DNA from: a virus
Length of the DNA: 64,000 nt
IMG/VR virus record: IMGVR_UViG_3300017987_000070
Coordinates: 1 to 64,000 of that record
Reading direction: 5' to 3' (one strand)
Of the stretch, positions 1-64,000 are shown one piece after another. The position numbers and the translations under genes are program-made. Under the pieces are notes generated by a model. It saw nothing but the letters and a program-made list of their open reading frames with translations, had not been told where the DNA came from and made no database searches. Positions within the stretch are counted from its first letter, which is position 1; every line of letters starts with the position of its first letter.

Positions 1-1
1 C

Positions 2-91
2 GTTGATCTCATGACCCCCGACAGGTGGGCCATCTTCACCTTGAACACACACACCATGAGGTCACATTCAGATGACAGAAAAAACTCTTGA
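2..91 (+). CDS. Possible 3' end of an upstream gene (partial)
   Basis: A frame open from the window edge ends at a TGA overlapping the start of the next gene by 20 bases. About 29 residues are visible, with no recognisable motif. Tight overlaps are normal here, so this could be the tail of an upstream gene, but a chance open frame of this length cannot be excluded. Confidence 0.25.
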   Translation, partial: VDLMTPDRWAIFTLNTHTMRSHSDDRKNS

Positions 92-854
92 CATTCTGCC
101 TTCCTTCTCTGGCTACAAAGAAGGCACCTTGTGCTTCAAGACTGGCGCGGGGAGCCTCGAAGACGGAGGTACACTAGGTCCCTCCGCGATCTCTCAATTC
201 TACGAACGTGTGATCTTAGGAGACTCTTTCCCTCCCAAGATGATCATCAACCACACCTCGACGATGGACTTTGCCCTGGCGTTCCTCCTCTTTAGCCGAC
301 CCGAACTCGTCTTGGAGACGAGAACCGCAGGGTTGGTACGTGCGGTTGACCTCTACACGAGGCTCGGGGTCGTGGGCTTGTCTGTTCTCCCGGCATATGA
401 CCGCAGGCTCTTGGAGAAGGCTCAGGGGATGATGCAACAACAGGGTTCCTCGGTCGAAGCTCAGTTTCAAGGGATTCGTAAGGCAGCGGCCATCTTCGAG
501 GAAGAGATCCGCCTCTCTTCCGTACTGCCGGATGAGCCTCCCTTCGAGGTCTTGGACGAACACGACGGCTTCGTCCGGTACAAGGCCAACATGCCCTGTC
601 TACCCGAGGTGTACGCCGCAGGGTATATGGGAGGTCAGTGGGAGGCAGGGTCTTTGTCTATGGTCTTCAAGAGATCTCCCCTGGTTACGGATTTACCTCT
701 TGACAGGCTTCGATCAACCCTGGATAATGACACTCTTAAAGACGTGTGGCTTGCCGTCGACGACGCCACGCTCATGTCTAAACGAGGTCTCACGGAGACC
801 GAACACGAGAGGACCTGGGTGACCCTCAAGTCCTTTCTAGGAGAAGCAGGATGA
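72..854 (+). CDS. Hypothetical protein, 260 aa
   Basis: I do not recognise this protein. It is soluble, with no signal peptide or membrane segment. A stretch reading INHTSTMDFALAFLL near residue 60 loosely recalls the H..xxxD motif of DHH-type phosphoesterases, but the other DHH motifs are not evident, so this is only a thought. The start is supported by GAGGT about 9 bases upstream of the ATG. The stop overlaps the next ATG by four bases (ATGA), which suggests translational coupling with the RlpA-like gene that follows. Confidence 0.8.
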   Translation: MTEKTLDILPSFSGYKEGTLCFKTGAGSLEDGGTLGPSAISQFYERVILGDSFPPKMIINHTSTMDFALAFLLFSRPELVLETRTAGLVRAVDLYTRLGVVGLSVLPAYDRRLLEKAQGMMQQQGSSVEAQFQGIRKAAAIFEEEIRLSSVLPDEPPFEVLDEHDGFVRYKANMPCLPEVYAAGYMGGQWEAGSLSMVFKRSPLVTDLPLDRLRSTLDNDTLKDVWLAVDDATLMSKRGLTETEHERTWVTLKSFLGEAG

Positions 855-1486
855 ACGTTCATCAGGTACTCGAAGCCGCTTTCGTTACGATCTCTCTGTA
901 CTTCAACCCTACCCCGGAACCCGTAGCGGCCCCGGAGCCTCAGTACGTCGTGCAGCTTCCTCCTGTTCAGCAGGAGGGGCTAGCTTCGTTCTACGGCGCG
1001 GGTGAGAAGGGGATGCATGGGAAGAAGACCGCCACGGGTGAGAAGTTCAACCCCGAGGATCACACCTGTGCGTCACGGTCTCTTCCTTTGAACTCCACGG
1101 TCATCGTGGAAGATGTCCTCACTGGCAACTGGACGTACTGTAGGGTCAACGATCGTGGTCCGTATGGCGCCAAGCTTTACGACCGAGCCGGAGGGGGTTG
1201 GGCGGCCATGTTCAGGCGTAAGGGGGGCTACCTCATCAAGCGCCGGATCGATGGCAAGTGGCAACCCGGCGAGTTCTTCAAGCGGAGGCCGGGTAAGTAC
1301 CGAGGAGTCATGGATATGTCCTACGGAACCGCCAAGGCCCTTGGGGTAGACCTTGACGCGGGTTTGAACCGTGTCAGGGTTCGGTACTGGGATGGGAACC
1401 CTCGCTATGGGTTCTCTCCTCTGGTTCGCCGCGTCCCTTCTCCTACGGCTCAGTGTTCATCGAAGGCGCCTATCTGCGGGGGCTGA
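851..1486 (+). CDS. RlpA-like double-psi beta-barrel protein
   Basis: The protein carries the RlpA signature: LASFYG at about residue 44, KKTATGEKFNP at 58-68, SLPLNSTVIV at 77-86 and RVNDRGPYG at 98-106. A stretch near 156-185 (MDMSYGTAKALGV) matches the end of the barrel. RlpA enzymes are lytic transglycosylases acting on peptidoglycan. About 50 residues are inserted between the DRGP motif and the last strands. The His that RlpA enzymes have in the AAHxTLP motif is Ser here (CASRSLP), while the Asp of NDRGP is kept, so catalysis is uncertain. There is no clear signal peptide. It overlaps the upstream gene by ATGA. A peptidoglycan-binding or modified lytic role in the virion or at lysis is possible. 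Confidence 0.85.
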   Translation: MNVHQVLEAAFVTISLYFNPTPEPVAAPEPQYVVQLPPVQQEGLASFYGAGEKGMHGKKTATGEKFNPEDHTCASRSLPLNSTVIVEDVLTGNWTYCRVNDRGPYGAKLYDRAGGGWAAMFRRKGGYLIKRRIDGKWQPGEFFKRRPGKYRGVMDMSYGTAKALGVDLDAGLNRVRVRYWDGNPRYGFSPLVRRVPSPTAQCSSKAPICGG

Positions 1487-1515
1487 ACCGCAAGCATCTT
1501 CTTATACACCTCGGT

Positions 1516-1574
1516 CATTGAGTGTTGTGCGCTAGTTTTTTTGTACGAACTGGTCACAGAACTTCTACTCAATG
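1516..1574 (+). repeat. Inverted repeat in the intergenic gap
   Basis: CATTGAGT at 1516-1523 is matched by ACTCAATG at 1567-1574, with a run of seven T between them near 1536-1542. The arms are 43 bases apart, so a stable hairpin is uncertain. The gap (1487-1609) separates the RlpA-like gene from the next transcription unit and may hold a promoter, but no convincing -10/-35 pair is seen. Confidence 0.3.
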
Positions 1575-1609
1575 CATAGAGCATCTCCGCTCGCGAACCG
1601 AGGTACCCC

Positions 1610-3322
1610 ATGAAAGACATGCAAGAGATTGAACGCGCGCTTCGTATCGTAGAAGCGAAGTTGGCGCGCGTAAAGACCGCCGCCAAGGAGCGTCAAGCTC
1701 GAATCCGTGCCAAGATCGCGGGCCTGCAAGGCTTCGCCGCCTCGGAGGAAGCGACGGACGCACAGCGTCTAGAGATCCGCAAGGCTCTGGCTTCCCTTGA
1801 AGCCGGGATGCAGAACATCATGCCTCCCCTTGAGGACGTTGAGAAGGAAGTGGACCGTATCTACGGCGATCAGTCCCTCAACTCCACCTATTACTTCTCT
1901 CGCCGCAACCTCAAGAGCGCTTCTTCAAGCGCTTTGGACAAGTTTCACGACGAGTTGGAGGCGTTTCTTTACCCCCCAGGACAAGGGTCAAGAGAGCCTC
2001 GTGGCGATGTTGATTCCATGCTTAGTGTTTATTATCAAGATCTTGGGAGTGCAGATGAACGAAGGTTGATGGACGATTTGCCTGCAATGAAGAAGCTTTT
2101 GGAACGGGAAAAGCGTCGGCTGAACAATCGTAGAGCCTCGACCAAGCGTGACCCGAAGGTCGCAGCTTTCTTGCGTCAAAGCGAGGCGAGGGAGATCCCC
2201 TGGACTGAACTCACTTACGAGCAGGTTCAAGAGGTTATCGACGACATCTACGGCAACCAGAGCGACAACCAGACCTACTACTTCAACCGCGCTGCCCACA
2301 CTCTTCGCGCGATCGAAGCATCTATGGGAGGTCGCACTGAGATGTCTCTCGTAGACGTCATGAAGCAGATGGATTCTCTCTACGGAGACCTCTCCAAGAA
2401 TGAGACGTACTACCCCTCTCGTCGTCACGAAGACACGATGGACATGGTATCCATCGCAGGTGAAGACGAAGAGATGGAAGACGACGAGTCAAAAAAAAAG
2501 GACTCTAATTGGCAAGTAGACGAGCAGCACTACCTGCTCTCGGATGACTTCTCCGACTCGGGGCATCAGCGCATGTCAGGGTATGAGATCCCCGGCTACT
2601 TCGCTAACGACAACTTCGACTCTCATAATACGGTGGCTCCGACGTACCGCGTAGACAACACGGTGGATACCTTTGGTTACTGGGGCGACGAGGTGGACGA
2701 GATGCCTCACGTGGTCCAGAACCGTGCTCCGGTGCAAGCTCAGACGCGTGAGGCGGGTTCCATGAACCCCATCGCTAAGACCATCTATCAGCAGATGGGT
2801 GGCCGTCGCATGGGCGCCATGATTGGTGTGCAGCAGTACATCAACCTCCCGAACGGCCTCGGCATCAAGTGGCCAAACAAGCAGCGCTCCAGAGGCAACT
2901 ACGTTGAGGTGCTCCTCAACGGTAAAGACCTCTACGATATGACGTTCTACAATGTCTCCCGTAGTGGTAAGAAGCTCGTGAAGAAGTACGCTGACCTCTA
3001 CGCGGAGAGCCTCGTACCTGTCTTCGAGGACCAAACGGGCTGGTACCTGCGGATGTCTTCGGTCAAGACCGCAGCGCTTTCGGGCGCTGACAAGAACGTG
3101 CTCATGGCTTTCCTTGACCACCGTCCAATGGAAGGCAAGATGCTCGTCACCGATGGGGTCAAGCTGGAGAAGATGGGCATGGGAGGACGCGTCATGGCAG
3201 AGTGGGTTCGTGGTAAGGTAGAGGCCACAGATGACCCTCACACCCGCTCGGATGAGGTCATTCTTCGAGCCCTCAAAAAGCACACTCCGAGCAAACTACT
3301 CATCACCTCTCCTACGCTTTGA
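1610..3322 (+). CDS. Repeat-bearing probable virion protein, 570 aa
   Basis: The N-terminal 270 residues are mostly helical and carry three copies of a short motif: IYGDQSLNSTYYFSRR (about residue 83), IYGNQSDNQTYYFNR (about 213) and LYGDLSKNETYYPSRR (about 255). A very acidic linker follows, containing a run of nine A at 2491-2499 coding for KKK. The C-terminal part (about 385-480) has the pattern IAKTIYQQMGGRRMGAM then NYVEVLLNGKDLYDM, which resembles a small uncharacterised domain I associate with many phage proteins. Its place just before the tail tube gene suggests a structural or assembly role, but the function is unknown. The gene ends at a strong terminator hairpin. Confidence 0.85.
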   Translation: MKDMQEIERALRIVEAKLARVKTAAKERQARIRAKIAGLQGFAASEEATDAQRLEIRKALASLEAGMQNIMPPLEDVEKEVDRIYGDQSLNSTYYFSRRNLKSASSSALDKFHDELEAFLYPPGQGSREPRGDVDSMLSVYYQDLGSADERRLMDDLPAMKKLLEREKRRLNNRRASTKRDPKVAAFLRQSEAREIPWTELTYEQVQEVIDDIYGNQSDNQTYYFNRAAHTLRAIEASMGGRTEMSLVDVMKQMDSLYGDLSKNETYYPSRRHEDTMDMVSIAGEDEEMEDDESKKKDSNWQVDEQHYLLSDDFSDSGHQRMSGYEIPGYFANDNFDSHNTVAPTYRVDNTVDTFGYWGDEVDEMPHVVQNRAPVQAQTREAGSMNPIAKTIYQQMGGRRMGAMIGVQQYINLPNGLGIKWPNKQRSRGNYVEVLLNGKDLYDMTFYNVSRSGKKLVKKYADLYAESLVPVFEDQTGWYLRMSSVKTAALSGADKNVLMAFLDHRPMEGKMLVTDGVKLEKMGMGGRVMAEWVRGKVEATDDPHTRSDEVILRALKKHTPSKLLITSPTL

Positions 3323-3332
3323 AGATCCTCTT

Positions 3333-3380
3333 ATGAGGTAGGTTGATACCGACTGCAACCTACCTCATACCTCCTTTTAG
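3333..3380 (+). terminator. Rho-independent terminator
   Basis: A perfect 13-bp stem, ATGAGGTAGGTTG at 3333-3345 pairing with 3356-3368, closes a 10-base loop and is followed by a pyrimidine-rich CCTCCTTTT. It lies 10 bases past the stop of the 570-residue gene and isolates it from the tail tube gene. Confidence 0.85.
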
Positions 3381-3464
3381 GGCTCCTGTCCTACCTTCAT
3401 GTCGGTACCGTTTTGAAGAAGTTGATGCGAAAGATCTGACCTTAACCCTTCGCAGGAGACTTCT

Positions 3465-4133
3465 GTGAGAGACAACGACTCATACATTTACCGTCGCGGC
3501 ACGACTCCCAACACACGAGTCGTCGTGAGCCAGAAGAACAAGATCTTCTCTGTCGCTCATGATAACGCCGCCTTCTCCCAGGTGGGCGTCATGTCCTCCT
3601 TCTCCGTTTCGGAGGCCCGTAGTGTCGAGCCCGTCCGTGGTATCGGTTACGGCGATCAGATTGCCGAGCTTGTCCCCGGTGTCACGGACCCCATCGGGCT
3701 CTCAATCGAGCGTCAGTTGCTCTACCTCGCGAACGCGCACCAAGTGTTCGGTTACGCAGGTGGTGTTGACGGTCTCGTGCGATCTCTGAAGCATCACCAG
3801 TGGCCGTTTGATATCAAGCACGAGCTTGTGTTCTCGCGTATCGCGACGAACGCTTCTGTTCCCAAGCAGGTCTCCCCTGCGACGGATGGCGCCAACGAGG
3901 CTCTCTTGACCTTCTTCGAGGCGTGCTGGCTCAACGACTACTCCTACGACTTCGCGGCAGACGGCGCGATGGTCGCGGAGTCGGTTTCAGCTACGGTCTC
4001 CGACATCGTAGACGGTACGAGCACCTACGGGCAGCTCGCTTCCGACGCCGAGTCCACGGGTAACAACCCATTCTCGGATGTCACGGGTGGTTCGTTCCGC
4101 TACGGTTCTGGTACCGGAGTCCCAACCTTCTGA
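3465..4133 (+). CDS. Probable tail tube protein
   Basis: At 222 aa the protein has the size and feel of a myovirus tail tube subunit: a beta-rich body with SFSVSEARSVEPVRGIG (about 44-60), IGLSIERQLLYL (about 84-95) and, near the C terminus, FEACWLNDYSYDF followed by a strand rich in Val and Ser. The start is GTG at 3465 with AGGAG about seven bases upstream. It is framed by terminators on both sides, as expected for a gene made in very high copy number as its own transcript. It lies upstream of the tape measure gene but separated from it by ten genes, which is unusual. I infer tube rather than sheath from size; a sheath gene is not seen in the window. Confidence 0.65.
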   Translation: MRDNDSYIYRRGTTPNTRVVVSQKNKIFSVAHDNAAFSQVGVMSSFSVSEARSVEPVRGIGYGDQIAELVPGVTDPIGLSIERQLLYLANAHQVFGYAGGVDGLVRSLKHHQWPFDIKHELVFSRIATNASVPKQVSPATDGANEALLTFFEACWLNDYSYDFAADGAMVAESVSATVSDIVDGTSTYGQLASDAESTGNNPFSDVTGGSFRYGSGTGVPTF

Positions 4134-4146
4134 TCTCAATTGAGAT
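4133..4146. repeat. Perfect 14-base palindrome
   Basis: ATCTCAATTGAGAT lies immediately after the tail tube stop codon and before the terminator. It could be an operator-like site or simply add to the 3' structure of the mRNA. Confidence 0.4.
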
Positions 4147-4162
4147 TCCTTCTTTACCTCAA

Positions 4163-4196
4163 GGGGGATAGGAATGTCCTATCCCCCCTTCTTTTT
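4163..4196 (+). terminator. Rho-independent terminator after tail tube gene
   Basis: The stem GGGGGATAGGA (4163-4173) pairs with TCCTATCCCCC (4177-4187) around an ATG triloop and is followed by TTCTTTTT. The GGAG ribosome site of the next gene starts at the base after the T-run, so transcripts that read through carry the next gene's start region directly behind the hairpin. Confidence 0.9.
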
Positions 4197-4290
4197 GGAG
4201 CCTTACATGAACAAGCTAGCCAAACAACTGATCAAGCTCGGACATACGAATCCTGAACTTCGAGACCATCTTCGCCCTGTGTTGGATAAG
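4188..4290 (+). repeat. Duplicated ribosome site plus N-terminal module, copy 1
   Basis: This stretch, from the T-rich leader and GGAGCC ribosome site through the first 28 codons, is closely similar at the DNA level to 5140-5242. Both read ATGAACAAGCT then CTTCGAGACCA then CTGTGTTGGAT. Similarity fades after the module, so the leader and N-terminal tag were duplicated as a unit onto two different proteins. Confidence 0.85.
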
Positions 4291-5130
4291 ATCGCCGCGC
4301 GGGTAGACTTTGGTGCTGTAGATTGGTATGAAACTTGGGCGGAGGGTTTTGAACGCTCTACAAGTGGTTTAGAATCTTTGGTCCGTCAAGTCAAAGGTGT
4401 CGAAGACCTTTCGTTCGACATCAACTGGAATAAGCATTACATGCTAATCGAGGTAGATACCTCTCTAGTTTCACCTTCCAAGGGAGGTAGACCTCATAGC
4501 TTTGATCTGTATGTAGCTTGGTATGATAAGAAGCCAGAGGTACTTACCGTAGAACTAGAGGGTGCAAAGGACATTTCCCTGCCGCTAGATTTGAAACGCT
4601 ACGTCAAACCGGGTTCAGACCCGGATTGGGATGGAGTTGCTGATCATGTGGATGACGTTCTCTACAAGAACTTCAAAAAGGTTTTGACGAAGGCTTTAAG
4701 CTCTGAAGCCAAGAAACACAAGCTGGTCACACAAGCTGAGTACGATAAGATGGTAGCCGAGAAGGAGAAAGCCGAATCGCCTGCCCAAGAGAAAAAAGAG
4801 CGTGCTAAATCAGCCCCAAGTATTGAGAAGCTTGTTCCTGCTCTTAAGGAAGCTCTCCGCAAGGATCGTAACATCTATGTAAACGGAATCGACCTCCCCG
4901 GTAAAGGTCGTGCTGAAAGAAATGAGATCCTCGTGGATTTCTATGACGAGAGAGTACCAGACCTCTTTGACGATCCCAATTTTTATTCAGCGGTTGACCG
5001 TGCCAACGAGGCCGTTGAGAAGCTTCTGAAAGCCGAGCTGCGACCCTTCAAGTCTATGATCACTAAGATGAACATCGAAGGGGACATGGATGACGCCAAC
5101 AGGTTTCTTCTCGCAATCAAGTTGAAGTGA
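4207..5130 (+). CDS. Hypothetical protein with LIKLG..NPELR N-terminal module
   Basis: The 307-residue protein opens with MNKLAKQLIKLGHTNPELR and HLRPVL, the module shared with the two genes that follow and with one at 56723-57778. The rest is a soluble alpha/beta body, a Lys/Glu-rich linker near residues 185-210, and a C-terminal domain of about 90 residues; I recognise neither. The ATG at 4207 is chosen over an upstream in-frame start because of GGAG at 4197-4200 and because the module begins there. The gene is somewhat AT-richer than the baseplate genes. The tag suggests a virion or virion-associated protein, but this is inference. Confidence 0.85.
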   Translation: MNKLAKQLIKLGHTNPELRDHLRPVLDKIAARVDFGAVDWYETWAEGFERSTSGLESLVRQVKGVEDLSFDINWNKHYMLIEVDTSLVSPSKGGRPHSFDLYVAWYDKKPEVLTVELEGAKDISLPLDLKRYVKPGSDPDWDGVADHVDDVLYKNFKKVLTKALSSEAKKHKLVTQAEYDKMVAEKEKAESPAQEKKERAKSAPSIEKLVPALKEALRKDRNIYVNGIDLPGKGRAERNEILVDFYDERVPDLFDDPNFYSAVDRANEAVEKLLKAELRPFKSMITKMNIEGDMDDANRFLLAIKLK

Positions 5131-5139
5131 CCCACTTAC

Positions 5140-5242
5140 CCTCATTTTGGAGCCTACCATGAACAAGCTCGCAACACAACTCATTCGTCTGGGACATGAG
5201 CATCCTGACCTTCGAGACCACCTTCGTCCTGTGTTGGATGAG
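5140..5242 (+). repeat. Duplicated ribosome site plus N-terminal module, copy 2
   Basis: Second copy of the leader and N-terminal module described at 4188-4290, exactly 952 bases downstream and colinear with no gaps between the two ATGs and the shared GTGTTGGAT. Confidence 0.85.
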
Positions 5243-5650
5243 GTCCTCAAGGTGTCGAGTCAGGGTCTCAAGCTCAATGACCTCAAGCTCAACTCTTCGA
5301 CGCGCACGAAGGTAAACACTTGGATGGCTCGCTTCGATCATGATGCCCCTGCGGCAGAGATGGCCGGAGGGAGGGGGTACTTCCCGGCGAACACTGGAGG
5401 TATCTTCCAGAACGCCTCTCGCCCCATGAACCTGGGTGACTTCCGAGACACCGTGGCTATGGGCAATAACACCATCCTCTTCGGCGTCGCGAGTCATGAC
5501 CGTCGTGGGCAGAGGTTCGGGCGCGGCTTTCTGACGACCATGCCTAGCTTCGACGCGGCGAACCTCGCTCGCCAAGGCATCGAGTGTGTTCGGGTTGACG
5601 ACGTTCACCACCTCTGGTACTGTTACATTCCGTTCACTTACGGCTCTTGA
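5159..5650 (+). CDS. Hypothetical protein with LIRLG N-terminal module, 163 aa
   Basis: The protein begins MNKLATQLIRLGHEHPDLR followed by HLRPVLDEV, the same module as its neighbours. The remaining 130 residues are unrelated to theirs: a compact, Gly- and aromatic-containing body with the C-terminal strand VDDVHHLWYCYIPFTYG. No family is recognised. The start at 5159 is set by TTTTGGAGCC just upstream, matching the 4207 gene. The stop overlaps a possible upstream start of the next gene. Confidence 0.82.
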   Translation: MNKLATQLIRLGHEHPDLRDHLRPVLDEVLKVSSQGLKLNDLKLNSSTRTKVNTWMARFDHDAPAAEMAGGRGYFPANTGGIFQNASRPMNLGDFRDTVAMGNNTILFGVASHDRRGQRFGRGFLTTMPSFDAANLARQGIECVRVDDVHHLWYCYIPFTYGS

Positions 5651-5661
5651 GGGAATACCTC

Positions 5662-6726
5662 ATGGACAAACTGTCAAATAAACTCATCAAACTCGGGTAC
5701 ACGAACCCTGAGCTTCGCCCGCACCTCCGAACCCTCTTGAAAAATCTCGATCGTCAAGATACCCATATCCGAGATAGATCGGACAAGATCGCTGGAGGTA
5801 AGATTGAGCCTCTAGGTTTTGACCCTTCAGGGCGCCCTATGTACCTGCACGAGCAGGTGTTCGGCAAGAATAGCTACGTGCGTGACCTCCAGAAGCGCTC
5901 AATCGATCGTAAATACAATTTAGCTATTCGGCACGCAACAAATGGCAGTCTGGCCGAAACCTTGGGCAAGACTCTTAGGCGCAAACTGGAAGGGATATTC
6001 GAAGCAGAGCCAGAGAGCACGCGTGGCGCGGTAATTGACGAGGGTGATGAGGACGGTCAGGCGTGGGCTCGTCTCGTACTGAGGCTTCCCAACACAAACC
6101 TAAAGCTATCTCGGTCCAAGGCCCACACCTTTGCTGTGATTATCGCACAAACCTATTCGGTGGATAAGGTTTGTGTGGCTCAACTCGACGACCTTTCGGA
6201 GTACAATGGCGATCTCTATCTGGAGATTTCATGGTGGGGAGCGATCTGGGACGAAGACCTCGTGAGCTACTACCGTGAGGAAATGGAGCGCAAGCGCAGG
6301 GAAGAAGAGGAGAAAGAGCGTCTCCGTCTTGAGAAAGAGAAGGCTCGTGAAGAGGAAGAGCGCCGTAAGAAGGACCCTGCCTACATTCGGGGCCAGATCA
6401 TGTCTGAACTCGAATACGCCTTGAAAAGTCTGGACTCGGGGAGAGGACGTTACGTTAGTAGTCCCACTCTCGAAGGGAGCTTCATCTATGGAAGCTACCG
6501 CTCCAACCTCGACGAAGACGGTAGTGAGTATGACGACTACTACGAAGACGAGGATGGTGACGATCCGGGCGAGTCCAACTCCTATGAGGAGGCCGTTTCT
6601 TTCGAGGAGGAACGTGCGGAAGAGCGCATAATGAACTACCTTAAAGAGTACGAAAAGCACATCAAAGGCGTTTTTGTTGAGCAAGGCGACAAGAACTACA
6701 TGGAAGTAACCGTGACTCTTAAGTGA
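5662..6726 (+). CDS. Hypothetical protein with LIKLG..NPELR N-terminal module, 354 aa
   Basis: The N terminus reads MDKLSNKLIKLGYTNPELR then PHLRTLL. A globular part follows, then a long charged helix near residues 210-240 (repeated KRREEEEKER-type sequence), which should form a coiled coil or single alpha helix. A C-terminal domain of about 110 residues contains a very acidic loop (DEDGSEYDDYYEDEDGDD). The C-terminal domain ends in a strand, NYMEVTVTLK, resembling the end of the 4207 protein (ANRFLLAIKLK). GAGGG at 5649 supports the ATG at 5662. Function unknown. It is the last gene before a strong terminator. Confidence 0.85.
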   Translation: MDKLSNKLIKLGYTNPELRPHLRTLLKNLDRQDTHIRDRSDKIAGGKIEPLGFDPSGRPMYLHEQVFGKNSYVRDLQKRSIDRKYNLAIRHATNGSLAETLGKTLRRKLEGIFEAEPESTRGAVIDEGDEDGQAWARLVLRLPNTNLKLSRSKAHTFAVIIAQTYSVDKVCVAQLDDLSEYNGDLYLEISWWGAIWDEDLVSYYREEMERKRREEEEKERLRLEKEKAREEEERRKKDPAYIRGQIMSELEYALKSLDSGRGRYVSSPTLEGSFIYGSYRSNLDEDGSEYDDYYEDEDGDDPGESNSYEEAVSFEEERAEERIMNYLKEYEKHIKGVFVEQGDKNYMEVTVTLK

Positions 6727-6750
6727 GGCTCACGTACAGTTAGAGCAGAG

Positions 6751-6785
6751 GCCCCCGGAACACACTCCGGGGGCTTTTCTTTTTG
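6751..6785 (+). terminator. Rho-independent terminator
   Basis: A GC-rich stem GCCCCCGGA (6751-6759) pairs with TCCGGGGGC (6766-6774) around a six-base loop and is followed by TTTTCTTTTT. It closes the 4207-6726 gene group. Confidence 0.95.
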
Positions 6786-6835
6786 TGTAGACCTCAAAGT
6801 GAATGACTAGCTGATTCCATCCAAGAGGCTCTACC

Positions 6836-8827
6836 ATGTTCATTACAGCAAACGTGCCCAAGAAGTACGAGCACATTGACTTCAAACCACCCCAAGGCGT
6901 AGCCGACGCTGCCGAGCGTGGTCTTGAACTCCGCAAAGAGCAATCTGGCGACAAGGCGGGTCTTACGGCTGAAGAGGCCAGTGAGCAGGGCATTGGGTCT
7001 GGAGTCCAGCGCGCCACGAACCTGAAGAACCGCACCAACGTGTCCCCCGAAGTCATCGGGCAGATGGTAGGGTTCTTCGCGCGTCACGGCAAGAACATTG
7101 CCAAGGCTCGTAAGCTCACGACCCAGGAGGAGCAGCTCAAGTCCAACATGTACGTGAGTGACTTGCTCTGGGGAGGTGAGCCCGGCGAGCGGTGGGCCAA
7201 TAAGGTCAAGGAGCAGATGGAAGCCGCAGACGAGAAGGAGAAGAACGCTTCTCTTGCCTCCAGAGTCGCAAGCAGGTACCTCATGGCAGGGAAGCTTGAG
7301 CCGCCTCCCGTCATGTATGCCAAGGCCCTGAAGTGGTTCCAGGGACGTATCGCGCGCCGTATGGAAGATATCATAGACCTTGAGCGCGATAAAGTGCAGG
7401 CTCCAGACCCCTCGTCTCAGTACGAAGACGCGCCCATGTCTTCTATGGAGATCAAGATCGCGGTGAACGAACTCCTCAAGCTCAAAGCCATGTTCAGGGA
7501 CATGGGTAATGAGGATATGATCTATCAAAGAGAGGAGACGATCGATACGTCCCAGGGTCCGCTCAAGGTGAAGCTCTTACCCTCCAATGAAGCTCTGCTG
7601 TCTTACGGGCCGGACACCTTGACGACTCCCCTGGACGACTTCAGGTTCCAGCAAACAGTGGGTCCTTGGATTCGCAAGACGGGCATCACTTCTCGCCGCG
7701 TTTCCAGGGACTACCAAGACAAGATGCGTCGCTACGAAGGAGAGAACCTGACCTACGAGCAACGTGAAGCGAGGCTCAGGGAGCTTTCTGAAGTCGAGGC
7801 AATGTTCCGCCCCTGGAAGGGTAACGATCGTGGCATTGACAACCCTCTGGACGTGGAACTCGACGGGTGGTATCGAGAACTCGACGAGTTCACCTTCAAA
7901 GACCTCCCTCCCCTTTCAATGAAACTGACCCTCTCCAGGGGTGAGATGAACGGAGGTTTCATCTCGGTGTCGGATGACCCTCTAGTCATGATTGACATGC
8001 CCAATGACGTAAGCACTCGTCCGGGCGCTCGTGAGTTGGTCTCCAAGCTCGAAGATCTCCTGCGTCACGAGATGCGTCACTACGCTCAATACCTGTTCCG
8101 TTTGTATCGTGACATCGAAGAGAGAGGTTCCATGTACGGGAATGAGGTCGGACTACCGCACTCTCTCCGTACCCTGGAGTACGATACCATCGTAGCCGAT
8201 GAGATCACTGAACTCCGAAGGTATCTCAAGCATGTCCCCGGAGACCTGCACCCCGTGGTGTTCAAAGCCTGGACCCACGCCTTGACCTCCAGGGACAGGG
8301 ACGACCTCAAGAGGTATATGGTATGGATCAAGCAGAACCCTCGACACGCCATGCCTTCCCGCTTTACGGGCGCTCCTATTGACCCCACACAGGGACGCGA
8401 GTTTTTCCGTCTCATGAAAGATCACGATCACACCAAGTGGAAACGAGCGGTCAAGACCCTGGCTCGTAACGTGAAGATGGGTAAGACCGCGCAAAGGGCA
8501 GCTAACGTCGTGCGTCGTCTCCTCGCGGAGAAGCTGCCTCACATCGCTCGCGTTGACCCCAAGTTCGCGTATGACCTCTACCGTCAGGAAGACCTCAACA
8601 GGGGCAACAACAGCTCCAGGCGAGACTATCCGACCACGGATCTCATGTCTCGTAAGGTCCTCAAGAGCCTCGACGAGAGGATTGAAGCGTTGTCGGACAA
8701 GATCGAACGCTACCAAGACCAGGGCGTGGACCACTCGGGCCTCTGGGATGATCGTGAAGACCTCATGCGTGAGCGCGAGGACATCACCCGCTTCCTCAAA
8801 GATACGCTGGGCTTCAAGGGGAAGTAA
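6836..8827 (+). CDS. Mosaic protein: conserved phage N-terminal domain plus HExxH metallopeptidase
   Basis: Residues 15-130 carry a pattern I associate with many phage proteins: FKPPQGVADAAERGLELR, GIGSGVQRA, VSPEVIGQMVGFFARHGKN and LLWGGEPGERWA. A short helix SRVASRYLMAG (141-151) links this to the rest. A zinc-peptidase motif, HEMRH at 411-415, lies in a helix (DLLRHEMRHYAQYLF), with Glu residues downstream (ADEITEL) that could supply the third ligand. The C-terminal 120 residues are helical and charged, with another region KTAQRAANVVRRLLAE. A virion-associated protease or a modified fold is likely. The product may process other virion proteins, but the target is unknown. The next gene follows after two bases. 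Confidence 0.82.
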   Translation: MFITANVPKKYEHIDFKPPQGVADAAERGLELRKEQSGDKAGLTAEEASEQGIGSGVQRATNLKNRTNVSPEVIGQMVGFFARHGKNIAKARKLTTQEEQLKSNMYVSDLLWGGEPGERWANKVKEQMEAADEKEKNASLASRVASRYLMAGKLEPPPVMYAKALKWFQGRIARRMEDIIDLERDKVQAPDPSSQYEDAPMSSMEIKIAVNELLKLKAMFRDMGNEDMIYQREETIDTSQGPLKVKLLPSNEALLSYGPDTLTTPLDDFRFQQTVGPWIRKTGITSRRVSRDYQDKMRRYEGENLTYEQREARLRELSEVEAMFRPWKGNDRGIDNPLDVELDGWYRELDEFTFKDLPPLSMKLTLSRGEMNGGFISVSDDPLVMIDMPNDVSTRPGARELVSKLEDLLRHEMRHYAQYLFRLYRDIEERGSMYGNEVGLPHSLRTLEYDTIVADEITELRRYLKHVPGDLHPVVFKAWTHALTSRDRDDLKRYMVWIKQNPRHAMPSRFTGAPIDPTQGREFFRLMKDHDHTKWKRAVKTLARNVKMGKTAQRAANVVRRLLAEKLPHIARVDPKFAYDLYRQEDLNRGNNSSRRDYPTTDLMSRKVLKSLDERIEALSDKIERYQDQGVDHSGLWDDREDLMREREDITRFLKDTLGFKGK

Positions 8828-8829
8828 AC

Positions 8830-9705
8830 ATGCCCAAGACGCACTACAAGCTGGACCGATCAGACGCCTCCAGACGCGCGTATCGGGACGCAGAGCGCGA
8901 GTTGGAGGAAGCCAAGGCGTATGGGTTCATTACGTGGAAAGAACTCCACATCGTACCTCTCAGGGAGATTGAACCCCAAAAGGTGTGGAACCCTCCCCGT
9001 ATCGAGCGCATCCGTGAGGGGATAGAGCGTGGGGTAGCCCTCCCTGCGGTGTCTCTAGCTCGAAACGAGGGTGGTCGTTACAAATACAGCATCTCGGACG
9101 GCATTCATCGCTACAATGCTTCAGTGGAAGCGGGGTTCACTCATATCCCCGCCATGATCACCTTCTCCAAGGAGACGCCCGAACTCTTGGAGGAGCCCAA
9201 GGTCTTCCAAGAGGGTACTTACGTTCGCTTCAAGAGGCCCATAGACGGCTTCGAGGTTGGATACCTCGTGGAGAACATCTTCGGGGATGTCTTCGTGACA
9301 GTCGCAGGCAATGCGACGGACGCCGAGTGGATAGGCGACATCCCTGCTAGCAGCTTCGAGGAGGAGATTGACCCTCCCCGTCAAATCAAAGAGAAAATTC
9401 AAGGACACTGGTTCATGCAAAAAACCTCTTCCCGTATCGCCTCGACCTACCTCTCCCACATGCTTCGTGATCGCACGGCAAAAAACCTACCCAAGAAGGT
9501 CGAGGAGTACGTCAAGAAATTCGAGGACGAGGGCAAAGACCCAGGGTACTCTTACGCGCTGGCTTGGAGCATCTACTGCAAGCATAAGAACCCCGACTCG
9601 CCTCACTGCATGGCAGACAGTTACCTAGACAATCAGGGTAAGAAGTCGACTCAAGACCTCTCCCAAGCGGTACTCAGGCGCTATCTGGAGAACCTGAATG
9701 ACTGA
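8830..9705 (+). CDS. Mosaic protein: ParB-like domain with small C-terminal phage domain
   Basis: Residues 38-112 match the ParB/sulfiredoxin-like fold: IVPLREIEPQKVW, then ISDGIHRYNASVEAGFTHIP, where DGIHRYNA corresponds to the DGhHR motif. A small beta-rich part (about 125-185) may be SH3-like. A linker helix SRIASTYLSHM (201-211) precedes LPKKVEEYVKKFEDEGKD and YALAWSIYCKHKNPDSPHC, a short domain I associate with large phages; its role is unknown. ParB-like domains can bind nucleotides or cut DNA; which applies here cannot be told. It overlaps the next gene by eight bases. Confidence 0.82.
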   Translation: MPKTHYKLDRSDASRRAYRDAERELEEAKAYGFITWKELHIVPLREIEPQKVWNPPRIERIREGIERGVALPAVSLARNEGGRYKYSISDGIHRYNASVEAGFTHIPAMITFSKETPELLEEPKVFQEGTYVRFKRPIDGFEVGYLVENIFGDVFVTVAGNATDAEWIGDIPASSFEEEIDPPRQIKEKIQGHWFMQKTSSRIASTYLSHMLRDRTAKNLPKKVEEYVKKFEDEGKDPGYSYALAWSIYCKHKNPDSPHCMADSYLDNQGKKSTQDLSQAVLRRYLENLND

Positions 9706-10477
9706 CATCGCATACCACGTCACCTACGCTCGGAACCTCGAAGGTATAGGCTCGTCTGGGCTCGTACCCGGCAGAGGTTCTAACTTCGGTGGAGCCTACC
9801 GAGGGCACTCTTCAGGGCGCATCTTCCTGTGCGACTTCAAGTCTGTCAAGTTTTGGATTGGCAAACTGTGGGACATGGCAGAGGCCAACTCGGATACGCC
9901 GCTTGAAGACGGCTTGATTCCCATCGCGCTCAAGGTCAAGGTGCCCCGAGGGATGGAGCTTCAGGTAGACGAGGCCGGGTCCAGAGACTCACGAGGCGAA
10001 GCCTACTTCGTCGAGGACACGATCCCGGCGAGTAACATCCTCCATTGGGACGGTTCCTCTTATAGTCCAGTGTCAGGGGCAGATGTAGAGTACCTCATTG
10101 ATGTAGCCAAAGACAACTCAGAACTCGAAGACTACGGTGACGGTGAGGTCTTCTACGACTTCGGATACGGAGATCATTTCATGCCCAGACAAGCCACAAT
10201 GGCCCAAAGAGTCGCTACCCGTGTTATGACGGATCAGATGGCCTCACGTGTCGCATCTCGCGTTCTCGTAGCCGAAAACAAGCCCACCAATCCTGACCTT
10301 TGGGAGAAGGTTCAAGAGCTTGTACGGGGCGACCGTAAGAGCCTCTCAGTAGGTGACAAGACCTACGAGTCTCCTAATGACGGCAAGGGCTTCAAGAAAC
10401 ACCCCAGCGCTTACTCGAATGGTTTTGCAGTTAAGGTTTACAATGATCTCGGCGGCGGCTGGAAAGCAAAGGACTGA
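9698..10477 (+). CDS. Mosaic protein: ADP-ribosyltransferase-like domain plus small conserved domain
   Basis: The N terminus reads IAYHVTYARNLEGIGSSGLVP and later GRIFLCDF, a pattern of the ADP-ribosyltransferase-like fold (H at the NAD pocket, then a strand and a GL.P turn). No catalytic Glu can be assigned with confidence, although the EAYFVEDTIP strand is a candidate. Two basic helices follow, QRVATRVM and SRVASRVLVAE (about 169-190). The C-terminal 65 residues (NPDLWEKVQELV, then HPSAYSNGFAVKVYNDLGGGW) resemble a small domain I recall from large phages and giant viruses. A role in modifying host proteins or in the virion is possible. The next gene starts four bases on. Confidence 0.7.
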   Translation: MTDIAYHVTYARNLEGIGSSGLVPGRGSNFGGAYRGHSSGRIFLCDFKSVKFWIGKLWDMAEANSDTPLEDGLIPIALKVKVPRGMELQVDEAGSRDSRGEAYFVEDTIPASNILHWDGSSYSPVSGADVEYLIDVAKDNSELEDYGDGEVFYDFGYGDHFMPRQATMAQRVATRVMTDQMASRVASRVLVAENKPTNPDLWEKVQELVRGDRKSLSVGDKTYESPNDGKGFKKHPSAYSNGFAVKVYNDLGGGWKAKD

Positions 10478-10480
10478 ACC

Positions 10481-12145
10481 ATGACTCGATACATCCACTT
10501 CACTGATATGTCCGGTGCGAAGGCAATCCGCCACTCGGGTACCCTCATGGCGTCGTCTTTCATCAGCGGCGTGTACGCGGTCAAGGAAGGTTCTCCCTTC
10601 GTTCCCGGCGTACAGCAGACCACTCTAGGTCGCGCCAAGAACCGCAAGGTCGCAGTAGTCTTCACGACCCCCATCAAGCCCGACTACTGCGACCCGGAAG
10701 AGTGCGTCTGGAGGTTGGATGAGATCCCGGTCAAGGTCGAGCGCGTCATGCTGGCCTCTCAAGCGGTCAAAGACTACCTTCAGGTGGTCAAGGAAGCTCG
10801 CACGCCCTATGCCCTGGGTCTCCCAGGTGGCCCCTGCCACATCATCAGGGATGTGGAAGCAGAGAAGCTCCCCGAGCGCGTCAAGCAGGAACTCATCGAA
10901 GACATCGAAAAGGGTAAGGACCTCTCGAACTCGGCAGCGGACTTGATCTATCCTCCGCAGAGGTTCAACGCCAAGGCAGACCTTTTCTCGAAGGTCCTCC
11001 TCACCTCCCACGCTCAGTACCGTATGAACCTCCGTGGGATTACGCTCCCCGAGATTCAGGACGTGTTCGTCGAGTTCGACAAGTGGTACAAGGCTCGCGC
11101 CAAGAAGCCCAAGAGCCTCACCGGCGAACAGCGCAAGCTCATGACAGACCTCGCGTATGGAGAAGCTGCGAGGTTTGAGGGCAGCAGGTCAGGGATCACC
11201 ATCGTGTTTGCGGTAGACTCTCGTAAGAACGAAGCTCGCCTCGTCTCGTGTTGGTGGACGAACTCTCCCAAGACCCCCAAGCCCACTCCAGGGCAGTGTG
11301 ACTTCGTTCCGTATCTGGACAAGGATCGCAGCTTCGAGAGGCCCTCCATCCTGGGGCACACGCTCATGAAAGACATCGCCCACAAGGTCGCCCGCCGCGT
11401 ATGGTTCACGAGCCGTCAAGCTGCCAAGCCCGGTCCCGACCCGGACAAGGGAGATGGCTTGAACACTTGGTTCTCCGACAAAGCCAAAGGGGGCGATTGG
11501 GTTGCCATTTCTCCGGTCAAGAAGACCATTGAGAAGGAGGACGGCACCAAGAAGACCTTCGAGCCCGGTGACATCGTAGGCCCATGCGGTGACCCTGATG
11601 GAGAGTGGAAAGACCTCACCAACGACGGAGATGATCCCCTCAAGTGCCTGAACAAGAGCAGGGCTCAAGGTATGAGCAAGAAAGAGCGCGCCGAGGCTGC
11701 GAAGGCTAAAAAGCGTGAGGAGAAGAAGGCTCCCGAGGGCCAGAAGCCCACGCATGTCGACACGAAGCAAGATAAGAAGTCTCATGAGATCGCTAAAGCC
11801 GTGGCACGCCGTCTGTTTTCTCAAATGCAGCGCACCTCAAAAAAGACCTATCGAGACCTTCTAAATGAAAACGAAGTCTCGGAAATCCAAAGACTTCTGG
11901 GCATTGCTCGTAATAACTTGGATGTTTACCAAGCGACAGATACTTTGGATAGGAATGACCTCCAGTCAAGGGAAGTCCTGAGCGTTCTCGAAGAGGTTAC
12001 AGGCTCAGCCGCCTTGTTTGAGGTTGACCGGGGTCGTATGCATCACGACCTCGTAGACCACATGAATACCTGGGAGAAGATCTGTAAGGCTGCTCGTTTC
12101 GACTGGAAAGCTAGCTACCAAAAAACGTTGGACATCTTTTCCTGA
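10481..12145 (+). CDS. Mosaic multidomain protein: ART-like, DUF4258-like and DUF5872-like parts
   Basis: At least four parts can be seen. Residues 1-110 (YIHFTDMSGAKAIRHSGTL, then GVYAVKEG) resemble an ADP-ribosyltransferase-like or related fold. Residues 177-270 (SHAQYRMNLRGITLPEIQDV, then FEGSRSGITIVFAVD) look DUF4258-like. Residues about 330-420 (GLNTWFSDKAKGGDWVAIS, GPCGDPDGEW, KCLNKSRAQGMSKKERAE) resemble DUF5872, a module shared by large phages and giant viruses. RVAxR-type helices occur before it (HKVARRVWF, about 299) and after it (KAVARRLFSQM, about 440). The last 100 residues are AT-richer and may be a later addition. Function unknown; the domain names are motif-based guesses. Confidence 0.72.
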   Translation: MTRYIHFTDMSGAKAIRHSGTLMASSFISGVYAVKEGSPFVPGVQQTTLGRAKNRKVAVVFTTPIKPDYCDPEECVWRLDEIPVKVERVMLASQAVKDYLQVVKEARTPYALGLPGGPCHIIRDVEAEKLPERVKQELIEDIEKGKDLSNSAADLIYPPQRFNAKADLFSKVLLTSHAQYRMNLRGITLPEIQDVFVEFDKWYKARAKKPKSLTGEQRKLMTDLAYGEAARFEGSRSGITIVFAVDSRKNEARLVSCWWTNSPKTPKPTPGQCDFVPYLDKDRSFERPSILGHTLMKDIAHKVARRVWFTSRQAAKPGPDPDKGDGLNTWFSDKAKGGDWVAISPVKKTIEKEDGTKKTFEPGDIVGPCGDPDGEWKDLTNDGDDPLKCLNKSRAQGMSKKERAEAAKAKKREEKKAPEGQKPTHVDTKQDKKSHEIAKAVARRLFSQMQRTSKKTYRDLLNENEVSEIQRLLGIARNNLDVYQATDTLDRNDLQSREVLSVLEEVTGSAALFEVDRGRMHHDLVDHMNTWEKICKAARFDWKASYQKTLDIFS

Positions 12146-12160
12146 TGAGGAGGGAGTAAC

Positions 12161-12820
12161 ATGGCCTATTCAAAAGAGATTCAGAAGCATTTGGACAAGA
12201 GGAACCTATTATCGAAGGGTACGTGGACTGCCCCGAACAAGCTCCGTCTCAGGAGCATCTGGCAGGAGATGTGGTTCATGCTTCCCTTCCTGGCATTCGT
12301 GACCTTGGTGACCGTGGGGTTCTTCTCGGCGGCAGCGGCTCAAGGTGCGCTTGGGGTTCTCCTGGGGTTCTTCGGGGGATGTTGGGCTCTCGGCGTATGG
12401 GGGGCAATCTGGCATGGTCACCTACACTGGAAGCCCTTCTATGAGGTCCTGGGGGTATACGTTCGTTTTGACGGTCCCGAGTGGTATGTCCCGCCCGAGA
12501 TCATGCAGGCGTTCCTCCAAGAGATCGCAGACAAGTGGGACGAAGCAGGTGTCGTGGACTTCCCTGCCGTGCAGTTGCTTGAAGGCTCACATCTGTACCT
12601 CGTTGAAGAGCGTCCGGTAGACCCCCTGGGTAGGATTGAGCATGAGCGCATGGTCGGGTTGACCTACCCTTCCAAGCAACAGTCTTACGTCTACGCTCCG
12701 TATGCTCTCTCGCATGGAGGCGCTGGGTACGAACTCCGCCTGCAAATGGTACACATTTTGTTCCCTTACCGCTCAGAGCAAGATGACATTGAGTGGTTCG
12801 AAGAGAACGATGTGCTCTGA
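12161..12820 (+). CDS. Membrane protein with cytoplasmic or periplasmic C-terminal domain
   Basis: After about 30 polar residues come two close hydrophobic segments, MLPFLAFVTLVTVGFF and ALGVLLGFFGGCWALGVWGAIW (about 44-90). A soluble domain of about 125 residues follows, with the features VYVRFDGPEWYVPPEIMQAF and YVYAPYALSHGGAGYELRL. I do not recognise the family. It lies between the mosaic proteins and the tail-assembly genes and is closed by a terminator, so it may be co-transcribed with the former. A role in envelope modification, lysis or DNA entry is possible but not shown. Confidence 0.82.
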   Translation: MAYSKEIQKHLDKRNLLSKGTWTAPNKLRLRSIWQEMWFMLPFLAFVTLVTVGFFSAAAAQGALGVLLGFFGGCWALGVWGAIWHGHLHWKPFYEVLGVYVRFDGPEWYVPPEIMQAFLQEIADKWDEAGVVDFPAVQLLEGSHLYLVEERPVDPLGRIEHERMVGLTYPSKQQSYVYAPYALSHGGAGYELRLQMVHILFPYRSEQDDIEWFEENDVL

Positions 12821-12842
12821 CCTTATCTCATAGAGACCTTTG

Positions 12843-12877
12843 GACCCTCGGCATTCGTGTCGGGGGTCTTTTGTTTA
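12843..12877 (+). terminator. Rho-independent terminator with UUCG loop
   Basis: GACCCTCGGCA (12843-12853) pairs with TGTCGGGGGTC (12858-12868), two of the pairs being G-U, around a TTCG tetraloop, and TTTTGTTT follows. It separates the membrane protein gene from the tail-assembly genes. Confidence 0.9.
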
Positions 12878-12935
12878 TCCTGAGATTCCATTTATCCCGA
12901 AGGATCAGTGCTTCATCCTCTCACGGCTTCGACTC

Positions 12936-12957
12936 GTGCTGGAAACCCTTCCAGCAC
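12936..12957 (+). promoter_or_regulatory. Hairpin in the 5' leader of the tail-assembly gene
   Basis: GTGCTGGAA pairs with TTCCAGCAC around an ACCC loop, and TCGAC/GTCGA lie on either side (12928-12932 and 12964-12968), so the stem could extend across an internal loop. No T-run follows, so it is not a terminator. It ends 34 bases before the ATG at 12992 and may stabilise the mRNA or shape translation. Confidence 0.5.
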
Positions 12958-12991
12958 AGGAAGGTCGAGTTACATCCAAAAAGGTACAGCT

Positions 12992-14056
12992 ATGTCTACA
13001 CTCAAGCTCTCCTCGATTCGTAAGGGCATGTCCAAGCTTAGGAGGCTTGGGCACGAAACCGACACGTTCACGGTCCTGGGTATCGAGTTCCAGATCCGAA
13101 CCATCACCCGCCACGAGCTTACCATCGCGAACGAGCGCGCACAACCTCTCTTCGAGCAGGCTCAGGAAAGCGATGACTCGTATACTCTCGCTAACTGGCT
13201 AAAGACCGTCCAGCTTGGAGTCCTGTCCTTTGCGATCATGCGTATCGACGATATGGACTTCAACGGGCAGGAGTATATCCTTGACGATACCAACCCCGCC
13301 GACCCGGAGACGGTAGAGAAGGCCCTCTTCGTACACACACTCTTGGATGAGTGGGAGGACAGTCTCATCAGCGTGCTCTACCGTAAGTTCCAAGAGCTTA
13401 CCCAGCAAGCCGAAGAGAAGGCAACCAAGGGCGTCAAGTTCCTCTCAGAGTCCCCCGAGGAAGAGTTGGCGGAATTGGAGGAGCAGGTGGCGGGTCTCCG
13501 TAGCAAGCTCGGGCTCCCCCCTCTGGTTCCCGCGACTCAAGCGACGACCTCCGAGCCCGTAAGAGCCGAATCCGTGCCACAGGGGTCTCCTTCGGCAGAC
13601 GTTGACGTGAGGGAACTCAAGACTCAAATGCTCCAGCCGGTACCCCAGGATGCGCTTCAGCAACCGCCCGTCGTCGAGAGAGACGGGTACCACTACGAAC
13701 TACCCCAGGAACAAGCATCTCAGACGGCCTCAGAGCCCTCACAAGACGACGAAGTGCAGCGGGAGCATGAGAGGCTATACCAAGAGCGTCAAGAGCGTCA
13801 GCGTGGACGTGAGCCCTTGAACCAAGCTCCTATCCAAGTGTACTCGGAGCCCTCGCCTCAAGATAGCCCTGTGAGGACGGCTAATGCCCCTCAGCAGATG
13901 ACGGATGCTCAGTACATCCCGAACCCGAACGGGGCTACTCTCTTGAGTCCTGCGACGCAGCAGCAAGAGACTCAGCAAGGTCCCGCGTTCAAGGCCAATC
14001 AGAAGCCAAGCGGCAAGGGCAACCCCAACTTCTATAACCCAAACCGCAGGCAGTGA
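12992..14056 (+). CDS. Probable tail assembly chaperone, first gene
   Basis: The gene lies two places before the tape measure gene, the usual place of tail assembly chaperones. The N-terminal 180 residues form a compact domain (FTVLGIEFQIRTITRHEL, then WLKTVQLGVLSFAIMRIDD, then LDEWEDSLISVLYRKFQEL) like other phage tail chaperones; a short coiled coil follows and then about 190 residues rich in Gln, Pro and Ser, likely disordered. Chaperones of this kind bind the tape measure during tail assembly. The start at 12992 is preferred to an in-frame codon at 12908 because AAAGG lies close upstream and the hairpin leader lies between. No frameshift site links it to the next gene. Confidence 0.6.
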   Translation: MSTLKLSSIRKGMSKLRRLGHETDTFTVLGIEFQIRTITRHELTIANERAQPLFEQAQESDDSYTLANWLKTVQLGVLSFAIMRIDDMDFNGQEYILDDTNPADPETVEKALFVHTLLDEWEDSLISVLYRKFQELTQQAEEKATKGVKFLSESPEEELAELEEQVAGLRSKLGLPPLVPATQATTSEPVRAESVPQGSPSADVDVRELKTQMLQPVPQDALQQPPVVERDGYHYELPQEQASQTASEPSQDDEVQREHERLYQERQERQRGREPLNQAPIQVYSEPSPQDSPVRTANAPQQMTDAQYIPNPNGATLLSPATQQQETQQGPAFKANQKPSGKGNPNFYNPNRRQ

Positions 14057-14071
14057 CCGGGGGAGGTAGCA

Positions 14072-15244
14072 ATGGCTCTCCCAGACTACACCGACGTTGA
14101 GCGCATGATCTTCAGGGGCTTCCTTGTCGAAGCCGTCGAAGTAGAAGGTGTACCCATCATCTTCAAGACGGTCAACGAGACCGAATACGACCTCGCTCTA
14201 CTCTATTCGGTCAGCTCCGATTCCGCCAAGGAGAATCTCCTTCAAGAGTGCTACTTCATAGCCTCTTCGGTATATTTGTTCAACCGGGTTTCGGTTCTTG
14301 ACGACAGGGAGACCTTCTTTCATGAGTTCGTCGACGTGCTCATGGAATACTCTCCCGAGGTCCGTCTTGAACTCCTACGCAAGATTCAGGGACTCAATGC
14401 GCGCGCGCTCAAAGCCATCAAGCGCGTTGAAGGGTTCTCTTATGGACAAGATTCGAGGCAAATGTGGTCTATTGTCCACCGTATGTCTCCAAACGACCCC
14501 AGGGTCACAGGTATCCAGGGGACGCAGTGCTTGGGTCTCAACGCCCACCAACGCCTCTGGTACCACTACAATCTACTCGAAGACAAGCGAGAGGAAGTCG
14601 AGACGGACTGGGCTCACACCAAGTTCGCCGCTTCGGTTCACTCGAAAGAGATCAGCAAGATCGATTCTCAAGACAAGACGCGCCGCAGAGACGAGCAGCG
14701 CAGACGTGAGGCCATCTTCTACGGAGAGATCCCTGAAGAAGGGACACGTGGTGTCAATGGGGAGGTCAAGGTGTCACACGAGAGCGTGGACGACCTTCTG
14801 GGTCAGTTGAAGCGTGACATCGAGGGTCAGAAAGACTTCCACGATCAGGTGGTCGAAGCTCATGAGCGTAAGGTCCGCGAGCAGTGGGAGAAGGCTCAAG
14901 CCGCGAAAGCAGAGCGCGCTTTGAGGGCTCGTCAAGCCAAGCGGGAGCAGTTCAGCCCTGATGTCGAAGATCCAATCATATTCTATGATGAGGAAGCTGT
15001 CAAGAGGTTGACTCAGGAGCGTAAGCAAGCCAAGCGCACGGCGCTCTTACGTGGCGACTTCGAGGCAGAAGGGAAGTATCAGGAGCAAACTGAGAGGATG
15101 AGGAAGTGGGGCATTATAGGAACGGAAGACCCTGAACCTACCCAGGATCAAGGGACGCATCCTCTCTCGGGCACCATCATGGACGACTACTACGATGTCC
15201 AGATGCCGGATATGACCAACAGATCCCCTTTTGACGATGAGTGA
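14072..15244 (+). CDS. Probable tail assembly chaperone or tape-measure partner, second gene
   Basis: This 390-residue protein directly precedes the tape measure gene. The N-terminal 200 residues are helical (YTDVERMIFRGFLVEAVEVE, then LLRKIQGLNARALKAIKRVE, and a GTQCLGLNAHQRLWYHYN segment). The central part, about 200-330, is a charged coiled coil (RRRDEQRRREAIFY, then KREQ and ERKQAKR). The end is Pro/Asp-rich. A GGGGGAGG ribosome site supports the ATG. With its neighbour it resembles the two-gene chaperone arrangement of other myoviruses, here as two separate genes rather than a frameshift product. The exact role is inferred from position. Confidence 0.55.
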   Translation: MALPDYTDVERMIFRGFLVEAVEVEGVPIIFKTVNETEYDLALLYSVSSDSAKENLLQECYFIASSVYLFNRVSVLDDRETFFHEFVDVLMEYSPEVRLELLRKIQGLNARALKAIKRVEGFSYGQDSRQMWSIVHRMSPNDPRVTGIQGTQCLGLNAHQRLWYHYNLLEDKREEVETDWAHTKFAASVHSKEISKIDSQDKTRRRDEQRRREAIFYGEIPEEGTRGVNGEVKVSHESVDDLLGQLKRDIEGQKDFHDQVVEAHERKVREQWEKAQAAKAERALRARQAKREQFSPDVEDPIIFYDEEAVKRLTQERKQAKRTALLRGDFEAEGKYQEQTERMRKWGIIGTEDPEPTQDQGTHPLSGTIMDDYYDVQMPDMTNRSPFDDE

Positions 15245-15249
15245 GCTTC

Positions 15250-18200
15250 ATGGCCGACGAAGAATTTGATTTTCTGCTGCATGTGGACGACAACATTGGC
15301 GATACGCTCCTGCGGCTCGGCAACTTGTCCAAGGGTCTAGACCAAGCCAAGAAAGAGCTTGAAGGTCTGGCCACGGTCAGCAAGAAAAACAAGAAGGCGT
15401 TCACCGACCTTGAGTTGGGCGTCGCGAACCTTGTGGACGTGTCGACGGAAGCCGTCAAGGCCGCACACTATGGTCACACCTTCAAAGACGCCGCAAAGGA
15501 CGTGGAGGGTCTGGTAGGGAAAGTCAAGGATCTCCGAGCCGTTCATGCGGAAGCACTTGACGCTCAAACCAAAGGGCAGGAAGAACTCGCCAAGCAGAAG
15601 ACTGCCGAGTACAAAGAACGCTTCAAGATGATCAGTCAAGAGAAGAAGGCGGTTCTTGACTCTATGTCCGCTCAGTCGAAGAAGCTCAAGAAGATCTTCG
15701 TCGACGACAAGAAGAAGCTCGACGAGTTCGCGGATAAGAAGCTCCCCGACACTTTGGGGAAGGGTATCGGCAACGCCATCAAGTCGGCTCTGGGAGGAGA
15801 CCTCCAGGGTGTCATAGGAGGTCTGGGTCAAAGCGCGGGCGGTCTTGGTCAGTTAGGTGCGGGGCGAATCCGTAACAAAAGTCAACAGCGAGCGTTGCGC
15901 CGTCAAATGGCGGGCAAGGGTAAAGGAGGAATCCCAGGAGGCGGCAAAGCGATGGCGGCTCTGGGCAAGTTCGCCAAGGTCTTGGGGCCTCTTGCAATCG
16001 CGGTCGGAGGTCTGGGTGCCATCGTCAAGCTCCTCATGGATGCGGAAGCTCAAACCAAGGAACTCAACTCTGAGTTACTAAACCAAGTTCCCTATTACAC
16101 CCTCGCACAAGACGGGTTTGAAGGCGCGAACGATCGCCTCTCTCAGATGCGAGAGGTGGCTACGGATTTCTCTCGTAACATGCGCCTGGGTATGGACCCC
16201 AAGATGCACTATGAGGTCATCGGGGCTCTCCAAGAGCACAACGCGAACCTCATGACACTCGAAGAGGGGTACGCGGACTTCGGCGCTATGGCCGCTGATG
16301 TCATTGAGACCGTGCGTCAGACCTCTCTGAACATGGGAACCTCTTTGTCTGAGACCGCAGGCTTTGTGGCCGAACTCAGGGACATTCACGGGCAGTCTAT
16401 GGATGTGATCAAGTCCGACTTGCAGTTGATGGTCACGCTCTCCCGAGAGGCAGGCATCTCCACCAAGAAGTTCTTCGGTACGATCGCTCAGTTGTCGGGG
16501 CAGATGGGCCTCTACAACTTCAAGCTCGAAGAGGCCGCAGGCTTGCTCACTCAAATGAACAAGATCATGGACTCCAAGTCCGCTGAGGCGTTCACCACTC
16601 AGATGGTCACGGGGCTCAAGGAGCAGAACGCACAGGAGCGTTTGAAGACTATCATTTTGGCAGGGCAGGGGAAGGTCACCAAGATGCTTAGAGAGACCTC
16701 TCAAGACATGCTCACCGACATCGTGAAGGTGGACAAGGGGTTTGGGGGAATCAATGCTCAGCTTGCCGCTATGGGTTATGAGGGGGTGACCAATGCCAAG
16801 GAACTTGGAAAACGACTCAAAGAACTCAGGAAGGATGGAGAGTACCAAGAACTGATGTTCCGGGTCAACAGGAATGTGAGCGAAGAGGCGGGTCGTCAGT
16901 TGTCTATGGCGGGTAAGATGGCTCAAGACGTGGAAAAGGGGGGTCTTCGTCTTGTAGACGCTTTGGGTAACCTTGGCGCGATGGACAATGTAGAAGTTCA
17001 GATTGAGATGCTGGAGAACATCTTCGGCCCTATCGAAGATATCCCTGTCATCATGGCAGAGCAGCTCGGGTTTAGTGAAGCGCAACTCAAGCAAATGCAG
17101 AGGTTTTCGGAGATTTCGCAAGGTCAAGCCGACCTACTGTTCGATCAGCTCAAGAGAGTCGACGCTTCGGATGAGGACCAACGTAAAGACTTCAACGCCT
17201 TCGCAAAGCAAATGGGGATCAACGCCAAGCTTCAGGAGGACGGAACACTCATTAACGCCGAGACCAAGCAAATCATCAAAGATGAGTACGACGTCACGCG
17301 CGCCATGACCTCAGAGGCTAAAGATAGAGCCAAGAAGAGCGCCAAGTCGCAGAAGAGCGCTGCGGAAAAGCAGATAGACGCGACCCGTAAAGTCTCCGAC
17401 ATCCTCCAGCTCCTCGTGTATCAAGCTCTGAATTCTATCTCGTTTGCAGTGGAAGGTATTTACGGATTCATGCGCAAGGTCTTCGGTAAGTCCGAGAGCA
17501 AAAGTGAACAAATGGCGCGCGGAGTACGCAATCGTCAAGCCGAGATCAGAAACTTGAGATCCCGACGTATGCAATCTACCGACCCTCTTGAAAAGGCAAG
17601 GCTCTCCGAGGAGATCAGTCGGAAAGAGGCGGATCTCAAGCCCCTGGAAGGAAAGCTTGCTATGCAGCGTCGCATGGACGCCGAGATGGCACTTGCTAAA
17701 AGTGAAGGGCGCTCTCAACAGGGTTATCAAGAGTACCGGAAGTTCCTAGAAGGCGGCGGCGACATGACGTTCAAAGACTTTCAGGGCCTCAAGTCAAAGT
17801 CTGTATCTCAGGCTCAAGAGTCTCTCGACTTCCGTAAGAGAAAGTATAACTCCCTTCTAGACCCCAACGTCTACGTCGACCCAGAAGGTAAGAACCTTAC
17901 GGGGACACAGGTCGCCAAAAAGACAAATGAAAAAGCTTCGGAGATCTTTGAGGAAGAGCTTAGCGCTCATAAAACCATTTCAGAAGAAGGTAATGCCATT
18001 CAATCCGAGATTAGAGATAAGATCTCAGAGGGGATGTATACCCAAGCCCAGAAGGCCGTTATCACCAATGATATCCTGAAGAACCGTGGTATCAACATTA
18101 ACACTGAAGCTGCAAAGAAGTTCCGAGACGCTCAGGTGGAGGCCCTTCAGATCGCGGAGATGACCAAGCGTCTAGGCGGAGCGTTCGGAGGCTCCGCAGG

Positions 18201-18642
18201 CAGGGTGGCTCGTATGATGGTTGAATCTGGTATGACTGCCGGGGATAAGGATGTGTCATCTTTGCTCGGGGCGGACCTTAGTTCTGCACAGAAAGAAGCT
18301 CTCAAGTCGGAGAGGGCCTACGACTCCAAGCTGTTAAAACAGCAATTTGAGGGAGTTAAGAAGAGGCTCCTCCCCGCTCAGGACGCCAAGATCCTCTCGG
18401 GAGGATTTGCACCCCTGGCGTTCTCGCCCGGCGATCTGGTGATCAAGGAGAGCGCCATCGCCCGTACCCAGAGAGGAGGTCCCGGTTCCATGCTCAAGGC
18501 TCTCGGTGGAGCTGCCGGAGGTGGTGGCGGTGGAGGTACGGTCAACTTCAACGTGACCGTGAACAACCCGCAGCAAGGCGACGTGCAGGAAGAGATTCTT
18601 CGCGCCTACGAGATGATCAAACGTAAAGAGATGGGAGGCTGA
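15250..18642 (+). CDS. Tail tape measure protein
   Basis: The long helical protein (1,130 aa) spans the tail lumen and sets tail length. It has a coiled-coil N-terminal part (about 20-165), a Gly-rich loop, a hydrophobic segment near residue 240 (LGPLAIAVGGLGAIVKLLM), a long helical middle and a Gly-rich tract near the C terminus (GGAAGGGGGGG) before TVNFNVTVNNPQ, a typical tape-measure ending. At roughly 0.15 nm per residue the tail would be about 170 nm. The upstream gene ends at 15244; a GTG at 15241 would overlap it, but the ATG at 15250 (MADEEFDF) is the more natural start. Start choice changes only three residues. Confidence 0.88.
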   Translation: MADEEFDFLLHVDDNIGDTLLRLGNLSKGLDQAKKELEGLATVSKKNKKAFTDLELGVANLVDVSTEAVKAAHYGHTFKDAAKDVEGLVGKVKDLRAVHAEALDAQTKGQEELAKQKTAEYKERFKMISQEKKAVLDSMSAQSKKLKKIFVDDKKKLDEFADKKLPDTLGKGIGNAIKSALGGDLQGVIGGLGQSAGGLGQLGAGRIRNKSQQRALRRQMAGKGKGGIPGGGKAMAALGKFAKVLGPLAIAVGGLGAIVKLLMDAEAQTKELNSELLNQVPYYTLAQDGFEGANDRLSQMREVATDFSRNMRLGMDPKMHYEVIGALQEHNANLMTLEEGYADFGAMAADVIETVRQTSLNMGTSLSETAGFVAELRDIHGQSMDVIKSDLQLMVTLSREAGISTKKFFGTIAQLSGQMGLYNFKLEEAAGLLTQMNKIMDSKSAEAFTTQMVTGLKEQNAQERLKTIILAGQGKVTKMLRETSQDMLTDIVKVDKGFGGINAQLAAMGYEGVTNAKELGKRLKELRKDGEYQELMFRVNRNVSEEAGRQLSMAGKMAQDVEKGGLRLVDALGNLGAMDNVEVQIEMLENIFGPIEDIPVIMAEQLGFSEAQLKQMQRFSEISQGQADLLFDQLKRVDASDEDQRKDFNAFAKQMGINAKLQEDGTLINAETKQIIKDEYDVTRAMTSEAKDRAKKSAKSQKSAAEKQIDATRKVSDILQLLVYQALNSISFAVEGIYGFMRKVFGKSESKSEQMARGVRNRQAEIRNLRSRRMQSTDPLEKARLSEEISRKEADLKPLEGKLAMQRRMDAEMALAKSEGRSQQGYQEYRKFLEGGGDMTFKDFQGLKSKSVSQAQESLDFRKRKYNSLLDPNVYVDPEGKNLTGTQVAKKTNEKASEIFEEELSAHKTISEEGNAIQSEIRDKISEGMYTQAQKAVITNDILKNRGININTEAAKKFRDAQVEALQIAEMTKRLGGAFGGSAGRVARMMVESGMTAGDKDVSSLLGADLSSAQKEALKSERAYDSKLLKQQFEGVKKRLLPAQDAKILSGGFAPLAFSPGDLVIKESAIARTQRGGPGSMLKALGGAAGGGGGGGTVNFNVTVNNPQQGDVQEEILRAYEMIKRKEMGG

Positions 18643-18645
18643 TCC

Positions 18646-19197
18646 ATGCCACAACCAACGACCAACTATGCTCAAATCCCGAGCGCCTTTTCGGGGGCAG
18701 ACGATCCCCGGTACGTCCCCATGCTCTTCCAAGTGGTGTCCCCAGACCTCACCACGCTCTTGCTTCCCGAGTTCCTATATCTCCACGTCAACCCGTCGAG
18801 CCTGGACCTCGGGTACTCCAAGGTCATCACGAGGATACAGACGCTTGGGGGCTTTGTCGAGCAACACTTTGGAGATCAACTCACGACCGTGAGCGCCTCT
18901 ATGGTGACGGGAGGGTTCATTTCGGTGGAGAGAGGTCTCACTACCTTCGACCGTCGAAACACGATCGCGTACCGCAAGTTCCAGCAGCTCTTGAGCGTGT
19001 TCAAGTCCAACGGCTCGGTCTACGACGATAGGGGAGTTGTCCAGTTCAACGGACGCATCCGAATCGTCTTTGGAGGGGGAACCTATGACGGCTACTTCAC
19101 CAACTTCGAGGTGAGTGAGAGCGCTGAAAAGCCGTTCATGTTCGACCTCTCGTTCAGCTTCAAGGCCACCAAGGAAGCGCGCTCACTACTATTCTGA
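18646..19197 (+). CDS. Baseplate or tail-end protein, 183 aa
   Basis: The protein has the pattern FLYLHVNPSSLDLGYSKVIT, then LGGFVEQHFGDQL, FQQLLSVFKSNGSVYDDRG and IVFGGGTYDGYFTNFEV. The same pattern occurs in the last 160 residues of the next gene product (LVMYINPESFSVSYSHMV, IIEHWG, FMSLYQSYRNNSYIYNNDG, IFYGEKVYTGTFDSF), so the two are paralogous domains. This fold sits after the tape measure and before the hub and is probably a tube-like ring where tail tube meets baseplate, in the manner of T4 gp48/gp54, but that link is inferred. It is a single-domain protein of about the expected size. Confidence 0.65.
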   Translation: MPQPTTNYAQIPSAFSGADDPRYVPMLFQVVSPDLTTLLLPEFLYLHVNPSSLDLGYSKVITRIQTLGGFVEQHFGDQLTTVSASMVTGGFISVERGLTTFDRRNTIAYRKFQQLLSVFKSNGSVYDDRGVVQFNGRIRIVFGGGTYDGYFTNFEVSESAEKPFMFDLSFSFKATKEARSLLF

Positions 19198-19206
19198 GGA
19201 GCCCTC

Positions 19207-20634
19207 ATGACCATCGTGCAAGTCGATCCGCGCATCAGGGCCTTCCTGAACGAAGACGAGTCAATCAACAACTTTCAGCGGGATCAGATCCGTAAGACAT
19301 TCCAGACCACGATCACAGAGCTGTTCGAGTACGGCGCCTTGGAGTTCGGTCAGGGCTACGACCTCAAGCTGACACCCACCACGTTCCAGGCGGTTCGTCC
19401 TACCAAGAGACCCCTGATCCCTATGGTGATCTCCCTCATTCCCCCGGATGAGTTCCCCTCGGGAGAGTTCCGTACCACACGGGTACCTTCTCCCCAAGAC
19501 GTCCCTCTTCGTCTGGTCCGCACGACCCGGAACGGGGGCGCGCAAACCGGAAGGCAGGTCAACGTCGAGACCGTGCGTGAGATAGCAAGCATCGTGCCTG
19601 ACCAAAACGGCTTCCTCGTGACCGCCGTACCGTTCACCACGACGCTGAGCTTCAGCTTTCGAACAGACGTCAACACGCTCGCTCAAGCTCGAATCCCGGT
19701 TCAGTTCACCTCATCGAACCCTGAAGTCTTGGAGGTAGACGAAGCCGGTGTCGTGACCGTCAACGAGATTCCCCTCCAGGGGGAGTCGGTTACGATCTCC
19801 GGGTTCACGCAAGAGGGTCAGCCTCTCAACGCGACCGTACTGTTCACCGCCAGTCCTATCTTCACGCCTGAGCAAGCTCCACCCCCTACTCCCATCGAGG
19901 AAGTGAGCGACAACGCCATAGAGACTCGTGTGGCGGTCAACGCAGACACGTTGGGAACGGAGTTTCTGGAGTCTCAGGAGCAACGGTACCGGACTCTCTT
20001 GACTCAGGGTCAGCGTAGTGACGTGGAACTCGAAGACAACTTGGAAGTCATCACCGAACGTAGGCAGCGGATCGTAGACATCTTCGCAGAAGAGTCACAG
20101 AGCATCCAACAGCAACGCACGATCGGAGCCAACGAGGACTTCATTCGTCGTCAAGTGCAAGTGTTCAAGGCTCTCCCTCCTCTGGTGATGTATATCAACC
20201 CTGAGAGCTTCTCAGTATCGTACTCTCATATGGTCTCGGACGGAAACCGTGGCCGTGATGGTTATATCATAGAACACTGGGGTCTAGAGCAACCTACCAT
20301 CAGCGCGTCCGGTAAGATCGGTGCCGCGTACATCTCTACGGTAGGCACGAACGGTCAAGCCGCAGGTGGTCTTACGAGAAAGCTCCGCCGAGGGTCGGCT
20401 GCGTACCAGAAGTTCATGTCGCTCTACCAGAGCTACCGGAACAACTCCTACATCTACAACAACGATGGTCGTATCGCCCTGATGGGATCTGTCAAGATCT
20501 TTTACGGGGAGAAGGTCTATACAGGAACCTTCGACTCATTCTCTATCAACGAGACTGAGGATAGCCCCTTCTCTCTTCAGTACAGCTTCGACTTCACCGT
20601 TCGTTTTGAAGACCACATCTTTGAGGATACATGA
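19207..20634 (+). CDS. Baseplate protein with Ig-like insert and tube-like C-terminal domain
   Basis: Three parts: an N-terminal domain (about 1-145), a bacterial Ig-like group 2 domain (about 150-215, with VQFTSSNPEVLEVDEAGVVT) and a C-terminal domain (about 315-475) paralogous to the 18646 protein. A helical linker (residues 240-310) with DRYRTLL- and RQRIVDI-like features lies between. Ig-like domains are often surface decorations that bind carbohydrates or other virion parts. The protein follows the single-domain paralogue by nine bases and overlaps the hub gene by ATGA, so the group is co-translated. It is probably a ring between tube and hub. Confidence 0.65.
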   Translation: MTIVQVDPRIRAFLNEDESINNFQRDQIRKTFQTTITELFEYGALEFGQGYDLKLTPTTFQAVRPTKRPLIPMVISLIPPDEFPSGEFRTTRVPSPQDVPLRLVRTTRNGGAQTGRQVNVETVREIASIVPDQNGFLVTAVPFTTTLSFSFRTDVNTLAQARIPVQFTSSNPEVLEVDEAGVVTVNEIPLQGESVTISGFTQEGQPLNATVLFTASPIFTPEQAPPPTPIEEVSDNAIETRVAVNADTLGTEFLESQEQRYRTLLTQGQRSDVELEDNLEVITERRQRIVDIFAEESQSIQQQRTIGANEDFIRRQVQVFKALPPLVMYINPESFSVSYSHMVSDGNRGRDGYIIEHWGLEQPTISASGKIGAAYISTVGTNGQAAGGLTRKLRRGSAAYQKFMSLYQSYRNNSYIYNNDGRIALMGSVKIFYGEKVYTGTFDSFSINETEDSPFSLQYSFDFTVRFEDHIFEDT

Positions 20635-23600
20635 TGCCCTATCGAGGTACATACGAGGACAACAAACGTCCCGTCATCGCGACGGCACCCGACTGTCTGG
20701 TCTTCCTCAACGGTCAGTTGGCGCTCCCCTCGGGAGGCAACCCAACCAAGAAGGTGAACATCCAACCTTATGTGACGGGCGTGAGCTGCACCCTGGGTAT
20801 CGAGAACTCTCCCGGCAACGCCTCGGTATCCTTGCATATCCCGCGCCATGCCACGGATGACTTCTTTCGTGGAGGTCAGTTGATCCTCACGACCATGATG
20901 GAAGTGCGTATCTACATCAAGGGACACTTCCTCGTGGGAGGTGCCCCACGCTACTACCCCGCTTTCTGGGGAGTCGTCACCTCAGTCAACCATCAGTGGT
21001 CCGGGGGAGAGCGTACCGTGGACCTCGCGTGTCAGGACATCCTGTATTGGTGGACGATTCAACGTATCAACATCAACCCGTCTTATCAAGGTGCAAAGAC
21101 GACGACTCAGAGCAAGTTCAACGTCAAGGGCTCAGGTGTCTTCACGGGCAACAACCCTTACGACGTCATTTACTCGCTCTCTCGCTATGCCTACGGTGAT
21201 GCGGTCAACGCAAACATCTTCCTCCGAGGACGTCAGCAGCGAACCGAGCCCAATCAGCAAGAGAATCTTCAGCTCATGGCCTACTGGACTCGTCAGTGGG
21301 GCAGAATCGCTTATGCGTTGAGGATGTATGGCCCCAACGGAGAGATTATCCAGGGCAACACGCTCGCGGCCCTCTTGAGCAAGGAGAACCGTCAGGCAGC
21401 TTTCCTTGGGCGCTCAGGAACCACCGCAAGGAACCGCTCCCAGAAAGCAGGTGGGTTCAAGCAGTTAGACGTTGATCTCACCAAGATTTCTGCGTTCTCA
21501 GAGGTCGCATCACGTATCGGTTCGTTCGATTTGTTCACCTCCGAGTTCCAGACCAAGAAGGAGATCGCGGACACCGCCAAGACCGCCATCGGCTACGAAC
21601 TCTTCATGGATGTCACCGGCGAGATCGTCTTCAAGCCTCCCTTCTACAACTTGGATGTGATCCCCAACAAGCCGGTTTCTTGGATTCGCCCTATCGACAT
21701 CATCTCCGAGTCTTACGCAGAGAACCCTCCTGATGTGACGTTCCTCGAAGGCACAGGTAACGCGGTTCGTAACCTTCAGATTGGTGAAGCCGAGGTGGTC
21801 AAGCCTCGCGCTACCTACGTGGACTACAGGCTCGTAGCCAAGTATGGGTGGAAGCCGGGATCGTACAACTCGGAGTTCTTTGGTGCAGGTCTGGGTGTCA
21901 ATGCCTCAAGGAACCTCTTCTTTCACCTCGTCGACGAACTGGACCGCCAGAACGCTCGTGTCCACACCAGTCAGATCACGATCCCCATCCGCCCCGAGCT
22001 TCGGCTTGGCTACCCCGTGTATGTCGAGTCTCAGGACGCGTACTACTACGTGGAGGGTATCTCTCACAACTTCTCCTTTGCGGGCAACTGCACGACGTCC
22101 CTCACGCTCATGGCGCGCCGTACCAAGTTCTATGCTGCGTTCCCGTTTTGGAACCGGACCCTCAACACGGAAGGGCAGGAGCGTGATCAGTCTCAGTTGA
22201 ATAGCGTGCCAGGAGACAACCCGGAGGCTCAGGCTTCCCCTGGAGAGACCACGAACCCCAACCTGTACCCCACGAACCTGTACGCGCGCCCTATCGACCC
22301 TCTCTCGGGTAACCCCGTTGGGGATCGCAACGTCATCCTCACACCGGAACCTCCCACGAACTCCGATGATGAGCAGAGCACGACGGGACCTGCCATTGAT
22401 AGCTTCGATGAAATTGAGTCAGAATCCGAGGCGGCGTTGCGAGACCTCGTGAGCTTCAGGACACAGTTCCGAATCTTCGGGAACTTCGACTACGTGTACC
22501 AGATCGATCCCAACCGGGACAACGTGATTGACGCGGAGAACGCACCTTTGCAGAGCCTCTCTCTCACGAAGGTCAACGGGCGAAACCTCGCCCGCTTCCC
22601 GGTCTCGGATGAGCGTGGCTACGAGGTCGTGGGAGGATACCTCTACGGCAGGAACGTCAAGCTCACTCGCTCGGGCTTCGACTTCTCTAGACAAGGAGAT
22701 CGTCGCAGCAAGGCTCTCCTTGGGCTAGCACCTGACCAACCCGGCAAGGCGTCTAGCCAGACGAGCATGGACCCTCTCTTCATGACACCTCAAGCCGCCA
22801 ACGAGGAGTTCTCGACTCGAAAGGACAACGTGGTTCAGATCGATCCGAACAATTATGGCCGCCGTCTATTCGAGATCGCCCCTCAGACGTCGGGGATTGG
22901 GTCTGTGGCGTTCGCCCGTGGTATCCTTCCCTCTCTGGCAAAGGGCGTTAACTCACCTTCGTCCCCGTCTGGAAAGTACGCAGGAGTGCCTCAGTTCACA
23001 GGAACCACCGAGAGGTCATTCAGGAAGTCCTCTGCTGTGTCGAGGTGGCTACCCGCAATCAACCGCGCGCGTCAAGCCGTTGGTGTATCCGCTGAACAGT
23101 ATCCTGATGATGTGATCCTCGCTTTCATCGCCGTCGAGTCCAATGGACGATCGAACGCGCGCCGTACTACAGAGAGCGGTCAGCCCTCTCAGTTCAACGG
23201 ACTCTTGCAGATTGGTGTGGACAACGCTGCTTTCCTGGGTAGAACCAACACGGAGTTCCTTGGTACTGAGAGCTTTGATGAGGCAGCGGGGCAGGATGCC
23301 ATCGAGCACTTTCTTCGCGTTCAAGAGCGGTCCAAAGATATCCATGATTATGACCCGGACCGCCTCGCGATTGCATGGAAGGGAGGGCAGGGGACTACCA
23401 AGACGTTCAACCGGCTGCAATCTGAAGGCGCTACTGAGGAAGAACTCATCGCGTTTTTGGACAAGAGATGGGGCACCGATGGGTATGTAGAGGAGTTCCG
23501 TAGGGCTCGCTCCGTATGGCTTGACCCCGACTCTCAGGTCGTCGAGGTGCCTGAAGAGGAACTGGAAGAGTTGCCTGTCAACACGTTTGGTAACCCTCCA

Positions 23601-24074
23601 GAGGATGGTGATGTCGAGGCAACCCGAGCCTCGAACGTGCTCTTCGCTCGTGAGTTGCAGGCCAACCAAGAACAGGGTATCGACGCGTTGCCTTCTCTCT
23701 TCAGGCCAGTACGTGACCCCGAGATTCTGGACCAGATCAACACCTTCTTGCAGGATATATACCAGCAAGCCTTCGAGAGCGAGAAAGAGGTCGAGGCACG
23801 CCTCAGAGGACTCACACGTCGTCGCCCTCGCGTGAACACGCTCTCTCAAGTCCCTGTGCAGAATCCTCAGCCCGTGGATTCAAGGATCGTGGACACGCCG
23901 ATCAGTCGTAGCGAGGTCCAAGAGGGCCTGGAGGCTGGAGAATCTCTGGGTGAGATCTTCTCTCAAGAGGGTAGATGGGGGCAGGTGGAGAGCCAGTGGA
24001 CACGGGCGAAGGCTGAGTTCAACCGCGCGGGTGAGGCGATCAACCCCGGTGATGATGATGGAGACGACACATGA
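20631..24074 (+). CDS. Baseplate hub with C-terminal lysozyme-like (SLT) domain
   Basis: The N-terminal 510 residues have the features of a gp27/gpD-like hub: VTGVSCTLGIENSPGNASVS, VRIYIKGHF, AFWGVVTSVNHQW, VDLACQDI, and later LRLGYPVYVESQDAYYYVEG then TTSLTLMARRTKF. A low-complexity region follows (about 520-790). Residues 800-965 form a lytic-transglycosylase-like domain with IAVESNGRSNARR (catalytic Glu near 836) and FNGLLQIG, matching the ESxGxP and GLMQI motifs. The last 180 residues are acidic and helical. The domain would cut peptidoglycan during DNA entry. The ATG overlaps the upstream stop (ATGATG). Confidence 0.82.
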   Translation: MMPYRGTYEDNKRPVIATAPDCLVFLNGQLALPSGGNPTKKVNIQPYVTGVSCTLGIENSPGNASVSLHIPRHATDDFFRGGQLILTTMMEVRIYIKGHFLVGGAPRYYPAFWGVVTSVNHQWSGGERTVDLACQDILYWWTIQRININPSYQGAKTTTQSKFNVKGSGVFTGNNPYDVIYSLSRYAYGDAVNANIFLRGRQQRTEPNQQENLQLMAYWTRQWGRIAYALRMYGPNGEIIQGNTLAALLSKENRQAAFLGRSGTTARNRSQKAGGFKQLDVDLTKISAFSEVASRIGSFDLFTSEFQTKKEIADTAKTAIGYELFMDVTGEIVFKPPFYNLDVIPNKPVSWIRPIDIISESYAENPPDVTFLEGTGNAVRNLQIGEAEVVKPRATYVDYRLVAKYGWKPGSYNSEFFGAGLGVNASRNLFFHLVDELDRQNARVHTSQITIPIRPELRLGYPVYVESQDAYYYVEGISHNFSFAGNCTTSLTLMARRTKFYAAFPFWNRTLNTEGQERDQSQLNSVPGDNPEAQASPGETTNPNLYPTNLYARPIDPLSGNPVGDRNVILTPEPPTNSDDEQSTTGPAIDSFDEIESESEAALRDLVSFRTQFRIFGNFDYVYQIDPNRDNVIDAENAPLQSLSLTKVNGRNLARFPVSDERGYEVVGGYLYGRNVKLTRSGFDFSRQGDRRSKALLGLAPDQPGKASSQTSMDPLFMTPQAANEEFSTRKDNVVQIDPNNYGRRLFEIAPQTSGIGSVAFARGILPSLAKGVNSPSSPSGKYAGVPQFTGTTERSFRKSSAVSRWLPAINRARQAVGVSAEQYPDDVILAFIAVESNGRSNARRTTESGQPSQFNGLLQIGVDNAAFLGRTNTEFLGTESFDEAAGQDAIEHFLRVQERSKDIHDYDPDRLAIAWKGGQGTTKTFNRLQSEGATEEELIAFLDKRWGTDGYVEEFRRARSVWLDPDSQVVEVPEEELEELPVNTFGNPPEDGDVEATRASNVLFARELQANQEQGIDALPSLFRPVRDPEILDQINTFLQDIYQQAFESEKEVEARLRGLTRRRPRVNTLSQVPVQNPQPVDSRIVDTPISRSEVQEGLEAGESLGEIFSQEGRWGQVESQWTRAKAEFNRAGEAINPGDDDGDDT

Positions 24075-26221
24075 CCTACAGTAAGAAGTTCGGCCCCATC
24101 ATTGGGACACCAAGCGAGAGCATCGCGAGCGCCAAGATGTACGGGCGCACGAACGAGATGAGGTACGCGCTTCGTTTGGCAGAGGTCATCCGTGTAGACT
24201 ATGAGCGCATGACGTGCGACCTCGCTTACATCCAGGGCGATTCTCCCAACGCCGAGGAGGTGCCCATCTCCGCCGCGTACTGGAGCCGTAGAGGCTTTCT
24301 GGGAGCGATGCCGGAGGTTGGAGCAGTAGCCGTGCTCGGGTTCTCTGCGTCGCATCAGAACCGCCACACGCGCCCTTTCATCGTAGGGTTCATCCCCAAC
24401 GGCGTCAAGACCGCGTTGAACTTCGACCCCCTGGGTCCAATCCCCCGTGACGCCGAAGGGCTCAACCTCCCTCAAGACAAGGTAGTCCAAGAGCTTGCAG
24501 GCTTCTATGGTCCCACGCGCTACAAGATGCGCAAGATCTATCCGGGCGACATCCTCGCTATGAGCCGTCAAGGTGCCGAGATGCTCTTGAACTCGTCTGT
24601 GAGCCTCTTCGATCGTTCGGGCATGGAACTCTTGCTCAGGAGCGACGATGGGGCTCTCGTGAGGACCTCTCTTGAAGAGATCGCAGCTACTTCGGCGGGG
24701 AGGAGCATGTTCGGGCGCGTCGTGCGAAACGCCTTGAACGTTCCAACGGACTTTCTGGTCGAAGGATCGTTCCCCGAGGACAACCCGTTGTTTGAAGACC
24801 TCGTGCAAGCGGGTCTCATCTTCGAAGACGGGACACTCGTACCCGACATCAACGGGCTCCCCAGCGTCGTGCTACCCGACGGAAGGCGTCATTCTGTAGT
24901 TACCCGCGACGGGGTGGACTTCAATCAAGCTCGCGCCGAGGCATTCACAGAGCGTCGCCTTGAACTCTATGAGACCTCGGACGGGCTCATGCCTTCCAAC
25001 CCTGCACATGGGTTTGACCCGGACTACATAGGACCAGATCCTCTCCCCGCTCCCTTCATTACGTCGGTTGACGGTACGATCGTAGGGAACGACCCCTACT
25101 CGGCAGAAGGGAGATCCTTGTACGGGAGGCTGTTACGTCCAGCTCTGTTCTCCACGCCCAATGACTCAGTAGGCGTGCCACGTCTCGAAGCCGTAGAGAA
25201 CACTGAAGAGGGCACCGAACAATCTCTGGCCGCTGCCAAGCTCTACCGTATGCGCCGCCCTGACGACCTCGGGGAACTCTTCTACGCGCACGACAAAGAG
25301 GGTCACGTCTTCTTCTCGGTCCCTGCGTCCACGTCGAAGGGCTCGAACCTTGGAGCCGGTCGATCCGTAGAAGGCGAACTCAAGGGCAGCGCCAAGTTGG
25401 TCATGGGAGCCAACCGCCGCGACAACGAGTCACTTGACCTCCGAACTCAGGGTGGTCTCAAGTGGAACCTGGGGACGCTCAACCGAACCAAGAGATCCCT
25501 GGATGTGAGAGCCGAAGGAGGCTTGAGCTTCGAGGTTCGTAGGAGTGATGCCAACGGGGACGGGGCACGGTTCATCATCTCGGGGAACTACCAACTGGCG
25601 GTGGATGGAGGCATTGGCATCATCGCTTCCAATGGAGATCACCTCGAAGAAACCTCGGGCAAGCGTGAGATCAAAGCCGAGAGCATGGCGGTTCAAGTCG
25701 GCTCGGGAGACCTGAACCAGAACGTGCTCTCCAACGTGAATGTCTCTGTTCAAGGTGAGCAAACGTCAAGCTTCGGTCAGGGGACGAGCACCACGATCGT
25801 CTCAGGTGGAGAGAGCACCGACATCTTGCTCGGGAATTCGGACCTCACGTTCTCGGCACCGGCTCAGAGGAACATCACGTTCCAGTCGGCGGGTACGCAT
25901 CGTATCTCCGCGACCGGGGCCTTGACCGTAGAGAGGAGTGCGATGGGCACGGGTACCTATTCGTTCAATGCTCCTATGGGCTCGTACACGGTGGGTTTGG
26001 GTTCGGGAAGTATTTCACTCAACGCGGGTGCAGGTAACGTGAACATCACGCCTGGAGCGGTTCGTCTTGCTGCACCTGCCATCTCCCTCACGGGATCGGT
26101 GGCTTTGGGCAATGCACAAGCCGTAAACGCGGTCGTAGGAGGCGTTCCGGGTCCAAGTCCTCATATTGATTTTGTAACTGGTCTACCATTGACGGGTAAC
26201 CCCATCGTTCGGACTCTTTGA
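24071..26221 (+). CDS. Baseplate central spike protein
   Basis: The N-terminal region holds an OB-fold-like domain (about 30-110) with LAEVIRVDYERMTCDLAYI and MPEVGAVAVLGF, as in gp5/gpV spike proteins. A middle part of about 300 residues is unassigned. From about 430 to 716 the sequence is built of short repeating strands rich in Gly, Ser, Thr and Asn (for example TTIVSGGESTDILLGNSDLTFSAP and ISLNAGAGNVNITPGAVRLAAP, quoted in short parts), which is typical of a trimeric beta-helical spike. It overlaps the hub gene by ATGA. The gene for a separate PAAR tip was not seen. Confidence 0.75.
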   Translation: MTYSKKFGPIIGTPSESIASAKMYGRTNEMRYALRLAEVIRVDYERMTCDLAYIQGDSPNAEEVPISAAYWSRRGFLGAMPEVGAVAVLGFSASHQNRHTRPFIVGFIPNGVKTALNFDPLGPIPRDAEGLNLPQDKVVQELAGFYGPTRYKMRKIYPGDILAMSRQGAEMLLNSSVSLFDRSGMELLLRSDDGALVRTSLEEIAATSAGRSMFGRVVRNALNVPTDFLVEGSFPEDNPLFEDLVQAGLIFEDGTLVPDINGLPSVVLPDGRRHSVVTRDGVDFNQARAEAFTERRLELYETSDGLMPSNPAHGFDPDYIGPDPLPAPFITSVDGTIVGNDPYSAEGRSLYGRLLRPALFSTPNDSVGVPRLEAVENTEEGTEQSLAAAKLYRMRRPDDLGELFYAHDKEGHVFFSVPASTSKGSNLGAGRSVEGELKGSAKLVMGANRRDNESLDLRTQGGLKWNLGTLNRTKRSLDVRAEGGLSFEVRRSDANGDGARFIISGNYQLAVDGGIGIIASNGDHLEETSGKREIKAESMAVQVGSGDLNQNVLSNVNVSVQGEQTSSFGQGTSTTIVSGGESTDILLGNSDLTFSAPAQRNITFQSAGTHRISATGALTVERSAMGTGTYSFNAPMGSYTVGLGSGSISLNAGAGNVNITPGAVRLAAPAISLTGSVALGNAQAVNAVVGGVPGPSPHIDFVTGLPLTGNPIVRTL

Positions 26222-26245
26222 TCTGACCCTCTACAGGTGCTTCAC

Positions 26246-29200
26246 ATGCCTTCCTCCCTTTCTACTCGAGTAGCGCTCCAAGAGTTCTTCCGCTCGTATC
26301 CGTGCTCGGAGTCGTTCCGTAAGTTCGCGCTCAAGCATCCCGACAAGATCGCCCGCCTGTACTGCGTGGAGCATCCTGAACTCATGGGGAGGGACTGGAC
26401 GAGGAAGGTCAAGGCCGCTGACCCCCAGTACACGTACTCTTCTACGGTCCGCCGCGCCTTGCGTAAGGCTTACCGCAAGAACATGGGCCTCTTCGACCTC
26501 TACGAAGACCTCAAGAACAAGCTTTCAGACCCTACTACCCCTTACATCCCCGAAGATGAGGAGGGGAAGCTTCCCTCGGAGATCTTCGAGTCTGAGATGC
26601 GTCGCCTTGTCGTCCGTAAGGAGAAGGCAGAGAAGAAAGCCCTGCGCGTTCACTACCAGCGCTTGAAGGTTTTCTTGGAGCGTATGGAGAAAGAGTCGTA
26701 CCCTTCCAAGGTCCTCGTCAAGAAGGTGAACACGGTCTACATCGATCTCATCTCTGTACTGTGCAGGCAAGCCGATGTGTATGTCAAGGCACAAACCAAG
26801 GGTAACCCTGGGTGGGCATCGTTCCGTAAGATGAGCGAACAGGAAGAAGAGACTGCACGCCTCAAGCATGAGAACCCTGACCTCTACGAGAAGATCATGG
26901 AGGAAAGGAAGCTTCGTAAAGAGATTGAAGAGGCGATTGAGAAGCAGATCGTCCGTGACGGGCTCGTCCCAACCCGCACGATGCTCTACGGTTCCGTTGT
27001 TCAGGTTGGTAAGGACGTGCGCACGAGCATGACAGGGGTAGCCGCTTCGGATGTAGGCGCGCCCGAGGTTCTCATTGCTCTCGACGAGGATCGTGAGGTT
27101 TTTGAAGACGCCCTCTCTCGTGGCTTGCGGGTTGACCTCAAGATCGGTTCCAAGACTCACCGTGTAGCAGAGGTGCTCCCTGAAGGCAAGTTCCTTCTCG
27201 ACCCTCCCTTAGCCGAAGAGTCTTCGGCGTTCGAGTACACGGCTTCGATCTATGAAGAGCTGGTGTACGATAAAGATGGGGATGTGATCGGAGTGGACGA
27301 TTTCATCAAGGAGCGCAAGCGTCACCTCTCCGCGATGCGCAAGCTTCAGCGCGTCTTCCCTGAAGACCTCGAAGACCTCAGAAAGTACCCCGAGGCAGAC
27401 CTCGACGCTCTCTTGGAAGGTCGTGAGGTCACTTACGCAGCTCTTACCGACGACATCGCGAAGCAAAAGCCCGTGACCCGTATTCTCCCCTGCGTGGAGA
27501 TCTTCGGTGAGCGTGTGATCTCCGAGGGTCGCTTCAAGGGCTTCGTCTTGGATGACATGATCAACGCCAACGGTCGTCAAATCGAAGGCACAGCGTATGA
27601 CTATGACCCCAAGCTCAGGCGTCCCGTGTCCCTGGAAACTCATATGGAAGACGGGTCCCTCAAGGTAGAGCTTCCGGCCAACCGTGAACCTTATATGACC
27701 GTGGACCCGGACGGAAGACTGTACCTCAAGATCCCCTCGACCCGTGAGTTTACGCACTTGCGTAAAGCGGTCCGTGGTATCTCCAAGGAGACCGTCGATG
27801 TCGAGTATGTCGAAGGAACCCGTAACTCGGTGTTCAAGTTCGATCCCAGTCAGTTCATGATGGTGCGGGATGCTCTGGCGTCTATGGCCATGAGCAAGAG
27901 CGCGATGGAACTCGTACAGGAGCACTTCGAGAAGCAAAGGGAAGAGTCTCAAGAGGCCGCCTACGCGAACATCCACGAGTTCGACGCCGACCTCATGGGA
28001 GGGTTCAAGGAAGGCTTCGACTTCTTCAACAAACAGAAGCACGCGATGGCTTGGCTTGAGCAGAGAGGTAACACAGGGCTCCTTGCTCTTGATACCGGAT
28101 GTGGGAAGAGCCTCACGAGCGTGGGATACCTCAAGAACATCGTCAACCAAGCCGACGAGGAGCTTGAGCCCAACTCGATTCTCTTTGTCTGCCCCGCCAA
28201 CCTCCGAGGCAACCTTGAGCATGAGGTACGTCAGCGTCTCAAGGACCCTGAGCCCTTCCTCATGTTGATTGAAACGATGTCTTACGCTCAGTTCAGCCGC
28301 GAAGACGAAGATGTCATGGACCGTTACTATGCCGTCGTCTTCGATGAGGCTCATAACCTCGCCTCTTTGAACTCGAAGCGTGCCCGTAACGCCATGCGTG
28401 CTCACCCTCGGAAGATGCTCATGACAGCTTCTCCTATGGAGAACGATGTCATGGATGTACGCATCCTCGCGGGTATCGCGAACAATGAGGACTTGCTCTC
28501 CAAGGAAGGCAAGCAGAGGGTCCGCGAGTTCCGCGACCGCTTCACCGAGCGCATCGGAGGACGCACGGTAGGGATCAAGCAGGACGCCTCCTTGAAGGAG
28601 GCCATGCAAGATTGGGTCCAGGGTAACGTGTTCTTCGCTCACAAGCTCGACATAGAAGAGTATGACCTCAAGAAGCTCGAAACAGAGACTCGTACTGTGA
28701 TGATGGACGCCGACACAGAAGAGGAGTACCGTCGCGCTGCGGATGAGGTCAAGACGGTTCTGGAGGGGATGGTACGTCGCTACCGTGACCGTGACCAAAC
28801 CGCCTCGGACTCGGAGATTGACGCTGCGATCATCAAGCTCGCAGGTCACTTCAAGACTCTGGGTCAGATCGTCAACCTCCCCAGGGGAGGACAGCCCTCT
28901 CCCAAAGTCATCGAAGCCTCCAACATCATCCGGGAGCGCGTCGAGAGCCGTGGACGCACCATGCTCTGGACGGACGACCCCGAGGTGGCAGAGGCTACCG
29001 CACGTGACCTCTCACGTGAGCTTCCAGGCACCGACCATGTGGCCGGTCTCTCAGGTGAGATTCAGGTCTGGCGTAACGGGGAGAAGGTCAAGAGCTACAC
29101 CCCTCGAAACTACACGTTCGGGGAACAGTCTTACGACCGCACCAACTGGCGTATGGGAGTCGTGAACCACGTCCTCAAGCCCTCTCTCTCCATTGTCTCT

Positions 29201-29602
29201 GCGACCCTGACCTCCGCGTACACCACGGGCATGAACCTACAGGAGTTCGATACGATCGTTCACCTCGACAGGGACTCATGGTCGTCTGAGGATATGAAGC
29301 AGAGAACCGCGCGCGCCTACCGTCAAGGTCAGGACAAGCAATGCAGGGAGATCACCCTTGACACGGTGTTTGAGAGCCGTCAGGACGACCTAGACCTCAC
29401 TCTCGATGAGATTCGCGGCATCATGCAGAACATGGAAGCGGACCTCTTTGACAAGGTGATCGTCGAGAGCCAGAGCAAGGCTACGGGTAAGGAGTTCTTT
29501 GCGATGGATCAGATAGCGGCTCGTAGCATCCATCTGGACCGTAAGATCTTCGAGCATGTCCTCTCGCCGTACATCAAAAACGCTCCTGAAAGCACAACCT
29601 GA
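26246..29602 (+). CDS. Snf2-type superfamily 2 ATPase/helicase
   Basis: The 1,118-residue protein has a full set of SF2 motifs: ALDTGCGKSLTS (Walker A, about 613-624), FVCPANL (Ia), VVFDEAHNL (II, about 698), LMTASPMEN (III), VSATLTSAYTTGMNLQ (V) and ARAYRQGQ (VI, about 1021). The order and motif VI place it with Snf2-like DNA translocases. The N-terminal 550 residues are a long extension with no recognised domain (one beta-rich part near 250-330). ATG 26246 is favoured over GTG 26237 by AGGTG just upstream. It lies between the spike gene and small baseplate-region genes, in the same direction, so it is expressed late; packaging in the virion is possible but unproven. Confidence 0.9.
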   Translation: MPSSLSTRVALQEFFRSYPCSESFRKFALKHPDKIARLYCVEHPELMGRDWTRKVKAADPQYTYSSTVRRALRKAYRKNMGLFDLYEDLKNKLSDPTTPYIPEDEEGKLPSEIFESEMRRLVVRKEKAEKKALRVHYQRLKVFLERMEKESYPSKVLVKKVNTVYIDLISVLCRQADVYVKAQTKGNPGWASFRKMSEQEEETARLKHENPDLYEKIMEERKLRKEIEEAIEKQIVRDGLVPTRTMLYGSVVQVGKDVRTSMTGVAASDVGAPEVLIALDEDREVFEDALSRGLRVDLKIGSKTHRVAEVLPEGKFLLDPPLAEESSAFEYTASIYEELVYDKDGDVIGVDDFIKERKRHLSAMRKLQRVFPEDLEDLRKYPEADLDALLEGREVTYAALTDDIAKQKPVTRILPCVEIFGERVISEGRFKGFVLDDMINANGRQIEGTAYDYDPKLRRPVSLETHMEDGSLKVELPANREPYMTVDPDGRLYLKIPSTREFTHLRKAVRGISKETVDVEYVEGTRNSVFKFDPSQFMMVRDALASMAMSKSAMELVQEHFEKQREESQEAAYANIHEFDADLMGGFKEGFDFFNKQKHAMAWLEQRGNTGLLALDTGCGKSLTSVGYLKNIVNQADEELEPNSILFVCPANLRGNLEHEVRQRLKDPEPFLMLIETMSYAQFSREDEDVMDRYYAVVFDEAHNLASLNSKRARNAMRAHPRKMLMTASPMENDVMDVRILAGIANNEDLLSKEGKQRVREFRDRFTERIGGRTVGIKQDASLKEAMQDWVQGNVFFAHKLDIEEYDLKKLETETRTVMMDADTEEEYRRAADEVKTVLEGMVRRYRDRDQTASDSEIDAAIIKLAGHFKTLGQIVNLPRGGQPSPKVIEASNIIRERVESRGRTMLWTDDPEVAEATARDLSRELPGTDHVAGLSGEIQVWRNGEKVKSYTPRNYTFGEQSYDRTNWRMGVVNHVLKPSLSIVSATLTSAYTTGMNLQEFDTIVHLDRDSWSSEDMKQRTARAYRQGQDKQCREITLDTVFESRQDDLDLTLDEIRGIMQNMEADLFDKVIVESQSKATGKEFFAMDQIAARSIHLDRKIFEHVLSPYIKNAPESTT

Positions 29603-29616
29603 GTAGGAGACCTCCA

Positions 29617-29880
29617 ATGAAACCTGATACCCTTGAACAGTGGACCACCTACCTCTCGGGACTCACAGATGAGCGCCTCGGTGTCGAATCTATCACGGCG
29701 AACTCATTGCAATTCGTCCAGATTCTCAAAGAAGAGGGCAAGGAGCCCGGTGAGATCGGTGCGATCCTGAAAGCCTTCGCGGTAGAGCTTGACAAGAGGG
29801 GGATGCCTTTGAGTGATCGTGGCCCTCGTCAGATGGTGTCCTACTACCGACTGATCAACGATTACCCTGATGGAAAGTGA
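29617..29880 (+). CDS. Hypothetical small protein, 87 aa
   Basis: A small acidic helical protein with no recognised motif (LEQWTTYLSGLTDER, then MVSYYRLINDYPDG). A GGAG ribosome site lies about eight bases before the ATG. It follows the Snf2 gene by 14 bases and is followed by the next gene after four bases, so it belongs to the same operon. Function unknown. Confidence 0.75.
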   Translation: MKPDTLEQWTTYLSGLTDERLGVESITANSLQFVQILKEEGKEPGEIGAILKAFAVELDKRGMPLSDRGPRQMVSYYRLINDYPDGK

Positions 29881-29884
29881 TACC

Positions 29885-30340
29885 ATGCTCACACTTGCTT
29901 CACAGCTACTACACGTCGCGAAAGACTTCCCCGAGTTCTCCGAAGACTTGGACCCTCTCATCGCGAACGTAATCTATACCCAAAGCAAGAGGGAGGCCCA
30001 AGTCAAGACGGCGGGCACCAAGCTCAAGGACATCATGGGAGGCAAGTCTATCCTGGGACTGAAGAAGAGCGTGGCCCACCGTATCGAGCGTCAGCTCAGG
30101 ATGTATGGGCTCGACGCAGACTCGGCAGCGATCCTTCTGGGGTCAAGAGAGATCAAGATCGTCATTACGGCGAGCATCACGGACCCTGATGAAGATCCTT
30201 ATACCGACTTTGCGGCGAACTACATCGCTCAGGAGATTGTTATGGATCTCCAGCGGTCCCTTGCGTACAAGGTCACCGGGAAAGGTCGGTACTCCACGTT
30301 CACCGACTCGGTAGTAATCACCCTCTTTCAGAAAGTCTAA
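29885..30340 (+). CDS. Hypothetical protein, 151 aa, with weak N-terminal module
   Basis: The protein opens MLTLASQLLHVAKDFPEFSE then DLDPLIANV, a diverged form of the LIKLG..NPELR..LRP module found elsewhere in the window (L..A, P-E, L.P spacing kept). The rest is an alpha/beta domain (IKIVITASITDPDEDP, then VVITLFQKV). ATG 29885 is preferred to the in-frame ATG 29870 because GGAAAG lies seven bases upstream and the module begins there; the other start would overlap the upstream gene. Function unknown. Confidence 0.75.
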   Translation: MLTLASQLLHVAKDFPEFSEDLDPLIANVIYTQSKREAQVKTAGTKLKDIMGGKSILGLKKSVAHRIERQLRMYGLDADSAAILLGSREIKIVITASITDPDEDPYTDFAANYIAQEIVMDLQRSLAYKVTGKGRYSTFTDSVVITLFQKV

Positions 30341-30341
30341 G

Positions 30342-30929
30342 ATGCCCATCTCCCCGGTCACATTGACGCCCAACCTCGTAGGGCCGTTCAAGGCTTTCGG
30401 TCTTAACGGCCCTTCTTCTTTGCAGCTCGCACAAGGGCTCGCTCAGGCGTTCACACAGTTCTTGGTGACCATACCCGTCACCACGGCTCACGTAGGTATC
30501 GTAGGAGCCGGTACGGGCACAGGGAAGGTCACGATTGACCCCGTTAGTGGGGTAGGTCTCGTGACCTCTTCCCTCGCCTCTGCGGGCATTGTAGGCCCTT
30601 CTGCGGCAGGATTGGCGTCAGGGGTCGTGCAAGCTTTGGCGGTGGAGGTCAACACGAATGCGTTGGTGCAAGTAGTGATCGCCGGAAGTTCTACAGGAGC
30701 CGGGACAGGAACACTCGCCGCAGCAAGTGCGACGGCGTTCGTGCCCCTCCTAGTAGCGAACTTCACGTCCGTGGCTTTGTCGGGAGTCAGTGCCGCTCAG
30801 TTGGCTCAGGGGTTAGGAATCGGAATCGCCACTTGGCTCAAGACCGCTCTCATCACCACCGTCGACGTCGGGACCCCCGTCTTCCCCTTCGCCACTACCC
30901 CAGGGGTAGGAACGGGCAAGGTCCTCTAG
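30342..30929 (+). CDS. Three-repeat Gly/Ala-rich probable virion protein, 195 aa
   Basis: Three tandem units of about 60 residues are seen: FGLNGPSSLQLAQGLAQAF ... GTGTGKVTI, AGIVGPSAAGLASGVVQAL ... GTGTLAA and VALSGVSAAQLAQGLGIGI ... GVGTGKVL. Each unit is an amphipathic helix with a Gly-Thr-Gly turn. The composition is low in charge, rich in A, G, V, T and S. I recall similar repeats in large-phage baseplate regions but cannot name the family. The last 117 bases are overlapped by an ORF on the other strand (30813-31202). It starts one base after the previous stop. Confidence 0.75.
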   Translation: MPISPVTLTPNLVGPFKAFGLNGPSSLQLAQGLAQAFTQFLVTIPVTTAHVGIVGAGTGTGKVTIDPVSGVGLVTSSLASAGIVGPSAAGLASGVVQALAVEVNTNALVQVVIAGSSTGAGTGTLAAASATAFVPLLVANFTSVALSGVSAAQLAQGLGIGIATWLKTALITTVDVGTPVFPFATTPGVGTGKVL

Positions 30930-31202
30930 CCGACGCGTGACTTCTGCCGTAAGTACGCACTCAGGGAGCCCAACCGTAAGGCTCATGATAGCGTAGACTG
31001 CCCCCGAGAAGCCTCCCCCTTCACGGCTCTGGTCGTAGTAGTCATCGTTGTTGAGGTAGTCCAGGCCGTCAGACATCATCTCGTCTACGGAAGCATACTC
31101 CCCCTCTTGCAGCTTGGAGGCCACCTCGTCGAGAATGTAGTCGGCCTCTGCCTCGAAGCAATGATCGATCTGGTCTTGTGTGCTCTTGCTCAGGTACTTC
31201 AT
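30813..31202 (-). CDS. Hypothetical acidic protein, 129 aa
   Basis: The protein starts with MKYLSKSTQDQIDHCFEAE, has a helical body (DEVASKLQEGEYASVDEMMS, then LTAEVTRRLEDLARSY) and a very acidic, Gly-rich C-terminal tail (GSGEGEDGG through SDS). The tail lies opposite the end of the three-repeat gene on the plus strand. A ribosome site (GAGGG) precedes the ATG, and the upstream gene ends one base away, so it is expressed with it. The helical part looks like a real protein; the acidic tail may partly reflect the opposite-strand sequence. Function unknown. Confidence 0.65.
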   Translation of the reverse strand: MKYLSKSTQDQIDHCFEAEADYILDEVASKLQEGEYASVDEMMSDGLDYLNNDDYYDQSREGGGFSGAVYAIMSLTVGLPECVLTAEVTRRLEDLARSYPWGSGEGEDGGPDVDGGDESGLEPSGDSDS

Positions 31203-31203
31203 T

Positions 31204-31662
31204 TCAGCCCTCTCCTGTCAGACGCTTGCCCACCACATCGGGCAGGTAAGGCGTCGGATCGATCTTCCTGTAGACCCTGCGATATTTGAACGTGTCGCCC
31301 ACTTGGGCCGCACGGAAGAGGTCACGGAACTTCTCGTACACCATCCCCACGTCTACCCTCTGCTCGGGCTCACCCATGTTCCGCAGGATAGCCCAGTGCA
31401 GGACATCCATGCTTCCCAGAAGGTCATCCAGCTCCGACTGAGAAGGGATATCGAAGAAGCCCCCGAAGTTGGGCCGCTTCAGGGTTTGGAGTTCGCAGAT
31501 GAGCCTGACAGACTCGCCCTCTTGACGGCTCCGGGGATTGACGACTTCGACCGCCCCGACGATCTCGTATGTGTTGTAGAGCAAGGGACCCGGACGGACT
31601 CCCGCGCGGCGGTTCGGGGGCATCTTGTAGCGGTGGTCAGCGGCCCATTCAAACTTATTCAT
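31204..31662 (-). CDS. Hypothetical protein, 152 aa
   Basis: The small protein begins MNKFEWAADHRYKMPPNRR and includes YNTYEIVGAVEVVNP, GGFFDIPSQSELDDLLGS and VGDTFKYRRVYRKIDPTPYL. No domain is recognised. AGGAGA upstream of the ATG gives a good ribosome site, and a sigma70-like promoter (31693-31722) lies 30 bases upstream. The next gene on the strand starts one base after its stop. Confidence 0.8.
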   Translation of the reverse strand: MNKFEWAADHRYKMPPNRRAGVRPGPLLYNTYEIVGAVEVVNPRSRQEGESVRLICELQTLKRPNFGGFFDIPSQSELDDLLGSMDVLHWAILRNMGEPEQRVDVGMVYEKFRDLFRAAQVGDTFKYRRVYRKIDPTPYLPDVVGKRLTGEG

Positions 31663-31692
31663 GATCTCTTCTCCTTCCTTTTGTGTTACGTT

Positions 31693-31722
31693 ACTCTAAC
31701 TTAGGTTCGCACTCGTTGTCAA
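31693..31722 (-). promoter_or_regulatory. Candidate sigma70-like promoter
   Basis: On the minus strand TTGACA (31717-31722) is followed after 18 bases by TAGAGT (31693-31698), a perfect -35 box with a weak -10. It overlaps the stop of the upstream gene and sits before the 152-residue gene. Confidence 0.5.
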
Positions 31723-32936
31723 CCGAAGATTTTACGCATGAGCTTGGCGTTGGTCGTGTAAACGACCTTCTCATCGAAGAAAGCCTGCCATTCGTCCTCG
31801 CGGCAGTTGTCAAACGCTTCCGTGTCTGTGGTACCGATGTATTCGAGGTTCGGGTGGTCCCTAAGAACCTTAAACGTGGGGCCGTGTAGCCCACGGACAT
31901 AGTAGTCAAGGAAGACCGCTTTGAGATGGGGGTAGCCAGGGAGGTACCCCATTCTATCAAAGCTAAGAGTGAGCTTCACGTACTCGAAGTTGCCTGGAAG
32001 CTTGCCTTCTCCAAACGCCTCACACCCTTTCAAGGTCTTGAGGTCCCAGACCTTGACGTACCGGCCTACCAGATTGTTATCAAACTTGCCGTAAGAGTCC
32101 ATTGTGAGATGCTTCGGCTCCCACTGACGCAAGATACCGTCCACATAGGGCAGGAAGACCTCATGGTACTCACGATTCTTCTCGCAGTTCTGGAGCATGG
32201 CCAGCACCGTCTTGAACCCACTCTTGCTCGGCTTGATGGTTTGCATGGCCGATCGCAAGTCACCGAAGTTATCGACGCCCAGACCCATGAAGTATGAGTT
32301 GACCTTGCTCGCGATGCGCTTGATCCGCTTCTTTTCGTGGCTAGCACCCTTAAAGCTGAGTTCAAGCCTTGACCATTCGTGAGAGTTCAGCTTGACCGAC
32401 AGTTGCCAGTCGTGACGCCAATGACTGTTGTACTCTTTATTCTTCCGGCGCATGAGGTCAGACCACACTGACCCCACGTGCTCTAGGACCCCCTTAAAGA
32501 TCTGTTTCAGGTTGAACTTGGGGATGACACCCTGACCCCTCACGACACACTCTTGAATGTACGCCTTGAAGACACTGGGTCTCCCGACCCCTTCGGCAAG
32601 AGGCTTCCATGAGAGGGACATGTCTTCCGGCCACTCTTCAGGGTATACCTCGTCATGCCACACCGAACGGGCGTCGAAGCTATCCTGAACCAAAGTGAGA
32701 AGCTCGGGGGAGAGGTCTTCAAGACGGATAGAAGGTGTAGTTAGATCGCTGAATCCCGCGTCGACCTCTTCGCGAGTCTCCCGCCACCCCTTGAAGAAGA
32801 CTACGTGGTAGGACTCCCCGAAGATCGGGAGGAAGAACTTCCAGTCGAACACTTCCAGGGACTTGATTTCCGCATCGAGCTTGTGCATAAGCTCGATGGC
32901 GTCATAGGTCTTTGAGAGATCGTCGGCGGTAATCAT
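31719..32936 (-). CDS. Paralogue A of a duplicated protein family, 405 aa
   Basis: The C-terminal 200 residues match those of the 33436-34743 protein: FKTVLAMLQNCEKNREYHEV then LPYVDG, LTMDSYGKFDNNLVGRYVKV then TLKGCEAF, and LPG. The final 100 residues (YPHLKAVFLDYYVRG, DHPNLEYIGTTD) repeat strand-loop units that recall a leucine-rich repeat. The N-terminal half is helical and unrelated to known families. The ATG at 32936 is favoured over GTG 32951 because AGAGGA lies seven bases upstream. A promoter-like sequence precedes it. Function unknown; the pair may act together. Confidence 0.8.
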   Translation of the reverse strand: MITADDLSKTYDAIELMHKLDAEIKSLEVFDWKFFLPIFGESYHVVFFKGWRETREEVDAGFSDLTTPSIRLEDLSPELLTLVQDSFDARSVWHDEVYPEEWPEDMSLSWKPLAEGVGRPSVFKAYIQECVVRGQGVIPKFNLKQIFKGVLEHVGSVWSDLMRRKNKEYNSHWRHDWQLSVKLNSHEWSRLELSFKGASHEKKRIKRIASKVNSYFMGLGVDNFGDLRSAMQTIKPSKSGFKTVLAMLQNCEKNREYHEVFLPYVDGILRQWEPKHLTMDSYGKFDNNLVGRYVKVWDLKTLKGCEAFGEGKLPGNFEYVKLTLSFDRMGYLPGYPHLKAVFLDYYVRGLHGPTFKVLRDHPNLEYIGTTDTEAFDNCREDEWQAFFDEKVVYTTNAKLMRKIFG

Positions 32937-32974
32937 GTCGTTCCTCTTCACGAGTAGTAGCTTGTCTCACCTTG

Positions 32975-33004
32975 CTTATAGCAGCTACGAGCCCGTTTTT
33001 TGAA
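32975..33004 (-). promoter_or_regulatory. Candidate sigma70-like promoter
   Basis: The minus strand reads TTCAAA (33004-32999), 18 bases, then TATAAG (32980-32975), within a GCTGCTATAAG context shared with the promoter at 34773-34801. It lies upstream of paralogue A. Confidence 0.5.
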
Positions 33005-33011
33005 ACTTTCT

Positions 33012-33425
33012 TCAGTCTTCTTCTATGACCTCGGCTTGCAGCCTCTTCACGCCCCATACGCCATCGAACTCGTAAGGGTACTCCACTTCCAGCAGTTCGT
33101 TCAAGGGCTCTTCGAAATGTCTTCGCACATAGTGAGGCCCTCGGGCGTACATGTAGAGCAGGATGAAGGGGATCGCGAAGGCGAGTCCGATGATCTTGAG
33201 GATATCGGTGACCTGGAACCAGCTAGGAGCGCTGAAGAAGGCGCTTAGGCTGTTCCTAAGCGCTCTGAGGATGCCACCGTACATTTCGATGCCGTCGCTC
33301 TGGTTCCTCCACATGTAGAGACGTGGATGCTTCATGACCTCTCGAAGCTCTTTCTCCCTCTTACGGATCATGTAGTTACGGCGCATGTGCCAGAGGTCTT
33401 CGTCAATGTCGCAACGGTAACGCAT
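33012..33425 (-). CDS. Single-span membrane protein, 137 aa
   Basis: A basic N-terminal region (residues 1-60) precedes a hydrophobic segment ILKIIGLAFAIPFILLYMY (about 75-93). A charged tail of about 45 residues follows. A GGAG ribosome site lies upstream of the ATG, and the stop of the next upstream gene is ten bases away, so it is expressed with paralogue B. It lies between the two paralogues. The function is unknown; a membrane anchor or exclusion role is a guess. Confidence 0.75.
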   Translation of the reverse strand: MRYRCDIDEDLWHMRRNYMIRKREKELREVMKHPRLYMWRNQSDGIEMYGGILRALRNSLSAFFSAPSWFQVTDILKIIGLAFAIPFILLYMYARGPHYVRRHFEEPLNELLEVEYPYEFDGVWGVKRLQAEVIEED

Positions 33426-33435
33426 GGGTGTCTCC

Positions 33436-34743
33436 TCACTTTTTTGAAAAGAAATCGTTGATGGCGCTTGTGGGACTCTTGCCGTCCAGATATTCAGCTT
33501 GAGGATACATCTCCTCCACCTCCTTCACGAAGTTCACCCGGCACGTGGTGTAGACCTTCTCCACGTTGGGGAACCTCTCCGAGACGGGAACGAGCCAGCC
33601 CGGAGTGTAGTCGAAGATGAGCACCTTCACGTTTGGATAAGACACCCTCTCCGCCAAGGGAGAGAGTTGGGGAATTCCGTTCTGGAACTTGAAGAAGATC
33701 ACCTCGGGGTCCCCTGGGAGGGCGTTGTGACTGTGAAAGAGCTTGTACCCCTTCATCGTCTCGACCTTCCACACCTTCGTGAGACCCGCGATCTCCTTGT
33801 CATACTTGTCGGTCGTGAGTTCACGGTCCGACACACGCCAGGATCGGTCCATCACGGAGTGAACGTAAGGGAGAGTGACGTTGTAGAACTCCCCGTTCTT
33901 CTCCATGTTCTGAAGCGTCTTGAGGACCTTACGGAAGTGCTTCTTCGACCCCGGCTGCTGCATGAGAGAGCGGATAGCCCCGAACCCGTCAGGCTCCAAT
34001 ATCGAGAAGACCTCTTCGATCACCTCCAGCCCGCCCTTGATTACCTCTTTCGGGTTGCGAAGATAACCTGTCAGGGACTTGGACCTCTCGTGGAAGTGAA
34101 TCTTATTCAGGTTGTGCGACGTTGCCGTGGTGATGTGAGCGAGCGCATGAGAACTCGAGTTAGGGTGCGCACTGTACGCGACTCGGATCTTCTCGACTTC
34201 CTCATCCCAGCTCTGGTAGAGAAGGGTCTTCAGCTCATTCAAGACCCGCTCAAGAACCCGGACCGGGATGTAACCATACCCCGACTCCATCTTCTCGTAC
34301 ATGTCTTCGACGGCACGGTCTCGCAGGCTCTCGTAGCGATCTCCCCATACCTCATCGATCCCAAAAATCCTCTCATCGAACCCCAGAGGGACGACGGAAA
34401 TTAGGGGACCACCCATAGGGCGGTGTTGGAGGACCTTCTGAAGCCAAGGTGTCTCCCATTCACGGTCCAGGGTGAGGTTCTCCTTCTCGTCGAGAATCCA
34501 ACCTCTAAGGTCTTCATTCAGGGATGAGGCCGCGATGAAGGTAGCCGAAAGGTTGGAGGACCTGCGGTAAAGGTCCCGAGAGTTATGATCCCAGTGTTGT
34601 TTCTTGGTCTCACACTCAAAGCCGAGACCCCTCACGTACTCTTCCGCGCTCAGGTACTCAGAGACCACCTGGGTCTTGAGCATCGTGTAGAAGGTCTGGA
34701 GCACTTCTCCAGAGGCTTGAAGGGCGGCGGTATCTGCTTTCAT
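33436..34743 (-). CDS. Paralogue B of a duplicated protein family, 435 aa
   Basis: The C-terminal 200 residues match paralogue A: FRKVLKTLQNMEKNGEFYNV then LPYVHS, LTTDKYDKEIAGLTKVWKV then TMKGYKLF, and NALPG. The N-terminal half is helical and shows weaker similarity. Two adjacent ATG codons (34746 and 34743) could start the protein; the latter has better spacing from GGAG (34751-34754). A promoter at 34773-34801 lies just upstream. The function is unknown. The gene is on the minus strand in an island flanked by plus-strand structural genes. Confidence 0.8.
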   Translation of the reverse strand: MKADTAALQASGEVLQTFYTMLKTQVVSEYLSAEEYVRGLGFECETKKQHWDHNSRDLYRRSSNLSATFIAASSLNEDLRGWILDEKENLTLDREWETPWLQKVLQHRPMGGPLISVVPLGFDERIFGIDEVWGDRYESLRDRAVEDMYEKMESGYGYIPVRVLERVLNELKTLLYQSWDEEVEKIRVAYSAHPNSSSHALAHITTATSHNLNKIHFHERSKSLTGYLRNPKEVIKGGLEVIEEVFSILEPDGFGAIRSLMQQPGSKKHFRKVLKTLQNMEKNGEFYNVTLPYVHSVMDRSWRVSDRELTTDKYDKEIAGLTKVWKVETMKGYKLFHSHNALPGDPEVIFFKFQNGIPQLSPLAERVSYPNVKVLIFDYTPGWLVPVSERFPNVEKVYTTCRVNFVKEVEEMYPQAEYLDGKSPTSAINDFFSKK

Positions 34744-34772
34744 CATCTTACTCCACAAGGGGTTCTACGAGG

Positions 34773-34801
34773 AGTATAGCAGCGATGGGAGAGATTTTGA
34801 A
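34773..34801 (-). promoter_or_regulatory. Candidate sigma70-like promoter
   Basis: On the minus strand TTCAAA (34801-34796), 17 bases, TATACT (34778-34773), in a GCTGCTATACT context. It sits 27 bases before the start of paralogue B and would transcribe it and the small membrane protein. Confidence 0.6.
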
Positions 34802-34808
34802 GAGTTTT

Positions 34809-36383
34809 TCAGTACGTTTCAAAAAACTCGCGATATCTCTTGGCGAGAGTTGATGATCGCTCTTCAGGGTCTAGACTGAGCGTTTTGGGATCAATGCCAT
34901 TGAGCTTGAGCAACTCCGGGTGATGCCACCAGTTGTTTTTTGCCGACTTTGGGATGCGGATTAAGTTCGAGATCGTCTCGCCCGCAGAGTGCAGAACTAC
35001 CTCTTCTGAAGACTCAGGGTCTATCCAAATGATATCTTCGTTAGGGTACTCAGCCTTGATTTGTCGTGTGAGCCACTCTTCAGCCGCTCGAACGGTCTCG
35101 ACGTATTTTTTACCGAAGAACACCCTGTCCGTCTTTGACAGATCAACTAGATACCCTTTGTATTGAAAAGGTTTACCCTTCTCTAGCCGGACTAAGCCGT
35201 CATAAAGAGCACTTCGACAACCGTCTTCCGACTTCATGACAGTCCCATAGCATGACCATTTGAAGAGAAGGTCTTCACCTGAATTCTTCAAGCTAGTGTT
35301 GAACACATCGGGGTTATGATGCCACCTTGCTAGAAGTGCTACCGTCATACTTTCGGTTATCTTTCCGCCCTTAAACATGGGCATTACAGTATAGAAAGCT
35401 TCCATGCAATCGCGGTACTCTTGGCAGAGCAAGTCCCAATTCTCTCTGATGTAAGTATAGTGCTTACGCTCGCTGACCACAAAAGAACTCAGTTCTGTCG
35501 TGGTATACTCAGGAGTTCGGAGCATGTAAGCTCTTAGCATGTTCGCGTAAGCTTTTTTTGTCATGGTTTCGTTGGTGTAGTCTGTACGGCTCAGCTGAGC
35601 TGTAAACTTATCGACGGCTTTATGCGCATCGAAGTCAGGACCGCTAATGCAGCTTTTTGAGTAGGTTTCATCGCTCATAACCTTCCCGTTTTTATTAACG
35701 CTTCGGAAGACCGCTTGTAAATCCGGGTCCGTAAAATCAGCGCTAAGAGTCTCATGTAAAAGATTCTTTTCACTGTAAGCCGAAAGCATATGCGAGAACT
35801 GGACCCAATCTGAAGGGGTTTTGAATTTGCCCTGAAGGAGGGGGAACCAGTAGGAGTGGGGAGTGTCAAACACAAGACAAAGAGGGAAGTACCCTTCAAA
35901 AGTGCTTGGGTCCTTTATGTCAATGTGGTCGATAACGGTGAAGAACCTGTCATACAGGAACGAGTCTGGGATCTCAGAGATTGGTCTATTCACGTACTCC
36001 GATACAGCGTCTAGACAGATCGCGAAGGTTCCTTCCTGGGGCCGGGTTCGGGAGCGTTTTTTGTCCTCGTAAGGATTCTCGTACCCTTCAAAGGTATTAC
36101 ATCGGAGTAGCGTGGTGGTCCTTTGTAGACCGTCACATACTTCGAACGCACATTGGGTTAAGTCGTACTGAGGGCCTCCCCTGTACGTGATTCGACGCGA
36201 TACTGCGTCTGGGGTATTAACGTGGTTGATCAAGAACAGGCCAGAACTAGCGTTCCGAAGCATCGAGTGGATGAACTTGCACTCGCGCTCGAAGTCCCAT
36301 TCAGGTGTCCTCTGGTAGTAGGCCACTCGGTAACGGCCTTGTTGGAGTTCTTTGAGGTAAGTGCGAAGGGGTGTGTTTGACAT
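34809..36383 (-). CDS. DUF262-domain (GmrSD/ParB-like) protein, 524 aa
   Basis: The N-terminal 100 residues have the DUF262 signature: YYQRTPEWDFERECKFIHSM (22-41), an ISGLF-like strand and FEVCDGLQRTTTLLR (80-94) corresponding to DGQQR. DUF262 proteins share the ParB/Srx fold and include the type IV restriction enzyme GmrSD, which cuts modified phage DNA, and other defence proteins. The C-terminal 400 residues contain no HNH motif that I can see. The ATG at 36383 is favoured by AAAGG upstream. The gene is visibly AT-richer than its neighbours, which fits acquisition from elsewhere. In a phage it may act against competing phages; this is inference. Confidence 0.75.
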   Translation of the reverse strand: MSNTPLRTYLKELQQGRYRVAYYQRTPEWDFERECKFIHSMLRNASSGLFLINHVNTPDAVSRRITYRGGPQYDLTQCAFEVCDGLQRTTTLLRCNTFEGYENPYEDKKRSRTRPQEGTFAICLDAVSEYVNRPISEIPDSFLYDRFFTVIDHIDIKDPSTFEGYFPLCLVFDTPHSYWFPLLQGKFKTPSDWVQFSHMLSAYSEKNLLHETLSADFTDPDLQAVFRSVNKNGKVMSDETYSKSCISGPDFDAHKAVDKFTAQLSRTDYTNETMTKKAYANMLRAYMLRTPEYTTTELSSFVVSERKHYTYIRENWDLLCQEYRDCMEAFYTVMPMFKGGKITESMTVALLARWHHNPDVFNTSLKNSGEDLLFKWSCYGTVMKSEDGCRSALYDGLVRLEKGKPFQYKGYLVDLSKTDRVFFGKKYVETVRAAEEWLTRQIKAEYPNEDIIWIDPESSEEVVLHSAGETISNLIRIPKSAKNNWWHHPELLKLNGIDPKTLSLDPEERSSTLAKRYREFFETY

Positions 36384-36443
36384 GCTCAAAACCTTTGGGT
36401 GGGGTGGGGTGGTCTCAGATTCTCCCCGGTAGATTACGAACAC

Positions 36444-36472
36444 AACTTAGAGCCCGCTCTCGTCTTTGTCAA
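36444..36472 (-). promoter_or_regulatory. Candidate sigma70-like promoter with perfect -35
   Basis: The minus strand reads TTGACA (36472-36467), 17 bases, TAAGTT (36449-36444). The -10 is weak (3 of 6) but the -35 is perfect. It precedes the DUF262 gene by about 60 bases. Confidence 0.45.
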
Positions 36473-36496
36473 GCTTTTTTGTGGGCATTCGCGTCT

Positions 36497-36555
36497 CTCC
36501 CGTATGTTTTTGTGCCGATGGTGATGTACTACCACAGTCCAAGAGCATACGGGAG
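36497..36555 (+). repeat. 10-bp inverted repeat covering the ribosome site of the giant gene
   Basis: CTCCCGTATG (36497-36506) is matched by CATACGGGAG (36546-36555) across 39 bases. The right arm contains GGGAG, the ribosome site of the gene starting at 36561, so pairing in the mRNA would hide it. The loop may pair further. No T-run follows, so it is not a terminator. Confidence 0.6.
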
Positions 36556-36560
36556 CCCTC

Positions 36561-39500
36561 ATGTTCGACTCCGGCTACGTTTTGCGCCAGCCTAGAGTGT
36601 CTAGCGCTAACAATCCTACACAAGATGACCCTAGCGTTCATGTCCTTGACCGTGATTCCGATGGTAACCTGACTTCGGACCGTGACGAGTACCTCGCGAC
36701 GTTCATCAATGACCCCACCGCCCAACGCAGAGAATACCTCGTGGTTCCCAAGGCTACGGCGAATCTGGTTGCGGGAGAGGACTTCATTCAGGAGACTCCG
36801 GTCAACGTGGACGATGCAGGTTTGGTGTATCAGTTCAATCAAGCGGGTCTTGCGATCCGAGATTTCTCCCTCGTGTCTGGCGATGCTCCCGATAAGGTAG
36901 ACCTCCAGGCGGGTCTCTTGATGTACGACACCGCGCCGGGTACAACTCCCGTGGTGCAGTACCGTCGTGAAGCTCTGTCTCTCTTCTACACGAGAAATGA
37001 CTCCAACGTCACGCGCTTTGGCTTCGACGATCGTGTCCAGAGGTGGCGCACGCTTCCCGGCGCACCCCCGGAGCTTATAGGAAACGTACCCGAGGACGCC
37101 CTCACGCCTCTCACACTGGCCGCTACGGAGCCAGACGCGGGAACACCCAGGATTGTCCTCGGGAGCCTTGAGAACGCCCCTGTGCCCGTCTCCTACATCC
37201 CTACCCAAGCCCGGTGGCAAGACTACCTCGACGGCGTGCTCACCCCCAATGCAGGGGAAGCCGCAGCGTTTGCGGACACGGGCGAGATCCTCTTCGCGGC
37301 AGACATTATCGCGTCTTCGGTGAACCTACCCGTCTTCCAGTACCGCTACTCTTTCTTCGCCCTCGACACTTCCTCGGGTCTCCTGGGTTCCGTGGGAGAA
37401 GACATCTTTCTCAATCCTGTACCCCAAGGTACAGAGTTCCCACTACTCAGAACGCGCTACGGCAGCTACTTGACCGTCGCACGGAGCACTGATCCCGTGG
37501 GTACCGAGGAAGTTAGATACGATGTGAACTCGGGGAAGCTAACCTTCCAGAACGCCGATCGTGACGGAGAGAGTCTCTACTACGACGGCGTGTACTCTAT
37601 CACCGAGCCTGTTCAGGCGTTTCCTCCTACGGACTTGGGCACGATCACTCCCAACTTCGCTTCGACCCCTGGCATCGCGAACATAGACGCGTCCGTGTAC
37701 GATCGCACGGCGCTCTTGCTGTATGTTCGAGAGTCTGGAGAGGTAATCCAAGACCTTGAGTTCGTCGAAGAGGCGAGTGATCTCCCCCAGCCTTCGCGCA
37801 TCCCGGCCACGAAAGCTTTCCTCTTCTACGACGAGGGCGCGGATGAGGTCCAAGTTCAGTTGAGCTTCTCTTTCATGCAGGCGAACTCGGGGCTAACCCT
37901 GAGCGTCGGGACGGGTGACTTCTACCTCGAAGATGGCATCACCTTCCGTGTGGCACGTTCTTTGCGTCCAGGCGTTGATCCCGATGCGCGCTCTCGCGTG
38001 CGCATCCAAGACGAGGTGCTCATTGATGGGATCTCTCAAGGTGCCTTCGCGATCCTACCTCAGATTCCCTTACAGGATGTAGCTGGATACTCCGAGGACA
38101 CGTTCTTTCGTGTACGAAGCAACGGCAGCACGCGCACACTTGTACCTGACGAAGATGTGGTGTACGACTTCGACGCGAGTTCTATCCGTTGGGCAGAGCG
38201 AGAATCACAGACTCAGAGCATCACTCAGGTAGCCTCTTCCGTGAAGCTCCCACATGAGGTCTTGCTTGACCGTAACTTCAGCTTCGAGCTTGACGAGGGT
38301 AATGGGTTCCAAGCCTTGACCCCAGGTGAGACCGTCGTGGTGGACTTCGACCTCGGGAACATCGCCTTTGCCGAGCCCTTCGGTAAACCGCTCTATGAGG
38401 GCTTCGGTTCTCTCTCGGGGAGCACGTTCACCGACACAGGTGCAGCGTTCAACTTCGCCCTTGACCTCGGAAGCACACCTTCAGCACTCGACGCGTTCGA
38501 GCGTCCCTTGCTCATCCTCACGAACACCAACGAAGTGTTCCGCGTGGACGACTCCACCGCGACCTCGCTCACGATCTCTACTTCAAGCGGCCCTCAGACG
38601 AACGTACCTTACGTCGTCGTGGAGGGACCCGATGTGGTTTATGAGTACGCCTTCGAGGATGTCGACCTCACGCGCCGGACGGTATTCCCTTCGATCATCT
38701 CTCCTTTGGGATCTTTCGTACCCGATGGAGAGAGCTTTGCGTTCGAGCTGGACGGGGCTGAGGTACCTCACGTGACCCTGGAGAGAGAAACGCTCGGGTT
38801 CATTCAAGACGCCCTGGTGGTTCCTGCCTACTACCTCGCTCCTGAAGCGAACTTCGAGCTTTACCGGGACTCAACGCTCCTGAGCTTCGTGCCCGGTGCT
38901 CCCGCATCCTCGGGAGAGTACACCTTCGACTCTGGAACGGGAGCGATCACGTTCTTCGCGGGGGATGTCACGACCTTCGAGGGGTCCTCCATCGTCTTGC
39001 GTCCTCTCCTCTCGACGGGACGCGCCACGGGACCCGTGGAAGTTCTCGCAGAGAATCGCAGCGTAGGTTTGCCTCTCGACCTTGTAAGTGAAAATGTAAA
39101 ATCAGTCGTGCTTTTAAGCGAAAGCCAGTACAGCGTGCAACCTTCCAACGGACAGTTGTTCTTCAACTCCGCATTCCGTGCGGGTGATCGGCTACAAGTA
39201 AGGTACTATGTTGATAGCTTGAATAGCTTAGTTAATTTAATTACCTTTAATGCAAGAGAGAATTTAACTTACGCGCCTGCTACGAGTGTTTTCAATTTCG
39301 CCTCTGGAATCGAGGTGGATACCACCAAGCCCGGCACGCTGTTCATCAACGGATCGCCAAGCTCTCAGGGGACAGTGGACCTCCTCAACAAGACCGTGAC
39401 GCTCAATGCACCGGCGAATCCCAACCGCACGTATCAGGTCGGCTACTTCCGTCTTGACGCTGCCGGAGGGGAGAAGACCGCCGTCTTGCCCTCTCTACCT

Positions 39501-42500
39501 TTTGACCCTCCCGTGCAGTTCGTCGGGGGGACCCAACAGACGTTTCTTGGAGACCACACGTCAGTTCTCCAACCTGACGTGGTGTTGGAGGTAGACGACG
39601 TGTCCGTTCGTGTCGTGAGTTCGTCTTACGATGCGGGTACGGATCTCACGACCGCCGAGGTGTCCCCAGCGATCTCGACCCCAGTGACGAGCCCCTCCCT
39701 CTTGAGGGTCACATCCTCTCCATTGGACCGCACATCTGTGGTCCCGGCTCAAGCAGAGGTCAACGCGGTAGACAACCAAGAACTGCGCCTCTTCGGGGAC
39801 TTCACGGGCGCGGTCTTCGCGAACCGCGTGCTCTTCCTCGACGGCGAGCCTTATGGTGTTCAGGGGGTGGCTTATGATGAAGGGGCACGGGTAACGCGTG
39901 TGACGCTTAGGTCTCGTTTGCAGCGGGAGTACGTCAACCCTACGATCACCATCTCGGATGAGGTAGTCTACGATCCTGCACCTGGGGTACTCGCAACGAA
40001 CCGGCCTCTCTTTGCGGCTCAAGACGTGCGCCTCGTGCAGTTGGACGAGGATGGTTCGGGTACGCTTCTGGAGAGAGGCGTACAGTACGAAGTGACTGAC
40101 GCAGGGGACATCGCGCTTGACCCCACGAACGTGACTCTACCTCAACCGGGGCAGAGGTGGGTGCTGTCTTATCTCGCAAGAGAGGATGTTGGACCGTTTA
40201 CCTCCAACGCAGGGACTTTGGTGATCCCACGCTTGCGTTCAACGTACACGAGGTTCGTCGCGGCAACCAACCAGACCTTCGCGGGCGGCCAACTTCTGGC
40301 CACCTACAGCATATACTCCCCGGACACGTTCTACTTCCGCGCTCTACCTCTCTCCGAGTACGCTGCCGAGGTTCAAGCGACGCTGGGTTCTTCCTCGGGG
40401 TCATCGGGTCCTTCGACCTCCTTCCGAAGCACGCAAGCTCTCTCTGACAAGGGCAACCTCACCCTGGTAGGGGAGGAACTCGACGTTCGAGATCGCGACC
40501 GTGTAGGACGTGCTTTCATTTCCCTCTACAACGATGTCGCTCAGGACTTCGAGACCTACCTCCAGGCAGTCGACGGGAGGGTCATTGGAGACCGGGACGG
40601 GCAGTTCAAGTTCTTCCTCGCTCCCGACGGTCAACCGGGAGGGGAAGACCCCGTATCGGGAGAGCTTCTGCCCTATTACGTCAACCCTGACGGCAGCGGA
40701 TCAAAGCCTACCCCCGCTCAAGTGGAGGACATTGACATCCTAGCACAAGAAGGGTTCGTCCGCAACTCGATTGACGATCTCATCTTGAGGTCCAAGAAGC
40801 CCTTCCAGTTCACCTTCCCTGCCACCTTCGAGTACCTTGGTACGTTCGCGAGGGCCTGGGAACCTTCCCGCCTGTCGAGGTTCTACCCCCAACGCTCCAA
40901 GGTAGTCACGCTAACCCCTCCTGATGTAAGTGGTTCGGGCTCCTACGATTTCTTCGAGGACTTCGGCTTGACCCTGGGTGACTTGAAGCAAGACGACGTG
41001 ATCTCGATTGAGACCCTCGAAGAGAGGCCGCCTCAAGCATGGCTCATCAACGGGGTCGTGTCAACGGGGTCGGGCACAGCTACGGTCAACGCGGGTATGG
41101 TCTTCCCTCTGGGAGCCTCACAAGCCTCTAACCCTGGTGCGGGTCAGAACCTCACCGATGGTGACGCGAGCAAACAGATCCCAGGCTTCGCAGTAGACGA
41201 TGTGGTCAACCTCGGACGCATCTCTTACACGACGAACCCCTCCACGGGACTCGTAGAGAGGCAAGAGACAATCTATGCACAGAACATGGTGGTCACGGCA
41301 ATCTCGGGAGACCAAGTGACCCTGGGGCAGTTGGATCAGACCTTCTTTGACAACCTCTTCCCCGACGCAGGGATCGTGTTCGGCAGCTTGACGATCACCG
41401 TCACCGACCCTGAGACGCTTGATGGGGTGACCTCTCCAGCCGCAGGGTACTCGGCTGCGACCTCAACGCCAAGACAAAACGACACGGTGTTCGGGACATC
41501 ACTCAACCCGTTCAGGCAAGGCTTCGACTTCGGCCTCGATGCGAGCGAAGGGGAACTCATCAACCGCGCCTTGCCAGACTTCCTCGCGAGCATCACGGGT
41601 CAGGTAGCTCCTCCTCCCTTGACCTACCTCAACGCGACCATCAGCTACAAGAACCAGCGCACAGAGCCTTTCAGGTTCCCCGCCCTTGATGGGGAGGCCG
41701 TCGACGATGATGGCTTGCAGAACGCTCCCTACGGCTACCCTCTCCTCTCTTCGGAGAGCGTGTCCTTTGGTAACGAAGAGAGCGCACTTACAAACGTCCT
41801 CAACGGCACTACTCCGGGTCTCGTGATTGATGCGACTCAAAGCTCACCCTCGGTCCTGACGACGACTCAAGACCTCACTGACCCAAGCTCATATCCCACA
41901 CCGCCACGCCCGTATGACCTGCTCCTACTCGAAGGAGAGACCTTGGGAGGAACCCCTGCTACGGGAGGGTCGACGGCGTTCGTCTTCTCCGAGGTCACGA
42001 GCCCTACCGACTTCAGGCTTGCCGCGTTCGAGGCGTTTGACTCAGGCGTCTCCTATGCCATTGACGATGCCTTCTCGGGCACAGGTACGGGAGTCGGTGC
42101 CGTGTGGACTGACGATCTGGGAAGAGACTTCACGGTCTTGAATGGACTCACGGGGACCCTGGACATTGGAGGGAGCCTGTTCTCCATCCTGTCTTTTGGG
42201 GTTGGTACGATCACGGTAGTAGCAGGACCTCTCCCCGCTTCGGGAGCGTTCAACCTTGACCTCTCGGGCAACGGGGACATCAACTCCCTGCACGCCCTCA
42301 CGGACTCAGTGGATTTCTCTACATGGGCTGACGGTCTCACACTCCGTGTGCTCTCGGGAGTGAACACGGGGACCTACACGATCGCCACCGGGTTCAACGG
42401 CTCAGTCGAACCCGAGACGCTTCCTGCGGGATTCGCGTCTGGAAACGCTGCGATAGCGTCTACGAGCATTGAGGTTCAAGGCTCAGGTAGCGCGGGTGCG

Positions 42501-43901
42501 GGTACTCCGACGTTGTTTGATGTCGTGGGGGTAGACTTCACTTCTTACGGTCCTGCCTCCGTGCTTTATGTGCTCAACACGAACGTCAACGGAGACGTGG
42601 ACGACGTGGACATCCATGACGTCGTGACCTTTGGGAACGAGGTGCTGGAAGTCACTCCGGCGATTGCAAACACGGGCACGAGCCTGGAGTTCTACTTGAC
42701 GAGTGACCCGCTCTTCTCAGTAGGGGATGCAGCCGTGGACCTTGGTACGAGCGCGACTACCTTGTTCGTTCTCACAGACCTCGGGAACCTTGACGTGCGC
42801 GTGGGAGACACCCTGGTCATTCCTCCCACCTCCCCAAACGGGGGTCGTTACGTCATTGAGAATGTAGACCTCACGGCAGCTCCGTATACAGAGATTCAGG
42901 TGAGCCCACCTTTGCGTCAGACTCAAGGCGACGTCTCCAACGCGAACCCGGTCTTGGACGATTTCCCGGTGAGGTTTACGACTTCTCGCCCTCGACGATT
43001 CTCACCCGAGCTTGACGCCTTACGGGACATTCAGTTGCAGCGGCGCGTCCTCTACGACACCGTGGCGAATGCGCCTACAAGCCCCGTAGACATCCAAGAC
43101 TTGCTTACCCTGGGGGGATATGAGAACACGAACCCCTCGGGACCCACGCTTGCCATCTTGGAGCGTCTGATAGACAACGCGTTCGATCAGGAACTCACGC
43201 AAGCTTCAGACGGGACCCTTGTAGACCTTGGAGGAGGCGTGTTCGCGCTGGAATCTCTGTCCTCAGACTTCGTGGCAGACGAAGTTCAAGACGACTCGGA
43301 CACACGTGCGAGCTTCGTGCTCATTGAAGAAGGCTTCGCCCGAGGGTTCTATCGTGTGGGTGAGGTCCTGTCTCCCACCCGTGTAGAGCTTCGGGAGGCG
43401 ACTGAGTTCCCCGTGGACTTCTTGACGACCTTGGCACCGGGTTCAGGAGTCTCCTTCCGTGTTCTTCAGGGAGAGCGATTCTCCGAGCGCACGTATGAGC
43501 TTGTCCTCTATGAACTCATCAATGTCAAGGAGATTCTAGACCGTCTCGACAAGGGAATCCAGAGCACCCTCCATGACCCTGCTACCTTCGATTCTCCCGA
43601 TCTTCTTATAGCCAACCCAGGTGAGCCCCTGGACGCTACTCTCCAGAATCATCTGGATGGGGCGTATTCAACTCTCCCTGTGGGAGTTCAGGATCGTCAA
43701 GCGTTCCTGACCGGGGCACCGAGTTTGGTAGACGAAGTGGAAGCGGTGCTCTCTGGCACAGAGAATCTCTACGACTTGAGGTTCTCATGGATTGACTTCC
43801 GAATCAACCTTGAAACCGGAACCCTGCCTACCCGCCGTAGGCTTTTACAAGACCGAGCGAAGCGCCGTAGGGCTCGCGTTCGGGATGCTCTGAGGACCTG
43901 A
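36561..43901 (+). CDS. Giant beta-repeat structural protein, 2,446 aa
   Basis: A single ORF of 7.3 kb opens the second baseplate block. The N-terminal half carries repeated strand-turn-strand units of the form YxVxxxxGxIxF, for example EVRYDVNSGKLTF (about 316), DVVYDFDASSIRW (531), TVVVDFDLGNIAF (590), GEYTFDSGTGAITF (788) and QYSVQPSNGQLFF (855). The later half is Gly/Ser/Thr-rich with long tracts of beta sequence. The C-terminal 100 residues are helical and basic. It is probably a baseplate or fibre-network protein. GGGAG five bases before the ATG is the ribosome site. An AT-rich patch at 39085-39290 stands out. I cannot name a family. Confidence 0.85.
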   Translation: MFDSGYVLRQPRVSSANNPTQDDPSVHVLDRDSDGNLTSDRDEYLATFINDPTAQRREYLVVPKATANLVAGEDFIQETPVNVDDAGLVYQFNQAGLAIRDFSLVSGDAPDKVDLQAGLLMYDTAPGTTPVVQYRREALSLFYTRNDSNVTRFGFDDRVQRWRTLPGAPPELIGNVPEDALTPLTLAATEPDAGTPRIVLGSLENAPVPVSYIPTQARWQDYLDGVLTPNAGEAAAFADTGEILFAADIIASSVNLPVFQYRYSFFALDTSSGLLGSVGEDIFLNPVPQGTEFPLLRTRYGSYLTVARSTDPVGTEEVRYDVNSGKLTFQNADRDGESLYYDGVYSITEPVQAFPPTDLGTITPNFASTPGIANIDASVYDRTALLLYVRESGEVIQDLEFVEEASDLPQPSRIPATKAFLFYDEGADEVQVQLSFSFMQANSGLTLSVGTGDFYLEDGITFRVARSLRPGVDPDARSRVRIQDEVLIDGISQGAFAILPQIPLQDVAGYSEDTFFRVRSNGSTRTLVPDEDVVYDFDASSIRWAERESQTQSITQVASSVKLPHEVLLDRNFSFELDEGNGFQALTPGETVVVDFDLGNIAFAEPFGKPLYEGFGSLSGSTFTDTGAAFNFALDLGSTPSALDAFERPLLILTNTNEVFRVDDSTATSLTISTSSGPQTNVPYVVVEGPDVVYEYAFEDVDLTRRTVFPSIISPLGSFVPDGESFAFELDGAEVPHVTLERETLGFIQDALVVPAYYLAPEANFELYRDSTLLSFVPGAPASSGEYTFDSGTGAITFFAGDVTTFEGSSIVLRPLLSTGRATGPVEVLAENRSVGLPLDLVSENVKSVVLLSESQYSVQPSNGQLFFNSAFRAGDRLQVRYYVDSLNSLVNLITFNARENLTYAPATSVFNFASGIEVDTTKPGTLFINGSPSSQGTVDLLNKTVTLNAPANPNRTYQVGYFRLDAAGGEKTAVLPSLPFDPPVQFVGGTQQTFLGDHTSVLQPDVVLEVDDVSVRVVSSSYDAGTDLTTAEVSPAISTPVTSPSLLRVTSSPLDRTSVVPAQAEVNAVDNQELRLFGDFTGAVFANRVLFLDGEPYGVQGVAYDEGARVTRVTLRSRLQREYVNPTITISDEVVYDPAPGVLATNRPLFAAQDVRLVQLDEDGSGTLLERGVQYEVTDAGDIALDPTNVTLPQPGQRWVLSYLAREDVGPFTSNAGTLVIPRLRSTYTRFVAATNQTFAGGQLLATYSIYSPDTFYFRALPLSEYAAEVQATLGSSSGSSGPSTSFRSTQALSDKGNLTLVGEELDVRDRDRVGRAFISLYNDVAQDFETYLQAVDGRVIGDRDGQFKFFLAPDGQPGGEDPVSGELLPYYVNPDGSGSKPTPAQVEDIDILAQEGFVRNSIDDLILRSKKPFQFTFPATFEYLGTFARAWEPSRLSRFYPQRSKVVTLTPPDVSGSGSYDFFEDFGLTLGDLKQDDVISIETLEERPPQAWLINGVVSTGSGTATVNAGMVFPLGASQASNPGAGQNLTDGDASKQIPGFAVDDVVNLGRISYTTNPSTGLVERQETIYAQNMVVTAISGDQVTLGQLDQTFFDNLFPDAGIVFGSLTITVTDPETLDGVTSPAAGYSAATSTPRQNDTVFGTSLNPFRQGFDFGLDASEGELINRALPDFLASITGQVAPPPLTYLNATISYKNQRTEPFRFPALDGEAVDDDGLQNAPYGYPLLSSESVSFGNEESALTNVLNGTTPGLVIDATQSSPSVLTTTQDLTDPSSYPTPPRPYDLLLLEGETLGGTPATGGSTAFVFSEVTSPTDFRLAAFEAFDSGVSYAIDDAFSGTGTGVGAVWTDDLGRDFTVLNGLTGTLDIGGSLFSILSFGVGTITVVAGPLPASGAFNLDLSGNGDINSLHALTDSVDFSTWADGLTLRVLSGVNTGTYTIATGFNGSVEPETLPAGFASGNAAIASTSIEVQGSGSAGAGTPTLFDVVGVDFTSYGPASVLYVLNTNVNGDVDDVDIHDVVTFGNEVLEVTPAIANTGTSLEFYLTSDPLFSVGDAAVDLGTSATTLFVLTDLGNLDVRVGDTLVIPPTSPNGGRYVIENVDLTAAPYTEIQVSPPLRQTQGDVSNANPVLDDFPVRFTTSRPRRFSPELDALRDIQLQRRVLYDTVANAPTSPVDIQDLLTLGGYENTNPSGPTLAILERLIDNAFDQELTQASDGTLVDLGGGVFALESLSSDFVADEVQDDSDTRASFVLIEEGFARGFYRVGEVLSPTRVELREATEFPVDFLTTLAPGSGVSFRVLQGERFSERTYELVLYELINVKEILDRLDKGIQSTLHDPATFDSPDLLIANPGEPLDATLQNHLDGAYSTLPVGVQDRQAFLTGAPSLVDEVEAVLSGTENLYDLRFSWIDFRINLETGTLPTRRRLLQDRAKRRRARVRDALRT

Positions 43902-43902
43902 C

Positions 43903-44121
43903 ATGGACGACAAGAATGGCAAGAAATCCGCTTGCTGGCGTAAGACACGAACGCTCACCCCTTCTTTCCGTGACGTGCTCGACAAGTTAGAGGAGCTACG
44001 GGTCACTATTGAGGACGAGCAGAAGACCCTTCAAGCTCAACTGGCAGCAACCCACACTGAACCTCACTCGGAAGAGACTGAGACCGAAGCGGTGGGCGTA
44101 GGTACGGTGAACGATGGCTGA
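43903..44121 (+). CDS. Small coiled-coil protein, 72 aa
   Basis: The 72 residues begin with a basic segment, then DVLDKLEELRVTIEDEQKTL (a short coiled coil), then an acidic tail (HSEETETEAVG). It starts one base after the giant gene and overlaps the next gene by eight bases. Its role is unknown; such small genes between baseplate genes often encode assembly helpers. Confidence 0.7.
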   Translation: MDDKNGKKSACWRKTRTLTPSFRDVLDKLEELRVTIEDEQKTLQAQLAATHTEPHSEETETEAVGVGTVNDG

Positions 44122-46261
44122 TTGGCAGCAACTAGACCTTGGATTTGAGGCAGTTCTTTCGCCCCTCTCTACGGGCATCTCCGGTTCGGTTGGAGGTCTG
44201 GCAGGTATCTTGCAGACCGGCATCGCCGTGTTGGACGTACTCTCCTCTTTCCTCGTCGTCAACAGCAGCCCTCTCCTGGGTGCCGTGGAGACATTGCGTG
44301 CCGAGATCCTCAACCTTTTGCAAGACCTGGGGGAAACCGGCGTGTACGGTCTCTTTCTGGTACCCGAGACCCTTGAGGAGTATGTTCAGTACCGTGGTGG
44401 GTACGGTAAGTTCCAGCAGTTGTTTCTGGAGTCCCTCAACGACGTGGACGATCTGGAGCGCCCTCAATTCCCTTCGACGGCGGCTCTTGGCGGCGTCATT
44501 CTGTACCTGAGTTCCGAGGACCCCCTCAACCTCCTCCTCAACGGCGCCGAACTCTTCGAGTTCTTCTCCCGCCCCTTCCCTCTGGGCCTCCCCGCCCCGG
44601 TCAACCTCACGGCATCTCCTGTCTTCAATGACGGGTCGGGTAACGTGAGCCGGATCAAGGTCATAGACACCTTCACCGGCAACACGAGTCAGCCTAACGC
44701 GCTCCTCTTCGAGTGGCAAGAGCCCCGTGTATCCAGGGATGTATTCTTCGACTTCTTTCGTAGCACGAAGTTCATTCTGGAGCGATCCAAGAGCCGTGAG
44801 GGTACCCTCATCCTCAAGCCCTCGGAAGACGAATCTCCTACCCGAGTGACTCCGCTGGACAAGCGCGTCAGCCGAGAGGGACGAGCCAAGTCGGCTTCTG
44901 AACCTCTCTTGGACGCCAAGGGAAGGCCGATATACTACTGGGAGCCCGTGGACCCCAACGACCCCTTCATTGAGGCGGCTGACCTCCTAGACGATACGTC
45001 GGATGTGACGAACTTCAACTTCATCGCAGGCTCCTACGCGTTCGTTCTGAACGTCCCCCCTGGGATTGACAACGGGTTCTACTACCGAGTACGAGCCGTT
45101 CCTCAAGACGCGACCTTGGATACGGTTCAAGGCCGGGTGTTCACGCCCGAAGGGGAGGAAGATCGCTTGTACTTCGTGCTTAAGAGGAACGGTGAGGTTC
45201 TTTCGTCGGACACGGCACCTGCTTCGGCTCCTGTCAAGGGGTTTATCCCCGAGGTCGACACGACCTTCGACTTGCCGTCAGCCTTGCTCAATGTGTACCG
45301 CGCTGCGTACAAGCTCCGCTTCGACACGGACGTGTTCAACACCTCGGGTGACTTGGCGATCGGGTCTTCATCTATCACCCCAACGCTCCCTGAATCTCTC
45401 TTCAGGAGTCTCCGTCAAACCCTTGTGTATGAGCAAGGCGACAACCCGGACGTGCTCTACTTCCCCGAGCCTCTCTTCGAGACCAGTGACATCACGACGT
45501 ACACGACGTCGGCGGGGAGTCTGGAGAACAACCTCGTAGCCGACGCGGCGGAATTCGATCCCTTCGGAGGTATCGACGAGTTCATTCAACCCAGGCTCTC
45601 TTTGACCGACTCCGAGCGTGTTCTCCTGGCGATTGACCGGGTGGCGATTCCTCAAGTCCAGAGCATCACTTCCATCGTCGCCAACAATGAAGGTCTCTTC
45701 GAGGTCTTCCGTCAACTTTACACGGCGAACCAAGTGTCCATTGAAGGTGTCTTGGAGTCCGAGGTACCTCTCTTCCTGTTCAACGGGGACGATGCTCAGG
45801 TACGTGGGGAGGTCTTCAGCCTCCTCCAGCTCGTCAATGGGTTCTCACGCACGGGCGCTCCTCCCAACTGGCAGTCGGTCAAGGTCCTAGACGACCTCTT
45901 CCCTGACGCGAGCGAGGCCGTGGACCGCCTGTTCAACCTCATCACCAGCTTCGAGGCTCTCTTGCAAGATGCGACCACGGAGCTGCAAGGGACGATCGAA
46001 GGCATCCAAGACCGGCTCGCCACGCTCACGGCGCTCTTGGATCGAATCGACACGCTCATCGCCTCTCTCAACGCGATCCTGACCCTGGACTTCGACATCA
46101 ACCTCCTCTACATCCCGCCCGCAGCAGGGGGCAACTCGCGTGTGATCTCCGAGGTCTTGACGGCAACGAACCCTCCCGACTCGGACCCCAACGATTACTT
46201 CCTGGCTATCGCTCTCCTGGGAGGCACGGCAGACATTTTCTCACTCATCTTCGGGGTCTGA
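44114..46261 (+). CDS. Probable baseplate structural protein, 715 aa
   Basis: The protein starts with a hydrophobic helical region (about residues 15-85, LSTGISGSVGGLAGILQTGI then LSSFLVVNSS), then a beta-rich body. A part near residues 150-330 resembles a fibronectin type III domain (LPAPVNLTASPVF, FEWQEPRV, FYYRVRAVPQ). The last 130 residues are helical with a coiled coil (LEALLQDATTELQGTIEG-like) and a hydrophobic tail (FLAIALLGGTADIFSLIFGV). Neighbours on both sides are baseplate-like. No specific family is recognised; a wedge or fibre-anchoring role is inferred from context. Confidence 0.7.
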   Translation: MADWQQLDLGFEAVLSPLSTGISGSVGGLAGILQTGIAVLDVLSSFLVVNSSPLLGAVETLRAEILNLLQDLGETGVYGLFLVPETLEEYVQYRGGYGKFQQLFLESLNDVDDLERPQFPSTAALGGVILYLSSEDPLNLLLNGAELFEFFSRPFPLGLPAPVNLTASPVFNDGSGNVSRIKVIDTFTGNTSQPNALLFEWQEPRVSRDVFFDFFRSTKFILERSKSREGTLILKPSEDESPTRVTPLDKRVSREGRAKSASEPLLDAKGRPIYYWEPVDPNDPFIEAADLLDDTSDVTNFNFIAGSYAFVLNVPPGIDNGFYYRVRAVPQDATLDTVQGRVFTPEGEEDRLYFVLKRNGEVLSSDTAPASAPVKGFIPEVDTTFDLPSALLNVYRAAYKLRFDTDVFNTSGDLAIGSSSITPTLPESLFRSLRQTLVYEQGDNPDVLYFPEPLFETSDITTYTTSAGSLENNLVADAAEFDPFGGIDEFIQPRLSLTDSERVLLAIDRVAIPQVQSITSIVANNEGLFEVFRQLYTANQVSIEGVLESEVPLFLFNGDDAQVRGEVFSLLQLVNGFSRTGAPPNWQSVKVLDDLFPDASEAVDRLFNLITSFEALLQDATTELQGTIEGIQDRLATLTALLDRIDTLIASLNAILTLDFDINLLYIPPAAGGNSRVISEVLTATNPPDSDPNDYFLAIALLGGTADIFSLIFGV

Positions 46262-46262
46262 T

Positions 46263-46898
46263 ATGGCGTTCAACTTCCTCGGCACGTTCTCGGCAGATGA
46301 AATACAAGCGCTCTTGCTCTTTGCGCAAGACCAACTTCCCGACATTGACGCCAAGGTAGCGTACCTTCAAGGTCAGATCAACCGGATCGGGTGGATTCAG
46401 TACACGCTGGATGAACAGAGGGTACCTTCCTCTTACGTCATTGAACCCGAGAATTCCCTCCTCGCCAAGTATGTCCGCTCCTATCAGTTCTATGGGGGCG
46501 ACTTGCTCGACCTCTCTGTACGTTCAAGAGGTCAGTGGATTTCGTTCACTCAGGCAGAACCCTCCCTTGACTCAAACCAAGTGAGCGATGCTGGATCTCT
46601 TGTCGGAACGGCTCAGGTGCAAGACGAAGAGAACCTGCACGCAGACGACATCGTGCCTGCCATCGCGGTGAGCAAGGTCAAGGATTTCATCACCCCGGCC
46701 CTCCAGGGTAAGCGGGAGCACTACGAGTTCAAGATCAAGAAAGCCATTGACCTCGCGGACCAATACCTCGAAGAGATTATTCTATTGGTTCGTAGGGCAA
46801 CTGATGGTGACGAATCCCTAGAGTTTCTGCAACAGCAGATTCAGTTCTACCTCAATGACGCAGCGTTCCCCTCAGCCGGGAGGAAGCCACGTCTTTGA
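46263..46898 (+). CDS. Hypothetical baseplate-region protein, 211 aa
   Basis: The protein contains a helical N-terminal part (FSADEIQALLLFAQDQL), a middle with YQFYGGDLLDLSVRSRGQW, and a helical C-terminal part (IKKAIDLADQYLEEIILLVR). It starts one base after the preceding stop and lies just before the gp25-like gene. The function is unknown, but its position in an uninterrupted run of wedge genes suggests a baseplate role. Confidence 0.7.
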   Translation: MAFNFLGTFSADEIQALLLFAQDQLPDIDAKVAYLQGQINRIGWIQYTLDEQRVPSSYVIEPENSLLAKYVRSYQFYGGDLLDLSVRSRGQWISFTQAEPSLDSNQVSDAGSLVGTAQVQDEENLHADDIVPAIAVSKVKDFITPALQGKREHYEFKIKKAIDLADQYLEEIILLVRRATDGDESLEFLQQQIQFYLNDAAFPSAGRKPRL

Positions 46899-46916
46899 GC
46901 CTTCTGGACGTGAAGC

Positions 46917-47993
46917 ATGGCGAAAGACCTCCTACTCAAACATGTATGCCCGCACTTCGTGGTACGAGAGTGGTTGGCGATCGAATCCGACCGGACGATC
47001 ATCAACACGGTGCGTCTCCCCTCCTCAGTCCGGGTGGAAGTCAGGGCGAACGGGATCATCATCCCCAACGGGGGCCTCACCTCCCCGGTGAGTGTAGCTT
47101 CCCGCAACGCAGAGCCCTTCGAGATCACCCGCAACGTCAATGACGAGCTTCGCTTTACCGTAAACGAAGGCTCGCTTCAGACGGTGTTCCTCCCCACGGG
47201 TCAGAACGTCACGACGGCGCTCATCGTCGAGGCGATCAACGAGCAAGCTCAAGGTCTCGTGGCAGAAGAGAGCAACCGTCGCATACGCCTGACTACCGAC
47301 ACGACAGGAGAGAGCACAACTCTCTATCTCCAGGGCGGCTCGGCACACACGACGCTGGGGTTCACTTCCTCCCGCTTCTACCGAGGGAAGACGATCTTTC
47401 CTGCCTGGAACCTCACGCGCCGTCCTAACACGGTTGACCCTCTGGAGCGTCGGATTGAGTTTGCCAATCCAGTCCGCACCGCTGATGACATCTTCGAGGT
47501 GTCCTACTTCACGCGCCGTCAAGAATGCCGAAGGTGCTCGGGTCTGGGCATAGAAAACGACATCCGATTCGACGACCGGGGTGACCCCATCTTCGTGACC
47601 GGCATCGATCTCCTCGCCCAAGAGGTGGAGAAGATCACGTTCACGATCCGAGGGAGCAACGTCTTCTACAATTGGTACGGCACCTCGATCACGGATCTCA
47701 TCGGGACCAAGATCATCCGGGGAGGCTCTCTAATCGAGACGCAGTTGCTCACTGAGATCAGCAACACGCTGGAGAGGTTCCGGTCGGTCAAGACTCAGCA
47801 GGCAGGCTTGCAGCCGGTGGGAGACCAAGAGTTCTTCCAACGGGTCCGAAACATCAGCGTCGTGCAAGACCCTGACGACCCTACCGTGTTCCGCATCCGA
47901 ATCGACATCCAAAACGCCGCCGATGAGGTAGCTCAGTTGCAGCAGAACCTCGTATTGCAAGGCGGAGTTCAAGGCCCCCAACTCGTAGGATAA
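46917..47993 (+). CDS. gp25-like baseplate wedge protein
   Basis: The C-terminal part (about 230-358) reads DLLAQEVEKITFTIRGSNVF, NWYGTSITDLIGTKI and ISNTLERFRSVKTQQ, the pattern of gp25/W-like wedge proteins. A short Cys pair precedes it (ECRRCSGLGIENDI, Cys at about 204 and 207), followed by FDDRGDPIFVTG. This order, a CxxC and a GD turn before the gp25 core, is one I associate with other phage wedge genes. The N-terminal 190 residues are a separate beta-rich domain (IRLPSSVRVEVRANGIIIPN). gp25-like proteins connect baseplate wedges to the sheath. The next gene, a baseplate J-like protein, follows four bases downstream. Confidence 0.7.
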   Translation: MAKDLLLKHVCPHFVVREWLAIESDRTIINTVRLPSSVRVEVRANGIIIPNGGLTSPVSVASRNAEPFEITRNVNDELRFTVNEGSLQTVFLPTGQNVTTALIVEAINEQAQGLVAEESNRRIRLTTDTTGESTTLYLQGGSAHTTLGFTSSRFYRGKTIFPAWNLTRRPNTVDPLERRIEFANPVRTADDIFEVSYFTRRQECRRCSGLGIENDIRFDDRGDPIFVTGIDLLAQEVEKITFTIRGSNVFYNWYGTSITDLIGTKIIRGGSLIETQLLTEISNTLERFRSVKTQQAGLQPVGDQEFFQRVRNISVVQDPDDPTVFRIRIDIQNAADEVAQLQQNLVLQGGVQGPQLVG

Positions 47994-47996
47994 ACC

Positions 47997-50900
47997 ATGC
48001 CCGCTACACCCCCACAGTTCAATCGAGTCCAGGGAGGCACGTCCACCACGTTGAATCTGGTCACGACGATCCGCGATCAGGTCTTCACCGGGGTCATTGA
48101 TACCAACACCGTCGACCTCCAAGTGAGCGTGGACGGTGCTCCTTTTCGCGCGGACCCAACGCTCGTGGAGTTCGATCAGTCCACGTTCACGATCCCCAAC
48201 AGGAACGTGTTCCCTGACGGCTTGAGCTTGAACTTCGGGAGGAACGTCATCCAAGTGCGCGCCGTGGACACCACTGGAGCGGTCTCGTCTCCCTCTACTG
48301 TCACGGTCGACCTCCTCCGTGAAACCGAGGTGGACCTCGTGAGCGCTCCTCCTACGGGCATCCGTCTACGCAGGAAGCGTGCCAGCGTGGAGGTCGTTTT
48401 CGCTCAAAGCGATCTCCAGAACGTGAGAGGTTACAATGTTTACGCGTCTACCGAGCCCGGAGGGGGGACCTCGGGTTACTTCAAGCTCAACCGAGACCTC
48501 ATCACCGACGTGGCGTTTCAAGAAGAAACTCTCACCGCTGTATCTGAGAATGACACCTCCACTTCGGGCATCAGGACCGTGTTCTTGGACTCGGAGTTCG
48601 GTGAGGTCGGGGTCACTATTGATCAAAGAGACTTCAACGATACCGTCCTCTCCTCGAATGAGACCCAGTTGGTAGACGCGTCCCTGGGGGGAGCGAGACT
48701 GAAGGTCACCACGACCGTCGAGAGCGTGACGACCACGAACTTCCTCCTCTTCGAACATAACCGAAGTGCGACCGAAGCTCAAGGCACGATCAACAATGAG
48801 TTCTTCGTGGACATCCCCGATGATGAGCCCTTGTACTACGTGATCACCACGGTGGTCTACGACCCCATCACCAATCGAGAGATAGAGTCTGCGTTCTCCT
48901 CGGAACTCACGGGACTCCCCCTGGCGATTGATTCCCAGATTCGAGAGATTCCCCGTAGGACTCGCTTTGACGTCTCAGAGGATTACATTGACTCGATTTT
49001 GAGCATAGACAATGAGATATCGGTCATCCCAGGGTCGGTAGTACGGGACATCTTCATTGACCCGTTCGCCACGGAAGCCGAGCGCCTGTACTTCGTAGCG
49101 GACTTTATCTCACGTTCGCAGAGCTTCGCGACGTTGCTCGTAGTCGACGGGTCCGATTCCTACAAGGCAGCTCTTGCTTCGGCTCTTGGAATCAACGCCA
49201 CGACTGACGTGCAGCCGATCATCGACGACAGTTTCGACAAGCTCGCGGGGAACAATCAGGTCACACGTCAGGGTGCAGAGATCGCCTTGGGTGAAGTGGT
49301 GTTCTTCACTCCCAACGAACCTACTCAGGACATCGTGATCGAAGCCGGTACGTCTGTAGGCACCGACAGTAACGTCACCTTCACGGTGACCGCCACAACA
49401 ACACTGCCCTTCGCAGATCGCGCCTCTTACTTCAACCTTCAGCGTCAACGCTATGAGATCACGGTCCCCGTGCAAGCCGACGATGCAGGATCAGCAGGGA
49501 ACGTCCCTGCGAACACGATCCGCAACACGCTCGGAGGCGTGGGCACGCTTCAGGTGACGAACCTCGAAGCGACTCAGTTTGGACGCGACGAAGAGTCCAA
49601 CGAAGACCTCGCCACCCGAGCCATCCTCGCGTTCTCATCAGTGGACGCAGGAACCGAAGCGGGCTATCTTGCCACCGCGCTCAGACAGCAAGGGGTGTTC
49701 AGGGCACTCGTGGTAGAAGCGGGCGATCAGTACATGGCACGCGACTACGACGAAGTTCGTATGAAGAACATCGGAGGCAAGGTTGACGTCTGGGTTCAAG
49801 GCGAGAAGCTCGTCACCGTCTCTGACACCTTCGCGTTGCAGTTCGATGTGGAGAGGGATGTACGCTTCTTCCTCGACTCCAACCCTTCGGACCTCATCTT
49901 CGTGGCAGACGACGACCGTTTGTCTCCCGAGGCTCCCATCACTCAAGTGTTGGGTGAGACCCCCAGTGAGATCGCGCAAGGGTTTGGGTTCAGGAACCTC
50001 ACGTCGGGAGAGACGTTTGACCTCTCCGGCGTGGCGATTCTCGACTTCAACCGTATCCAGCTCAACACGGCGATCCCACAACCTGCGGTCAACCCAAACG
50101 ACCTCATTTCAGGAGACTACAGGTTCCGTGAGAGTGATCAGTTCGTGTTCACCCGACAGCCGGTAAGGAGCGTCAACTCCGTGCAGAGCATCACCTCGGG
50201 GGACACTCTCGCCCGAGGGACCAACTACGACCTCTTCAAGCTCGAAGATCCTCTCTTCGAGGGGGAGTCGACGCAGGCTCAAGACTTCTTGCAAATCACG
50301 CAGGCCAACGGCATTCCCACAGGTGATGTGGTCATCGTGAACAACGAGAGCCACGTGCTCATCGGTCAAATCCCCGAGGCGTTGAACAACCTGGGTGTAA
50401 GTCCTCTTACGGTACGCGTGTTCAACCTGGGTCGCACCATCGAGTATGCGGGACCCACGGCAGCTACCCCGGACTTCTTTATCAACCCCGGTGACGAGAC
50501 GACTCCTCTGGAGCTTGTCCGCAACCCAGATGGTACGATCACCAACGGTCAAGAAGTCGTCGTCGACTACGAACACGATGAGAACTTCTCCGTCGAGTAC
50601 GTCATCAACGAGGTGGTACAAGACGTCCAGAACGCCGTGGAAGCTCAAAGGCACGTAACGGCTGATGTTCTGGTCAAGCAGGCGATTGAGAACCCGGTGG
50701 ACCTCGAAATCACGATCGTGCTGGCTCCTGGCGCGGTTCAAGCAGTCGTGGACGCTGCGGTAAGGACCAACGTGTCTCAGTTGCTCAACTCTCTGGGCAT
50801 CGGTGAGCCCGTCCACCAGAGCGACATCCTTCGGGTGATTGAGAACACTCCGGGCGTGGACTACGTGGTGGTGCCTCTCGCGCGACTGACACACGCAGAC

Positions 50901-51401
50901 GACAACCTCATCGTGAGGGAAGTCCTGAACAACGCGTTCACCTTCTTGGAGCAGACCGCCGTGTCCAAGCTCTATGTTCTACAAGACGCGCTCAACTTCT
51001 CGACGAGTGATGGGGGTGGTGCCGACAATCTACACAAGGGCGTCTTCCAAGATCGCCTCCCCTTGACCCTCGTGTCTTCTTATGCAGGGCTAGGAAGCAG
51101 GACGAACGCGGCTCTGATCGTGGGCAACGGAGGACTCATCATTGACGGGTACTCCGACGACACGACGCTTGAAGCCGCAGGGTTCGACACAGAGGCGGAG
51201 AAGACAGCTCAGAGGTTGGCCCTCACGGCAAATCGAATCTTCCTCTCCCTGGAGAACGCGGACTCTCCCGAGAACCACGAGTACGAGGTCACTTACGCCT
51301 CCTCGGGGGATACACAGACTCGGAGCACCATCACGCTCACGGATGTGACCTACGCGGAGCTTGGAGACCTGACGATCACGTTCCGTGCTGCCGGTACCTG
51401 A
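47997..51401 (+). CDS. Baseplate J-like wedge protein with Fn3-like domain
   Basis: An N-terminal beta domain is followed by an Fn3-like part (about 120-200, PPTGIRLRRKRASVEVVF then LQNVRGYNVYASTEPGG). The baseplate J core lies at about 330-750: VQADDAGSAGNVPANTI (about 493), VTNLEATQFGRDEESNEDL and TRAILAFSSVDAGTEAGYL. The last 300 residues hold another J-like alpha/beta segment (ITIVLAPGAVQAVVDAAVR, LRVIENTPGVDYVVV). J-like proteins form the wedge that connects to gp25 and tail protein I; the order gp25, J, then I matches other contractile systems. It is larger than most J proteins because of added domains. Confidence 0.82.
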   Translation: MPATPPQFNRVQGGTSTTLNLVTTIRDQVFTGVIDTNTVDLQVSVDGAPFRADPTLVEFDQSTFTIPNRNVFPDGLSLNFGRNVIQVRAVDTTGAVSSPSTVTVDLLRETEVDLVSAPPTGIRLRRKRASVEVVFAQSDLQNVRGYNVYASTEPGGGTSGYFKLNRDLITDVAFQEETLTAVSENDTSTSGIRTVFLDSEFGEVGVTIDQRDFNDTVLSSNETQLVDASLGGARLKVTTTVESVTTTNFLLFEHNRSATEAQGTINNEFFVDIPDDEPLYYVITTVVYDPITNREIESAFSSELTGLPLAIDSQIREIPRRTRFDVSEDYIDSILSIDNEISVIPGSVVRDIFIDPFATEAERLYFVADFISRSQSFATLLVVDGSDSYKAALASALGINATTDVQPIIDDSFDKLAGNNQVTRQGAEIALGEVVFFTPNEPTQDIVIEAGTSVGTDSNVTFTVTATTTLPFADRASYFNLQRQRYEITVPVQADDAGSAGNVPANTIRNTLGGVGTLQVTNLEATQFGRDEESNEDLATRAILAFSSVDAGTEAGYLATALRQQGVFRALVVEAGDQYMARDYDEVRMKNIGGKVDVWVQGEKLVTVSDTFALQFDVERDVRFFLDSNPSDLIFVADDDRLSPEAPITQVLGETPSEIAQGFGFRNLTSGETFDLSGVAILDFNRIQLNTAIPQPAVNPNDLISGDYRFRESDQFVFTRQPVRSVNSVQSITSGDTLARGTNYDLFKLEDPLFEGESTQAQDFLQITQANGIPTGDVVIVNNESHVLIGQIPEALNNLGVSPLTVRVFNLGRTIEYAGPTAATPDFFINPGDETTPLELVRNPDGTITNGQEVVVDYEHDENFSVEYVINEVVQDVQNAVEAQRHVTADVLVKQAIENPVDLEITIVLAPGAVQAVVDAAVRTNVSQLLNSLGIGEPVHQSDILRVIENTPGVDYVVVPLARLTHADDNLIVREVLNNAFTFLEQTAVSKLYVLQDALNFSTSDGGGADNLHKGVFQDRLPLTLVSSYAGLGSRTNAALIVGNGGLIIDGYSDDTTLEAAGFDTEAEKTAQRLALTANRIFLSLENADSPENHEYEVTYASSGDTQTRSTITLTDVTYAELGDLTITFRAAGT

Positions 51402-51413
51402 TAGGAGACCCAT

Positions 51414-52724
51414 ATGGCCGATAACGGATTCAACGGGGAGAAGCAGTTCCCCTACCCCCTCACGCACACAGGGAAGGGTTACGACCTCGCAGTCCAGACG
51501 CGAGCGACTGCGATCCAAAGCTCCCTCCAGGGGTTCCTGGCGTCCAACTACCGCGCGACCATCCCTTCCCCCGAGTACGCCAAGTTCCTGCGGTCTATCT
51601 CGTTTGAACTCGCCAAGCTCACCGTAGGTCTGGAAGAGCTTAGCGCGGACATTGACTTCGGAGAGGTGCGTCCCGAGTTCCTCTTCCAGACCGTCGCCTA
51701 CTACATCTTTCGGGATGGGGACCTCCCTGACCTTGAGCTATCGGACGAGGGGTTCAGGGAGTTCCTGTTGACCATCTTGGAGATCTTCTTTCAGGGGTCC
51801 ACCCCAGAGAGCATCCGTGACGCAGTGAGACTCTTCACCGAGGAGAACTTCACGCTCAAGGAGAACTTCGTCGAAGCGCGTTCCCCTACATCACCCCTGG
51901 ACATCTCGGATCAGTTCGGCTTTACGGTGGAGTTTGACCTCCAGAACGGTCAGTTCCCTCCCGACCTCTTCACGCTCCAAGACAACATCAACCTCCTGAT
52001 CAAGATCGTCAAGCCCGCACACACGCTGTTCACGGTCTCATACCTCTTCCAAGACGACTATTCTGGCCCCGTAGACGACGATGGGAACGTCGCCCTGGAC
52101 GATGTGTCTCTGGCCCTCGTAGACAGGCGCTATGACGACGTGAGGCGCTACTGTAAGGGGATGGCAGGCTGGTCAGCGTCAACGGGTTTCGGGACGCTGG
52201 GGTCTCTGTTCACCTTCCGAGACGAAGCTGTAAGTTCACCCTTGTCATCGGTTCGTGTTGGTGCTACACTGACGATCACATCAGGCCCAAACACGGGAGT
52301 GTACCGTGTCACAGGGAACGTAGACGATGACGCCGTGACGATCACTCCTCGCTTGAAGGAACCCGAGACCGACATTGAGTACAAGATCGAAGTGGACCGC
52401 TTGGGTAAGAATCAAGAGAGGTTCATTCAAGGCGAGGACGCTTCAGCTCAGTTCAAGAGCCCGTTGATCTTCGACATCGAACTGGACGGTCCTTATACCG
52501 TGGCAGGTGGAGGGAACTTCACGGCGACGGCAGTAGGGAACTTCTCGGGCGATGTCACCTACGAGTGGAATTTCGGTGACGGCGACTTCCTTTATGATGA
52601 TGCAACGGGAACTATGGCGACGTTCACAGCGCCCGTAGGACCCGCCGAGAGGCTCATCCGAGTCAAAGGAACAACCGCTGATGGTCGTGTAAGAGTGGCA
52701 GAGACCACCGTGACCATCACCTGA
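51414..52724 (+). CDS. Tail protein I-like wedge protein with PKD-like C-terminal domain
   Basis: The protein follows baseplate J, the usual place of tail protein I. Residues 40-215 are helical and match that role (FLRSISFELAKLTVGLEELS, then LLTILEIFFQGSTPESIRDAV, then LLIKIVKPAHTLFTVSYLF). Residues about 355-436 resemble a PKD domain with YEWNFGDGDFLYDD (about 381) and a final strand VRVAETTVTIT. PKD and Ig-like domains in tails may bind sugars. The assignment to tail protein I rests on position and the KPAHT segment that is common in the family. Confidence 0.65.
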   Translation: MADNGFNGEKQFPYPLTHTGKGYDLAVQTRATAIQSSLQGFLASNYRATIPSPEYAKFLRSISFELAKLTVGLEELSADIDFGEVRPEFLFQTVAYYIFRDGDLPDLELSDEGFREFLLTILEIFFQGSTPESIRDAVRLFTEENFTLKENFVEARSPTSPLDISDQFGFTVEFDLQNGQFPPDLFTLQDNINLLIKIVKPAHTLFTVSYLFQDDYSGPVDDDGNVALDDVSLALVDRRYDDVRRYCKGMAGWSASTGFGTLGSLFTFRDEAVSSPLSSVRVGATLTITSGPNTGVYRVTGNVDDDAVTITPRLKEPETDIEYKIEVDRLGKNQERFIQGEDASAQFKSPLIFDIELDGPYTVAGGGNFTATAVGNFSGDVTYEWNFGDGDFLYDDATGTMATFTAPVGPAERLIRVKGTTADGRVRVAETTVTIT

Positions 52725-52735
52725 AAGGAGTTGCT

Positions 52736-53035
52736 ATGCCCGTAAATTATGGAAAGTTCGCTAAAAAAGACCTCGAACCCGAGGTCGTAGCGGAACTGGA
52801 GAAGCTTTCAGAGTACCTTGAGATTCATGGCGCACCCCAATCCTCGGTAGAAATGCTTACACGCCCTAGTCTTGCTGCTCCTGAGAGGCGCTTTAACTCC
52901 AAGGTGGGACCCCTGAGTGTCCTCACCTTCGGCGCACCGAACCCTGAGATTGGAGCCCGAGCTGTCCGAAGGATTCGCAAGAAGCTAGCCAAGGCTTACC
53001 CTGACATGAAGCAGCCCGAGGAAACGAAAGTATGA
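52736..53035 (+). CDS. Hypothetical protein, 99 aa
   Basis: A small basic protein. It contains a helical region (LEPEVVAELEKLSEYLEIHG) and a basic C-terminal helix (ARAVRRIRKKLAKAYPDM). An AAAGGAG ribosome site lies eight bases before the ATG. It overlaps the next small gene by ATGA. Function unknown. Confidence 0.75.
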   Translation: MPVNYGKFAKKDLEPEVVAELEKLSEYLEIHGAPQSSVEMLTRPSLAAPERRFNSKVGPLSVLTFGAPNPEIGARAVRRIRKKLAKAYPDMKQPEETKV

Positions 53036-53163
53036 AATGTAAGCTTAACGCCCTGGTTCTTGTAGACGAGGCTCTCGTGAAGAGCGCCGGTAAGCTTCGT
53101 GATAGACTCAAAGACCGCTATCCCGAACTCCACCAGAAGTACCAATCGTGGGAGCCGAAATGA
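53032..53163 (+). CDS. Small hypothetical protein, 43 aa
   Basis: A 43-codon ORF overlaps the previous gene by ATGA at its start and the next gene by ATGA at its end, so it is probably translated by coupling between the two. It reads MKCKLNALVLVDEALVKSAG then KLRDRLKDRYPELHQKYQSW. No function is recognised. Confidence 0.65.
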   Translation: MKCKLNALVLVDEALVKSAGKLRDRLKDRYPELHQKYQSWEPK

Positions 53164-53570
53164 ACTTTTCCAGACCGTACATGAGCCCTGATCGGATGCG
53201 AGGCATGTTCTCGTGTGAGCCCGGTTGGCATTCTCTGATCGAAGAGTTCGTCACCTCTGTCGACGAAATGATGAGTCAGGATGACAACCCTCTGGGTCTG
53301 TCTCCCTGGAAAGACTTCAGGGTGCTTCAGGTGAAGCAGAAGTGGGGCACGCTCACTATCTATTACACGGGAGAGCCTGAGCACCGGAAGCAAGACCTCA
53401 TCTCCCTCGTGTACGGTCTGGCAGAAAGGTCGGAATCCATGTGCGAGGAGTGCGGCAAGGTCTTCGACAAGCCCCATATGAACGCCCGGTGCTCCGACGA
53501 ATGCGAAGAGACTCGATTGGAGCGCAGGCAGAGGCTCGTCATGGCTCGGAAAGAGTCGAAGAAGAAGTGA
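53160..53570 (+). CDS. Zinc-ribbon-like protein, 136 aa
   Basis: The C-terminal part holds four cysteines, CEECGKVFDKPHMNARCSDEC, a likely zinc site; the last 25 residues are basic. The N-terminal 90 residues (LGLSPWKDFRVLQVKQKWGT, TIYYTGEPEHRKQDLISLV) form an alpha/beta domain I do not recognise. ATG 53160 overlaps the preceding stop (ATGA) and is favoured over GTG 53148. The function is unknown; a nucleic-acid-binding role is possible given the zinc site. Confidence 0.75.
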   Translation: MNFSRPYMSPDRMRGMFSCEPGWHSLIEEFVTSVDEMMSQDDNPLGLSPWKDFRVLQVKQKWGTLTIYYTGEPEHRKQDLISLVYGLAERSESMCEECGKVFDKPHMNARCSDECEETRLERRQRLVMARKESKKK

Positions 53571-53580
53571 TAGCTTCTTC

Positions 53581-53609
53581 TTGAAGATCTGGGGATAAGC
53601 CGCTATAAG
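53581..53609 (+). promoter_or_regulatory. Candidate sigma70-like promoter
   Basis: TTGAAG (53581-53586) is followed after 17 bases by TATAAG (53604-53609), within a GCCGCTATAAG context similar to the minus-strand promoters. Transcription would start near 53616, just after the left arm of the terminator stem, so its own transcripts could not form that stem. Confidence 0.6.
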
Positions 53610-53650
53610 AGGGTGAAAGCTTCTACGGAAGCAACACCCTCTTTCTTTTT
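53607..53650 (+). terminator. Rho-independent terminator upstream of RNA repair gene
   Basis: AAGAGGGTG (53607-53615) pairs with CACCCTCTT (53635-53643), with an inner stem GCTTC/GAAGC, and TTTCTTTTT follows. The GGAG ribosome site of the next gene begins directly after the T-run. It ends transcription from the baseplate operon. Confidence 0.85.
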
Positions 53651-53662
53651 GGAGTCCGAGTC

Positions 53663-55732
53663 ATGCATGTAGATAGCAACGAAACGAAGCTGGACGTGGT
53701 GGGAGATGTTCACGGGTGCTACGACGAGTTGATCGAACTCGTCGAGAAGCTCGGATACGTCAAGGGGGAACGTGATTCCCTGTACCGTCACCCCGAGGGA
53801 CGCCATCTGGTCTTCGTGGGTGACCTCACCGACCGTGGCCCGAAGAACCGTCTCGCCCTTCTGTTTGCTCTGAGGCATTCGGAGGCGGGTCTTGCCACAT
53901 ACGTGCAGGGGAACCACGACAACAAGCTTGGGCGCGTGCTCAAGGGCAATGACGTTTACATCGGACATGGCCTTCAGGACACGTTGGATGAGCTACAGGA
54001 CATGAGCGCTGATCAGAAGCTCAAGCTCTCTGAGCGCATCCTGAGCCTCCCCATCTACGCGACGTTCGACGGCGGAAAGCTCCTCGTGGCACACGCCGCT
54101 CCTCCGCCCAAGGGTGCTTCCCGTAAGAAAGCCTTCTCCACTTGCCTGTATGGTCACACGACGGGGAGGAAGACCGAAAAGGGGTTCCCCGAGCGTCTGA
54201 ACTGGGTCCCGACCTACAACGCGGAGGCGGGTGATGATACGCCCTTTGTGGTGTACGGTCACGTGACGCACAAGGAGGCGTACCTCACGGACCACGCGTG
54301 CTGTATCGACACGGCGTGCTTCGCGGGGAACAAGCTCTCTGCGTTCCGCTACCCGGAGCACAAGATCGTCTCGGTGAAGTCGCAGCAGTCGTGGGATGGG
54401 GAGACGGATCTCGTCTTGCATGACAAGAAGAACGCTCCTACTCCCACGCGAGGCATCAAGGCGTCTCCTATGACGACGCTTCACCTCCCCACGCTCTTGA
54501 AGAGGCTTCGTGAGAATGAGGAGGAGGTCCTCTACCTCATTGACACGGACCCGAAGCTCAAGAAGAGAGAGCACGAGAACGGGCTCATCATCGCGAACTC
54601 GTCACCCGCGCTTTTCGAGCCGGAGGAAGAGCACCAGATGTACGCCAAGGGGATCGTCTACACGCGTGACCCCTACCGTCTGGTGTCTCTTCCTCTCATC
54701 AAGATGTTCAACCACACGATGCGAGAGATCTCGGACAACACGACGAAAGAGATGCTCGCGGACAAGGAGGTGAGCGTCATCTTCCCTGACAAGGCAGACG
54801 GCACCATGATTCAGGTGTTCGAGCACGACGGGGAGGTGTACCTGACGACGCGCTCTGTACTGGAAGGTACTGAGACTGACATGGATGAGGGGAACTTCGA
54901 CTATGTGGGAGAAGCGAGGAAGATCCTCGCGGAGAAGTACCCTCTGGCGTTGAAGCATGACATCGTGAAGACGTACAGTCTCGTCTTCGAGATGATTCAC
55001 CCTGACACGCGTATCGTCACCGACTACGGGGACCGTCGTGACATGGTTCTCCTCGCAGTGTACGATCACGTTGAGAACTGCTACAAGTCGAGCGACTTCC
55101 TCAACCGGATGCCCTACCTCTACGGCTTCACGGTAGGGAAGAATCACTCTCCTGACACGGGCAGCTTCGACGGGGACGTCAAGGCGATCCTCGATCACCT
55201 CGACACCGAGTATGACAACATGCCGGAAGGCGTGATCGCGGTCTTCGAGAAGGAAGGGGAGATTCAGCACCGGGTCAAGATCAAGACGCAGGACTACCTT
55301 CGTTACCACCGTCTGAAGTTCCACTGCACCTACAAGAGCGTGGTGCAGATGGCGTGGTTCAATGAGGACCTACACGAGTGGGATGCCTTCCTGGCGTACC
55401 TTCGAGAGAACGGTCTGACCGAGGAAGAGGTCGAGAGCTTCTACAAGGAGCACTTCGAGGAGTTCAAGGTCTGGCTCGACAGCGTGAAGGCGCGGCAGGA
55501 GGAGGTCCTGTCCTGGCTCGAAGGGTACAACTCTGGGGTTGACACCTCGGACAAGCGCCTGTACTATAAGAACCTAGCGATGACTGCCAAGGAGCAGAAG
55601 CCCGACGTCTTCGGGCTCATCATGCTCGCAGCTCGAAAAGGAATCGACCTCATTGAAGTCATGAGGGCCTTCCCTGCCTATGACGGCTTCAAGGGGGAGG
55701 TGGATAAGTGGAGGAAAGAGAATGAAGCTTGA
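53663..55732 (+). CDS. Metallophosphatase-RNA ligase fusion (RNA repair)
   Basis: The N-terminal 240 residues are a calcineurin-like phosphatase with VVGDVHGCYDEL (12-23), FVGDLTDRGP (51-60), QGNHDN (81-86) and VYGHVTH, as in the phosphatase part of bacterial Pnkp. The C-terminal 400 residues are an RNA ligase: KADGT (motif I, Lys near 377), SLVFEMIHPDTRIV (IIIa), EGVIAVFE (IV) and RVKIKTQDY (V), close to T4 Rnl1-like enzymes. The kinase domain of Pnkp is absent. Together they would heal and seal cut tRNAs or other RNAs, as T4 does against host anticodon nucleases. An upstream promoter and terminator set it apart from the baseplate operon. Confidence 0.85.
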   Translation: MHVDSNETKLDVVGDVHGCYDELIELVEKLGYVKGERDSLYRHPEGRHLVFVGDLTDRGPKNRLALLFALRHSEAGLATYVQGNHDNKLGRVLKGNDVYIGHGLQDTLDELQDMSADQKLKLSERILSLPIYATFDGGKLLVAHAAPPPKGASRKKAFSTCLYGHTTGRKTEKGFPERLNWVPTYNAEAGDDTPFVVYGHVTHKEAYLTDHACCIDTACFAGNKLSAFRYPEHKIVSVKSQQSWDGETDLVLHDKKNAPTPTRGIKASPMTTLHLPTLLKRLRENEEEVLYLIDTDPKLKKREHENGLIIANSSPALFEPEEEHQMYAKGIVYTRDPYRLVSLPLIKMFNHTMREISDNTTKEMLADKEVSVIFPDKADGTMIQVFEHDGEVYLTTRSVLEGTETDMDEGNFDYVGEARKILAEKYPLALKHDIVKTYSLVFEMIHPDTRIVTDYGDRRDMVLLAVYDHVENCYKSSDFLNRMPYLYGFTVGKNHSPDTGSFDGDVKAILDHLDTEYDNMPEGVIAVFEKEGEIQHRVKIKTQDYLRYHRLKFHCTYKSVVQMAWFNEDLHEWDAFLAYLRENGLTEEEVESFYKEHFEEFKVWLDSVKARQEEVLSWLEGYNSGVDTSDKRLYYKNLAMTAKEQKPDVFGLIMLAARKGIDLIEVMRAFPAYDGFKGEVDKWRKENEA

Positions 55733-55738
55733 GGTCCT

Positions 55739-55906
55739 ATGAGGTGGCTAGACAAACCTATTCGGTGGACCTTCTGGCATACCCTCATCCTTACGGTGAG
55801 TGTGCTCGGAGCCCTCTACCTAATGGACGCACCCCTACGAATCATGGTATACGCTGCCTGCGTTTACCCTACCATTCACATAGCCATGCGTATTCTGAGA
55901 GGATAA
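55739..55906 (+). CDS. Small membrane protein, 55 aa
   Basis: The 55 codons encode two hydrophobic segments, FWHTLILTVSVLGALYLM and LRIMVYAACVYPTIHIAM, separated by a short polar turn, with basic ends. GAGG lies about five bases before the ATG. It follows the RNA repair gene by six bases. A holin-like role is possible from size and topology but unproven; a small regulatory membrane protein is equally likely. Confidence 0.6.
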   Translation: MRWLDKPIRWTFWHTLILTVSVLGALYLMDAPLRIMVYAACVYPTIHIAMRILRG

Positions 55907-55937
55907 CATGCGTATGTCTTGACGGTTTGTGAGAGGG

Positions 55938-56723
55938 TCAGATCTTGAGAGCCTTGCTCACCTGAGTGTAGCCCTGATTGTAAAGGTCAAGGGCTTCCTC
56001 ACGGTTCATGAGCAAGTTCGCGCCGCTCTTGGTGGTCTTGACCCGTATCGTCCTGGCGAACACGGCATCTTCCATGTGCTCTTTGTCGATAGCTCCCATC
56101 ATCGTGCCCAGAACTGCGAACCCGTAGTCGAGTAGAGACTCCACGGGCTTCCTCTCTGGGTCAGAGACGACCTTGATTCCGATCACGTCTTCACCTGACC
56201 CGAAGATGTCCAGTGGGAACCCCACCGCGACGCCTCCGTCTACATAACGCGCGCCTTCTATCTCGACGGGAGTGAACGCGAAGGGTACCGACATGGAAGC
56301 TCTCACCGCCAAGGGCAAATCGGCATCGGGGGTATCATGTGAGGAGAACACCACGCTCTCTTGCGTGTCAATGTTCACGGTCCCTACGTGCAGAGGTATG
56401 ACCGTATGCCCGAAGGTACGTGACATCTCCTGACGGAAGACGTCAAGGAAGGCGTGACCTTTGATCAAGCCCCAGGATAAGGGAGGGAACCACGACGGAT
56501 CGATGAGACCGAGGTTGTCCCCCGGAGCCGTATCCAAGATCACCTGCTTGATGTCCTCTGAGGACTTCCCAGAAGCCACGAGAGCGGCGATGATACTCCC
56601 ACCCGATACCCCGGCTATCTCCTCTATCTCAAAGCTCTCTGTGAGCCTGGAAATGGCTCCAGCGTGAAGGGGATACAGAAGCCCAGAACCGGAAAGCACG
56701 ACTTTGATTTTGGGTTTGCTCAT
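55938..56723 (-). CDS. Patatin-like phospholipase
   Basis: The 261-residue protein has a patatin core: an oxyanion-type loop LSGSGLLYPLHAGA (10-23), the nucleophile elbow GVSGGS (Ser40) and the acid YVDGGVAVGFP (Asp162). These match the Ser-Asp dyad of patatin-family acyl hydrolases, which cleave membrane phospholipids. No signal peptide is seen. It overlaps the preceding gene on the strand by one base (TGATG). In a phage this may help lysis, alter host membranes, or travel in the virion; which cannot be told here. Its upstream neighbour carries the LIKLG module. Confidence 0.88.
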   Translation of the reverse strand: MSKPKIKVVLSGSGLLYPLHAGAISRLTESFEIEEIAGVSGGSIIAALVASGKSSEDIKQVILDTAPGDNLGLIDPSWFPPLSWGLIKGHAFLDVFRQEMSRTFGHTVIPLHVGTVNIDTQESVVFSSHDTPDADLPLAVRASMSVPFAFTPVEIEGARYVDGGVAVGFPLDIFGSGEDVIGIKVVSDPERKPVESLLDYGFAVLGTMMGAIDKEHMEDAVFARTIRVKTTKSGANLLMNREEALDLYNQGYTQVSKALKI

Positions 56724-57778
56724 CAGGCTCTCCCTCTCATGATGTCATAGAGCAGATCGTTGATTTTGCGCACTATCTTGAAGACATGGCGGTTCCCCGT
56801 AAGGTACCCGTCCTCGTCGTCGGTTCGAGGCCAGTCGAAGACTTCTACGCTCTCGTGCTCGTAGCCGTTGCCTTCCACTATAATCTCAAAACGGATGTTC
56901 GTATCATCTTCTCTCACGGGCATCATAGTTACGAGGTAGTGGCCTTGTCGTCCCTCGTGGGCATCGCGACCGAAGCTACCCCGGACTTCAGGAGCACCTC
57001 CGGCCATACTGGACACGCTAGCAGGTCCGTCAAACATGCCTCCCATCCCGCGCGCGAACTCGGCGTACATCTCTTCGACGGGTAGGGGCTCTCCTTCAAG
57101 CTTATCGTAACTCACTACAACGTGAGGATGCTTGGCGAGGAACGCTTCTACCTCAGCCTTTTGAATCTGAGGGTTCCCTTCCACGTAAAGATAGCTTGGA
57201 ATGACCTTGAGCTTCAAGAGCGTGCCCTTGGGCATGTTCCGGTCCTCAAAGCTCAACGAACCCAGGTTGGGGGCGAAGTTGTTAGCTACCCAAAGCGCCT
57301 CCTCGTTGGTCAGAGCTACCTTTCCCAAGACCAAATTGATGATACCCTGGTTCGCTTTGGTCCCGAGTAAGACTTTACGTGCGAGGGCTTTGTTTTTAGA
57401 CAGGGACGAGAATGGTAGGCTTCGGTCATTGTATACCTTGGCGAATTCAATCTTGTACCTTGATGCAGGCTTATCGTAGGTTCTCAAGGTGAGAGGCCCC
57501 ATTGTGCGTACCTCATCGGGGAACTTATCCAACGCTCGATGCACGTAAGGGACGACCTGATTCTCGGTACGAGCACGATCAATCGCATCCATCTCCACCA
57601 CGACCCTGAGTACCTGCTTGTACGTGCGGAGGTCTTTCTTGCCGTTGAGCACAGAGCGGAGTTCGCCAAAGAGCCGGTTGAAGTCGTCGTTGGCGATCAA
57701 CACTCGTAGGTGCGGTCTAAGTTGAGGGTGAATCTTTCCGAGCTTTATAAGATTATATCTAAACTTATCTTCAGTCAT
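56723..57778 (-). CDS. Hypothetical protein with LIKLG..HPQLR N-terminal module, 351 aa
   Basis: The protein starts MTEDKFRYNLIKLGKIHPQL then RPHLRVLI, the same module as the genes at 4207-6726 on the other strand. The rest is an alpha/beta body with a Gly/Met-rich loop (about 255-280), a strand-rich part with YLVTMMPVREDDTNIRFEII, and a helical end KIVRKINDLLYDIMRG, whose final strands recall the C-terminal domain of the 5662 protein. The ATG at 57778 is favoured over an upstream in-frame codon (57793) by GAGGG just upstream. Its stop overlaps the patatin start. The function is unknown. Confidence 0.82.
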   Translation of the reverse strand: MTEDKFRYNLIKLGKIHPQLRPHLRVLIANDDFNRLFGELRSVLNGKKDLRTYKQVLRVVVEMDAIDRARTENQVVPYVHRALDKFPDEVRTMGPLTLRTYDKPASRYKIEFAKVYNDRSLPFSSLSKNKALARKVLLGTKANQGIINLVLGKVALTNEEALWVANNFAPNLGSLSFEDRNMPKGTLLKLKVIPSYLYVEGNPQIQKAEVEAFLAKHPHVVVSYDKLEGEPLPVEEMYAEFARGMGGMFDGPASVSSMAGGAPEVRGSFGRDAHEGRQGHYLVTMMPVREDDTNIRFEIIVEGNGYEHESVEVFDWPRTDDEDGYLTGNRHVFKIVRKINDLLYDIMRGRA

Positions 57779-57802
57779 TGGGTTTACCCTCATTCGTCCG
57801 CA

Positions 57803-57985
57803 TCAAGAGTGATGCCGCCGTGATTGAACAGTGGCCTTCTGAATGCCGCAGTTCAGGTTTTTGGTCAGTACGGATAACATGGCATCGTAGTGTGAACGTT
57901 TGATTCGATAAGATCGGCATAACGTTTGATGGTCTCTCCCTCCAGATAACGAAAGATAACCAGAGAGGTCGAATGTCCTCTTCAA
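57803..57985 (-). other. Weak 60-codon ORF in a 234-base gap
   Basis: The gap 57779-58012 holds a reading frame from a TTG codon, with basic residues (DHQTLCRSYRIKRSHYD). No ribosome site, family match or promoter is seen, so coding is doubtful. A small hairpin (CTCTC/GAGAG) near its upstream edge has no T-run. Confidence 0.2.
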
Positions 57986-58012
57986 GTCTCTCTTCGAGAG
58001 CTTTCCTCGTCC

Positions 58013-59188
58013 TCAGAGGTTAGGGTCTTCTTGTGAGAAGCAATAGAACGTCGCTGTTCCAAACTCGCCGTAGTACGGCTGGTCATTCAGAAGCTTGATG
58101 CGTACTTGCATCCCCGCAGAGGAGTAGAGTGAGATCACCGCCTGATAGTCCCAGGGATACGTGATAACACCATATTGCATATCACGCTCCCCACGCAATT
58201 CTGAGGGCGCTTTGGAAGGAGGGATCGACGGATAGCTACCGTTGGCCTCGTTGATAAAGTCTTTCATGCTCTTATAACGAATCGCCGCGCCGAACGGCAC
58301 ACTATCCCCCGGATTCGGAGTGAACCCCAGAGACGCGGCCAACGCGGCTTGGTCGGAAGCGGGAAGCGCGCCGAATAGACCGAAAGTTTGGAATTCCATC
58401 GTATCTCGAATTGAGATGTCTTCCGAGAATTGAATCTCCACGCTACGAAGCTCCAGTAACTTGCCCATTGTAGGGGTTAAGTAGAACTCCGAGGTCTGAG
58501 CATAGTAGTAGGTGGCCGTCACCACTGCGCCGGGGTCAGGAGCTTCATCAAAGGTGACACAGCCGTTGGTGTAGTCTATAATGTAGTCGCCGCCAGGGTT
58601 TTCAACAGTGATCTCATTTTTTAGGTTCCCATCTACCTTAACTATTGGCGCATAGGATTCCCCGGTCATGGTAGTCAGAAAGTCTTCCATCCAAATGCGC
58701 CCGTGCGTGACATCAATGATATACGGCATGTCCCCGTAAGGTACTGTGATGCCGTCGAAGTTCATTCTGAACGTTCGGTTGTTCTCCTGAGAGGGTATGA
58801 GCACCTGATCCTCAATTTTAGCTGCGCTGGTGTACCACGTGCGGGGATCAGTAAAGTCATGAGTGATGATGTTGACGCGAGACGCGGCGGGGGGGAACGA
58901 GGCCACGTCCAGGCGACCTTCGTTAATTCGCGCACCTTCGATAGCTACTTGTATCGCGCTGCTCCCCGTGGGGGCACCGTCATGACCCGCCACTACCTGA
59001 GTCAAGACCGCCTCATCGGTGGGGTTGAGCGATTGAGCCATGATGATGTCTACCTCATCTCCGCTCTGGTCTATTCGACGCAACGCCACGGTAATCTCTG
59101 AAGTACGAATCTCGGTTTCGAGTTTACTCAGGTTGACACTGCCCCCGAAGTCGGAAGCTACGCTAAATAAATAGGAAGTATCTGCCAT
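58013..59188 (-). CDS. Probable tail-fibre-associated protein, 391 aa
   Basis: The first 80 residues (FSVASDFGGSVNLSKLETEI, then LTQVVAGHDGAP) resemble the start of the fibre encoded next door at 59191-63312 (YNILSDTAEGTVSLSKLNQEL, then LLDAVISAHDGEEP). A central part holds a YIIDYTNGCVTFDEAPDPGA unit, the same strand-turn-strand motif repeated in the giant 36561 protein. The rest is beta-rich. The start is set by AGGAGA eight bases upstream of the ATG, overlapping the stop of the fibre gene. It is probably a short tail fibre, adaptor or collar piece that shares an attachment domain with the large fibre. Confidence 0.72.
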   Translation of the reverse strand: MADTSYLFSVASDFGGSVNLSKLETEIRTSEITVALRRIDQSGDEVDIIMAQSLNPTDEAVLTQVVAGHDGAPTGSSAIQVAIEGARINEGRLDVASFPPAASRVNIITHDFTDPRTWYTSAAKIEDQVLIPSQENNRTFRMNFDGITVPYGDMPYIIDVTHGRIWMEDFLTTMTGESYAPIVKVDGNLKNEITVENPGGDYIIDYTNGCVTFDEAPDPGAVVTATYYYAQTSEFYLTPTMGKLLELRSVEIQFSEDISIRDTMEFQTFGLFGALPASDQAALAASLGFTPNPGDSVPFGAAIRYKSMKDFINEANGSYPSIPPSKAPSELRGERDMQYGVITYPWDYQAVISLYSSAGMQVRIKLLNDQPYYGEFGTATFYCFSQEDPNL

Positions 59189-59190
59189 GA

Positions 59191-62100
59191 TTATCTCCTC
59201 TCCAGTACAGTTAAGGATCTGCCAATGGTGATCACGGTAGCTGAAGACACAGCTCGTCTTACCGTGACGACATCTCCCGAGTTCAGGCTGAGCAGGCTCG
59301 AAAAGCTGACCGTGAATTGTCTATTGGCACCTACAAAGGCGACCGTCTCATAGGATCGTAGGGTGTTGGGAACTTGCGTACCATTGACGTAGAGCGCGAA
59401 TGAGGTCGACACAGGCGCATTTGTGGTGATGCTGGTGAGGCTAACGTGTGCGATGTACGAAGATGTGTTGTTCACCGTGATGGACAGATCAGGAACGTCT
59501 ACGAAGGTCGTAGACGTCGTGCTCACCGCGTTGGAGGCACTGACCTGTTGGTCATCAAGAGCGGGCAGCGACACGTTAACCTCAGTTTGGTTCCCGCCCG
59601 CGTTGGCTACGGACACGAGTGGTCCGGTGAAGTTGAGCGTGTCGTAGGTGCCGGGAAGAGACGCGCCCTCATCTTGGATGGTGATCGCACTGCCGGGAGG
59701 CCCTTGCGGCCCTTCAGGACCTTGTACGCCTCGGATAGCATAGATCACCAGACCACATTGATCTGCCACGGTGCGTATATCGTCGTTACCTGAGAGACGG
59801 CGAGCTTCGAGGCGGAGCTGATCTCCCACGTCGAGGTCCAAAATCGTGGTCACACTGGCGTTACCTCGACCTTGTGAGCTGTTACGGTTGTAAACCGCGC
59901 CGGTCATGCCAGGGATGCTCGCAAAGCCTCCTCCCGTGTTTCGGGTGACACGTACCTCCGAGGTGGTACGTCCACCCGAGTCAAAGTTTTCCAAGGTACC
60001 ATAGCCTATGATCACGTAGCGGCCTGCTACATTGACCGTGACGTTGGATGTCCCTGGAATATGTGTAAAAGCTGAGGTTATGAGGTTCTGCGCGCCCAAA
60101 GGGACTGCTGCAAAGGACGTGGGTAGCGTGGGACCATTAACAGTGGTGACACCCGCGAATGCGTTAAGATCTTGAGAGAGGGTACGACTCTCCAGAGTCC
60201 AACCCCCGGACCCGTTCGACACCAAGATGCGATCGGCTACAGCGCCACCGCTCGAAAGGTTTTGAACCACAAGTGAATCAGATCCGCCAGCGCTGTGTGT
60301 TGAGGCGTGAGCGTTGGGATCTCTGGGTTGGGAGGCATCATCCAAAGTAGCGTCAGTGATTTTCCCGTTCAACTCGGCAAGAGTACCTGAACCAAGGTTC
60401 CCTATGTCCGTGTTGTGAGGGTTGTCCGTCCGAGCGATGTGTGTGTTCGTGGTGCTCGCCTGAGCTGACACGTCGATACCGTCAACTGTGGAGACGTTGA
60501 CTACAGCGTTTCCGCCAATATCTACGTTACCTGTGAAGGCTCTACCTCCATCGGTTCGAGCATACTGAGGGTGATCATCATCCCCCAGACCGCTCAAGGA
60601 GCCGTGGTCTGTCGTATCAGTAGGTGTAGGAATGAGCACCCAACCGCCCGTGCCGTTAGACTCCAAGATGCGTCCTGAAGGCGCGGCCCCGCTGGATAGG
60701 TCTTGAGCGGTTACCGGGTCGCTGCCCCCGGCGCTGTGCGTTGAGGCGTGAGCGTTGGGATCTCTGGGTTGGGAGGCATCATCCAAAGTAGCGTCAGTGA
60801 TTTTCCCGTTCAACTCTGCCAGAGTACCTGAACCAAGGTTCCCTATGTCCGTGTTGTGAGGGTTATCTGTGCGAGCGATGTGTGTGTTGGTTGTGGTCGC
60901 TTGAGCTGACACATCCACGCCGTCAACCAAACCCACGTTGGTCACATCATTGGTGCCCAGATCAACATCTCCCGTAAACGCGCGTGTTCCCGATGCCAGC
61001 ACATACTGAGGGTGATCATCATCTGCCAGCCCCCCTAACGCGCCGTGATCTGTGATCACCGTAGGTGTGGCGATCAAAGAGAAGCCCCCTGTTCCATCGG
61101 TCTCCAGCAGTTGTCCCGAAGGTGCAGCCCCACTCCCCAGGTTTTGCACCGTAAGCTCATCACTCCCGCCTTGTTCGTGTGTTGAGGCATGTGCGTTAGG
61201 ATCACGTGGGTCACTGGCATCGTCCAACGTGGCGTCAGTGATCTTACTATTCAACTCGGCAAGAGTACCAGAGCCAAGGTTTCCAATGTCCGTGTTGTGA
61301 GGGTTGTTCTGCTGCGCGATGTGTGTCGTGGCGTTGGTGTTGAGCGCGGACACATTCACGCCATCGACATCCCCTGTAACTTGAATATCTCCTGCGACCG
61401 AAAGATTGCCGCTGTCACTGATGGTCACCGTGGAGTCTTGAATGACCTGACCCGTAACTCCATCAAAGCGCGCCACGGCGTTATCCGTAGAGCCCCCTGC
61501 ATTAGAGACTTGACCGGGCGTCACTGGGCGTTCAAACCATACGCTGCCGTCAAAGATATAAAACAGACCGTTGGATTGGACAAACGCCTCATCCCCCTCT
61601 TGAACTACCAGGGCATCACGAGCCGAAATGTCTGCGACCACATCAAACGAGGGAAGCGCCGATGCCGGAATTTGACTTGTCGGTACCTTGCCCGTAGCGT
61701 CTAGCTCTGCTACCCCGTTATTCGCACCCTTCTGTGAGGTAGGGATTGCTCCAACGTCAGAAGCCGTGGTACCGTGGGGGTTGCCCGAAACGATGTTACG
61801 GTGTACGGTGTTGGCCGCCACGTCGGAGTTCGCGCTGACGCGAGCTTCCGTGTAGTAAAGGTTTGTGCCCCCTTCACTCAACTCATCGGTGTCCTTGTTA
61901 GAAAACGCTGTATCAAAGCGACCCGAGTTCAGGTATTGCGTGTGAGGGTCGCCCACAGTAAGATCGGGCAAGCTGTTGTGGGAGAGGGGATCACTGCCTC
62001 CGTCCTGATGTGTGGCCGCATGAGATACAGGAGGGCGTGCCGTACCCGCTGCGTCTACAGTCTCGGGAAACAGCTTGTCGTTAAACTCTGAGAGGTCAAA

Positions 62101-63312
62101 AGTTCCGCTAAGACTCTGGAAGCTCGTGCCGTGCGGGTTTGTCTGTCCTACATGCGTGTCGAAGTCGCTCTTGAGGGTAGACACGTCAACTCCGTCGACG
62201 TCCCCCACGTTGACTACATCATTCCCACCAAGATCCGCGTCTCCGTTAAAGGCTCTTGTACCGTCTGATCGGATATACTGAGGGTGGTCGTCATCAGCTA
62301 ACCCGCTGAGGCTACCATGATCTGTAATCACAGACGGAGTAGGTATTAACGAGAAGCCTCCCGTCCCATCAGTCTCTAGAAGTTGACCAGACGGGGCGCC
62401 GCCGCTTCCCAAGTCCTGTACGGTAAGCTCATCGCTTCCTCCTTGAGCATGAGAAGCCGCGTGCGCATTCGGGTCTCTAGGGTCACCTGCGTCATCCAAC
62501 GTCGCATCGGTAACCAACGCGTTGAGATCCGACAAGGTACCTGACTCCAAATTATCAAGTCCCGTCAGGTGTGGGTTGTCAGTTCGTCCACGGTGCGTGG
62601 TGTTTGCGCTCACGTTCGAGTTGGCGTTCACCCGAGCTTCCGTATAGTACCGATTCGTACTACCTTCGCTAAGCTCATCTGTAGTGCGTGCAGACAGCCA
62701 AGACGTGATACGGCTCAAATTGAAATACTGAGTGTGCGGATCACCTACGGTCAAGCCTGCCAGCGTGTTGTGAGCTAGAGGGTCGCTACCTGAGACCCCG
62801 TGAGTAACAGCGTGAGCATTTGGGTCTCTTGGGTCTCCTGCATCATCTACATTCGCGTCTGTAAGGGCAGCGTTTAGTTCTGAAAGTGTGCCAGAGCCTA
62901 GATTGCCAAGGTTTGTATCATGCGGGTTGTCTACACGAGAGATGTGCGTGGTGGTGTTCGAGCTGAACGCGTCGAAGTCCACCCCATTGAGAGTTCCAAC
63001 ATTTTCAATGGAATTCCCGGCGAAGTCCTGATTGCTCTCCTGAAGCTCCACATCAGCGGGCTCTTCACCGTCATGAGCCGAGATGACGGCATCAAGCAAA
63101 AGCTTGTTGACGGGTAAGAGCGCCGAAGAATACCGCACTTCGATCTCAGTAGGCGTGGTGCCTCCAAATGCAGGAACGGAGCTAAAGGACACGCTCTCAT
63201 AGCCCAAGAGACGGCCTACCAGAGAATCTTCCAATTCCTGATTGAGCTTGGAAAGGCTCACCGTACCTTCTGCTGTATCAGAGAGAATATTATACGCGTA
63301 GACTACAGACAT
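59191..63312 (-). CDS. Large repeat-rich tail fibre, 1,373 aa
   Basis: After an N-terminal domain of about 75 residues shared with the 58013 protein come many repeats of the form DHGSLSGLxDDDHPQY, RAFTGDVDLGTNDVTNVG, DNPHNTDIGNLGSGTLAELN and DPNAHASTH. They fall into modules of about 147 residues. Near the C terminus is a short collagen-like piece (GVQGPEGPQGPPGS, about residue 1190). The last 160 residues are beta-rich with strands such as VTVRRAVSSATVITIGRSLT and probably form the receptor-binding tip. The repeats are typical of phage side fibres. It ends two bases before the 58013 start. Confidence 0.82.
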   Translation of the reverse strand: MSVVYAYNILSDTAEGTVSLSKLNQELEDSLVGRLLGYESVSFSSVPAFGGTTPTEIEVRYSSALLPVNKLLLDAVISAHDGEEPADVELQESNQDFAGNSIENVGTLNGVDFDAFSSNTTTHISRVDNPHDTNLGNLGSGTLSELNAALTDANVDDAGDPRDPNAHAVTHGVSGSDPLAHNTLAGLTVGDPHTQYFNLSRITSWLSARTTDELSEGSTNRYYTEARVNANSNVSANTTHRGRTDNPHLTGLDNLESGTLSDLNALVTDATLDDAGDPRDPNAHAASHAQGGSDELTVQDLGSGGAPSGQLLETDGTGGFSLIPTPSVITDHGSLSGLADDDHPQYIRSDGTRAFNGDADLGGNDVVNVGDVDGVDVSTLKSDFDTHVGQTNPHGTSFQSLSGTFDLSEFNDKLFPETVDAAGTARPPVSHAATHQDGGSDPLSHNSLPDLTVGDPHTQYLNSGRFDTAFSNKDTDELSEGGTNLYYTEARVSANSDVAANTVHRNIVSGNPHGTTASDVGAIPTSQKGANNGVAELDATGKVPTSQIPASALPSFDVVADISARDALVVQEGDEAFVQSNGLFYIFDGSVWFERPVTPGQVSNAGGSTDNAVARFDGVTGQVIQDSTVTISDSGNLSVAGDIQVTGDVDGVNVSALNTNATTHIAQQNNPHNTDIGNLGSGTLAELNSKITDATLDDASDPRDPNAHASTHEQGGSDELTVQNLGSGAAPSGQLLETDGTGGFSLIATPTVITDHGALGGLADDDHPQYVLASGTRAFTGDVDLGTNDVTNVGLVDGVDVSAQATTTNTHIARTDNPHNTDIGNLGSGTLAELNGKITDATLDDASQPRDPNAHASTHSAGGSDPVTAQDLSSGAAPSGRILESNGTGGWVLIPTPTDTTDHGSLSGLGDDDHPQYARTDGGRAFTGNVDIGGNAVVNVSTVDGIDVSAQASTTNTHIARTDNPHNTDIGNLGSGTLAELNGKITDATLDDASQPRDPNAHASTHSAGGSDSLVVQNLSSGGAVADRILVSNGSGGWTLESRTLSQDLNAFAGVTTVNGPTLPTSFAAVPLGAQNLITSAFTHIPGTSNVTVNVAGRYVIIGYGTLENFDSGGRTTSEVRVTRNTGGGFASIPGMTGAVYNRNSSQGRGNASVTTILDLDVGDQLRLEARRLSGNDDIRTVADQCGLVIYAIRGVQGPEGPQGPPGSAITIQDEGASLPGTYDTLNFTGPLVSVANAGGNQTEVNVSLPALDDQQVSASNAVSTTSTTFVDVPDLSITVNNTSSYIAHVSLTSITTNAPVSTSFALYVNGTQVPNTLRSYETVAFVGANRQFTVSFSSLLSLNSGDVVTVRRAVSSATVITIGRSLTVLERR
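60301..61400 (-). repeat. Tandem 441-base repeats in tail fibre gene
   Basis: The block starting TGAGGCGTGAGCGTTGGGAT (plus-strand reading) occurs at 60301 and again at 60742, nearly identical over at least 180 bases, and in a diverged form at 61183. The spacing is 441 bases, or 147 codons, in each case. The first two copies are the most alike, which suggests recent duplication or gene conversion. Confidence 0.85.
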
Positions 63313-63323
63313 AAGTTACTCTC

Positions 63324-64000
63324 TCAAGAGACGCGATAGAACATCAAGTAAGATGTAAATAGGGTGGATTCGTCGTTACTATCTGAAGTGCCGAACGCGA
63401 ACGTAATCGTGTAAGTAGCAGGATTGAGCGTGAACAAGACAAAACCGGAAGCAGGGTGTACCTGATCCGTACCTGAGCCTCCCAGCGATGTTCCGGCAGA
63501 GTCTTTGGGTTCTTGCCTGTGCAGATAAAACTGCGTGTTATCGAGATAGATAACAGCTACGAAGTCATCCGACTGACTATCATGATTCCACGTATAAGCG
63601 TAATCTAGTCTGTAAACCCCAGCCTCCGCGATGGTAAAGTTGAGTGTCGCTCGCGTCAGCAAGCCGTCTGTGGGAGGATTGCCAGGGTTATACTCTGCGG
63701 TCGTGGTGACGATATTTGTGTTGATATCCGTGATCAGACTCTCAAAGAGTGGTGAGTCTAGCTCAGCATCGATCCCTGCGAGATGCGCCGAGAGATGGTC
63801 CACATCCGAGACCTCGGGAGGCGTTGTGATCGGGGTGTAGTTCGCAGGTGTGAAGTCAATGTCAAGCTGATCTGCATCGATCTCATCTGCGCCGCCTTGG
63901 ATATGACTCGGAGCGTGGGCGTTCGGCGCACTCTCTATAGCGACCCATGTTGTATTGGCGTCGTTTCGACGGTAGATGGTATTCTCATCCGTCTTGTAGA
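63324..64000 (-). CDS. Tail fibre protein (partial, runs off window)
   Basis: The frame stays open past an internal GTG at 63803 to the window edge, so the 5' end is missing. The visible part reads WVAIESAPNAHAPSHIQGGA, DEIDADQLDIDFTPANYTP and VDHLSAHLAGIDAELDSP, a fibre motif (HxxSHxxGGxDEI) common in phage tail proteins. The C-terminal 150 residues form a beta domain with RLDYAYTWNHDSQSDDFVAV and ATYTITFAFGTSDSND. It is the first visible gene of the fibre operon and precedes the large fibre by 11 bases. Confidence 0.75.
   Translation of the reverse strand, partial: YKTDENTIYRRNDANTTWVAIESAPNAHAPSHIQGGADEIDADQLDIDFTPANYTPITTPPEVSDVDHLSAHLAGIDAELDSPLFESLITDINTNIVTTTAEYNPGNPPTDGLLTRATLNFTIAEAGVYRLDYAYTWNHDSQSDDFVAVIYLDNTQFYLHRQEPKDSAGTSLGGSGTDQVHPASGFVLFTLNPATYTITFAFGTSDSNDESTLFTSYLMFYRVS

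Follow-up and report, generated by a model that had tools for sequence, protein, structure and literature searches.

Short targeting elements as such are already known, both from T4 capsids and from bacterial microcompartments. In phage T4, the capsid targeting sequence (CTS) is common to otherwise divergent internal proteins, and Alt and the internal proteins are packaged (PMC9026906). Polyvalent proteins are likewise predicted to be packaged and injected (PMC5512222, Iyer et al. 2017). Here we describe a new pair of protein tags from large phages, hereafter tag A and tag B, and compare them with these systems.

The source contig is an IMG/VR virus of 85,796 bp, and the window, that is, the whole stretch of DNA that was analysed, comprises its first 64 kb. 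A preliminary description of the window had noticed that several proteins with different bodies begin with the same short module. The source contig bears this out: tag A stands at the start of four proteins, at 4207, 5159 and 5662 (+) and at 57778 (-), and a fifth copy that had not been mentioned earlier lies beyond the window, at contig positions 70721-70807 (-), on a 178-aa protein. On the other hand, the diverged copy that had been proposed at 29885 proved to be only the best sub-threshold match. The features concerned are as follows.

4163..4197, + strand: terminator-like hairpin followed by a T-run, bounding the tagged-gene island on its left
4207..4293, + strand: first tag A copy (MNKLAKQLIKLGHTNPELRDHLRPVLDKI), N-terminal in a 307-aa protein, with a GGAG ribosome-binding site
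4207..5130, + strand: tagged protein 1, body without a database match (listed ORF start, 4174)
5159..5245, + strand: second tag A copy, N-terminal in a 163-aa protein
5159..5650, + strand: tagged protein 2, body without a database match
5662..5748, + strand: third tag A copy, N-terminal in a 354-aa protein
5662..6726, + strand: tagged protein 3, no convincing database match for the body
29885..29962, + strand: diverged candidate of the preliminary description, not significant (E=2.1 with a 16-copy profile)
56723..57778, - strand: tagged protein 4; in G034, the nearest relative, the patatin homologue adjoins a tagged gene with another body
57686..57778, - strand: fourth tag A copy, N-terminal in a 351-aa protein, adjoining a patatin-like phospholipase gene

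GGAG/GAGG ribosome-binding sites are located close upstream of the tag A starts at 4207, 5159, 5662 and 57778 (-), which supports these positions as true initiation sites. For tagged protein 1, position 4207 is likely the true start rather than 4174, because the latter falls within the terminator-like hairpin (-22.9 kcal/mol, z=-3). In the window and some relatives (G008 and G032-G034), the tag takes the variant form LIKLGxxNPELRxHLRPVL. Pfam and PHROGs gave nothing convincing for the tag A proteins of the window, whose bodies have no recognisable function, and no relatives of the 4207 body emerged when proteins alone were searched.

The profile search over phage genomes that had been suggested as a check revealed a wide distribution of tag A. 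An HMM of the five copies, on which the source-contig copies score well by construction, detected 11 further copies in an independent genome, the uncultured phage LR745208.1 (485 kb), whose baseplate protein is the closest among the annotated phages (35.9% identity). In this search, a clean gap separated the real matches (E<=1e-13) from the noise (E>=2). Reading 16 large phage contigs in full yielded 130 copies on 121 ORFs, and no reversed decoy of 31,261 ORFs scored E<1 with the tag A profile. A search of IMG/VR by the profile and by DNA patterns located tag A loci in at least 53 contigs from 39 metagenomes, with a profile-supported copy within 126 of the 129 loci; all 34 contigs searched whole contain the tag, with up to 15 copies each. 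All contigs are metagenomic and many are fragmentary, and one of them, G001 (485,040 bp), is probably the same genome as LR745208.1. No copy was confirmed across 84,980 cellular genomes, and none was found in a plasmid search or among cultured phages (a 50,697-record set). Moreover, the Pfam, PHROGs and NCBIfam matches reported for the carriers included no model of the tag itself, the motif strings did not occur in the literature searched, and the profile gave only chance-level matches and one designed helical protein among PDB sequences.

The consensus of tag A is [ST]LRSKLIRLAHxNPELRPHLLPLLK(E)(A), about 24-25 residues. Its most conserved positions are R17 (97%), L9 (94%), L2 (93%) and I7, P14 and P22 (90% each), and conservation fades past helix 2. 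An AlphaFold2 model from 76 sequences (mean pLDDT 81) places helices at residues 3-14 and 16-33, so that the tag is predicted to consist of two amphipathic helices that meet at a conserved Pro and contain Arg and Leu positions that are near-invariant; a model of a tagged ART from three sequences reached a pLDDT of 37, and only the tag module model was used. Among the copies of one genome, codon positions 1-2 are identical in 85% and position 3 in 46%, and the sequence downstream agrees in 28%, which shows that the copies are old and kept by purifying selection at the protein level, rather than being fresh duplications. A third recurring piece, F(P)(S/T)(Q/E)EALDKYLK(D/E)HP.AD...H(S/T)V, often follows tag A (G006, G007, L222 and L223), and it is also seen downstream of tag B in G006|92873.

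The N-terminal placement noticed at first holds for 100 of the 130 copies in the 16 contigs; 20 others are internal and 10 are C-terminal, and some proteins have two or three copies. With about 23% of the copies (30/130) internal or C-terminal, tag A is not merely an N-terminal leader. This distribution also bears on the earlier suggestion of a protease-cleavage signal, according to which tag A would be a propeptide like the T4 CTS, removed by a prohead protease at LLKE|A after prohead entry. The T4-type protease cleaves by the rule (I/L)-X-E, which LPLLKEA resembles, and many copies of the LR745208 group read LPLLKEA. As mentioned above, the T4 CTS is likewise common to otherwise divergent internal proteins (PMC9026906). 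However, conservation ceases where helix 2 ends, E stands at the putative site in 31% of the copies and A in 48%, most copies of the window lack the site, and the C-terminal copies end the protein. In addition, no S77/S78 prohead protease (PF03420/PF04586) was matched in 13 contigs, although PF03420 also matched no control and many contigs are fragments. We consider removal as a propeptide quite unlikely.

We then considered the bodies to which tag A is joined. With the module masked, the 121 ORFs fell into 86 BLAST clusters with different folds, and most of the tagged proteins have 100-400 aa and one body. The bodies include ART-PolyVal domains (E 4e-12 and 2e-10, above the cut-off), an RNA ligase (E 2e-27), a zeta kinase (Zeta_toxin, E 5e-12), a pentapeptide-repeat protein (E 1e-22), DUF2958 (E 1e-18) and DUF5710 (E 2e-18), together with RelA_SpoT, ParBc_2 and Dps-like bodies and an LPD1 match below the cut-off. 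If the carriers were ordinary homologues, i.e., a fast-diverging family in which only the N-terminus is still recognisable, full-length alignments should reunite them. The copies are indeed frequently adjacent, and the 4207 and 5662 proteins show a faint similarity in their C-terminal halves (phmmer E=0.007 in an 11-sequence set), which may thus be very distantly related. To that extent, the view that the bodies are unrelated has to be qualified for this pair. Nevertheless, bodies as different as the ART, RNA ligase, zeta kinase, pentapeptide and Dps-like folds, as well as the internal and C-terminal copies, already contradict common descent, leaving this explanation hardly tenable.

The untagged proteins are of another kind. 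Among 116 length-matched untagged ORFs from the same contigs, the 25 of 60 families listed represent replication, repair, nucleotide, chaperone and transcription classes (RecA, RuvC, Pol III, RNR, Thy1, Cpn60, sigma and AAA), and this control set also contains one DUF5710 and two DUF5856 members. Because the E limits differ between the scans (0.01 for one tagged-body scan; 0.001 for the second and for the control), 25 of the 60 families are listed, and DUF5710 and DUF5856 occur on both sides, this is a contrast in kind and not in rate. The tags are confined to an effector-like (conflict effector) class of proteins.

Tag B, a motif around RVASRYL, was first picked by eye and afterwards subjected to decoy tests, in which it occurred 47 times versus 10 in reversed and 4 in shuffled ORFs. 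Only one of the 121 tag A proteins also contains the strict tag B pattern. Among 46 homologues of tag A bodies that lack tag A, 15 have tag B, often directly beside the body, versus 94 of 1899 other genes (Fisher p=8e-9) and 1 of 46 in the reversed control; this background, like the clustering test below, relies on simple longest-ORF gene calls, which are crude and prone to errors in G+C-rich contigs. Individual cases illustrate the exchange. One ART-PolyVal body is joined to tag A in L222 and L233, and in L041 and G006 tag B motifs occupy that position; a HExxH-containing body has an N-terminal tag B in L041 and a C-terminal tag A in G005; and in a large LR745208.1 protein with an internal tag, tag A occupies the site that holds tag B in the L217 relative. 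Thus, tags A and B are interchangeable on homologous bodies. That unrelated tags swap in place or switch ends is the strongest evidence for the tag as a functional address, as opposed to a relic of shared ancestry. Homologues of one body show, in G005|116374-117330 and G004|106836-107792, a candidate third tag, LRMAASLPAGSPQRRHIL / MIRTAAALPEGSADRRALL, at the place where a homologue has tag A and with the same helix-Pro-helix outline; its copies are too few to test and it is a lead only.

The same results weigh on the idea that the tags dock to, or oligomerise with, a common host or phage partner such as RNA polymerase or a chaperone, irrespective of localisation. A small helical hairpin with a near-invariant Arg would suit a protein-binding patch, yet docking does not easily explain why two unrelated tags replace each other on one body or why the cargo is limited to effector-type proteins, and we regard it as very unlikely.

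In the window, seven tagged genes form an island of about 8 kb inside the conserved tail operon, with three tag A genes (listed above) and four genes that have tag B or a tag-B-like motif.

4207..12145, + strand: island of seven tagged genes, between the tail genes 3465-4133 and 12161-18642
6836..8827, + strand: 663-aa protein of the same island, tag B SRVASRYL at 7259-7282
8830..9705, + strand: ParB-like-domain protein, looser tag-B-like motif SRIASTYL at 9430-9453, backed by the G034 alignment
9698..10477, + strand: 259-aa protein, tag B SRVASRVL at 10244-10267
10481..12145, + strand: 554-aa protein, loose tag-B-like motifs HKVARRVW at 11381-11404 and KAVARRLF at 11795-11818, picked by eye
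55938-56723, - strand, outside the island: gene of a patatin-like phospholipase (Pfam E 1.5e-26) that shares one base with the tagged gene 57778

The looser motifs in the genes at 8830 and 10481 were first chosen by eye, and the one at 8830 is supported by its G034 homologue, which has tag B (SKKIALRYL) near the N-terminus at the aligned place. By eye, the N-terminal parts of 9698-10477 (YHVTYARNLEGIGSSGLVPG...) and 10481-12145 (YIHFTDMSGAKAIRHSGTL...) resemble ADP-ribosyltransferase-type starts, with no Pfam match.

The island is variable among relatives. Homologues of the genes at 3465, 12908, 14072, 15241 (tape-measure-like) and 18646 are consecutive there, with only about 4, 30 and 189 bp between the 3465 and 12908 homologues in G003, G004 and G005, respectively. 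In G034, the nearest relative (baseplate 59% identical), the same gap holds only two genes besides the 12161 homologue, one of which is the 8830 homologue with its N-terminal tag B. The G034 orthologue of the fifth tagged protein (51% identical) keeps the tag, and the G034 homologue of the window gene at 1610 ends in a C-terminal tag A. Furthermore, the neighbour of the patatin-like phospholipase is a tag A gene in both the window and G034, but the two bodies have no significant similarity. Across the contigs, 28 pairs of tagged genes were neighbours where 7.9 were expected, and none of 2000 permutations exceeded 18; tag A genes adjoined tag B genes 5 times versus 4.0 expected, which is not above chance, though both kinds are present in the island of the window. 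Given the variable island, the differing bodies beside the patatin gene and this clustering, the tagged genes behave as exchangeable cargo cassettes.

Two helicases were noticed alongside. One, of the SNF2 type, is encoded among the tail genes of the window at 26237-29602 (+; PHROG 62, E 2e-29), has a homologue in G004 near 189-192 kb and is of a kind with the SWI2/SNF2 ATPases that occur in injected polyvalent proteins. The other is a UvrD-like helicase of 1703 aa at L005:7604-12715 (contig 71604-76715, -), which seems by eye to contain two in-frame intein-like insertions.

Overall, a tag that recurs on more than 100 unrelated proteins, at either end or in the middle, and swaps with a second tag is best read as a sorting address label. 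The sorting part of the earlier proposal of a sorting or packaging signal thus stands on portability, freedom of position, interchangeability and the effector class of the cargo; the virion as destination is what we infer. It is the most likely destination because the effector repertoire is known from injected polyvalent proteins and because the island lies in the tail operon. Our main reading, to which we give a probability of roughly 55%, is that tag A is a portable cargo-sorting domain that loads accessory proteins into virions for delivery with the DNA. In this mechanism, large phages would attach tag A to many unrelated accessory proteins, and tag B would perform the same job and could stand in for it. 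The tag would be bound by a receptor that the phage encodes, most likely part of the forming head or its core (or of another virion part), and the bound protein would thereby be loaded into the particle. At infection, the cargo would then enter with the DNA, including ADP-ribosyltransferases, kinases, nuclease-like, RNA-repair and nucleotide-signal enzymes and DNA mimics.

The tags might instead address an intracellular phage structure, such as a nucleus-like body, a replication site or an assembly condensate; a phage compartment had also been among the earlier suggestions. Portable terminal helices drive assembly and condensation of bacterial microcompartments (PMC12339742), and the two or three tags on some proteins would fit an adaptor or a condensate scaffold. 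However, a phiKZ-type chimallin (gp54) had no credible match in 12 contigs by a single-sequence search, in which distant homologues or missing sequence are possible, and replication and recombination proteins are untagged among the 25 of 60 control families listed. Since replication enzymes are required inside such a nucleus, their lack of a tag, together with the missing chimallin match, disfavours a phage nucleus, and we consider an intracellular destination unlikely.

Loading into the virion, as preferred here, can be extended tentatively, with a confidence that stops short of even, to a two-tag address code of huge phages. Tag A or tag B anywhere in a protein would direct it to the virion, the effectors would arrive with the DNA as separate proteins, with no polyvalent fusion, and multi-tag proteins would bridge cargo as adaptors. 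If this holds, the injected effectors of phages not yet culturable, amounting to hundreds of unannotated proteins, could be listed from the tag alone; it would offer a handle to load chosen proteins into large phage particles; and it would explain how huge phages can keep many early effectors as separate proteins, which in other phages are fused. With two independent and mutually substituting tags, the sorting hypothesis is directly testable.

Finally, the tags can be set against the known systems. The propeptides of head and ejection proteins of phiKZ and SPN3US are, like most tag A copies, N-terminal extensions on proteins of giant phages, which are packaged there (PMC10052503), but they mostly have 111-254 residues and are cut after A-X-E, whereas tag A is short and sits on other kinds of proteins. 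The encapsulation peptides of bacterial microcompartments resemble it by description, with no sequence similarity claimed: they join a terminal amphipathic helix through a poorly conserved linker to unrelated cargo (PMC12339742), and tag A shows the same design of short amphipathic helices, a variable linker and unrelated cargo in its logo and helix-helix model. They differ in serving a cellular organelle and in being a single helix of about 18 residues. The T4 CTS (internal proteins IPI-III and Alt) is like tag A a short element common to otherwise divergent proteins, and the cargo of both includes an ADP-ribosyltransferase (Alt in T4; ART-PolyVal here). The CTS has about 10 residues, is N-terminal and is removed by gp21; tag A has about 24 residues in two helices, occurs also internally and C-terminally, apparently has no strict cleavage site and swaps with a second tag. 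Membership in the T4 type was rejected, as 30 of 130 copies depart from the strict N-terminal position. With the polyvalent proteins, the tagged set shares a repertoire of ART-PolyVal, LPD1, RelA/SpoT and ParB-type domains, and among the effectors of injected phage proteins it includes ART-PolyVal, LPD1 (below the cut-off), RelA_SpoT, ParBc_2 and the zeta kinase. In polyvalent proteins, many domains are combined into a single large chain, whereas the tagged proteins are separate and mostly small, with one body in most cases, as if the tag had replaced fusion.
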